This document shows positions 1 to 34,391 of a DNA stretch of 34,391 nucleotides, in pieces. Positions within the stretch are counted from its first letter, which is position 1, and every line of letters begins with the position of its first letter. Origin of the DNA: Thermoplasmatota archaeon (GTDB lineage: Archaea; Thermoplasmatota; Poseidoniia; Poseidoniales; Thalassarchaeaceae); the NCBI GenBank assembly GCA_030828405.1, contig JAURCP010000015.1, positions 1 through 34,391 on the forward strand, in the 5' to 3' direction. The notes under the pieces are model-generated. The model did not search any database, was not told the DNA's origin, and saw only the letters and a list, made by a program, of their open reading frames with translations. The position numbers and the translations under genes were made by a program.

Positions 1-209
1 AAGGTCGGCTCTGTAATAGAAACGAACTATATCAGACGTGTACAGTGAATCCGAAAGGAAGAGATTGTCTGAATGTAGATGGAACGAGCAACCCCGCTGG
101 AGCAAGTCCAAGCAGTCCTGTATGGCATCAACAGGGACAGGTAGGATGCTAAGTTGAATGTGACCAGCCGAAAGGTGAACAGAAAGGGGCTTACTCCCTG
201 CACCCTCAC
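1..209 (+). ncRNA. rnpB: RNase P RNA, 3' portion (5' end outside window)
   Basis: This is the RNA component of ribonuclease P, which matures tRNA 5' ends. Blocks matching conserved RNase P elements appear in order: AGAAACGAACTAT near 18-30, GGAGCAAGTCCAAGCAG near 99-115, CAGGTAGGATGCTAAG near 138-153, and ACAGAAAGGGGCTTACT near 179-195, which corresponds to the family's terminal ACAGAA..GGCTTA block. The 3' end is placed around 205-209, just before an AT-rich stretch. The 5' half, including P1 and the first conserved regions, lies upstream of the window, so P1 pairing cannot be tested. The only long reading frame here (minus strand, 27-209) is a by-product of the structured RNA. Recognised by eye from conserved blocks, not by a covariance model. 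Confidence 0.85.
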
Positions 210-297
210 ACTAAATAAACAAAGAATAAGATTGATTCTTCAATACAGTAATTTATTTGTATCAATGTTCACGGATAATTAGTAATTGGTTGATAGT

Positions 298-1032
298 ATG
301 GATTTTGACTCTGAAGATTTTCACTCTTTTGTGTCATCACGCCGCTCAACACGAGATTTCCTTTCAATTCCAGTTCCTGACGAAATTATTGACGAAATAA
401 TTGCTGATGGGCTAACATCACCCAGTTGGAGTAATACTAGACCAATTCTTGTGGCTGTAGCTAAGGGAGATGTACGTGATAGACTATCAAAAGAGTTCCT
501 TACAAGATGGGAAGCGATTAAAGGGGCAAGAGGGAGTATCTTTGGAAAGATAAAGGCTGTATTGAAAAGAAAAGGGCTACCTACAAGTAATTGGATAATT
601 ACAAGACCATACCATAAAGATTTAATCCAAAGGTCTAAGAATCAAGGAAAGGACTTTTTATCTTACAACGATATTGATAGAGAAGATAAAGAAACTCGAG
701 ATAAAGCTTGGGCTAGGAACTATGATTTTTTTGGAGCGCCTGTGGAATTATTTCTATTCACACACAAATCCTTAGGGAAATATTCGGCCTCCGATGCAGG
801 GCTCTTTATGCAAAATTTAATTCTTTCAGCACATTCTAAAGGATTAGGGACATGCCCACAAGGTGCTGTTGCGGTTTGGGAAGATGCAGTGCGCAAAGAA
901 TTTGAAATAAGTAAAAATTACTCATTACTTTGTGGAATTTGTTTAGGTTATCCAAGCGACAAAAAAATTAATTCTTTCAATGCGAATCGGCCTAAACCGT
1001 CTGAAATTATTGTTGCTGAAAAACAAAAATAA
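298..1032 (+). CDS. Nitroreductase family protein
   Basis: FMN-dependent nitroreductase-fold oxidoreductase, substrate unknown. The N-terminus has the family pattern FVSSRRSTRDF followed by a PSWSNTRP segment (the usual PS..N.QP flavin/substrate region). The C-terminal half carries DAGLFMQNLILSAHSKGLGT, the helix and loop typical of this fold, then a GICLGYPS segment. Length 244 residues is normal. An in-frame TTG exists at 286, but ATG at 298 puts the start nearer the conserved RRSTRDF motif and is preferred. No membrane segments are visible. The gene ends 18 nt before the convergent esterase gene, and a T-rich stretch (TTATTTTTTC, about 1039-1049) may serve as its terminator. Family assignment is confident; the specific reaction is not inferable. 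Confidence 0.85.
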   Translation: MDFDSEDFHSFVSSRRSTRDFLSIPVPDEIIDEIIADGLTSPSWSNTRPILVAVAKGDVRDRLSKEFLTRWEAIKGARGSIFGKIKAVLKRKGLPTSNWIITRPYHKDLIQRSKNQGKDFLSYNDIDREDKETRDKAWARNYDFFGAPVELFLFTHKSLGKYSASDAGLFMQNLILSAHSKGLGTCPQGAVAVWEDAVRKEFEISKNYSLLCGICLGYPSDKKINSFNANRPKPSEIIVAEKQK

Positions 1033-1050
1033 ATATTAATTATTTTTTCA

Positions 1051-2073
1051 TTAGGATGACTTAGAATACTGATTGAGGAACTCCCAAACTATGTGGCTAG
1101 ATTGAACAAGTCCCTGCGTTCCAGCAAATACACCACCAATAATAGTTCCATCGTCTACATCCTTTTCATATGGATTATGTTGTGCTGCATAAATTGTCAT
1201 CAATCTGACCGATGACCCATTTTCGCAATCATCGAAACCCTGAATAGAATACAAAGCATTAATCTCGAAAGTCTCTGGTGAACCAGAGCATCCGTTATGA
1301 TCGGCCCACTCATACATATTCTCTATCGCACCTGTATCATAGGCCTCAGGATTTGTCCACATCTCTTCATTGAAAGGCACACTAAGTGCAGTAGACGAGT
1401 AGAGAACTACTTGATCGAGAAAGCCATGAACTTCCATAATTGGTATAGGGCTGTAGTTCTCTACGGGATCAGTGATGAGGTAGAACGCCATGCATCCTAC
1501 AGCAGCAAAAATATCACTTGATTCAATAGCTAGTCTTTGAGCCATTGCACATCCATTTGACCATCCAGATGCATAAATTCGAGTGGGGTCAATATTATAC
1601 ATCTCTAGTGAGATATTGACTATTCTTTCGATGAAACCAACATCATCAATATCTTCACGCGCTGAGTGTGCACAACACCAACCAGAGTTCCAGGCTTGAT
1701 TTTCCTCCATATCCCACTCTTGGTTTAATCCCAATACTCCATCTGGATAAATTACAATTGCCCCTTCTTCATCGGCAATATCATTGAAAGAAGAAAGTGC
1801 TCTATGGAATGTCGAGTCAGAGGCGTATCCATGCATGTCAATAATGAGTGGAACTGTCTCGTTAATATCGAGATTTTCAGGTACATGAGTTTGCCAACAT
1901 CTCGAGAGATTATCGTGCTCAATACAAGTGAATATACCGTCTTCAGTGTAAGGAGGTTCATCTTCCAAAGTTGCATCATTTTCTGAATTATAATCTTCAG
2001 AAGACATACATCCACTAAGAGTCATTGAGACTATAATAAGAGACAACATCAGTCCACTAAATCTTCTCCTCAT
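1051..2073 (-). CDS. Secreted lipoprotein esterase, PHB depolymerase/feruloyl esterase-like alpha/beta hydrolase
   Basis: Predicted extracytoplasmic hydrolase acting on ester polymers or acyl-sugar esters. The N-terminus is a lipoprotein signal: RRR, a hydrophobic stretch, then LSGC with Cys22 as the candidate lipidated residue, followed by an acidic low-complexity linker (about 23-45). The hydrolase domain shows an oxyanion HG (81-82), the nucleophile elbow GWSNG with Ser172, a later HGFLDQVV segment supplying a candidate Asp, and SHIVWEFL near the C-terminus supplying the His. Several cysteines (for example the CC pair at 133-134) suggest disulfides, which fits secretion. Length 340 is typical for the single-domain CE1/LpqC-like group. 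It is transcribed alone from a TATA-like promoter immediately upstream. Substrate is unknown. Confidence 0.8.
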   Translation of the reverse strand: MRRRFSGLMLSLIIVSMTLSGCMSSEDYNSENDATLEDEPPYTEDGIFTCIEHDNLSRCWQTHVPENLDINETVPLIIDMHGYASDSTFHRALSSFNDIADEEGAIVIYPDGVLGLNQEWDMEENQAWNSGWCCAHSAREDIDDVGFIERIVNISLEMYNIDPTRIYASGWSNGCAMAQRLAIESSDIFAAVGCMAFYLITDPVENYSPIPIMEVHGFLDQVVLYSSTALSVPFNEEMWTNPEAYDTGAIENMYEWADHNGCSGSPETFEINALYSIQGFDDCENGSSVRLMTIYAAQHNPYEKDVDDGTIIGGVFAGTQGLVQSSHIVWEFLNQYSKSS

Positions 2074-2100
2074 AGATTATGCAAAGGCTTACAGTAGAAA

Positions 2101-2120
2101 AATATACTTATAATTTAAAA
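2101..2120 (-). promoter_or_regulatory. TATA-box promoter for the esterase lipoprotein
   Basis: Read on the minus strand the segment contains TTATAAGTATAT, an archaeal TATA-like box centred about 35 nt from the ATG at 2073. A start about 25 nt downstream would leave a leader of roughly 10 nt. Predicted from sequence pattern and spacing only. Confidence 0.45.
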
Positions 2121-2135
2121 ATGTAATAAGTCTGA

Positions 2136-5100
2136 CTACACATTAGAATCAATTACTGCATCCATAACTGAACTTTTTTCTAGTGAACCACTTTCTTCGA
2201 AATCTAACCAAGGACCTTTACCTAATATCCTAGATGTAAACTCTTTTTGAAGAACAATAATAGAAGGTAGAAGTATTGAACTTGTCAATAAAGCCAATAC
2301 CAATAGAACCATCATTAAAACAAAGAAATTTTGCAATCCAGGTATTGAAACAAATAATCCTGCAGATAATCCTGCACAGGTAGTGGCAGTAGTTTCGAAT
2401 ATTGTCTGTCCTGTTTTTGAAACAGACTTGACAATTCCTGCTGGAGTTTCACCTTCATCTTTGATGCGATCTACAATATGAATAGAATCATCAACACCTA
2501 TACCGAAAACGATAGTCCCTATCATAGCGGTAAAAACGTTAACTCCAACTCCGCCGAATCTCATAAGTAAGGGTTGCCAAAGAACCACTGCACCAACAGC
2601 AGCCATTGTAAATATTGCCAATCTAGGTGACCTAAACAAAAATGCCATAGCAATCAAAAGAATGAACATGGTCCATATTGTAGTTAGACTCTGTGCCTTA
2701 TGTACTCCATCGTTAATATCTATAGAAACTGGTAATCCTCCCGTTAATAATGAATTATAGGTGTCATCAATATTTATTGCGGTGCATCTAAGAGCTCCGG
2801 AACATTCTTCTTCACCCTCCAAAATATCATCTATAGCATTTCGATAAATAGTTGCATTATAGAGATTAATGTACGGCTGATTAGCATAAACTAAGGTTTT
2901 TGTTTCTCCAAAGCCAGTGTCTTCATTCATTAGCATGGACCTAATTTCGGGAGACAATGTGTCAAAAGCAATATTTACCATATCCTCCTTACTAGAAACG
3001 GTGTAAGCCCAGCATTGAGGGCTAAATGGATCTGTTGATTTATCCCAACACTCGTCATGTAAAATTTCCCAAAGACTTTGATCATAAATCTCTAAGCCAG
3101 AAATATTGACATCTACATGTATGGCCTTTAGAATATTTACAAGACTAATTGTATCTGTTTCAGGGACATTATCTACTTGAATTTGTAAACTTTCTATTGA
3201 ATCCAAAATTGGTAAATCTCTGATTGGAGCCGTTCCATTGACCGATCCTCTTTCTTCCGCATTAATAATGAACATATTTGTTTGCCCACCTTCAAAAACT
3301 GTGCTGTATTCTACTAAAGCTTCGTATGATGCCATATTTGGAGGGACTTCATCGCGACCAGCAGCGATTTGTTGACCCATTGTTTCGGAAAACATTGCTA
3401 CTCCTAGAACAGTAACAACTAATGCTGCAAGTATTACTACAATAGTTCCCTTAACAGGGATCTCACCGATTCTATCCCACATCTTGTCAAATAATTGGGT
3501 TTTACCTTTACGATATCTAAGTAGCTCTACTAATGCTGGAACCATTATCATTGAAAGTAAAAATGTGACAAAAATACCTATTAAAAGCGTAATTCCGACC
3601 GTCCTCATAGGTTGAATAGGTACCAAGAAAGTCCAAGTTAAAACACTGAAACCAATAATTGTGGTCATTGCAGATAGCATAATTGCGTTGCCAGTGGTTA
3701 AACCAGCTCTGACAGTTGCAGTCAAACTGATTACAGGATCCCATGGATTAATGGTTTCAGGATTTAATCCATCCCTATTTGCCTCCCAAGCTTTTTCTAG
3801 TTTTTCTTCAATTAGTTCGACTCTATTCTCCTCAATTCTGTTTGTTAAATGTAAAGCATAATCGACTCCAAGACCTACGAGTATAGGCGCTGCAGAAATA
3901 ATCATCGGAGTTAACATAATGTCAAAAATTACTGTAATTCCAAATGTAATCGCTAAACTCATAGCAATTGGAAGTCCTCCCACGATTATCACTTTTGGAT
4001 TTCTGTGAAGTATTAGCATTGCAAGACAAACAAGAACTGCACTTATTGGAAGCATTACATTGACTAATTCCTTGTAAATCTTATCTGAAACTTCATGAAT
4101 TACGGGAGTCAGCCCCGTAATAGTAACCGCCTTTCTCGCAGGGATGACGTCAATGTAGGCCTCATCCATAGTGGATGTGGGATTTACATAAGTCCTAAGG
4201 CAGAGTTCGCAATTAACGCCTGATTTCTCGTAAATTAAATCTTCAGCATAGGATATAAACGCCTTATGATCCTTCAAACCGTTATCACGGGGAATCTCAG
4301 TTTCTTCCATATCGAATAATAGCCCCATTACAATTACACCAGTGTCCCAAACACCATCTCCATTTGTATCTCTAACAAAAGACTCTATCAGAGAACCTGC
4401 TTGATCAACTAATGTATCTACTCTTTCTTGATCATCAGGAATTGAATAACCCTCATTAGGATTGGAATTAGAAATTGCACAATTATCACTCGGGCCAGTA
4501 GGAAGGCCGTATTTTTCAACTGCACAATTAAAACGATAACTGGAGGAGTTTGCTTCCTTAATTATTTGAGAGGGAGAAAGAATCCAAATCACTCCGTCAT
4601 TCCGACCTCTATCATCCTTATACGTATCGAGACCATCTTGATAACCACCTGCCAATCTATTGTTATCATCTCCTTCCAACCATGATAATTGACTAAGAAT
4701 ATTGACATCAGTAATATTTTCATCACCTCTTTCATTACCTGTGGCGGCATTATTAGTTTGTATGTATAAAATGAAAATATCCGTAGCCCAAGGAGCTTCT
4801 CGGACATCTAATAGTAATTCAGTTGAATCTGCCCCATCAGGCAGATAAATTTCAACATCGCCATTGATCTGATCTTGGAAATTCATTGCTGGTTTAACTG
4901 TTAGAGCAGTAATTAGAATTAATATGGCTACAATCAAACCAGGACTTCTAAGAATCATCGAATAAGATATCTCAGCAGTTCTTATTGCAGTTCTACTAAA
5001 CAAATCACTTGTATTATTTATCCCTCTTGCCCCAATTTCATATAAATCACCTAATGGGCTTTCCATAGCTAATTTCTTGATGTTAATTAGTGAATCTCTG

Positions 5101-5204
5101 AATGGAGCCAATCTTTCATAGAAACGCTCCCAGAATACTACCTCATCATCGTATTCAGGTGAGGGGTCTGATAACGAAACTGAGGTCTCTCGCACATCGT
5201 CCAC
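2136..5204 (-). CDS. Large RND/MMPL-family exporter (1022 residues)
   Basis: Proton-driven RND-superfamily membrane protein of the MMPL/SSD type. A cytoplasmic N-terminus (about 1-85) leads into TM1 (about 88-106). A large extracytoplasmic domain (about 110-375) follows, then a membrane bundle (about 383-560) containing LGVDYALHL at about 445-453. TM7 (about 586-603), a second extracytoplasmic domain and a second bundle with GIGVDDSIHIVDR complete the duplicated architecture. The acidic GxD(Y/D) elements in both halves are the family's proton-relay signature. The extracytoplasmic parts contain paired cysteines and an acidic DTNGDGVWD segment (about 279-287) resembling a calcium-binding loop. 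The first codon is GTG; no in-frame ATG lies nearby. Substrate unknown: lipid, pigment or other hydrophobic cargo is typical of the family. Confidence 0.8.
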   Translation of the reverse strand: MDDVRETSVSLSDPSPEYDDEVVFWERFYERLAPFRDSLINIKKLAMESPLGDLYEIGARGINNTSDLFSRTAIRTAEISYSMILRSPGLIVAILILITALTVKPAMNFQDQINGDVEIYLPDGADSTELLLDVREAPWATDIFILYIQTNNAATGNERGDENITDVNILSQLSWLEGDDNNRLAGGYQDGLDTYKDDRGRNDGVIWILSPSQIIKEANSSSYRFNCAVEKYGLPTGPSDNCAISNSNPNEGYSIPDDQERVDTLVDQAGSLIESFVRDTNGDGVWDTGVIVMGLLFDMEETEIPRDNGLKDHKAFISYAEDLIYEKSGVNCELCLRTYVNPTSTMDEAYIDVIPARKAVTITGLTPVIHEVSDKIYKELVNVMLPISAVLVCLAMLILHRNPKVIIVGGLPIAMSLAITFGITVIFDIMLTPMIISAAPILVGLGVDYALHLTNRIEENRVELIEEKLEKAWEANRDGLNPETINPWDPVISLTATVRAGLTTGNAIMLSAMTTIIGFSVLTWTFLVPIQPMRTVGITLLIGIFVTFLLSMIMVPALVELLRYRKGKTQLFDKMWDRIGEIPVKGTIVVILAALVVTVLGVAMFSETMGQQIAAGRDEVPPNMASYEALVEYSTVFEGGQTNMFIINAEERGSVNGTAPIRDLPILDSIESLQIQVDNVPETDTISLVNILKAIHVDVNISGLEIYDQSLWEILHDECWDKSTDPFSPQCWAYTVSSKEDMVNIAFDTLSPEIRSMLMNEDTGFGETKTLVYANQPYINLYNATIYRNAIDDILEGEEECSGALRCTAINIDDTYNSLLTGGLPVSIDINDGVHKAQSLTTIWTMFILLIAMAFLFRSPRLAIFTMAAVGAVVLWQPLLMRFGGVGVNVFTAMIGTIVFGIGVDDSIHIVDRIKDEGETPAGIVKSVSKTGQTIFETTATTCAGLSAGLFVSIPGLQNFFVLMMVLLVLALLTSSILLPSIIVLQKEFTSRILGKGPWLDFEESGSLEKSSVMDAVIDSNV

Positions 5205-5382
5205 ATAGGCCTGCTATCACAGAGACCAAATGAAATAATCGCAAGTAAAATTACAAACATTGAGAATTAAGGTAAATTTAGATTTGACAAAAATATTAAA
5301 TTCTATATAGAATAATTAATTTGATTCAGAGCGACTATACGAATTACTGAAAGTAAATGAGTATGTCCGAGGATTGATTATA
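5205..5382. promoter_or_regulatory. Divergent promoter region between the exporter and the redox block
   Basis: AT-rich spacer between two divergent genes. For the rightward gene there is a TATA-like ATTCTATATAGAATAATT at about 5299-5316, itself partly palindromic (TTCTATATAGAA). A GAGG at 5369-5372 can act as a Shine-Dalgarno sequence for ATG 5383. No clear box is seen for the leftward gene, which starts with GTG at 5204. Confidence 0.35.
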
Positions 5383-6072
5383 ATGGCGAGACGCAGGAAA
5401 CCCTTGGTGCAAAAAGGAAGAGATGATGATGTCAGATTAATTGCAGGATTTACTCTAGGAACAATTTTGACAGTTATAATGCTATTAATAGTCATCATAG
5501 CACCACCCGCCACAATAGGGCCAAGTGAGGGTGAACTGGCTCCTGATTTCATTGCGGATGCCTATAATGGTGAAAATTGGCAGAGATTCAAACTTTCTGA
5601 TACATTTGACTATGAATGGGAAGAAGGAGGAGATGGAGAATGGATTTTAGTACAATTCAGCGATACGGATTGTCCATATTGCTGGACTGAAGCTGAAACA
5701 ATGAGTGAATTATACTCGCAGTGGTCAGAGAATGTAGAATTTATTACAATTGCTGTAGAATTAAATATTAATAATCACGATAGTGATAGAGCGGAAGTAG
5801 AAGCATTTCGAGATAAAACAAATTATGGAACCGAAGAAAATGATGGCGATGGCTGTAATTCTGGCAGGAATAATTGTGTAAATCGTCCCGGAGCGATACA
5901 TAATTGGAACTATATTGAAGGAAGTAGCAGCATTTTGGCAGACTGGGAAGTTTCCGGGACTCCGTTTTTGGTCCTACTACAACCAGATGGTTATGTGGCA
6001 TGGAATCAATATGAAAACGAAGGAGAGAATATTGAATCGGCAATGCAAAGACTCGTAGGTGATTCTCAATGA
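5383..6072 (+). CDS. Membrane-anchored thioredoxin-fold protein (CPYC active site)
   Basis: Predicted thiol-disulfide oxidoreductase tethered to the membrane with its catalytic domain outside. A basic N-terminus (RRRKP) is followed by one TM helix (about 18-40). A TlpA/AhpC-like thioredoxin domain begins with GELAPDF, and the redox motif DCPYC has cysteines at 97 and 100. A cis-Pro-type GTPFLVLL segment occurs near the C-terminus. Two further cysteines in a GDGCNSGRNNC insert may form a structural disulfide. ATG 5383 is preferred over TTG 5374 because of the GAGG Shine-Dalgarno. The stop overlaps the start of the VKOR gene by 4 nt (ATGA), so the two are translationally coupled and probably work as a redox pair. 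Confidence 0.85.
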   Translation: MARRRKPLVQKGRDDDVRLIAGFTLGTILTVIMLLIVIIAPPATIGPSEGELAPDFIADAYNGENWQRFKLSDTFDYEWEEGGDGEWILVQFSDTDCPYCWTEAETMSELYSQWSENVEFITIAVELNINNHDSDRAEVEAFRDKTNYGTEENDGDGCNSGRNNCVNRPGAIHNWNYIEGSSSILADWEVSGTPFLVLLQPDGYVAWNQYENEGENIESAMQRLVGDSQ

Positions 6073-6644
6073 GTGAGATTTTGACTGATCCGGTCCTGAT
6101 TATTTTCATTTTAGGCCTAGCTATTAGTAGTTACTTAATGATAGTAAATAATGAGAAAAAGACGTCAATGTTGCTAATCTCATCTCTGAGTTTTGCCTTT
6201 GTAGGCATAACTTCATCTGCATATACTTACATTATTCATAATCAAATGGTTGTTCAAGGAAGTACTGCATTTTGTTCATCTGAGGGAATTGTACAATGTG
6301 GTTCAGTAATTGGAGATCCACAATGGAATAACTTGTTTGGAGTTCCGTGGGGAATATTTGGAATATTATCTTTTTCAGCATTAATTTTTCTAAGTTTGTG
6401 TTTGTACCTTGATAGATATGCAAAATGGTCTGAAGATTATTTGAATTACGCATGGTGGGCTGGGATTGCAGGGTTGCCATTCGTCGCATTGTTGGTTATA
6501 ATCGAGTTAACTCAAGTTGAAAATGCTCCACATATTTGTCCATTTTGTACAATAGCACATATCTCACTAATTGGTTATGTGGGTTCAATTTATTTGTTGA
6601 GAAATAGAAGAAATATTGGGAAATGGTCGGAAAATGAGGGATAA
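6069..6644 (+). CDS. VKOR-family disulfide-generating membrane oxidase
   Basis: Vitamin K epoxide reductase-like integral membrane protein, expected to oxidise a partner thioredoxin-fold protein and pass electrons to a quinone. All four catalytic cysteines of the family are present: a loop pair at Cys69 and Cys77 (FCSSEGIVQCGSVIGD) and the CPFC active site at 157-160. The intervening PWG motif follows the usual GVPWGIFGI pattern. Hydrophobic segments lie at about 7-25, 33-55, 93-113, 128-147 and 162-177. Its 191 residues contain the VKOR core with no fused thioredoxin domain, and the separate partner is the gene directly upstream, overlapping by 4 nt. Together they form a plausible DsbA/DsbB-equivalent oxidative folding module. 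Confidence 0.9.
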   Translation: MSEILTDPVLIIFILGLAISSYLMIVNNEKKTSMLLISSLSFAFVGITSSAYTYIIHNQMVVQGSTAFCSSEGIVQCGSVIGDPQWNNLFGVPWGIFGILSFSALIFLSLCLYLDRYAKWSEDYLNYAWWAGIAGLPFVALLVIIELTQVENAPHICPFCTIAHISLIGYVGSIYLLRNRRNIGKWSENEG

Positions 6645-6645
6645 T

Positions 6646-7587
6646 ATGCATTTAGTCACAGGAGGCGCCGGTTTCATTGGATCTCATTTAGTAGATTCTT
6701 TAGTAGCCAAGGGAAACAGTGTAAGAGTTTTAGATAATTTTAGTAGTGGAAGAGAAGAGTTCTTGCAACATCACAAAGGTAAAGGAAAAGTAGAGATATT
6801 TAAGGCTGATTTATTAGACTTAGAATCTGTCAAGAAAGCCATGAAAGGAATTGATACCGTACATCATTTAGCAGCAAACCCAGATATAAGATTAGGTACT
6901 GAAATTACAGATACTGATCTTAAGCAAGGGACAATGGCAACTTATAATGTCTTAGAGGCAATGCGGCTGAATGATGTAAAAAGAATCTCTTTCTCATCTT
7001 CGAGTGCAATCTATGGTGAAGCAAACATTATGCCTACCCCAGAAACTTATGGTCCAATCTTACCAATCTCATTATATGGTGCATCAAAACTAGCGTCTGA
7101 AGCATTGATTAGTTCATGGTGTGGAACTTTCGGAGGGGAGGCTTGGATACACAGATTCGCTAATATCGTCGGACCTAGGGGCACTCATGGAGTGATTTTT
7201 GATTTCATTCACAAATTAAAAAATAATCCAAATAGACTAGAAGTTTTGGGTAATGGTTTACAAGAAAAATCATATATGTCTGCAGGAGATTGCGTTAGAG
7301 CAATGATACACCTAATCGATTATTCAAAAGAAAACGTAAGTCTTTACAACTTAGGTACAGGAGATACATGTTCAGTGAGAAGAATTGCAGAAATTGTAGT
7401 TGAAGAGAGTGGTCTAAAGAACGTTTCAATAGAATACACGGGAGGAGATAGAGGTTGGGCAGGTGATGTTCCAAAAACCTCATTAGATGTTGAACGATTA
7501 TTTGCGACAAAATTCGTACCTACGATGCAATCTGAAGATGCTATCAGATATACAGTCAAAGAATTAATCAAAGAAATCGGTCTTTGA
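6646..7587 (+). CDS. NAD-dependent sugar-nucleotide epimerase/dehydratase (extended SDR)
   Basis: Extended short-chain dehydrogenase of the UDP-glucose 4-epimerase/dTDP-glucose dehydratase group, probably modifying a sugar nucleotide for surface glycans or protein glycosylation. The Rossmann motif GGAGFIGSH is at residues 6-14, followed by VLDNFSSG, the HLAANPD cofactor segment, SSSSAIYGE, and the catalytic LYGASK (Tyr-x-x-x-Lys). The C-terminal substrate domain contains YNLGTGD and GGDRGWAGDVP. Start choice: TTG 6616, ATG 6634 and ATG 6646 are in frame. ATG 6646 begins 1 nt after the VKOR stop, has GAGGG 6 nt upstream and starts directly at the Rossmann fold, so it is used (313 residues). 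Co-directional with the redox genes. The exact substrate cannot be told. Confidence 0.87.
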   Translation: MHLVTGGAGFIGSHLVDSLVAKGNSVRVLDNFSSGREEFLQHHKGKGKVEIFKADLLDLESVKKAMKGIDTVHHLAANPDIRLGTEITDTDLKQGTMATYNVLEAMRLNDVKRISFSSSSAIYGEANIMPTPETYGPILPISLYGASKLASEALISSWCGTFGGEAWIHRFANIVGPRGTHGVIFDFIHKLKNNPNRLEVLGNGLQEKSYMSAGDCVRAMIHLIDYSKENVSLYNLGTGDTCSVRRIAEIVVEESGLKNVSIEYTGGDRGWAGDVPKTSLDVERLFATKFVPTMQSEDAIRYTVKELIKEIGL

Positions 7588-8494
7588 ATAGAATAACTGT
7601 TGAAATTAAACATATCAGTATTAAAGGGAATATAACATTAATTCCGTTCGAATTTTGACTATTATCCAAATTTAAAAATATAGCTCCTAATGTAGATCTT
7701 TGATCTTCAACTGTTTTTTCATGCGCTACGACAATAGAAATGTCTTCAGAAATCACATTTTCCAAAGAAAAATCGAGATTAATCTCAAAACTATCTATAT
7801 TTCTAGTCATTGAAATATTAGTAAATTGTGAATTGAAATTCGTTTCTGAAGACGTATTATCTTTGATGAAATTTGTATCTATATCCATATTCATATAAGC
7901 AATTGCAACATCCTCATGAGTTGTAATACCGTTTGTTGCTTGAGATTTATCAATATTAATCTCGGCCAATAAAAAAATACTAATTTGAGTATTATTGCTT
8001 GAATTATCAACATTAAATAAATTTACTCTCAAACTCAAGGAACTACTATCAAATATCTTGGCTGCTGAGATTGAAATTAAAGTATCTGAACCTCGATTTC
8101 CTTCAGAATTGAGCAAAGCCCTATCTAAGTCTACGGGATCGACCCTTCCTTTGATCTCGTTGTTACTATCAAACCAAAAAGAAGGAGCTAGTTCCAAACT
8201 ATTTGGATGGATAGATAATCTCTCAGAAGAAATTGAATTACCTAGAGGATCATTTACAGGATCATGCAAAGCAACTCTAACTAATCGAGAGCCACGGTCA
8301 TCTGCAAATTCAGAAACCCAGGGGTCTATTTGCGCACATACATCACACCAAGTAGCAGTATATTGTTCCATTAAGACAGAATTACCTCCTTCGACATACC
8401 AATTATTTGAGTCTTCTTCTGCAACGATATTAGATGATGGTAATGCTAACAATAGTAAAACTATGAAGCCACAGAACCCAGCGTTTCCCCCCAT
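7568..8494 (-). CDS. Secreted, C-terminally anchored thioredoxin-fold protein
   Basis: Predicted extracytoplasmic redox protein. A signal peptide (about 1-25, GFCGFIVLLLLALPSSNIVA) leads to a thioredoxin-like domain with TATWCDVCAQ, cysteines 50 and 53, the CxxC position of thioredoxins. The rest is a beta-rich region without obvious motifs. A C-terminal TM helix (VIFPLILICLISTVILF) ends in a short basic tail, giving a type I-like topology. ATG 8494 was chosen over the longer frame to 8548 because GGAGAG lies just upstream and the signal peptide starts there. The gene converges on the epimerase and their coding ends overlap by 20 nt. It is the second thioredoxin-fold protein within 3 kb of the VKOR gene, so it may be another client or partner. 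Confidence 0.75.
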   Translation of the reverse strand: MGGNAGFCGFIVLLLLALPSSNIVAEEDSNNWYVEGGNSVLMEQYTATWCDVCAQIDPWVSEFADDRGSRLVRVALHDPVNDPLGNSISSERLSIHPNSLELAPSFWFDSNNEIKGRVDPVDLDRALLNSEGNRGSDTLISISAAKIFDSSSLSLRVNLFNVDNSSNNTQISIFLLAEINIDKSQATNGITTHEDVAIAYMNMDIDTNFIKDNTSSETNFNSQFTNISMTRNIDSFEINLDFSLENVISEDISIVVAHEKTVEDQRSTLGAIFLNLDNSQNSNGINVIFPLILICLISTVILFKDRFL

Positions 8495-8550
8495 ATGCAA
8501 CTCTCCAAACGTCTTTACTTCATAACTAAGAGGCTGGACGAGACACACTG

Positions 8551-9309
8551 ATGAGTAAGCGCTGGTATCAAGAAAACCGTCGCGACCCTTGGAGAAGGCA
8601 AGCTAAATCTAAGGGATATAGAGCACGTTCTGCGTATAAATTGAAACAGATTCAAGAAAGGTTCGATATTATTAGAAAAGGAGATTATGTTCTAGACATT
8701 GGATGTCATCCTGGAGGATGGACACAGGTAGCTGTTGAAGAAGTGGGCGAAGATGGATATGTCATAGGTGTTGACTTATTGTCAACATCTCCCGTAGAAG
8801 GGGCTACAATTATAATTGGAGATATAACAAATCCCAAAACTGTGGAACAGATAAATCAAGAACTAGAAGGATATTTTCTAAACTGTGTCATTAGTGATAT
8901 CTCTCCAAGATTGACGGGACGTTACGATACAGACCAGGCAATCTCATTAGAATTATCCACGATGGTCCTAGATGCCGCGATGCCAATATTGAGTCCCGGA
9001 GGTTCTTTTGTAACAAAAATATTCCAAGGAGTCGGGATTGAGGGATTAATTGAAGCAGCTAAAATGAGATTTTCGAGTGTACAAAGATTCGCTCCAACGG
9101 CCTCTAGAAGTTCATCATCAGAAACTTACTTAGTATGTAGAAATAAATTACCTAAAATTAGAAAGGGAGCCGAAGGAAGAACTGCATATGAACATCTGAA
9201 AGATCATTTGAAATATCTTGATGTTGTTATCGATTACGAAGAAGAAAAAGACATTACTGATACAATAATTGGTTACAGGAAATATACAGGTCGGAAAAAT
9301 GAGGAATAG
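8551..9309 (+). CDS. rlmE: RlmE/FtsJ-type 2'-O-ribose RNA methyltransferase
   Basis: SAM-dependent 2'-O-ribose methyltransferase of the FtsJ/RrmJ family, expected to modify 23S rRNA or tRNA. The full K-D-K-E catalytic set is visible: Lys30 in SAYKL, Asp116 in SDISP, Lys156 in FVTKIFQG and Glu191 in SSSETYLVC. The SAM-binding motif is LDIGCHPGGWTQ (48-59). The core ends near 200, and about 50 extra residues with a mixed-charge character follow; they do not look like a classical TRAM domain. Divergent from the secreted thioredoxin-fold gene, with a TATA-like TTTACTTCATAACTAAG about 25-35 nt upstream of the ATG, so the message may have a very short leader. Confidence 0.92.
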   Translation: MSKRWYQENRRDPWRRQAKSKGYRARSAYKLKQIQERFDIIRKGDYVLDIGCHPGGWTQVAVEEVGEDGYVIGVDLLSTSPVEGATIIIGDITNPKTVEQINQELEGYFLNCVISDISPRLTGRYDTDQAISLELSTMVLDAAMPILSPGGSFVTKIFQGVGIEGLIEAAKMRFSSVQRFAPTASRSSSSETYLVCRNKLPKIRKGAEGRTAYEHLKDHLKYLDVVIDYEEEKDITDTIIGYRKYTGRKNEE

Positions 9310-9345
9310 TGTGTTTTAACACTTCAAGGTAATTGAAAAAAACAT

Positions 9346-9391
9346 TTACTTATATAATCAATAGCATCCGTTAAAACCAGAGGAACTTGAA
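9346..9391 (+). promoter_or_regulatory. Rhodopsin promoter and ribosome-binding site
   Basis: A canonical-looking archaeal TATA element (TTACTTATATAATC, 9347-9360) lies about 35-40 nt before the rhodopsin ATG at 9392. Transcription would start near 9380-9385. AGAGGAA at about 9380-9385 is a possible Shine-Dalgarno 7-8 nt from the ATG, though it might fall at or before the transcript start, in which case translation would be nearly leaderless. Confidence 0.55.
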
Positions 9392-10243
9392 ATGAATAGT
9401 AAGTTATCTAAATTTAGCCCAAGAACGAATGCCATAATTGCAGGTGCAACAATGTTAGCATTGATGATTACACAAAATGTTTCTGCTGCAACAATAGATC
9501 CGGAAACATACTATGCAGGAGATGCATTAGGAAGAGCTACTTTCTTCATGTTCTTCATAGGATATATTTCAATGGGTGCGGCTTTTGTTTTCTTCATGAG
9601 TGAAAGAAACAATGTTGCTCCAGAATACAGAACAACAATGACAATTTCTGCATTGATTGTTGGTATTGCGGCTTTCCACTACTACTATATGCGTGGAGTC
9701 TACATCGATACTGGCGCAGTTAGCACAGACTACAGATACATGGACTGGATTATTACTGTACCACTAATGGCTCTAAAATTCCCTTCACTAGTTGGAAAGG
9801 ATGCTATTACAGACAACAAAGTACTAGGTCTAGGATTCACAGGAGTCTGTTTCGTAGGTGCAATCATCATGATTGCATTTGGTTACCTTGGAGAAATTGG
9901 AGAAATTGATGCATGGGCTGGATTAATCCTTGGTGGAGTAGGTTGGGCTATGATTATGGTAGCAACTGGTCTTCCATTCGGTCTATACGACGGTAAGGGA
10001 GTAGATAACAGCAAAATCAAAGATGAATTAGTATGGAGTGCTAATGCTCTAAGAACATTCATTCTAGTCGGATGGATTATCTATCCTATTGGCTACTTAG
10101 TAGGTACAGACATAGTAGATTCTGGCTCTGACGGCAAAGAAATTATGGCTATATTATACAATATTGCTGACATGGTTAACAAGATCGGTTTCGGTGTTGT
10201 AGCATGGATGGGTGCTAAGAAAGCATCCGCAATGATGTCTTAA
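9392..10243 (+). CDS. Proteorhodopsin-type light-driven ion pump with DTK motif
   Basis: Seven-helix retinal protein, expected to pump protons outward in light. Aligned by eye to proteorhodopsin: His96 (PR His75), Arg115 (Arg94), Asp118 (proton acceptor Asp97), Thr122 (Thr101), Asp260 (Asp227) and Schiff-base Lys264 (Lys231) in IADMVNKIGFG. The PR proton donor Glu108 is replaced by Lys129, giving a DTK triad instead of DTE. The spectral-tuning position (PR 105) is Met126, predicting green absorption. Residues 1-33 look like a cleavable signal peptide ending in VSAA. It is monocistronic, with its own TATA box and a 15-bp hairpin behind it. Codons such as GGA, GCA and CTA dominate and no frameshift is seen. 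No retinal-synthesis gene (blh or crt) is in the window. Confidence 0.96.
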   Translation: MNSKLSKFSPRTNAIIAGATMLALMITQNVSAATIDPETYYAGDALGRATFFMFFIGYISMGAAFVFFMSERNNVAPEYRTTMTISALIVGIAAFHYYYMRGVYIDTGAVSTDYRYMDWIITVPLMALKFPSLVGKDAITDNKVLGLGFTGVCFVGAIIMIAFGYLGEIGEIDAWAGLILGGVGWAMIMVATGLPFGLYDGKGVDNSKIKDELVWSANALRTFILVGWIIYPIGYLVGTDIVDSGSDGKEIMAILYNIADMVNKIGFGVVAWMGAKKASAMMS

Positions 10244-10275
10244 ATCAAGAGCAAATATAGACAGATAAACGTAAA

Positions 10276-10308
10276 GGAAGGGCTGGGGATTTAATCCTCA
10301 GCCTTTCC
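10276..10308. terminator. Strong hairpin between rhodopsin and cupin genes (bidirectional terminator)
   Basis: Near-perfect inverted repeat: a 15-nt arm (10276-10290), a TTA loop and a 15-nt arm (10294-10308), with all positions paired if two G-U pairs are allowed. It lies 32 nt after the rhodopsin stop and 16 nt before the stop of the convergent cupin gene, so it can end both transcripts or protect the rhodopsin mRNA 3' end. It is GC-rich in an AT-rich genome and is followed by CTAAACTTAATT rather than a pure T-run. Confidence 0.7.
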
Positions 10309-10324
10309 CTAAACTTAATTCAGC

Positions 10325-10777
10325 TCATTCAGAACTTCTATCATAAGGTATAATGTTCTGCCATTCAGAAGCATCTGATCTCGAAACAATTGCTTCAACC
10401 CAATCTGTATCTGAGCAATTAAAAACTTCATGAGGCAAGCCCGGCTCAATGTAGAACATATCACCAGCACTATGAGTAACAGAATTATGACATCCAGGTC
10501 CAAACTCATGTCTTACGCTACCCTTTAGAAGAAATACCATTACATCAAAATCAACATGAATGTGGGCTTTAGCAATACCTCCGGGTGGAATAAATGCTTT
10601 ATTCATAGATAGTTTAGTTGCTGGAGTATTTTTACCAGATAAACCAGCACCATATTGAATATTGTTCCAACCCCTTACTTTGTGAACCTCCCTTAGACCA
10701 TGTATTCCACCAGCATCTTCGACATATTTGCTGAGGTCGCTTTGTTCGCCTTCCAAAATTAATTCATCTTCGCCCAT
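10325..10777 (-). CDS. Cupin-domain protein
   Basis: Single-domain cupin of 150 residues with a small beta-barrel that usually binds a metal. Cupin motif 1 is seen as AHIHVDFDVMVFLLKG with the two His ligands of HxH, and the usual Glu ligand position is not obviously conserved. Motif 2 is GDMFYIEPGLPHEVFN with the third His ligand. The N-terminal 45 residues contain a GGIHGLREVHK segment without known meaning. ATG 10777 is used; a GTG at 10792 would add 5 residues. No Shine-Dalgarno is evident, so initiation may be leaderless. It converges on the rhodopsin gene. Function unknown; such cupins act as dioxygenases, isomerases or sugar/auxin-type binding proteins. Confidence 0.8.
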   Translation of the reverse strand: MGEDELILEGEQSDLSKYVEDAGGIHGLREVHKVRGWNNIQYGAGLSGKNTPATKLSMNKAFIPPGGIAKAHIHVDFDVMVFLLKGSVRHEFGPGCHNSVTHSAGDMFYIEPGLPHEVFNCSDTDWVEAIVSRSDASEWQNIIPYDRSSE

Positions 10778-10875
10778 TTTATCACTAAACACTGGGACGA
10801 GATTTTACTTACAAAATATCCGTATAGATGGCAATAATGGCTATTGGGCTAGATATTCTATTCTATCTCTTCAAT

Positions 10876-10901
10876 CAAGCCTAAAAAGGGGTGGTGGCTC
10901 G
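10876..10901 (+). promoter_or_regulatory. G-rich leader motif upstream of zinc-ribbon/aEF-1 beta genes
   Basis: The segment starting CAAGCCTAAAAAGGGG and ending GGCTCG lies in the 5' region of the small zinc-ribbon gene. A similar segment is found on the minus strand at 13069-13096 before rpo11. It could be a leader structure or operator shared by translation/transcription genes, or coincidence. A possible TATA element (GATATTCTATTC) lies just upstream at about 10853-10864. Confidence 0.25.
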
Positions 10902-10924
10902 CCCGACCTATCCGAGGGACAGAA

Positions 10925-11092
10925 ATGGGAAGTAGAGCAGAAGTTTGCACATCATCAGGAGTGCCTCTAGTGGATAATAAAAGTACAGCGTTTCCGTGCC
11001 CAGAATGTGGTACATCAATAGGTAGAAGCGCACAGTGCAGAACACAAGCAGTCCCTTACATATGCCCAACTTGTGGTTTCCAGGGTCCTTGA
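10925..11092 (+). CDS. Small archaeal zinc-ribbon protein (HVO_2753-like), 55 residues
   Basis: A 55-residue protein with four zinc-ligand pairs: Cys8 with SSG, CPEC (25-28), Cys38 in AQCR, and CPTC (47-50), ending in the family's GFQGP. This is the pattern of the conserved archaeal two-zinc-finger mini-protein (HVO_2753 family, formerly DUF1610-like), which is characteristically encoded directly upstream of aEF-1 beta, exactly as here. AGGGACAG just upstream of the ATG may serve as the ribosome-binding site. Its stop lies 15 nt before the aEF-1 beta start, so the two form an operon. The family is linked to translation or RNA by its gene neighbourhood, but its molecular role here is inferred only. 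Confidence 0.88.
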   Translation: MGSRAEVCTSSGVPLVDNKSTAFPCPECGTSIGRSAQCRTQAVPYICPTCGFQGP

Positions 11093-11107
11093 ATTGAGGT
11101 GTTAATT

Positions 11108-11374
11108 ATGGGTCATGTCGTTGTAAAATATAAGGTAACTATAAACAATCCAGAAGATGGTACTCCAGATTACCAATCTATTGCAGATGTAATCGATTCT
11201 TTTGATGAAGTACAAGCAGTAGAAATTAAACCTCTTGCATTTGGAATGATGTTTATTGAAGTCCAAGTAGTTCTAGGTGAAGGCGAAGGAATCGTAGATG
11301 AATTTGAAGAAAGAGTCAGAGCAATCAATCCCCTAGTTGGCCAGATAGAAGCTCTAGAAATGGGAAGACTTTGA
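11108..11374 (+). CDS. ef1b: Translation elongation factor aEF-1 beta
   Basis: Guanine-nucleotide exchange factor that recharges aEF-1 alpha with GTP during elongation. The 88 residues form the EF1-GNE ferredoxin-like domain: the opening GHVVVKYKVT strand, the DYQSIADVIDSF helix, and AVEIKPLAFGMMFIEVQVV corresponding to the conserved exchange-loop region. Length matches archaeal aEF-1 beta (about 88-90). ATG 11108 is chosen over GTG 11099 because GAGGTG lies 6-7 nt upstream and MGHV is the normal N-terminus. It follows the zinc-ribbon gene and converges on truD with 16 nt between the coding ends. Confidence 0.92.
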   Translation: MGHVVVKYKVTINNPEDGTPDYQSIADVIDSFDEVQAVEIKPLAFGMMFIEVQVVLGEGEGIVDEFEERVRAINPLVGQIEALEMGRL

Positions 11375-11390
11375 ATAATTCTAACATTAA

Positions 11391-12788
11391 TCAATAGTGA
11401 TCTAAAGGAGAACGCATTAGTTCTCTCATCAATACTGTTGCATAAGTCCCTGGTGGCAGAATAAATTTCATTCTCATGCTACAACCCTCTGGAGTCCATA
11501 AATCATTTTCTTTAGGGCCTTCTTCCCACCTTTTCGAAATTGAAGATTCATGAATTTCAGGGACTTCTTCAATTGAAAAATCTCTGAACATGACTGACAA
11601 TGGCCTCCTTGTACCGTTAGTAGAAAGACGTGGGATTGCGGATACCTTCCAGTCAATTGAATCTAAACTAGTTTTTTCAAGTGCTTTTTTCTCTACTTCA
11701 CCTGGAACTCCTGTAGCAATTGGTGCATCATTGCCTGGTAGAGGGCCTGTTACAGCTAAACGACCTAATCTACAATTCCTACGACATCTTTCTAAATTTG
11801 TATCGCTCACTTCAGACATTTTTCCTACATCAATTCTACCACTTGGTTGAACTGGAGCCACTAAGTCACCTATTTCTGGTTCGACAATGCCAATATTTGA
11901 TTTAAGTCTACCAGCTAATGAATGGTTAAATGCTAATGATTGAAGAGAATGAACTGTAAGTAGTTGTAATGAAGGAGGGAGAGTTTTGTATGCCTTAACC
12001 CAATTTTCAGGTTGTTTCTGTAAACTCTCTAACATATTTCTTTCAAACCCTAAATGTTTAGGAATAATTTCAAGACACTTTTCAGGATTTCCTGTTTCTC
12101 TCCACATTTCTCTAAAAAGTTCAGTTTCTTCACCGTCATTTAATCCTTTCATACCAAGATATAGATTGACTGCTTCGTGGAAATTTTCTGACACAACAGC
12201 ACGTCCGACTTCTGGAGTTACGGGTCTAGTAGAACCAAATCGTTGAGGCCCTATCCAATTGGGAAAAACATTCTCACCAAGTTTCTCTGACATCTTAGAA
12301 ACTAATTCTAATACCCTCCTCATGGCCTCTTTACCATCCATAGGATCGCCATTCTCATAGCAACAACCCCTAACAGTTATTGAAAAACGATTACCATCAT
12401 GATCAGACATGCCAATTTTCTGATGTGTTCGACCTAAAATTTCTATTGTTGTATCTGGAATAACTACTGATTCAACTTTTTTCCTTGGAGCATCAATAAC
12501 TAGAAGTTGCGTAGTAATCGCTCTCTTATCTTTTAAGCCAGATGCAAAAATACGATTTCTATTTATTCCACATGCTCTTGAAAGCCTCTTAAGAAAACGA
12601 TTTGTTTCCCAGTTTACTAGTGTGACCCTGGCTACTGTAAAACGACCTTTAGGGTCCAGTGCAGGTATAGGAGATACTTCTTCAACTCTGAAATCTTCTA
12701 CTCTAACCTTTAAAATTCCTCCAATCCCAAGACCTTCGACGGCTCCAGAACCAAAACCAAGGTATTCTTCAATGGACTTATTATCCAT
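11391..12788 (-). CDS. truD: tRNA pseudouridine synthase D
   Basis: Isomerises uridine to pseudouridine in tRNA (position 13 in characterised TruD enzymes). The TruD signature GLKDKRAITTQ carries the catalytic Asp (Asp87 counted from this start). NWIGPQRFGS supplies the family's F/I-G-x-QRFG motif, and the C-terminal PPGTYATVLMRELMR is typical. An insertion domain between is present, giving 465 residues, the usual archaeal/eukaryotic size. The alternative TTG at 12797 would lie immediately after the rpo11 stop; ATG 12788 is preferred. It is transcribed after rpo11, 10 nt apart, so co-transcription of an RNA polymerase subunit and a tRNA-modifying enzyme is likely. Confidence 0.93.
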   Translation of the reverse strand: MDNKSIEEYLGFGSGAVEGLGIGGILKVRVEDFRVEEVSPIPALDPKGRFTVARVTLVNWETNRFLKRLSRACGINRNRIFASGLKDKRAITTQLLVIDAPRKKVESVVIPDTTIEILGRTHQKIGMSDHDGNRFSITVRGCCYENGDPMDGKEAMRRVLELVSKMSEKLGENVFPNWIGPQRFGSTRPVTPEVGRAVVSENFHEAVNLYLGMKGLNDGEETELFREMWRETGNPEKCLEIIPKHLGFERNMLESLQKQPENWVKAYKTLPPSLQLLTVHSLQSLAFNHSLAGRLKSNIGIVEPEIGDLVAPVQPSGRIDVGKMSEVSDTNLERCRRNCRLGRLAVTGPLPGNDAPIATGVPGEVEKKALEKTSLDSIDWKVSAIPRLSTNGTRRPLSVMFRDFSIEEVPEIHESSISKRWEEGPKENDLWTPEGCSMRMKFILPPGTYATVLMRELMRSPLDHY

Positions 12789-12798
12789 ATTCAACAAC

Positions 12799-13056
12799 TT
12801 ATAATTCTAAATTAGATAATTCTTTGTTAATATCTGAACAGAGGTCACGGAAGACTTTCTCTGCTTTCTTGCCTTTAACACAACGAACGTACAGTTCAGG
12901 CTCATCTAAATCTGGATGTTTTTGGAAGTAATTTGCATAATCTACATCTTTGCTATCATTAAGCCGTGAACGGAAAAGTTGTAAGGTAGAATGATTCTCT
13001 CCGATGATTCTTAGGCGAAGTTCGGTTCCTTCGTTTTTCAAGACTTTGATTGGCAT
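12799..13056 (-). CDS. rpo11: DNA-directed RNA polymerase subunit L (Rpo11)
   Basis: Small assembly-platform subunit of archaeal RNA polymerase, partner of Rpo3 (bacterial alpha/eukaryotic Rpb3-Rpb11 equivalent). The 85 residues show the family pattern: LKNEGTELRLRIIGENHSTL at the N-terminus, a DYANYFQKHPDLDEPELYVR strand-turn-strand and a C-terminal helix. The frame extends upstream to 13146, but the sequence before ATG 13056 is unlike the family and the start at MPIKVLKNEG matches other Rpo11 proteins. GAAAGG lies about 9 nt upstream of this ATG. First gene of the rpo11-truD pair, and its leader contains a G-rich hairpin-prone motif. Confidence 0.92.
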   Translation of the reverse strand: MPIKVLKNEGTELRLRIIGENHSTLQLFRSRLNDSKDVDYANYFQKHPDLDEPELYVRCVKGKKAEKVFRDLCSDINKELSNLEL

Positions 13057-13068
13057 AAGACAGCCTTT

Positions 13069-13096
13069 CGAGTGGCCCCCCCTTTTTGAGGGCTTG
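13069..13096 (-). promoter_or_regulatory. G-rich leader motif upstream of rpo11
   Basis: On the minus strand this reads CAAGCCCTCAAAAAGGGGG continuing to CCACTCG, 12 nt before the rpo11 ATG. GCCC and GGGC can pair around the A-run. It resembles the motif at 10876-10901 before the zinc-ribbon/aEF-1 beta operon in content, order and position. Regulatory role is speculative. Confidence 0.25.
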
Positions 13097-13164
13097 CCTT
13101 CGAATGCTGGCGCTTGAAGGGACAGAGAACGGTCTAAGTTTAACACCGATATTGATTCGGGTTA

Positions 13165-15723
13165 ATGATGGAGGGGGGCGAATCAAGAGAAGAAAGGTTC
13201 GCCGAAGTGTTTGGAAGATTAGCCCCGGCAATACTAATTATCAGCCTATTATTAACTGTTATAACAGCGTCAGTGCTTGTTCCCCTACCGGAATTCACAA
13301 CCGACCTTTCAGCATTCGCACCTGAGAATGAAGCAAAATCTGCGGAAGAAAGGATGAACCTAGTAATGGAGGATACGCCAAATAGAATTTATGTTCATGT
13401 CACACCAAATGAGGAAGGAGCTAATGTATTAGAAATCGGAGCATTGCAACAATTACATAATGATTTAGAAAGTATTGATGAGAAATTTGGTAACGGAATT
13501 ATATCTCATATCAATATTGCAAGTATTTTACAAAATATCCTTGAAGAAAGAGATAATCAAAGTAGGACTATACAGGATTTTAATGAATGGGATAATCTGA
13601 TATTAGCAATAATAAATGATGATGAAGAATGTACAGATGCAATAGGGAACGACCAAGCAATAGCTTCGGCAACATTTGCTAAAGATGCTTTATTAAATAC
13701 TAATTTTGATTACATTCATGTTTGTGATTGGATTGTTACCAAAGAAGGTTCTTCTACGCCTATTTCATCTAGTACCATGTGGGTAATAGAAATTGATGGA
13801 TCTTTAGATTCCAAGGAAAGGCAGAACCTTGCAAAAAGTATCAGAGAAGTCCTAACAGAAAATATAACTTCAGATTCAAGCACTGTATTGAATTATGGGG
13901 TCATATCTGATGATCTAATCAGTAATGACATTAATGACACCACTTTAGATAATTTTACTTGGTTGTTGATGCTAGCAATTATTGTTGTAGTATTTGTTTT
14001 AGCAGTAGTTTTCCGTTCAGCATTAATGATTGCTGCGCCTTTACTAGGACTTACTGCAGCATTGGTTTGGACGTATGGGACTATTACCTTGCTAGGAAGG
14101 CCTTTTTCCATACTTGAAGTCGCAGTGGCTCCGGTGGTTTTTGGTCTGGGAATTGACTACGCAATCCACCTTCAAAGAGGATACGAAGAAGCTCGTAAAC
14201 ATTCTAACTCTGCTGCTCATGCATGGGTAAGGGCATTCTCAATATTGAGAGTCGCTTTAACACTAGCAGTGGTAACTACAGTATCTGCTTTCCTTGCAAG
14301 TTCATTATCTCCACTACCTCCCTTACGAACCTTTGGCATAACTTTAGCATTAGGCGTAGTATGTGCTTTTATTGCAAGTACAGTTACAGTAGGGGCTTTA
14401 CACGTAGTTGTTGAGAAAACAACTGGAGTAAAGAAAAGAAAGCCTATTGATTTGTCTAAATTTGCTGATTTAGCAACAAATTTCCAAAAAAGAAATACTG
14501 CTAGAATTTTACTTGTTGTCGTTTTATTAACAACTAGTTCAGTATTCTTAGCAGGAACTAAACTTGAAACTAGTTTTGAACTGACTGATTTCCTTTCTGA
14601 TGAAGATATGCCAATAATGGAAGTTAGGGGGGATATGTACGAATCTTATGATGCTGCGGCTTGGAAGTCTGTGACAATACTTATTGAACCAACTGAGGGT
14701 AAAGATTCTTTATCTGGAGAAAGAGATATGCTCCGAGGACTTGACATGTTAGATCTTAGAATTTCTACTATTTCAGGAGTTGTTATTCCAACAAATACTG
14801 ATTCACAACGTCCATCATATGATGGATTATATCCAATTCTCAGAGATGCAATAGAAGCAGATTCTAGTTTTGGTGAAACTTTCCATTTAGGGATTTATGA
14901 TGGTAGATTAGATGTGGGAGATGGTTTTGTTGAAGGAGATTTGTCTGCAGCAGTCCATTCACTATTACTTAATGAATCAATTGGGGAACCATTGAGAGGA
15001 CAGTCTTGGAGTGAAAGAACATCGATGTATGTCGCTCTTACGGATGATAATAATAGCATCAAATATCTAAAAATTAGAATAGATGTTATCGCAGAAACAA
15101 GTGAACAAACTTCAGTATTAGCAGTGGAATTTGAAAAACAAGCAGAATGGATTGAAGATTCAGGATATATAGATGCAGATGCTCACATCGGAGGAGATGT
15201 GATGATGATTCACAGTATTTTTTCAGGGCTAGTTGTCTCACAAGTTGAATCGACGGGCTGGAGTTTACTAGTTTCAATACTAGTATTATTTATCTTAACT
15301 AGAAGATTAGGTCAATCACTGGTAGTAATTTTGCCGGTTGGAATTAGTGGTTCTTGGGTTGTTGGTTCGATGGCAATCCTTGGGTTAAATTGGAATGTAT
15401 TAACCATAATGATTACAGCACTAACTGTTGGATTAGGAATTGATTATTCCATACATGTTTGGAGAAGTTTTGAAAGTAATCGAAGATCAGGCCATGGGGT
15501 GTGGGAATCTATGAAAATTATGTACCAAACTACTGGGACTGCACTCATCATGTCTGCTGGCACTACAATATGCGGATTTTTAGTGTTAAAATTGTCTCCT
15601 ATACCTGTGATACAAGATTTTGGAATTGTTAGCTCAATTTCCGTTGCATTTTCTCTAATCTTAGCATTGTTTGTTCTACCAGGATTATTAGCGGCTGAAG
15701 TCACAACTTCCAGTGAAAACTAG
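13165..15723 (+). CDS. RND/MMPL-family membrane transporter (852 residues)
   Basis: Second RND-superfamily protein in the window, shorter and simpler than the one at 2136-5204. It shows the duplicated plan. TM1 (about 20-42) and an extracytoplasmic domain come first, then a bundle containing GLGIDYAIHLQRGYEEA. TM7, a second extracytoplasmic domain and a second bundle with VGLGIDYSIHVWRSFE follow. Both GxGxDY elements keep the acidic residue used for proton coupling. The HVTPNEEG region and a lack of paired cysteines distinguish it from the larger exporter. Start is ATG-ATG at 13165/13168. It is divergent from rpo11 and its stop overlaps the DUF2240 gene stop by 3-4 nt on the opposite strand. 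Family certain, cargo unknown. Confidence 0.82.
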   Translation: MMEGGESREERFAEVFGRLAPAILIISLLLTVITASVLVPLPEFTTDLSAFAPENEAKSAEERMNLVMEDTPNRIYVHVTPNEEGANVLEIGALQQLHNDLESIDEKFGNGIISHINIASILQNILEERDNQSRTIQDFNEWDNLILAIINDDEECTDAIGNDQAIASATFAKDALLNTNFDYIHVCDWIVTKEGSSTPISSSTMWVIEIDGSLDSKERQNLAKSIREVLTENITSDSSTVLNYGVISDDLISNDINDTTLDNFTWLLMLAIIVVVFVLAVVFRSALMIAAPLLGLTAALVWTYGTITLLGRPFSILEVAVAPVVFGLGIDYAIHLQRGYEEARKHSNSAAHAWVRAFSILRVALTLAVVTTVSAFLASSLSPLPPLRTFGITLALGVVCAFIASTVTVGALHVVVEKTTGVKKRKPIDLSKFADLATNFQKRNTARILLVVVLLTTSSVFLAGTKLETSFELTDFLSDEDMPIMEVRGDMYESYDAAAWKSVTILIEPTEGKDSLSGERDMLRGLDMLDLRISTISGVVIPTNTDSQRPSYDGLYPILRDAIEADSSFGETFHLGIYDGRLDVGDGFVEGDLSAAVHSLLLNESIGEPLRGQSWSERTSMYVALTDDNNSIKYLKIRIDVIAETSEQTSVLAVEFEKQAEWIEDSGYIDADAHIGGDVMMIHSIFSGLVVSQVESTGWSLLVSILVLFILTRRLGQSLVVILPVGISGSWVVGSMAILGLNWNVLTIMITALTVGLGIDYSIHVWRSFESNRRSGHGVWESMKIMYQTTGTALIMSAGTTICGFLVLKLSPIPVIQDFGIVSSISVAFSLILALFVLPGLLAAEVTTSSEN

Positions 15724-16304
15724 GCCGGCTCTATTAGAGAAGAAACTTCAACCATATCTAGGCCCTGTTCTCTAGCAACAAGAGCGAGGGCCATCCATAG
15801 AGTCACTGGCCCTAATGAACGCCTTTTTCTTTGAGCTCTTCGTACAACTTCTCTATTATCTATCTCTGATTTCTTGGCTATGAACCTAATTAAAGTTGGG
15901 ATATTGCTCTCTGAACGGTCTGGAGGGTGTTTTTCGGAAGAAAAAGTCTTTTCAGATTGGACTACGTTAACAATAATTTCAGATTTGGCCTCTGCCTTGA
16001 CGATAGCAGAGGGAACTGATTCAGAAACAAAGATTGGGGGGGAGGAAATTATTCTTAACATTGGTTGCCACCCAAGGCTAGGTGAACTCTGTTTATCAAG
16101 ATAAACAGGAGAAACTAAATTATTTTCCGAGACTAGCCAACCTGACTTTATTAATTTTTTAATTACTAAAGAAGCTTCTTCAGGCATCATCCATTGAAGT
16201 TCTAGAGACCAAAGTCTTTCTAGATCAGAAATGCTTAGTTCGGTTTGCTCGGAGAAACTCACAAAAATTAACTTTTGAACCTCATTAATGGATTCTTCAG
16301 ACAT
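15720..16304 (-). CDS. DUF2240-family archaeal protein
   Basis: Archaeal protein of unknown function; 194 residues. The N-terminal part follows the DUF2240 pattern: a winged-helix-like SISDLERLWSLELQWMMPEE, then LVIKKLIKSGWL and a LGWQPML strand. The C-terminal part has IRFIAKKSEIDNREVVRRAQ and a LGPVTLWMALALVAREQGLD helix, like the second half of the family. The middle (about 95-135) is a charged, Ser-rich linker. No enzymatic motif is seen; a nucleic-acid-binding regulatory or scaffold role is possible but unproven. The gene converges on the MMPL transporter, sharing overlapping stop codons, and is divergent from the HEAT-repeat operon across about 110 nt. Confidence 0.7.
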   Translation of the reverse strand: MSEESINEVQKLIFVSFSEQTELSISDLERLWSLELQWMMPEEASLVIKKLIKSGWLVSENNLVSPVYLDKQSSPSLGWQPMLRIISSPPIFVSESVPSAIVKAEAKSEIIVNVVQSEKTFSSEKHPPDRSESNIPTLIRFIAKKSEIDNREVVRRAQRKRRSLGPVTLWMALALVAREQGLDMVEVSSLIEPA

Positions 16305-16414
16305 ATTAACAGACTTCTGAGTGTGCTATATCTCTTGATTGTTTTCTAATATATTCCTGAACAGATGAACCTTTAGTTGAATAGTGAAGGTCGCTTCCGG
16401 CGCTATTGAAATAT

Positions 16415-17626
16415 ATGGCAGACGACTATGTTGCTAGAGACCCACGTACTGGGAAAATTATCCAACAGAGGAAGAAAACTGTAGAAAAGGATATTCGTTC
16501 TCTGCAACCATCTGATGGTCCTTGGCAACGAATTCCAGTTTATGAAATTCTAAAATTAGCAGAAGGAGAGATTGAAACATTGGAATTATCGTTAACAAAT
16601 GGTGGAGGTTTTGTAAAGAGAACTGATGGAATAAGGGCTTTAGCGAGAGTATATGAAAATTCTATTCCTAAAGCACACGAAATTTTACTAGAAGTATTGG
16701 ACGATGATGATGTAAATGTCAGAATAGCAGGATTAGAAGTAATGCCAATCTTCTCATTGAAACTTCACAAAGATCTAATGATTTACCTATCTGATAGATT
16801 ACAAGATGATGATTTGAATGTAAGGAAGGTCGCAATGCAGACTCTTCAAAAGATGTCTCCAATTTTCCCATCAGGGTGTGAAGATATCTTGAGAAGAGAG
16901 TTAAGAAGTACTGATAAAACACATAGAAAGAGTGCTTTTGAGGCTCTAAAATTGACTAGTATTGCATGGCCGGAGACGGGCTGTTTACATATTGATGAGC
17001 TAATTAGAGAAGATGACGTAGATCTTCGAAGAAAAGGGTCTAAAATTCTGAGGAACATTGCTGCGAAAGGTGGACCATCAGGATGGGATCTAATTGGTTG
17101 GTCATTAGAAGACGAAGATGCACAAGTTAGAAGAAATGCTGCGCAATGCTTGGTTACACTTACAAATAGTGAGCCTAGAATTGCCTTAATATTAGTAGAA
17201 AATGCATTAGACGATGATGATACGAACGTCCGTAATTCTGTTATTCGTGCCATGAAGAAATTAGATCTACAGAGTCCAAGAGTAACAGATATGATTTTGC
17301 GTGGAGCAAGGTCAAGAGATCTAAATTTAAGAACTGCTTGTATTGGTCAACTTTCTATTATTCTTACTGGAGACAGGTTAAGAGAAAGTGCGGCAGAATT
17401 ATTGAGGCAAGAGACAGATCCTAAACTTCGTAAAAGGCTTACTGCTCTATCAGTAGATATTGAATTAGACGGTTCAGAAAGTGAAAAAAATAGATTTTTA
17501 GCACCGGTAGAACAAGTTAATGATGAGTATGAGAGTGACTTCATGGGTCACAATAAGCAGGACCAGCCCAAGGGTGAACATGATAAACAGAAGGCAAGTC
17601 GGCCAAAACCTGAGGACTTAAGATGA
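16415..17626 (+). CDS. HEAT-repeat protein
   Basis: A 403-residue alpha-solenoid. At least six repeats follow a common pattern of an acidic turn and an amphipathic helix: DDDVNVRIAGLEVM, DDDLNVRKVAMQTL, DVDLRRKGSKIL, DEDAQVRRNAAQCL, DDDTNVRNSVIRAM and SRDLNLRTACIGQL, spaced about 35-40 residues. The N-terminal 50 residues (DPRTGKIIQQRKKT) are basic and non-repeat. The C-terminal 40 are polar and probably disordered, ending in a Lys-rich tail. ATG 16415 is preferred over TTG 16406. HEAT repeats mediate protein-protein or protein-RNA contacts. First gene of a run with a 4-nt ATGA overlap into the next, followed by a DEAD-box helicase, so a role as scaffold for an RNA-related complex is plausible inference. 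Confidence 0.8.
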   Translation: MADDYVARDPRTGKIIQQRKKTVEKDIRSLQPSDGPWQRIPVYEILKLAEGEIETLELSLTNGGGFVKRTDGIRALARVYENSIPKAHEILLEVLDDDDVNVRIAGLEVMPIFSLKLHKDLMIYLSDRLQDDDLNVRKVAMQTLQKMSPIFPSGCEDILRRELRSTDKTHRKSAFEALKLTSIAWPETGCLHIDELIREDDVDLRRKGSKILRNIAAKGGPSGWDLIGWSLEDEDAQVRRNAAQCLVTLTNSEPRIALILVENALDDDDTNVRNSVIRAMKKLDLQSPRVTDMILRGARSRDLNLRTACIGQLSIILTGDRLRESAAELLRQETDPKLRKRLTALSVDIELDGSESEKNRFLAPVEQVNDEYESDFMGHNKQDQPKGEHDKQKASRPKPEDLR

Positions 17627-17907
17627 GCGAGCAGTTTGATGAGAAACTCGAACAATTTGAACGCCTGTGGGAGGGTGTTACACCAAATGGTATCAATAGG
17701 CAAAAATCATTAAAGTTTCAACAATATATGAAGCAACATGTACTTCAGAAGTTTCACAAAAAGACAAATGACCAATTTGCTTCTGCAAACAACGGTCATT
17801 TCAACCATAATTTTTCTTCAAAAGATCAATTTCTAACAAAAGAGAATTGTAAAAAATACTGGATGGGAGAACTTCAGAAGGAAATCAAAGATTCCGAGAC
17901 CTTCTGA
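17623..17907 (+). CDS. Hypothetical 94-residue soluble protein
   Basis: Not recognised. It is hydrophilic, rich in Lys, Gln, Phe and Asn, with predicted helices at both ends (EQFDEKLEQFERLWEG; KKYWMGELQKEIKD) around an Asn/His/Ser-rich centre (FASANNGHFNHNF). There are no cysteine motifs beyond a single Cys, no signal peptide and no TM segment. It overlaps the HEAT-repeat gene by 4 nt (ATGA) and ends 9 nt before the DEAD-box helicase gene, so it is surely translated and probably a small partner of one of these two. Tight coupling on both sides is the main evidence that it is real. Confidence 0.7.
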   Translation: MSEQFDEKLEQFERLWEGVTPNGINRQKSLKFQQYMKQHVLQKFHKKTNDQFASANNGHFNHNFSSKDQFLTKENCKKYWMGELQKEIKDSETF

Positions 17908-17916
17908 GGCGATTAG

Positions 17917-19329
17917 ATGTCAATTTTTGAAAAGTGGGGATTAGAATCTAGCATATTGGATGCTATAAAATCACGAGGTTGGATTGAACCAACGGAAATC
18001 CAATTAGATTCAATTCCTCTGGCAAGGAAAGGCAAAGATATTGTTGGACAAGCAAAGACTGGTTCAGGTAAAACTGCAGCATTCGGGATTCCTATACTTG
18101 AAAGGTGTCAGAAGAAAGGTTTTCCTCAATCAATTATCCTTTGTCCTACAAGAGAACTCGCAGTTCAAGTTACAGAAGAATTAGAACTATTACAAGGTAA
18201 AAAGGGATTAAAAATAGTTTCAGTGTACGGAGGAACCGATATTGAAAAACAAGCAAAAATTCTATCCAATGGATGCGACATAGTTGTTGGGACTCCGGGT
18301 AGGGTTATCGATATGGCTAAAAAAGGTCATTTGAAATTAGAAAAAATCTCTATCTTTTGTTTAGATGAAGCAGATAGAATGTTAGATATGGGATTCTTTC
18401 CTGACATTTTATGGGTTATTGGAAAAATGCCAAATCGCAATCAGAACTTACTTTTTAGTGCGACATTCCCTGATGAAGTACTGAATATCACTGAAGAAAT
18501 AATGACTGATGCTGAGCATGTTATGAGTGATGATTTAGAAGTTGATATTCCAGAAATTGATTTATATGCAGTAAGAATTGGTAGAGGAAATAAATTATGG
18601 GTCCTAGGCAGATTAATAGCTAATATGTCTGAAGAGGGACAAATGCTAATTTTCAGTAATACGAAACGAATGGTAGATGTAATTGTAGAGAGGCTTGGTA
18701 AATTTCAGATGGAGGCAGTAGGGATACACGGAGACATGCCCCAAAATAAAAGAGAAAAGTTGTTGAGTAAATTTAAATCTGGAGATGAGAGAATTGTTGT
18801 TGCTACAGATGTAGCGGCTAGAGGGTTAGATGTTGATGGAATTACCATTGTTGTCAACTATGACTTACCAGATGATACTGAGGCATTTGTACATAGAATT
18901 GGTAGAACTGGGAGAATGGGGAGGAAAGGAGAAGCTTGGAGTCTTGTCTCAAAAGAAGATAAAGGCAGCTTACAAAAAATTAGCTCAACTTGGGGATTAG
19001 AAATTCCCTTTGTAGAGACTCCTGAGTTACCAGATGGAATGAGTAGAGATCCGGTTAGGAAAAGAGATGATTGGGATGAAGTAGCAGACTCATTCGGTAT
19101 GGTCAGAATAAATCTAAAAATTGGAATACAAGATTCAACAAAGAGAGCTCTGAGCGATTGGATAGTTAGTCAAGCAAAAATACCTGAAATAATAATAGGC
19201 GAAATTAATCAATCGGAGGGGAGTACAGAGGTTGAAGTTCATGTTGCAAAAGTTGCTTATGTTATAGATGTCATAAAGGCAAGAGAGTATAATGGACGAA
19301 AACTTAAACCTGAAATTATTGAGGCATGA
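17917..19329 (+). CDS. DEAD-box ATP-dependent RNA helicase with DbpA-like C-terminal domain
   Basis: ATP-dependent RNA remodelling enzyme. Motifs in order: Q-motif PTEIQ (25-29), motif I AKTGSGKT (46-53), PTRELA (78-82), TPGR (126-129), DEAD (150-153) and SAT (181-183). In the second RecA domain come IFSNTKR, VATDVAARGLD and the HRIGRTGR motif VI. The C-terminal about 75 residues (RINLKIGIQDSTKRALSDWI to the end) form an RRM-like domain resembling the DbpA RNA-binding domain, which in bacterial DbpA docks 23S rRNA hairpin 92. If the analogy holds, this is a ribosome-assembly helicase. It is third in the HEAT-repeat run and precedes a TusA-like gene by 9 nt. Confidence 0.93.
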   Translation: MSIFEKWGLESSILDAIKSRGWIEPTEIQLDSIPLARKGKDIVGQAKTGSGKTAAFGIPILERCQKKGFPQSIILCPTRELAVQVTEELELLQGKKGLKIVSVYGGTDIEKQAKILSNGCDIVVGTPGRVIDMAKKGHLKLEKISIFCLDEADRMLDMGFFPDILWVIGKMPNRNQNLLFSATFPDEVLNITEEIMTDAEHVMSDDLEVDIPEIDLYAVRIGRGNKLWVLGRLIANMSEEGQMLIFSNTKRMVDVIVERLGKFQMEAVGIHGDMPQNKREKLLSKFKSGDERIVVATDVAARGLDVDGITIVVNYDLPDDTEAFVHRIGRTGRMGRKGEAWSLVSKEDKGSLQKISSTWGLEIPFVETPELPDGMSRDPVRKRDDWDEVADSFGMVRINLKIGIQDSTKRALSDWIVSQAKIPEIIIGEINQSEGSTEVEVHVAKVAYVIDVIKAREYNGRKLKPEIIEA

Positions 19330-19338
19330 GGTAAGTAG

Positions 19339-19581
19339 ATGTCTGATTCTGTTTCAGAAGATGAGATTTTAGTATTGGATTTAGTTGGTTTTTTTTGTCC
19401 AATTCCAATTCATGAAACACGTAAGTTACTTGATGTAAGTAAACCAGGAACTATTGTTAAAGTGGTATGCGATGACCCTGAAACTAAGCATGATATGCCT
19501 GCATTATGCAGTCGATTAGATTTAGAACTAATTGATTTTGAAGAAAAAATTGGAGAATTTATTTACACAATTAAGAAATAA
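19339..19581 (+). CDS. TusA/SirA-family sulfur carrier-like protein
   Basis: Eighty-residue IF3-like fold protein. The family motif CPxP appears as FFCPIPI with the sulfur-carrying Cys20, preceded by the LDLVGF strand. GTIVKVVCDDPETKHDMPAL is the typical middle region (V.(T/C)DD..). Characterised relatives pass persulfide sulfur to tRNA thiolation or to molybdopterin pathways. A second cysteine at VVCDDP replaces the usual Thr/Ser. It follows the DEAD-box helicase by 9 nt and precedes the GTP cyclohydrolase II by about 20 nt, so it is the fourth gene of the run. No partner (desulfurase or thiolase) is in the window. Confidence 0.88.
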   Translation: MSDSVSEDEILVLDLVGFFCPIPIHETRKLLDVSKPGTIVKVVCDDPETKHDMPALCSRLDLELIDFEEKIGEFIYTIKK

Positions 19582-19601
19582 TATAAATTGGAATTGATAA
19601 T

Positions 19602-20234
19602 ATGGGGTTTGAAGATAAAATCAATATTAAAGAGAACTTAGATGTTCCAGCTGATGCCCGACTGCCTACAAAATATGGCGAATTTAGAATAAGGGTATTT
19701 CATGAAGAAGACACTGGCTTAGATCATGTCGCATTAACTCTAGGCGATATGGATGGTCCAGATCCAGTTCTAATTAGAGTTCACTCAGAATGTATTACTG
19801 GTGATGCATTTTCCAGTATTAGATGTGACTGTGGCTCTCAATTAGATGATTCGTTGGAAAAAATACAGCAAAAGGGTTGGGGTTGTTTGGTATATTTGAG
19901 ACAGGAGGGGAGAGGAATAGGACTTCATGCCAAAATTCAAGCTTACAATCTGCAAGATAAAGGTGCAGATACATTAGATGCAAATTTAATGTTAGGTTTA
20001 CCTGCAGATGCCAGAGATTATTCAATCGCATCAATCATTTTAGGAAACATTGGTGTCAAAAAAGTTTCACTTTTAACTAATAATCCCGATAAAGTAGAAA
20101 AACTTGAGACCTTAGGTATAGAAGTAGTGGAGAGAGTTCCATTAATTGTCGGAGTAAGGACAGAAAATAGAGATTATTTGAAAACCAAGAGCGATAAAAT
20201 GGGTCATCATATTTCATCAAGTGACCTAGAATAA
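19602..20234 (+). CDS. ribA: GTP cyclohydrolase II
   Basis: Catalyses the first committed step of riboflavin synthesis: GTP to 2,5-diamino-6-ribosylamino-4(3H)-pyrimidinone 5'-phosphate, formate and pyrophosphate. Zinc ligands are Cys64, Cys75 and Cys77 (SEC then CDC, the C-x10-C-x-C pattern). The catalytic YLRQEGRGIGL segment and the AYNLQD motif are intact, and LLTNNPDK near the C-terminus matches the family. Length 210 is standard for a stand-alone RibA, with no RibB fusion. Bacterial-type RibA is not the usual archaeal route (many archaea use the GTP cyclohydrolase III-type ArfA), so acquisition from bacteria is possible. Last gene of the run, ending just before tRNA-His on the other strand. 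Confidence 0.95.
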   Translation: MGFEDKINIKENLDVPADARLPTKYGEFRIRVFHEEDTGLDHVALTLGDMDGPDPVLIRVHSECITGDAFSSIRCDCGSQLDDSLEKIQQKGWGCLVYLRQEGRGIGLHAKIQAYNLQDKGADTLDANLMLGLPADARDYSIASIILGNIGVKKVSLLTNNPDKVEKLETLGIEVVERVPLIVGVRTENRDYLKTKSDKMGHHISSSDLE

Positions 20235-20263
20235 TATCATCGAATGAGCATAGAAATACAAGA

Positions 20264-20339
20264 TGGGGCCGTGACCGGGAATTGAACCCGGGCCGGCGGG
20301 ACCACAACCCACCGTGCTAACCTCTACACCATCACAGCC
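20264..20339 (-). tRNA. tRNA-His (GTG anticodon), CCA encoded
   Basis: A complete cloverleaf can be drawn on the minus strand. The acceptor is GCTGTGA/TCACGGC. The D arm starts GTGTAGAGG, and the anticodon stem GTGGG/CCCGC encloses loop TTGTGGT with anticodon GTG. The T arm is CCGGG-TTCAATT-CCCGG. The position -1 G and discriminator C73, the identity pair of tRNA-His, are both present in the DNA. The 3' CCA is genomically encoded. No intron is visible. It is convergent with ribA. Confidence 0.95.
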
Positions 20340-20445
20340 GTCTTGCTAATCACTCGAGAGTAGAACCGTATTTCAAGCGTTCCAAAGAGCCACGATGATA
20401 ATCATATCACCAACGCATTCAAGCGGTAGTTAAGTTCGCAGACAA

Positions 20446-22845
20446 ATGATGATGAAGTCGAGTAACATAACCATATTATTTTTGACGATGTTTCTAATAG
20501 CTCCTATGGCCCCAATAATTCAGGCAGATACTGTAATTTCATCAGAATCAATTGATTTAACTTCGGTTGGGAATTTTGATGAACCTACCCAATGGGACAT
20601 TACAAGTACATCTGGATTTAGTAACGACCCTGCCGATTATACAATAGGTATGGTAGCCGACAATGAGCTTTCATTCACCCATGAAAGGCCTGATAACTTC
20701 ATGACACAGATCTCTTGGGCAAGTAGTAGTACAACTGGGTCAAATTACAGTCTTGGAGCCCCAGATACTTATTACAGCTGGTCCAGAGGACCGGAAATAT
20801 CAGTAGGAGGATTTAGCTACCCAGGATTATATGATAAAGAAATTGAAAATGTTTCATTAGTTTTACACTTCGAAATACCGGATGTTTTGTATCAAGACAC
20901 TGTGAGAATAATCTTAGAAAGTACTGGCTCAGATAAGTTAGTTCGAGAATTTGCACGTACCACTTCTGGAGTTTTTAGAATGAATAATCCAATGATAATT
21001 GAATTAGATCACTTACATGATTGGAGTTGGAATGAGATTGTAAACTCTGAAATTACTATTGATTATGTTTCAATAGGAACAAATGATGATTCTGAAGTTA
21101 GAGTTGACTCTGTAGGAGTTCGTGTTAAATATCATATGCCATGGTATTCATTTGAGAACATTAAAGCAAATCATGAAAGTAATATTGGAATTCTACCGGT
21201 GATTGATTTTTCTCCTTATGATGGAGAAATTGAGGGATTGAACATTGAATCCTGCGGACTTACACCTGACGGAACTAATGAATCTTATTGGAATCTAGAG
21301 GTTGAAGTGCCATATGGCCAAGAACTAGGTAGAATACATGTTTATGGGTCTGGGAACCACAGTATAGGAGTTATTCCTGCAGGAGTTGAAGGAGATTTTT
21401 CTCCTAAACAATCGGGAGATTTGATAGATAACCCTACTGAGAAACAGTTTGTAAGAATACATATTATAGATGGATGCGTTGAAGGCTTAAGGGTTGATGT
21501 TAATGACCCTAAACTAATTGTTAATGGGAAAATTTCAGGTTCTGCGAGCGACCTTTCAAGTGCGAGCAATATTAGATTTGCAATTGGAGAATATCTGGTA
21601 GAAACCGTTCCAATGAATATTGGAGAATTTTCGTTCAGTGTACCAATAGGACATGCTTTCCCATTAGACAATAGCGATACGAGTATAGGAATCGCTTCAA
21701 GGTTCCAGTGGTCATCTGATGGTAATGCAGAAACAACAGTAGTTCACATTGAGGAACTTTCAATTACGGGCGGATTCGAATTAGAATATGACTATTCTCC
21801 GGTATGTCAGAATATCGCAAATCTAGATATGATTGAAGACGAGGGAGGATTTCTAATGTCTTTACCTTGTCAAGACGATATTACTCCAAGATCAGGTCTT
21901 GTAATACAAACATCAAGTTCCAACAATGATATCATTAAAGTTGACTCACTATATAGTGCAGAACAAGATCTTAATTTCATAGAATTACAGACCGTTAGTG
22001 ATTCTTCAGGAGAAGTAAAAATTACCGTTGAAGTTTTCGATAGTGCATTAAGTCAAGAAAACAAATGGATTGGAATTTTTACAGTAAATGTGGCTCCAGT
22101 ATCTGATATGCCTGTTATCGAGGATATTCCTACTCTATCTTATATGAATTTAGGAGAAACTTTAGTAATTCCCATGAGTATTTATGACGTTGATTCCGAT
22201 GATATTGAAATTACAACTACTAAGTCTTGGGCAACAATCGACGGAAACAATCATCTGATCTTAACTCCAATTGATTCTGGAATTCATACAGTTAATATCA
22301 TAGTTAGTGATGGAGAAAACCAAGTCTCAGAGAATATTACCATCGATGTATCTGCTAAGTCTGATTTGTTAGTTGAATCAATAACCGTTAGGAAAAATGG
22401 CGCAGATATCTCCAATGGAAAACATGGAGATGTTGTGGAAATTATTGCCTATATCCGGAATGAAGGCAGAGGTACTGCTAACGGAATTGATGTTAGGTGT
22501 TACGTTAATGACATACTGATTGATACGAAAAGCATTGATACATTGCAACCTGGTTCGCTTGTTAATACAATATGCGATACTGCTCTTTCAGGCAATGACC
22601 AAGATAACACAATTAGAATTTTTGTAGATAGCACATTTTCAATTGAAGAATCTAATGAAGAAAATAACGAGAATCAAATTTCATTGTTTATTAGTTCACC
22701 AGATAGTACCAATAATGAAGAATCAAAATTATTCATCAGTGAAACACTAATCATAGTTTCATCAATAGTAATTGTATTAATCGGTTTAGTCTTACTACAA
22801 TTAGCGCCAGGGAAGATAAAGAAACCTTATGAGAAAAGAAAGTGA
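20446..22845 (+). CDS. Large secreted, C-terminally anchored protein with CARDB-like domain
   Basis: Predicted cell-surface protein of 799 residues. A signal peptide (about 1-27, hydrophobic, ending IIQADT) is followed by long beta-rich regions. A cadherin/Ig-like segment lies at about 548-635 (PVIEDIPTLSYMNLGE to NIIVSDGENQ). A CARDB-like domain (about 639-744) contains the typical VKNEG-type element as YIRNEGRGTANGIDV, a LQPGS turn and EENNEN before the last strand. A TM helix (about 768-787) and a basic tail GKIKKPYEKRK anchor it. Conserved Cys pairs are few. Starts with three consecutive ATG codons; the first is reported. CARDB domains occur in archaeal and bacterial surface adhesins and carbohydrate-associated proteins. 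A role in surface structure or particle attachment is inference. Confidence 0.75.
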   Translation: MMMKSSNITILFLTMFLIAPMAPIIQADTVISSESIDLTSVGNFDEPTQWDITSTSGFSNDPADYTIGMVADNELSFTHERPDNFMTQISWASSSTTGSNYSLGAPDTYYSWSRGPEISVGGFSYPGLYDKEIENVSLVLHFEIPDVLYQDTVRIILESTGSDKLVREFARTTSGVFRMNNPMIIELDHLHDWSWNEIVNSEITIDYVSIGTNDDSEVRVDSVGVRVKYHMPWYSFENIKANHESNIGILPVIDFSPYDGEIEGLNIESCGLTPDGTNESYWNLEVEVPYGQELGRIHVYGSGNHSIGVIPAGVEGDFSPKQSGDLIDNPTEKQFVRIHIIDGCVEGLRVDVNDPKLIVNGKISGSASDLSSASNIRFAIGEYLVETVPMNIGEFSFSVPIGHAFPLDNSDTSIGIASRFQWSSDGNAETTVVHIEELSITGGFELEYDYSPVCQNIANLDMIEDEGGFLMSLPCQDDITPRSGLVIQTSSSNNDIIKVDSLYSAEQDLNFIELQTVSDSSGEVKITVEVFDSALSQENKWIGIFTVNVAPVSDMPVIEDIPTLSYMNLGETLVIPMSIYDVDSDDIEITTTKSWATIDGNNHLILTPIDSGIHTVNIIVSDGENQVSENITIDVSAKSDLLVESITVRKNGADISNGKHGDVVEIIAYIRNEGRGTANGIDVRCYVNDILIDTKSIDTLQPGSLVNTICDTALSGNDQDNTIRIFVDSTFSIEESNEENNENQISLFISSPDSTNNEESKLFISETLIIVSSIVIVLIGLVLLQLAPGKIKKPYEKRK

Positions 22846-23035
22846 TATTGTAAAAAGTACCCCTTTGGCTGATAATGTTACTAATTCGGGTAATAGTTAT
22901 ATCAAGTTCTATTCCGAATATGGAGTGCTGCACTGTCCTTGGGCAGTCCGGTGGTGTGTGTAATTATGATGAAACTTAAAGTTCGTTTAGAAACTGATGA
23001 ATGGATTTACGAAGAACATGAAATGATATAATCAT
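22846..23035. other. 190-nt gap with two doubtful mini-ORFs
   Basis: Between the CARDB protein and cbf5 there is no recognisable gene. On the plus strand a 44-codon frame starts at ATG 22829 inside the end of the CARDB gene and ends at 22963; its C-terminus is HCPWAVRWCV. A 21-codon frame (22966-23031, MMKLKVRLETDEWIYEEHEM plus Ile) follows. A TATA-like AGTTATATCAAG (about 22896-22907) and a GGTGGTG before ATG 22966 make the second frame slightly more credible. Neither resembles a known family. Confidence 0.2.
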
Positions 23036-24019
23036 TCAATTCTGTTTAGACCAGTTCTGCGGGTAGATACCCGTGGGCATTAGTACGCTTTTCGCTATAG
23101 CAACATGTCCATTTTTCATTGACAAAAACTTATCAAAATTTACTAAGGTTTCAGCTATAGCCACCGCTTCACCTTTCAAACTTTTAATTACAACAGTAGA
23201 ACCTGATTCAAACTCTGTGGAAGAGGATACTAGACCAGGTTTAGCTAGTGGTGCACCATGAGTCATTGCAGAAACTGCACCGTCTTTTACAGTAATACTG
23301 GGTAATTTCCCTAATATTGATTCAACTGGAGTTAGAAGTTTAATTAATCCTCTCCCATCATTATGTTCTTTCCACAAAAATACTGCATCTTTTAATTGGT
23401 GCATATCACATGCCATTGATTCGTCGAAAAGACTGGTTTTATCTCGATGAAGTTCCAACATTTCACAAGATGTATCTAGAAGTAACCCCATATCTCTTGT
23501 TAATGTCCGTATGTAGGTTCCAGCAACACAAAATATTTCTATAGCAGCAATTCTAGTAGATTGATCATAGTCAATTAAATTAAGCGATTTTATTATCCTT
23601 GTTCGAACCTGAACTTTGACTGCAGATTCTTTTGGAGGTACATTATAAATCTCGCCACTAAGGCTAGTGAGAATGTCTTCTAATTCGTTTGATTGGACAT
23701 CTCTACCAAAACGAATAACAGAAATATATCTTTTATCACCCTTTAGAATAATATCGGTTAGGCGTGTCGCTCTACCACACAAAATTGTCAATAAACCGGT
23801 AGCCATCGGGTCCAAAGTCCCTCCATGCCCGATTTTTTTAATACCTAAAATATTACGAACCCATGCAGTCAACTGGTGACTAGTTGGGCCTCGAGGTTTC
23901 CTTACTAGTAAAATGCCAGAATTTAATAATTCATCAAGAGATCTATCTAGAGGTAAACTACCAAACTTATTATTGGTAGTAGATTTTTCATCAAAAATAA
24001 TTTCACTCAAAACTTTCAC
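23036..24019 (-). CDS. cbf5: Cbf5/TruB-family pseudouridine synthase (H/ACA RNP catalytic subunit)
   Basis: Archaeal Cbf5-type enzyme, which isomerises uridines guided by H/ACA RNAs together with Nop10, Gar1 and L7Ae. The KPRGPTSHQLTAWV segment and GHGGTLDPMATG with catalytic Asp70 match the TruB/Cbf5 signature. KRYISVIRFG and the YIRTLTRDMG motif follow. A C-terminal PUA domain (about 247-322) ends with the characteristic MPTGIYPQNW. At 327 residues it fits archaeal Cbf5. The position after LDP reads MATG rather than the more Cbf5-like KVTG, a feature shared with bacterial TruB; the PTSH-x-x-x-AWV and PUA ends still favour Cbf5. Its start overlaps the cmk stop by 4 nt. Confidence 0.9.
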   Translation of the reverse strand: MKVLSEIIFDEKSTTNNKFGSLPLDRSLDELLNSGILLVRKPRGPTSHQLTAWVRNILGIKKIGHGGTLDPMATGLLTILCGRATRLTDIILKGDKRYISVIRFGRDVQSNELEDILTSLSGEIYNVPPKESAVKVQVRTRIIKSLNLIDYDQSTRIAAIEIFCVAGTYIRTLTRDMGLLLDTSCEMLELHRDKTSLFDESMACDMHQLKDAVFLWKEHNDGRGLIKLLTPVESILGKLPSITVKDGAVSAMTHGAPLAKPGLVSSSTEFESGSTVVIKSLKGEAVAIAETLVNFDKFLSMKNGHVAIAKSVLMPTGIYPQNWSKQN

Positions 24020-24549
24020 TTCCTGATTTTTGATTGGACAATTGATAATACTTCGTCCGCACCTATGTTATCAGCATCAATAATAAGGCTATAAGGACTC
24101 ATATCATCTAAATCGATATCATAAAGAATTTGGTACCTTTTTTTATCATCAATTTGTCTTTGTTGAGATAATATCAACTTATCTTCATATACACCACCTT
24201 CTCGATTTTGTATTCTACGTGCACATTCTTCGGGACTAACATTTACCCAAACTCTAAGGCAATCTACTCCCATAAGATATGCCCACCAACCAGAAAGTCT
24301 ACTTTCGATAATCTCTGCTCCATGAGGATCGCCAATCTCATTTTTCAACATATTATCAAGAGATTTATCGACCTCTAAATCATTTTTACAAAGATCACTA
24401 AATTGACCTACTGTCAAACCTCTATTGTTTGCTTCATTACGAAAAACATCTCCACCATTTATAGATGACCAAGAGTATTCATATGCTAATTTCTCAACTA
24501 ATGTTGAAGTCCCACTTCCTGGAGGGCCACTAACTGTGATTTTAACCAA
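24016..24549 (-). CDS. cmk: Cytidylate kinase, archaeal type
   Basis: Phosphorylates CMP/dCMP with ATP. The P-loop SGPPGSGTST follows an N-terminal VKITV strand, and GGDVFRNEA is the nucleotide-binding segment after it. RIQNREGGVYED provides the lid arginines. Length is 177-187, matching archaeal AAA_18-type CMKs. Start choice: a frame opens at ATG 24579 inside the upstream gene. TTG 24549 sits 4 nt after that gene's stop, has GGTGAG immediately upstream, and gives the family N-terminus (M)VKITVSGPPGSG, so TTG is preferred. Sits between the DUF106 insertase and cbf5, the common archaeal order. Overlaps cbf5 by 4 nt. Confidence 0.9.
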   Translation of the reverse strand: MVKITVSGPPGSGTSTLVEKLAYEYSWSSINGGDVFRNEANNRGLTVGQFSDLCKNDLEVDKSLDNMLKNEIGDPHGAEIIESRLSGWWAYLMGVDCLRVWVNVSPEECARRIQNREGGVYEDKLILSQQRQIDDKKRYQILYDIDLDDMSPYSLIIDADNIGADEVLSIVQSKIRK

Positions 24550-24553
24550 AATC

Positions 24554-25492
24554 TCACCGCCATTCAATTCGACAAACATTACAACGTAATTTTCCTCTAG
24601 CGGTTCTTACAATATTATCTGATTCACAAGATGGACAAAGGGTTCCTTTCTGAGGTGGTGCCACTTGTAGATTACCACTACTACGCCTCTGAGACTCAGA
24701 TAATTGATTACCAGTTTTTCTTGGACCCGCTCTCTTCCTCTGGGATCTACGTGTCCTAGAGTCAGAACTTGATTTTGCTTTGTCATCTTCGAGTAGATAT
24801 AGTAAAGGCTCTGGAATCATATCACCTGCAAGTACCACTGGGTGACTCCTATAGCGTAATAATTTCAAATGTCTATCTACTATCCTTCCCAAGGGGGCAC
24901 TCATTGTGATATAAGTGGCAATCCATGCAGGAAAAATCCACATAATTCTATTTTCAAAACCCCACATAGGTTGCCAAGGTAAACTAACATAATCAACCCT
25001 AAAATCAATTACTGTATCAGCCATCCAACTAAAAATACCAATTATGAATATCATTGTAAACATCATAGGTTTCATCATAGCACCTTGCATAGCCATCTGT
25101 TCAGGCATCATTTCCATCTGTAATTTCTGCATCTTATCGATTTTGGCAGTATCTCGAGACATTCTTGCTTCGCGCATTTGCTGACTGATTTGCTTACTAC
25201 GATGGCTGTGGTGAGCTTGTTTCAAAGGATCCATGAAAAATGAACGTATTACTGTATTTACAATCATTATACTAGACCCAAGGATAAATACTGTCGGCAC
25301 GAAAAATTGTTCTAATCCTAAAGTTCCGAAAAGGAATGGTTCAATCACAGTACCGGCACCATTTGATAGAGAGTTTCTCATTCCCGGAAACATCATCAAT
25401 GACATCATCATTAAGAGAAGAAAAAGCATTGGTAACATTGCTGAACCCATGCCAGCAGGTTGGGAGTTACTATTGGGCCCAGCATCCACCAT
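24554..25492 (-). CDS. DUF106/EMC3-like (Oxa1 superfamily) membrane insertase with C-terminal zinc ribbon
   Basis: Archaeal relative of YidC/Oxa1/EMC3/TMCO1, expected to help insert membrane proteins. Hydrophobic segments lie at about 17-35, 64-82, 141-160 and 182-200. Between the second and third is a charged coiled coil (about 95-128) leading into a Met-rich stretch (MQKLQMEMMPEQMAMQGAMM). After the membrane core comes a strongly basic linker (about 246-271, RTRRSQRKRAGPRK) and a zinc ribbon with CPSC (286-289) and CNVC (304-307). The ribbon plus basic linker is an unusual extension that would suit ribosome binding. AAGGAG lies only 2 nt before ATG 25492; the second codon GTG has better spacing and may be the true start. 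First gene of DUF106-cmk-cbf5. Confidence 0.87.
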   Translation of the reverse strand: MVDAGPNSNSQPAGMGSAMLPMLFLLLMMMSLMMFPGMRNSLSNGAGTVIEPFLFGTLGLEQFFVPTVFILGSSIMIVNTVIRSFFMDPLKQAHHSHRSKQISQQMREARMSRDTAKIDKMQKLQMEMMPEQMAMQGAMMKPMMFTMIFIIGIFSWMADTVIDFRVDYVSLPWQPMWGFENRIMWIFPAWIATYITMSAPLGRIVDRHLKLLRYRSHPVVLAGDMIPEPLLYLLEDDKAKSSSDSRTRRSQRKRAGPRKTGNQLSESQRRSSGNLQVAPPQKGTLCPSCESDNIVRTARGKLRCNVCRIEWR

Positions 25493-25557
25493 GACTCCTT
25501 GGCTTCATACACATTGAATGAATACTTCGGTTAGGTTACTTCTATATTCAACATTGA

Positions 25558-28185
25558 TTACTTGAAAGAATATCCACAAACTAAGCAGGTTGATGCTCCT
25601 TTCTCGGAATCAGACATACAAATAGGACAAAGATTTTGATTTTCTGAAACCTCTCCAATATTATTTTCAGTTGAAGGATCATTAGAATTAATTACTGATT
25701 CTTCTTTGACTGATTTTTCAGAGGAATTATTTTCTAAATCAACCACTTCTTTAACTGGTTTAGATATTGGAACAGAAATTAAATTTGGCTGTGATACTTT
25801 ATCTGCCCATTCTGGAACATTAGGCTCCTCATCTACCTCCTTTCCAAATGTTGCACCATGAAAATCTTGGGCATCAGATACCTTGTATTCAGATTCAGTA
25901 TCCCCCTGAATTTCATACAAAACTTCTATACGTTCATTAATATCAATTCTACCAATCGCCCATGTGACTTTGTTCCCATCTCTTGATGATTCTTTGGTAA
26001 ATGATGAGTCTTTTTCACCACTAAATGAAGATTTAACGGATGAATTTTCTATAGAAAAAGTTCCAGGAACTATGTCGTGTAAAGCTAAGTCATCAAGAGC
26101 CGAATCAGAGGTATTATGGAACATTAGTAAAATTTCATAACGCCCCGCACCGCCACCAGGAAACACCTCTTTACCTGTACTAATCTTCCTTCTACGATGG
26201 ACTACTCTGACTACGGGAGATCTGTCGACTGTTCTAGTTGCAACCGGGCCAAATCGTTCCATACTAAAATCAGACCTTATAGGGGCTGCTAACAATTCAT
26301 TTTTGGGAGATGGATCGGGTGCATGAAGAGGATATCTTATGACCAAAGTTTTCCCAGGCTTAAGGCCTAACCTTGAAGAAGTCCCTACTGTAATCCTCAA
26401 AGCATGCCCCGGATTATCAGGGGAGATAAGTTTCTCTTCAATTTGATTGCCATTAATTACCTCTATACGATATTGCTCATCACTCAAATCTAGACCTTCA
26501 ATTTCTATATGTACCTTCTCAAGAGAAGGGGGCACGAATATACCAGGTATATCATCTATAATTCTCATTACATTAATTGTTGCTGAACCGGTATTTTCTA
26601 TAGTAATCGTTGCTTCTAAATCTGATGAAACATATGATTTAATTCTTGAGATATCAAATCTCTTTAGAATTTGTGCATCCAGAATAGATAAATTTTGTTC
26701 AGATATCGTTATTGTACCGGACGATTGAACTGATACTCGTGGTAAAATAGAATACCTAACTTCTTGCGTGAAACTTGGTTGATCATCTGATTCAACTCTC
26801 TTTTCCATGGACTCCCAACTCCCCTCTGGTGGGATATCTTGCCTTAAATCTGAAAGATCTAGTATTGGCGAATCACGACCTACTAACCTTACAGAAGCTC
26901 CTGAAAGCGAAACTACGAATGAAGATTTATTTTCGAAAACACATTTACAATGCCATACTCCCGGACGATCATCTTCTATCGCATTAACATAAGAAAACTG
27001 TCTGCCTGAACTTGAAACATCCTCAAAGCCAATTCTAGAAACTGTTGATTCTGCCTTGTAGGACACTTCAGAAGAACCTGCAGGAATTTTTTCGACTGAA
27101 TTAATCAATACATTTGGCAGTATAGATAATTTCCTATTTTCACCAACAGACATTCGACCAATTTCCCAAATTACCGAATTTTCTTCGATCGAATACTCGG
27201 GAGAACTTGGAATTTGAAAATTAGGTGAAAAATTACGTCTTAAGGTTACATCTGTTAATGAAACATTGGAAATGTTTTCAATTTCTATTACAATTAGAAT
27301 TTCTTGAGGATTATCAGAGAGCACTAATGAAAGACTGGCTTCCTGTTCTCTTTCTGATTCAGTATCAATTATTTCTCTAACATTAATCATTCTAGGGCCA
27401 TTTGAACTATATGGTATCGTAGTTACTTCTGTAGCTTCTAACTCTCTAACAGTGACTGTTTTACCGCCTAGATCTGTTGAGGCAGTATTGGATAATTCAA
27501 CTTCAATATCCCATGCTCGATGTTTTTTACTAGGGTTCTTTATTATCAATTCTCCATCAATTGTTTGTTTAAGAGGACTGCCATCGGCATTAACTAAAGA
27601 GATTTCGTTCTCACTAAGTATTGCATGTAGTTTATCTCCTGGAATAGAATCAACTTCTGTAGAAGGACGTAAATGGTGTGGAGAAACGGAATTAGAAGTT
27701 TCATCTTCATCACTTAATATTTCGTTATCCTTTGGAAAATTTTCATTTTCCGAAAGGTCGAATACCGCTAACTTATCAGATAATAATTTTTTATCGGATT
27801 CAATAGTTTTTGTTATTGAATCGTTAGAACTGACTTTGGAGTTTTGAATTGTTTCTTGAACATCTAAACTAGGAGGGGGAGGAGGAGGTTGTATATCTAA
27901 ACCTGGAGGAAGAGGAGGAGGTTGTATATCTAAACCTGGAGGAAGAGGAGGAGGTTGTATATCTAAACCAGGAGGAAGAGGAGGAGGTTGTATATCTAAA
28001 CCAGGAGGAAGAGGAGGAGGAAATTCAGAAACCTCTGAAAGAATATTATCTATTGAGTTTTTAATATCTTCAAAAGAATCTTCAGATTCATCAGTACTAA
28101 TTTTATTTTCAATTAATTCTGGAGGTGGAAGTGGTAAATCAGAACCTTTTGGAGGAAGGGGGGGAATAGGTAAATCATCAGACAT
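25558..28185 (-). CDS. Large polyproline-repeat protein with DUF11-like beta domains and C-terminal zinc ribbon
   Basis: Unrecognised as a whole, 875 residues. The N-terminus is Pro/Leu-rich (DDLPIPPLPPKGSDLPLPPP) and contains five tandem units of PPPLPPGLDIQ (about 56-110), the last degenerate. An acidic Ser-rich linker follows. The main body holds several beta-sandwich-like repeats with ENTGSATINV/ENISNVSLTD and DDIPG-type motifs resembling DUF11/conserved-repeat domains. The C-terminus ends with a zinc ribbon, CPICMSDSE...CLVCGYSF. There is no signal peptide and no TM helix, odd for DUF11-like domains, which are usually extracellular. ATG 28185 is used; GTG 28194 is possible. It is transcribed toward the insertase operon with a 65-nt gap and is divergent from the GPN GTPase. 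Confidence 0.65.
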   Translation of the reverse strand: MSDDLPIPPLPPKGSDLPLPPPELIENKISTDESEDSFEDIKNSIDNILSEVSEFPPPLPPGLDIQPPPLPPGLDIQPPPLPPGLDIQPPPLPPGLDIQPPPPPPSLDVQETIQNSKVSSNDSITKTIESDKKLLSDKLAVFDLSENENFPKDNEILSDEDETSNSVSPHHLRPSTEVDSIPGDKLHAILSENEISLVNADGSPLKQTIDGELIIKNPSKKHRAWDIEVELSNTASTDLGGKTVTVRELEATEVTTIPYSSNGPRMINVREIIDTESEREQEASLSLVLSDNPQEILIVIEIENISNVSLTDVTLRRNFSPNFQIPSSPEYSIEENSVIWEIGRMSVGENRKLSILPNVLINSVEKIPAGSSEVSYKAESTVSRIGFEDVSSSGRQFSYVNAIEDDRPGVWHCKCVFENKSSFVVSLSGASVRLVGRDSPILDLSDLRQDIPPEGSWESMEKRVESDDQPSFTQEVRYSILPRVSVQSSGTITISEQNLSILDAQILKRFDISRIKSYVSSDLEATITIENTGSATINVMRIIDDIPGIFVPPSLEKVHIEIEGLDLSDEQYRIEVINGNQIEEKLISPDNPGHALRITVGTSSRLGLKPGKTLVIRYPLHAPDPSPKNELLAAPIRSDFSMERFGPVATRTVDRSPVVRVVHRRRKISTGKEVFPGGGAGRYEILLMFHNTSDSALDDLALHDIVPGTFSIENSSVKSSFSGEKDSSFTKESSRDGNKVTWAIGRIDINERIEVLYEIQGDTESEYKVSDAQDFHGATFGKEVDEEPNVPEWADKVSQPNLISVPISKPVKEVVDLENNSSEKSVKEESVINSNDPSTENNIGEVSENQNLCPICMSDSEKGASTCLVCGYSFK
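27888..28019. repeat. Tandem repeat, four units of 33 bp (polyproline coding)
   Basis: Four 33-bp units (27888-27920, 27921-27953, 27954-27986, 27987-28019), nearly identical; the visible differences are single substitutions such as AAACCT versus AAACCA. A diverged fifth unit lies just left at about 27855-27887. In frame they encode PPPLPPGLDIQ on the minus strand. Near identity indicates recent expansion or strand slippage, so copy number may vary between strains. Confidence 0.95.
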
Positions 28186-28307
28186 GCCAAACACACCGCG
28201 CGAGTTGAACTAAGACGTGGGTTAGATTGGTTTAACCATTGCTTGTCAAAGATATTCAAACATTATCAATACGAATGGTTGAATAATTAATTGTCTCAGG
28301 GTCTAAC
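28186..28307. promoter_or_regulatory. Divergent spacer with short palindrome TGGTTTAACCA
   Basis: Intergenic region between the polyproline protein and the GPN GTPase. It contains a perfect inverted repeat TGGTT-T-AACCA at 28228-28238 that could bind a dimeric regulator. A TATA-like GAATAATTAATTG (about 28280-28292) lies roughly 20-25 nt before the GTPase ATG, suggesting a leaderless or near-leaderless message. Confidence 0.3.
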
Positions 28308-29150
28308 ATGAGTGCTCAAGACGCGACAGCCCCACCAGTAATCTTTGTCGTAGGTACTGCGGGTGCTGGAAAGAGTTCCTTGGTTACTGCTTTTCAACGC
28401 TGGGCTAGATTTCTAGAAGTGGATGCTCTAACTATTAATTTAGATCCGGGGGCAGAGAGAGTACATTATGATCCAGAATTTGATGTCCGAGATTTAATCT
28501 CTCTATCAGATGTTATGTCGGAATATGACTTAGGTCCAAATGGTGCACAAATTCTTGCGGCAGACCTTGTGGCAGCACAGGCAGAAGATGTCTTTGAGGA
28601 AATAGAAGGTATCTCAGGAGACATTTTAGTTGTCGATACACCCGGTCAAGTTGAACTTTTTGCATTTAGAGAAGCCTCTAGTCATCTAGTACAAGTAATA
28701 GGACAGGGAAGAGCTTGTTTGGTATTTCTATTCGACCCAATGTTGTCACAAACCCCCAGCGGATTTGTATCACAAATGTTATTGTCCTCTATAGTACATT
28801 TTAGATTAGGCTTACCTACTGCAAATTTCCTATCGAAGTCCGATTTACTAGAACCTGAAATATTAGAGAAAATCATCGAATGGGGTGAAAATCTAGATGT
28901 TTTAGAAGCGGCCCTATACGAAGAATCTGCTGCTCACAGCCTTGATCAAGCACATACTGGACAAAGAGCAGAATTTGCAATAGGGCAACTAAGAATGATG
29001 CAACATGCATCGATTCAACCAGGATTAATACCTTTATCCAGCGAAGAAGAGGATGGATTAGCAGATGTGCTCACATTCGCACAATCTCTCTTTGGAGGGA
29101 TGGCTGACTCAAGAGATGGTTTTCAAGGAGATATTGAACATGAATTATGA
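28308..29150 (+). CDS. GPN-loop GTPase
   Basis: Homodimeric GTPase of the GPN (XAB1/Npa3) family, involved in eukaryotes in RNA polymerase II assembly; archaeal members have unsettled roles. The P-loop GTAGAGKSS is at 16-24, and NLDPGAERV and FDVRD are the switch region. The signature Gly-Pro-Asn (76-78, DLGPNGA) is present. Walker B/G3 is VVDTPGQVELF (108-118), and LSKSDLL provides the G4-like base-recognition element. Length 280 is typical. The C-terminal stretch SREGFQ-like (SRDGFQGDIEHEL) is acidic. Its 3' end overlaps the ornithine carbamoyltransferase start by 11 nt, so the two are translationally coupled. Confidence 0.92.
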   Translation: MSAQDATAPPVIFVVGTAGAGKSSLVTAFQRWARFLEVDALTINLDPGAERVHYDPEFDVRDLISLSDVMSEYDLGPNGAQILAADLVAAQAEDVFEEIEGISGDILVVDTPGQVELFAFREASSHLVQVIGQGRACLVFLFDPMLSQTPSGFVSQMLLSSIVHFRLGLPTANFLSKSDLLEPEILEKIIEWGENLDVLEAALYEESAAHSLDQAHTGQRAEFAIGQLRMMQHASIQPGLIPLSSEEEDGLADVLTFAQSLFGGMADSRDGFQGDIEHEL

Positions 29151-30093
29151 AAAAAAAGATTTAATGGCTATTGATGATTTTAAGGATGATTTACCAGAAA
29201 TAATTAATTGGGCAATTAACCTAAAAAATGATGATGAAATGGCTGATGGATTCAAGCCTTTGGAAGGAATGACAATTGGTTCAATATATGAAAAACCATC
29301 CACTAGAACAAGAGTTTCATTCGAAGTAGGGGTGAATAAATTAGGAGGTCAGCCTCTAACATTATTATCTAATGATATTCAATTAGGGAAAAGTGAGTCT
29401 GTTTCAGACACAGCCGCTGTACTATCTAGATACCTAGACGGTATCACTTACAGATGTTTCAAACATTCTGACGCGCAATTACTAGCAAAAAGTGCATCCG
29501 TGCCTGTAATTAATGCATTGTCTGACATGCACCATCCATGCCAAGCAGCTGCAGACCTAATGGCTATAACAGAAAATAAAAAAGACCTAAACGGACATAT
29601 ATCATGGGTAGGTGACGGAAATAACGTCCTTCATGATTTATTGCTTGCTGGCGTCATCCTGGGCCATGATGTGAAATATGCGACACCTGAAGGAATGGAA
29701 CCTAATCAAGAAGTGGTTGATAGAGCTGTCGAAATTGGTAATAAAACTGGAGCAAAAGTAGTCGCAACAAATGATCCAATTGAAGCAGTAAGTGATGCAG
29801 GAGTTATTTATACAGATATTTTTGTTTCGATGGGTGAAGAGCATTTAGAAAATAAATTTGAAGCATTCCAAGGGTTCCAAGTCAATGAAGAACTTGTTTC
29901 AAATGCAAATGATAATTATTTGTTTATGCATTGTTTACCAGCTCATAGAGGAGAAGAAGTAACTGACGGAGTTATTGATTCAAAGAATAGCATTGTTTTC
30001 GACCAAGCAGAGAATAGAATGTGGGCTCAGATGTCACTTCTGACATACATGTGTAATCCTATCGCTTGGGAAGCATATAGAGATTTATATTAA
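29140..30093 (+). CDS. argF: Ornithine carbamoyltransferase
   Basis: Converts ornithine and carbamoyl phosphate to citrulline in arginine synthesis. The carbamoyl-phosphate motif STRTR is at 54-58 and HPCQ at 132-135. Ornithine-binding DIFVSMG is at 226-232 and HCLPAHR at 264-270. All key residues are intact and length 317 is standard. The frame is open upstream to 29065, but ATG 29140 has AAGGAG (29125-29130) 9 nt upstream and matches the family N-terminus, so it is chosen; this places the start inside the end of the GPN GTPase gene. No other arginine gene is nearby. It converges on the UbiA prenyltransferase with a 9-nt overlap of coding ends. Confidence 0.96.
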   Translation: MNYEKKDLMAIDDFKDDLPEIINWAINLKNDDEMADGFKPLEGMTIGSIYEKPSTRTRVSFEVGVNKLGGQPLTLLSNDIQLGKSESVSDTAAVLSRYLDGITYRCFKHSDAQLLAKSASVPVINALSDMHHPCQAAADLMAITENKKDLNGHISWVGDGNNVLHDLLLAGVILGHDVKYATPEGMEPNQEVVDRAVEIGNKTGAKVVATNDPIEAVSDAGVIYTDIFVSMGEEHLENKFEAFQGFQVNEELVSNANDNYLFMHCLPAHRGEEVTDGVIDSKNSIVFDQAENRMWAQMSLLTYMCNPIAWEAYRDLY

Positions 30094-30987
30094 TGAACTG
30101 AGTATAAATCCTAAGAGGGTCAATTGTAAAGATTTTTTAATCAATTTCTGTGCATTTCGATCTTCAGCATATGCTAACTTTCTCTTGACTAAAAATATAG
30201 TCATCAGTCCTGGAATTATCAATAGTAGATGACTCGCAGGGAATATTTCTAATGCGAATGGCGCTAATATAGAAACCATTGTTAATAACAATATCAGCCA
30301 TGCTATAAGTCTAGCTTTTTGTACACCTATCCTCATAGCAAGTGTATTTCTACCCTCATCTCCTTCCATATCTTCGATATCCTTTACTATCTCTCTAGCT
30401 AAATTGTATGAAAGCCCAATAAAGAATAATGAAAGAACACGAGGTTCGGTAGGCTCAAAAACACCTGCTGCTCCAAATAAAATTACCATTCCTATGGATA
30501 AACTAATCGCAAGATTACCAGGTAAACCTCTATCTTTAAGCTTTAAGCTATAATTACTTGAGGATTCATAATTAGTAAGAAGAAAAATAGCAAGTAACCA
30601 TATCAAGATTGATGGAGCCCAGTTTTCAAAACCATCTTCGATTGATGATGAGATAAAACCTGCATAAACTAAACAGAACAATGAAAAACACATTAAAATA
30701 GTGGTTAGAATTTTAGCATTATTAAGAGAAATATCGCCACTAGGAAGTGGTCGATTGGGTTGATTTAATTTATCTATCTCAACATCTAAGATGTCATTTA
30801 ATGCATTCCAAGAGCACATAAATGCCCAAACAGATAACCCATGTAGAATGGTTATAGATGCTAAATCCCCCTTTGGTATTTGATCTAAGGCTAACAATGA
30901 ACCAAAAATTACGCCTATGAGACCAGTTAAAGAATTACCAAATCGAAATAATGTAAACCATGAACCAACACTAGACCATACACTCAT
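30085..30987 (-). CDS. UbiA-family prenyltransferase, probable digeranylgeranylglyceryl phosphate synthase
   Basis: Membrane prenyltransferase expected to attach the second geranylgeranyl chain in archaeal ether-lipid synthesis. The first Asp-rich motif is NALNDILDVEIDKLNQPNRP with the DGGGPS-typical RPLPSG after it. The second is REIVKDIEDMEGDEGRNTLA, also typical of this subgroup. Eight or nine hydrophobic segments are visible over 300 residues. The combination of RPLPSG and KDIEDxEGD favours DGGGPS over UbiA/MenA quinone enzymes, but a quinone-related prenyltransferase is the alternative. Starts with ATG at 30987 and overlaps the argF end by 9 nt on the opposite strand. Confidence 0.85.
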   Translation of the reverse strand: MSVWSSVGSWFTLFRFGNSLTGLIGVIFGSLLALDQIPKGDLASITILHGLSVWAFMCSWNALNDILDVEIDKLNQPNRPLPSGDISLNNAKILTTILMCFSLFCLVYAGFISSSIEDGFENWAPSILIWLLAIFLLTNYESSSNYSLKLKDRGLPGNLAISLSIGMVILFGAAGVFEPTEPRVLSLFFIGLSYNLAREIVKDIEDMEGDEGRNTLAMRIGVQKARLIAWLILLLTMVSILAPFALEIFPASHLLLIIPGLMTIFLVKRKLAYAEDRNAQKLIKKSLQLTLLGFILSSLI

Positions 30988-31034
30988 GATGATTATACAA
31001 AGTCATCTAACTTGAGTTCTTCCCCGTTATGACC

Positions 31035-31283
31035 TCATACTGTCACAATTTGAGCGCTTAGTGACCATATACAGACCGTATATGTACTACCTCTAAATTG
31101 CCCACGAACATGGCCTATTTTCTCAAATCTATTATCTTTAGCCAATATATTGCCTACCTGATTCATAGTAGCTCCCCACTTAAAACGAGTGTTCAAATGG
31201 TCAAATATTTCAACCGTGTTAGCGGAGTTATTTTCATTAAGATATGTTTCAACTTCATTCCTTAAACGACTTGTTTTGGACAT
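31035..31283 (-). CDS. Small winged-helix-like protein, 82 residues
   Basis: Not assignable to a named family. The sequence alternates short helices and ends in a beta hairpin: RLRNEVETYLNENN, a helix pair VEIFDHLNTRF and TMNQVGNILAKD, then FEKIGHVRGQFRGSTYTV as a wing-like strand pair. This is the arrangement of small archaeal winged-helix DNA-binding proteins. Its ATG overlaps the upstream gene's stop by one base (TAATG), so the two are translated together. It is located between the UbiA gene and tRNA-Glu, beside a recombinase module, which fits a regulator of mobile-element type. DNA binding is inferred from secondary-structure pattern only. Confidence 0.6.
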   Translation of the reverse strand: MSKTSRLRNEVETYLNENNSANTVEIFDHLNTRFKWGATMNQVGNILAKDNRFEKIGHVRGQFRGSTYTVCIWSLSAQIVTV

Positions 31284-31591
31284 TAAGCCACCTCAATTAT
31301 TTCTAACTTTGATTGCTTGTATCTCGTTATCAATCCATTCCATCCTGTGGTACTAACTTCAATGTTCTTTGATTTCATTGAAATCGGCATCCATGAATCC
31401 GGTGAAATATTTCCATCAAAATTGACTATTGTCTCATTGACTGATTTTTTATCACCAGAATTAGTCTTATTTAGACTAGAAAAAGTCACTATTTTACATG
31501 GCTCTGGTTTTTTCCTGTAAATCACTGTTGGTTGTCTATTCATACTCATGCTCATGATTTGTGGTTTGAACTTTAGCATATGAATAAACAT
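31283..31591 (-). CDS. Hypothetical 98-102 residue protein next to tRNA-Glu
   Basis: Not recognised. Basic, Ser/Lys/Asn-rich, with no signal peptide, no TM helix and a single Cys. A run of Met residues near the N-terminus (QIMSMSMNRQ) offers several starts: ATG 31591, 31579 and later. A conserved-looking core NFDGNISPDSWMPISMKSKN is followed by a Lys-rich end. It is read with the winged-helix-like gene (one-base overlap). On the minus strand a TATA-like GTATAATAC (about 31628-31637) stands upstream with spacing suitable for a start near 31605, supporting expression. The SPDSW segment suggests a beta-strand-rich fold. Function unknown. Confidence 0.5.
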   Translation of the reverse strand: MFIHMLKFKPQIMSMSMNRQPTVIYRKKPEPCKIVTFSSLNKTNSGDKKSVNETIVNFDGNISPDSWMPISMKSKNIEVSTTGWNGLITRYKQSKLEIIEVA

Positions 31592-31686
31592 TAGAGGGGC
31601 CTAACTGAAAGTGAAAGTGAAACTATTGTATTATACTTCTCAAGCCACTCTTTTCTTAAATGAAAGTAAACTCGACGACTTACAAG

Positions 31687-31762
31687 GCTCGTGTAGTGTA
31701 GTGGTCCATCATGAAGCCCTCTCGAGGCTTCGACCCGGGTTCAAATCCCGGCACGAGCACCA
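31687..31762 (+). tRNA. tRNA-Glu (CTC anticodon), CCA encoded
   Basis: Complete cloverleaf: acceptor GCTCGTG/CACGAGC, D arm around GTGTAGTGGTCCATCAT, and anticodon stem AAGCC/GGCTT enclosing CTCTCGA with anticodon CTC. The T arm is CCGGG-TTCAAAT-CCCGG. Discriminator A73 and 3' CCA are encoded. No intron is seen. Its 3' end faces the tyrosine recombinase gene 0.6 kb downstream, the common layout of an archaeal tRNA attachment site (attL candidate: T arm to CCA, about 31731-31762). No second copy of that stretch was found to the right within the window. Confidence 0.95.
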
Positions 31763-31881
31763 TTTGTCCGGTATTCAACCGATAGACTGCGTTTTCTCAT
31801 AATTTGGTTTGAACCTCTTTACTTTCAAAAAAAGGTAAGGGTGAGTGAATCGCTTAAACGACAATGACGCGTGGAAATTTT

Positions 31882-32412
31882 ATGTCCGATAAAAAATCAC
31901 GTACTAGGCGACAAGAGTTTTTATACAGAAATGAAGAAATGAAAATACTGCATATGGCTAAATTAAAGAAAGCGGAACTCACCATAACAGAATTCTTCAA
32001 TCAGCGTGTAGATGAGTACCTCCAAACGGAGGAATACCCGGGCGTGGATTATTCTGGTATGAAAATTAAGATGAATGAGTTGGAAAAAGAAAATGAACAA
32101 TTGAGAGCAACTCTACTAATCAAATCAGGTGCTTTGAAGCAAACTAAAGGTGAATTGAGAACCATTCGTGCCGAAACAATTGGCTCATTGAATCCGCAAG
32201 AATCATTGAATTTGAGTATTCAGATCGAATCAGCGATAAAGGAAGCAGGTTCAATCACTCGCAGTGACTTACTTTCACTAATCGAAGAGCCTGAGAAAAT
32301 AAAAGGAATACTTGGTTTACTATCACAAGTAGAACTACGATTGGTTCAACAATCTAAGATTGTGATAACCAATGGAGGTGAACTTCATTGGATAGGAACA
32401 AATCTGAATTGA
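31882..32412 (+). CDS. Coiled-coil DNA-binding-like accessory protein of the integrase module
   Basis: A 176-residue soluble protein of unknown family. The N-terminus is strongly basic (SDKKSRTRRQEFLYRNEE) and followed by a helix pair MAKLKKAELTITEFFNQRVDEYL, an arrangement like ribbon-helix-helix or small MobC-type proteins. Residues about 65-105 form a coiled coil (MNELEKENEQLRATLLIK). The C-terminal half is helical and ends in ITNGGELHWIG. ATG 31882 gives a tidy start; ATG 31864 is an alternative adding 6 residues. It overlaps the recombinase gene by 25 nt, so the pair is coupled. A directionality factor, recombination accessory or repressor are reasonable guesses, none proven. Confidence 0.65.
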   Translation: MSDKKSRTRRQEFLYRNEEMKILHMAKLKKAELTITEFFNQRVDEYLQTEEYPGVDYSGMKIKMNELEKENEQLRATLLIKSGALKQTKGELRTIRAETIGSLNPQESLNLSIQIESAIKEAGSITRSDLLSLIEEPEKIKGILGLLSQVELRLVQQSKIVITNGGELHWIGTNLN

Positions 32413-33380
32413 ACGAGAAAGCAATAATTCGTAATCTCGAGTTAGTTGATCTTTATGTTGAAGATATTACAGAATATCAAAATCTGTCAACATCGACAAT
32501 TCGAACTTGCGTTCCTGATGCAAAGAGAGCCGCAAAAATATTCGGAGAAATGGGTGTGACTTTCGACCAAATCGATGTGCATGATCTCAAAAAATTCATG
32601 AAGACTGTAGATGAGATATCACCTAGAAAAGATGGGCTGACACTTGGAAGATTGAAGGGGATATTCAGTCAATTGAATTCTATGATGGAATTCCTTGTTT
32701 ACAGTAACTACGCTCAAACAAACAAAGTTCCAGGATTCAGAAAGAGATATTTGAAGTCGTACAAGAATTCAGTATCGCAATCGACAGAGAAACAAGTTCC
32801 CCCTGATTCACAATTATCTGAGATGATTTATTCAATTCAAGATATTCAAATAAGAGCTTACCATCTTCTACTGGCGAAAACGGGCCTTCGAAGAGAAGAA
32901 TCGATTTTACTCAATATTGAAGATGTTGACTTGGTTGAACGATCAATTACCACATCTCGATTTAGGAAGAGGACTAACCGTAGGCTACCTATCGACAAGG
33001 AATGTACTTCTGCATTGGAATCGTACTTCCGTAGTATGCCAACTTATCCGAGAGTTGAGGGTGAGGAATCTCTGTTTGTGAATAGAGAAGGTAGGCGTAT
33101 TGGAAAGAATACAGTTAGTAGATGGGTAAATCAAAATGCGCAAAGATGTGGATTCCATGACCCGTCTGCAGATATATTAGAGAGACATAAGAAGTTTGGT
33201 CCACATAATTATCGTCACTGGTTTACTACTGCTTTGAGACGAAATGATTGCCCTGAGAGGATAATCAAACATCTTCGAGGAGATGCGGACAATTCTACTG
33301 CGGATCGTTATGATCATGTGACTTGGGAGGAGGTCGTGGATTCATACACTGCTTGTATTCCTGAGCTAATAGGAAGTTAA
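32388..33380 (+). CDS. Tyrosine recombinase/integrase
   Basis: Site-specific recombinase of the phage-integrase family, 330 residues, with all catalytic positions recognisable: Arg168 (TGLRREE), Lys194 in the RKRTNRRLPI beta hairpin, His273 and Arg276 (HNYRHWF), His295 (KHLRGD) and nucleophile Tyr308 (DRYDHV). The N-terminal SAM-like core-binding domain spans about 15-115. The start is TTG 32388: GGAGGTGA at 32374-32381 is the best Shine-Dalgarno in the window at ideal spacing, and no suitable ATG exists. There is no sign of truncation or of the split-gene (SSV-type) arrangement. Immediately downstream of tRNA-Glu, hence the probable integrase of an element inserted there. Confidence 0.93.
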   Translation: MDRNKSELNEKAIIRNLELVDLYVEDITEYQNLSTSTIRTCVPDAKRAAKIFGEMGVTFDQIDVHDLKKFMKTVDEISPRKDGLTLGRLKGIFSQLNSMMEFLVYSNYAQTNKVPGFRKRYLKSYKNSVSQSTEKQVPPDSQLSEMIYSIQDIQIRAYHLLLAKTGLRREESILLNIEDVDLVERSITTSRFRKRTNRRLPIDKECTSALESYFRSMPTYPRVEGEESLFVNREGRRIGKNTVSRWVNQNAQRCGFHDPSADILERHKKFGPHNYRHWFTTALRRNDCPERIIKHLRGDADNSTADRYDHVTWEEVVDSYTACIPELIGS

Positions 33381-33424
33381 ATCCCAGTAAAAGAAATATT
33401 TTCTCACTAGATTTTTACGTCGAA

Positions 33425-33598
33425 TTAAGTATCTTCGTTATCATCCCAATATTCTTCCTTCCAATCTATCTCAGAATCAAGGGCACCCTTCATTCCGCAT
33501 TTACTACATTTTATCTTAATCAATACATGAGTATACTCTATCTCTAAAATATCCCATAAGCTAAACTCGTTATTCCATTCATGTTTACATGTTGTCAT
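33425..33598 (-). CDS. Small zinc-binding protein, 57 residues
   Basis: A short frame on the minus strand, ATG 33598 to TAA 33425. It has a CKHEW motif (Cys4, His6) near the start and CSKCG (31-34) in the middle, a C-x-H...C-x-x-C set suitable for one zinc ion, followed by an acidic tail (EEYWDDNEDT). The protein pattern MTTCKHEWN...IKIKCSKCGMKG resembles the short zinc-ribbon proteins often found in archaeal viruses and integrated elements. It is convergent with the recombinase, 44 nt apart. Absence of a known family and the small size keep the confidence moderate. Confidence 0.6.
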   Translation of the reverse strand: MTTCKHEWNNEFSLWDILEIEYTHVLIKIKCSKCGMKGALDSEIDWKEEYWDDNEDT

Positions 33599-33785
33599 AG
33601 AACTTTAGTTAATCATTGACAGTTATTGAAGACATCTATTAGAATCACTTTGATCGATTGATAACCCTATCTTTCTGCTTGAAGCAAAGGGTACCCTATG
33701 ATGCAATATGCACTATAGGGGGGCCCTTTCCTCAATATTAATACAAAATAGTAATATTAATAAGCCGTGAATATATAATGAAAAT
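33599..33785. other. 187-nt palindrome-rich intergenic region
   Basis: No gene. Contains CTTTCTGCTTGAAGCAAAGG (33671-33690, partly palindromic), the perfect palindrome AGGGTACCCT (33688-33697), GGGCCC within a G-run (33721-33726 region) and an AT-rich inverted pair AATATTAATAC/GTAATATTAA (about 33735-33762). ATATATAAT lies at 33770-33778, only 8 nt before the next ATG. The setting, between element genes, suits operators, a replication or recombination site, or a promoter. Confidence 0.4.
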
Positions 33786-34157
33786 ATGGTAAAAAGGAAA
33801 GAAAATAATATCGATACGATGGACACGTTTGTATTCACATCAGACAAGGTGCACGCTGACCTTTACAGCGTCATAGTGGACTTGGACTTGATAATTAGGA
33901 GGCATTCAGGGCCACCGCACGCACCATCCATAGAGCATCTGACTAACAACAAGGATGCCTTTGAGAAAGATGCATTGAGGTTGATATGGAGCATAGTACA
34001 TGCTAACCTAGATGTAGATACAATAGATGATGAATCACCACAGAAAGGGCAAGCAGGTCTGTTTCCTACAAGAGTAGGTAGACCTGACATCACACATCTA
34101 ATGTGGCAGTTGAAGAACTACAACAAGAAAACTGAAAAGAAGTTCGCAGAGTACTAG
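33786..34157 (+). CDS. Hypothetical 123-residue protein with atypical base use
   Basis: Not recognised. Soluble, without cysteines, signal peptide or TM helix; mixed alpha/beta appearance. It has an N-terminal basic stretch (VKRKENN), VHADLYSVIVDLDLIIRRHS, then FEKDALRLIWSIVHANLDVD and a C-terminal QLKNYNKKTEKKFAEY. Synonymous choices favour GAC, AAC, CAC, CTG and AAG more than the rest of the window, and local GC is visibly higher, which suggests a different origin. No Shine-Dalgarno; with a TATA-like element or AT-rich operator just upstream it may be leaderless. It lies at the right of the integrase module. Possibly element cargo. Confidence 0.6.
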   Translation: MVKRKENNIDTMDTFVFTSDKVHADLYSVIVDLDLIIRRHSGPPHAPSIEHLTNNKDAFEKDALRLIWSIVHANLDVDTIDDESPQKGQAGLFPTRVGRPDITHLMWQLKNYNKKTEKKFAEY

Positions 34158-34391
34158 TTCTGAACCAACATAGTATTTTCTAAGGAATACTGAAACTATA
34201 GCGCCCCCCTTTGCTTATTTGGAATAACTAATGGGACATTATGGCAGACCCAATGGTTCAGATTTGACGATAGTAACCGTTGTACTGCAATACAGCGTAT
34301 TCGCTACCCTTTGGTTCACATACTAGCGGAATGGGCCCCCATGCAATCAGTAGTGAAAGCATAACCTGATTACGCCGAAAATATAATCAAC
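34158..34391. other. Right-edge non-coding stretch
   Basis: No convincing gene to the window end. A hairpin AGTATT-(8 nt)-AATACT at 34172-34191 follows the 123-residue ORF and may terminate it. A 31-codon frame at 34231-34326 (ends VLQYSVFATLWFTY) has no support. GGGCCCCC at about 34340 mirrors the G/C-run near 33716-33726, and TACCCTTTG at about 34307-34315 is the reverse complement of CAAAGGGTA near 33685-33693. Confidence 0.35.

Follow-up and report, generated by a model that had tools for sequence, protein, structure and literature searches.

Proviruses and islands integrated at tRNA ends are a known kind of archaeal element (PMC8371274, PMC8651126, PMC11705971). The archaeal integrases that have been characterised function without directionality factors, the integrase of the haloarchaeal virus SNJ2 being a modulated exception: it is co-encoded with the small modulating proteins Orf2 and Orf3, two extra proteins that raise integration in vivo (PMC8371274). 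In bacteria, some directionality factors, RdfS among them, are small DNA-binding proteins that have a winged helix and are associated with a tyrosine recombinase (PMC11963761). Poseidoniales (Marine Group II) are abundant and uncultured archaea, and their integrated elements have scarcely been described. The two described Poseidoniales virus families were judged lytic in their ICTV profiles (PMC10768690, PMC12999244). Charybdis elements of clade P, of about 4.6 kb, integrate beside Poseidoniales tRNA genes and acquired an integrase as an accessory gene; Charybdis gp3 is a double Greek-key protein (PMC12324425). Integration at tRNA genes as such therefore has a precedent in this order.

We analysed a stretch of 34,391 nucleotides (the window), which is the whole contig C6 (1-34391) of genome G000, which comes from a Poseidoniales archaeon, the host group that had been supposed, and is assembled in 69 contigs (1.41 Mb, 81% complete). 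The original prediction placed an integrated element at the 3' end of a tRNA-Glu(CTC) gene. This was borne out by a second att copy and by empty sites in relatives. Very probably, a mobile element has used its own tyrosine recombinase to insert at that site, and the locus contains its left end. Like the archaeal proviruses and islands cited above, it has an intact integrase at its end, an insertion at a tRNA end and short direct repeats; it differs from them by its own integrase clade and a fixed, overlapping partner gene. The kind of element is already known, while the module that integrates it appears to be a variant without earlier description.

The target tRNA-Glu(CTC) gene (31687-31762, forward strand; ARAGORN) has an encoded CCA and is complete on the left side of the element. 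The same tRNA lies in the same context in nine other genomes of the genus. As had been proposed for relatives, empty tRNA-Glu sites were found, in seven congeners (G043, G044, G045, G047, G050, G052 and G053). In these, the upstream genes and the tRNA are kept, the DNA resembles that of the window as far as 31762, the final base of the tRNA (query position 163 of 251), and no further, and a GMP reductase/IMP dehydrogenase-like gene comes directly after the tRNA, an integrase being absent. The sole genome similar past the tRNA was G049, with 91% DNA identity over 1630 bp, to just beyond the integrase stop. Of the 13 genomes of the genus, two have the integrase. G049 has the occupied left junction on contig C52 and also a contig, C59, starting four bases before the whole tRNA and running into ordinary chromosome. 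In G046, one contig breaks off with the final base of the tRNA, and its last 141 bp recur in another, where chromosome follows them. These contigs of G049 and G046 fit mixed populations with occupied and empty sites, which is suggestive only. The ends of the two G046 contigs (C6 and C5; L074/L078) have exactly 141 bp in common, up to the last tRNA-Glu base, forming an assembly fork at the att site.

The window ends 1011 bp past the integrase, so the right boundary cannot lie inside it, and its absence up to 34391, noted at the outset, is explained by the end of the contig. The chromosome that adjoins the tRNA in relatives was found in G000 on contig C22. The first 715 bp of C22 are foreign, unrelated to the region upstream of the tRNA, and are joined to the chromosome via a 17-bp core: C22:716-732 (attR) is identical to 31746-31762 (attL, forward strand), both reading TCCCGGCACGAGCACCA. 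By comparison, the longest word common to the tRNA and the shuffled C22 end was 11 bp (300 dinucleotide shuffles). When the window up to 31762 was joined to C22 from 733, the product aligned to G045, the closest relative, with 96.8% identity over 1361 bp and no gaps. Since the flanks joined at att recreate the empty site of relatives, the element replaces nothing. The arrangement is a textbook attL-element-attR, with the tRNA complete at attL, on the integrase side. A direct repeat of the tRNA 3' segment, about 20-45 bp long, had been expected in the sequence to the right; the second copy does exist, on another contig of the same assembly, and its length is 17 bp. With att direct repeats, an empty site restored by the joined flanks and an intact integrase beside att, the locus has the features of a site-specific integrative element. 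It is not of the SSV (suicidal integrase) type, as att lies outside the gene and the integrase reading frame is whole. Another candidate for attR, contig C17 of G000, was rejected, since it contains the last part of a tRNA-Glu(TTC) gene followed by that gene's own downstream region. When the 17-bp core was searched in 2.9 million IMG/VR contigs, it matched no Marine Group II element; its six matches were chance hits on unrelated, GC-rich contigs.

Both junction contigs end within the element, as they would in an assembly chimera or around an ordinary conserved chromosomal neighbourhood. Such an explanation has almost no probability left: the identical left junction was independently assembled in G049, the site is empty in seven congeners and an exact 17-bp repeat stands at the right place. 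The original prediction had been staked on a second att copy and on a gene order not conserved in all relatives. The copy sits at the correct chromosomal junction, and the order is broken by the seven congeners without integrase, only two of 13 genus genomes having the gene.

The left part of the integrated element (31763-34391, forward strand; 2629 bp, cut by the contig end) carries an intact tyrosine recombinase gene at 32388-33380 on the forward strand, encoding 330 aa (Pfam PF00589, 1.1e-20; PHROG integrase, 8.4e-28), so the complete recombinase expected downstream of the tRNA was confirmed. The protein contains R168 (TGLRRE), H273-x-x-R276 and a C-terminal RYDH tyrosine motif, and in its LRGD motif a D takes the place of the usual H/W. 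Its start codon is TTG, and a Shine-Dalgarno-like GGAGGTGA, read from the sequence at 32374-32381 (forward strand), lies 6 nt before it, within the partner gene. Compared with G049, the integrase dN/dS was 0.28, indicating purifying selection. The best solved relative was XerA of Thermoplasma (PDB 5hxy, 4.4e-10), with the same catalytic fold; XerA is a housekeeping chromosome-dimer resolvase, whereas the integrase of the element is a gene separate from the XerA-like one in the same genome. Against phage records, nothing but distant XerC-like matches was obtained.

We then compared the window with G049 at the DNA level. The integrase is 93.5% identical and the partner gene 87%, whereas host genes of the same two contigs are much less so (OTC 73.6%, a DUF3860-domain gene 72%, UbiA 65%). 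The identity of the integrase against 65-74% for neighbouring host genes, in a gene common to only one other genome of the genus, indicates horizontal movement. Conversely, G045 has flanking genes 95-96% identical to those of the window and no integrase. For one Poseidoniales element, the integrase, its target, the two junctions, the site in its empty state and a recent interspecies transfer are now documented.

Directly upstream of the integrase, a partner reading frame (31864-32412, forward strand) overlaps it by 25 bp. Its start is probably at 31882 (gene 31882-32412), because the ATG at 31864 is not conserved in G049. The claim of a coupled accessory gene with a coiled coil therefore held: the overlap is present and a coiled coil is predicted. 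The partner dN/dS against G049 was 0.67. In an AlphaFold2 model (mean pLDDT 83), two short helices at the N-terminus precede a long one at 63-105 and a C-terminal winged helix; the protein is thus predicted to combine a coiled coil with a winged helix. Foldseek matches were winged-helix domains, none below E 0.001. From this modelled fold, the partner would bind DNA. The N-terminus has the motif R-x-[IV]-x-V-Y-L-P-S, a helix, G-x-S-x-S-K-F-V and a further helix, resembling ribbon-helix-helix proteins. As the profile search reached Arc at E 0.36 and ParG at E 0.45 only, a ribbon-helix-helix N-terminus, although probable, is a lead and not a result.

The association of the partner with this integrase is close. 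A partner HMM found it at 26 of 27 loci of the integrase family outside the order, at all six further Poseidoniales loci and at none of 29 XerA-type loci, most positives being in the training alignment and L119, L155, L161, L165 and L114 outside it. In G545 (C16; L151:15043-15588, reverse strand), a second copy of the partner gene lies 12 kb from the first, on the opposite strand. As a small protein encoded with an integrase and predicted from its fold to bind DNA, the partner shares one feature with directionality factors. It resembles the SNJ2 system, likened by description, in which the integrase is likewise co-encoded with small modulating proteins, two there and one here. It likewise resembles RdfS in its predicted fold, and differs from it in that a coiled coil and a probable ribbon-helix-helix precede the winged helix. 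In the mechanism we propose, the integrase would act reversibly, recombining a circular attP with the 3' end of the tRNA, and the product of the overlapping partner gene would bind DNA flanking att and either assemble the recombination complex or set its direction. We tentatively suggest, leaning slightly against rather than for it, that the partner defines a family of archaeal integrase co-factors, dedicated to directionality or assembly and serving one integrase lineage across Thermoplasmatota and tailed archaeal viruses. We found no published description of this integrase-partner family in open-access text. If the suggestion is true, an archaeal integrase has a dedicated factor, whereas the characterised ones reportedly need none, and one module mobilises both viruses and defence islands, among them an island at tRNA-Glu in the abundant archaea of Marine Group II. 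The question raised is whether this archaeal integrase depends on its co-encoded factor.

To place the integrase, we searched 319 genomes of the order with a family threshold of E below 1e-10, one XerA-like match being set apart. It was found in seven, G000, G049, G313, G220, G312, G217 and G212, and these Poseidoniales integrases form one clade with 100/100 support. A tRNA is visible at six of the seven loci, the window included, and it is always tRNA-Glu (CTC or TTC); the G217 locus is cut by the contig end. In G212, from another family of the order, the neighbourhood is the same (OTC, UbiA, a DUF3860-like gene and tRNA-Glu CTC). With the alignment as query, the integrase family was detected in 31 of 390 Thermoplasmatota genomes, the order included. 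Outside the order, most of 20 loci have the pair after a tRNA-Ser, Gly, Leu, Gln, Arg or Glu: ARAGORN detected a tRNA directly upstream at 12 and none at three, two have no upstream sequence and, judged by eye, the tRNA is an intron-split tRNA-Glu in G390 and G463 and probably a split tRNA in G329. The integrase-partner pair therefore offers a search handle for integrated elements throughout an archaeal phylum.

Two relatives outside the order are complete. In G320 (C3), a 13.4 kb element at tRNA-Ser(GGA) is flanked by a 17-bp att and carries a Type III methyltransferase, a Type III restriction enzyme and a UvrD-PDDEXK helicase. In G514 (C10), a 22.0 kb element at tRNA-Gly(CCC) is flanked by a 21-bp att and carries DrmA, DrmE and a BrxP-like PAPS reductase; the DrmA/DrmE-like genes beside the latter (L148, about 4007-13465) are an unusual defence mixture. 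No downstream repeat of the tRNA 3' end of at least 10 bp was found in the G220, G313, G312 and G212 contigs. The pair also opens four IMG/VR contigs (L116-L119), which run on into primase and terminase, with a portal in L116 and L117, and L116 begins with a tRNA-Ser. Its presence both in tailed virus contigs and in att-flanked defence islands indicates that the integration module serves both.

These viral contigs, together with the tRNA-Ser at the start of one of them, speak for the element being an integrated tailed virus, and so does a 123-aa reading frame of the window (33786-34157, forward strand) with kin of 97% amino acid and 92% DNA identity in IMG/VR contigs of 46 and 56 kb. We nevertheless consider a provirus rather unlikely. 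The two complete relatives carry restriction-modification and DISARM-like cargo in the reading frames examined, and the ICTV profiles of two magrovirus families give no integrase (PMC10768690, PMC12999244). The G000 assembly has no terminase, which is not decisive with the interior of the element unassembled; none was found in eight Poseidoniales assemblies (G000 and seven related). Analogy with its att-flanked relatives makes a full provirus less probable than a small integrative island or virus satellite that carries genes for defence or against competitors. A Charybdis element of clade P would have the host order and the type of site in common with it, and 3.34 kb of known sequence together with the gap would be compatible with the Charybdis size. 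This is far less probable still, as an alignment-based scan of IMG/VR, which contains thousands of Charybdis genomes, gave the integrase only on contigs of 6.5-51 kb and on none of 3.7-5.2 kb, the Charybdis size; moreover, no visible reading frame has the size described for gp3 (about 230 aa), gp3 being compared by description.

The genes to the right of the integrase had been taken for orphans, one of them for a small zinc protein. This stands for a 57-aa reading frame (33425-33598, reverse strand) with a CxH...CxxC pattern, a possible zinc ribbon for which no relative was found to support the assignment; a link to a 69-aa viral zinc protein was discarded, the match covering 11 residues only. 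It does not stand for the 123-aa frame, given its marine virus kin. The 123-aa protein is also 89% identical to that of a gene on a 38 kb IMG/VR contig with a thermosome and an ERCC4 nuclease, and the DNA similarity to viral contigs is confined to the reading frame. Judged from the sequence of this gene, the cargo is partly viral in origin.

At the right end (C22:1-715), an HNH-like protein gene (C22:2-358, reverse strand) encodes a protein 46% identical over 96 aa to an HNH protein beside the integrase in G220, where the genes for this HNH family and its 140-aa neighbour come immediately after an integrase of this type. We infer from the shared att, the location and the HNH-integrase pairing in G220 that the two ends, on different contigs, belong to one element. 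Alternatively, two or more elements could stand in tandem at the site, with attL and the integrase from one and the HNH right end from another. G046 and G050 have copies of the right-end HNH protein with 99% identity, against only 64-76% for their UbiA compared with that of the window, and in both genomes (G046:C30, L168:1-1206; G050:C3, L169:11496-12618) the HNH and 122-aa cassette abuts a partial copy of the tRNA-Gln(CTG) 3' end. This tRNA is a second integration site, with the right-end cassette in common and different left ends. That the cassette also ends these insertions, that a different integrase adjoins that tRNA in G050 and that contig C31 of G049 has a further 21-bp att-like copy would suit a tandem; the direct succession of integrase and HNH family in G220 argues against it, and we regard it as unlikely, a single element being preferred. 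The G050 recombinase, of about 438 aa, lies downstream of tRNA-Gln(CTG) on the opposite strand (C10; L190, tRNA at 322406-322427). The G049 match (L066:33-53) is to the tRNA-Glu att and includes three bases of the left end of the element; its contig, 4.3 kb long and richer in GC, could represent a junction of another element or of a tandem one.

Elsewhere, the same HNH gene and its neighbour precede a Type I methyltransferase in G034 (C22; L170:11212-13566), and related ones precede a CHAT-domain protein in G247 (C125; L173:863-5519). By analogy, this would favour an island with defence or competition genes. The HNH gene and its neighbour of about 121-150 aa in these two genomes may be an undescribed defence cassette. 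The HNH protein, the 122-aa protein and a 236-aa protein of G049 had no kin in IMG/VR, nor had the HNH protein any in phages. Finally, at the end of contig C52 of G049 (L033:12778-12927), an imperfect palindrome of 150 bp lies within the element.
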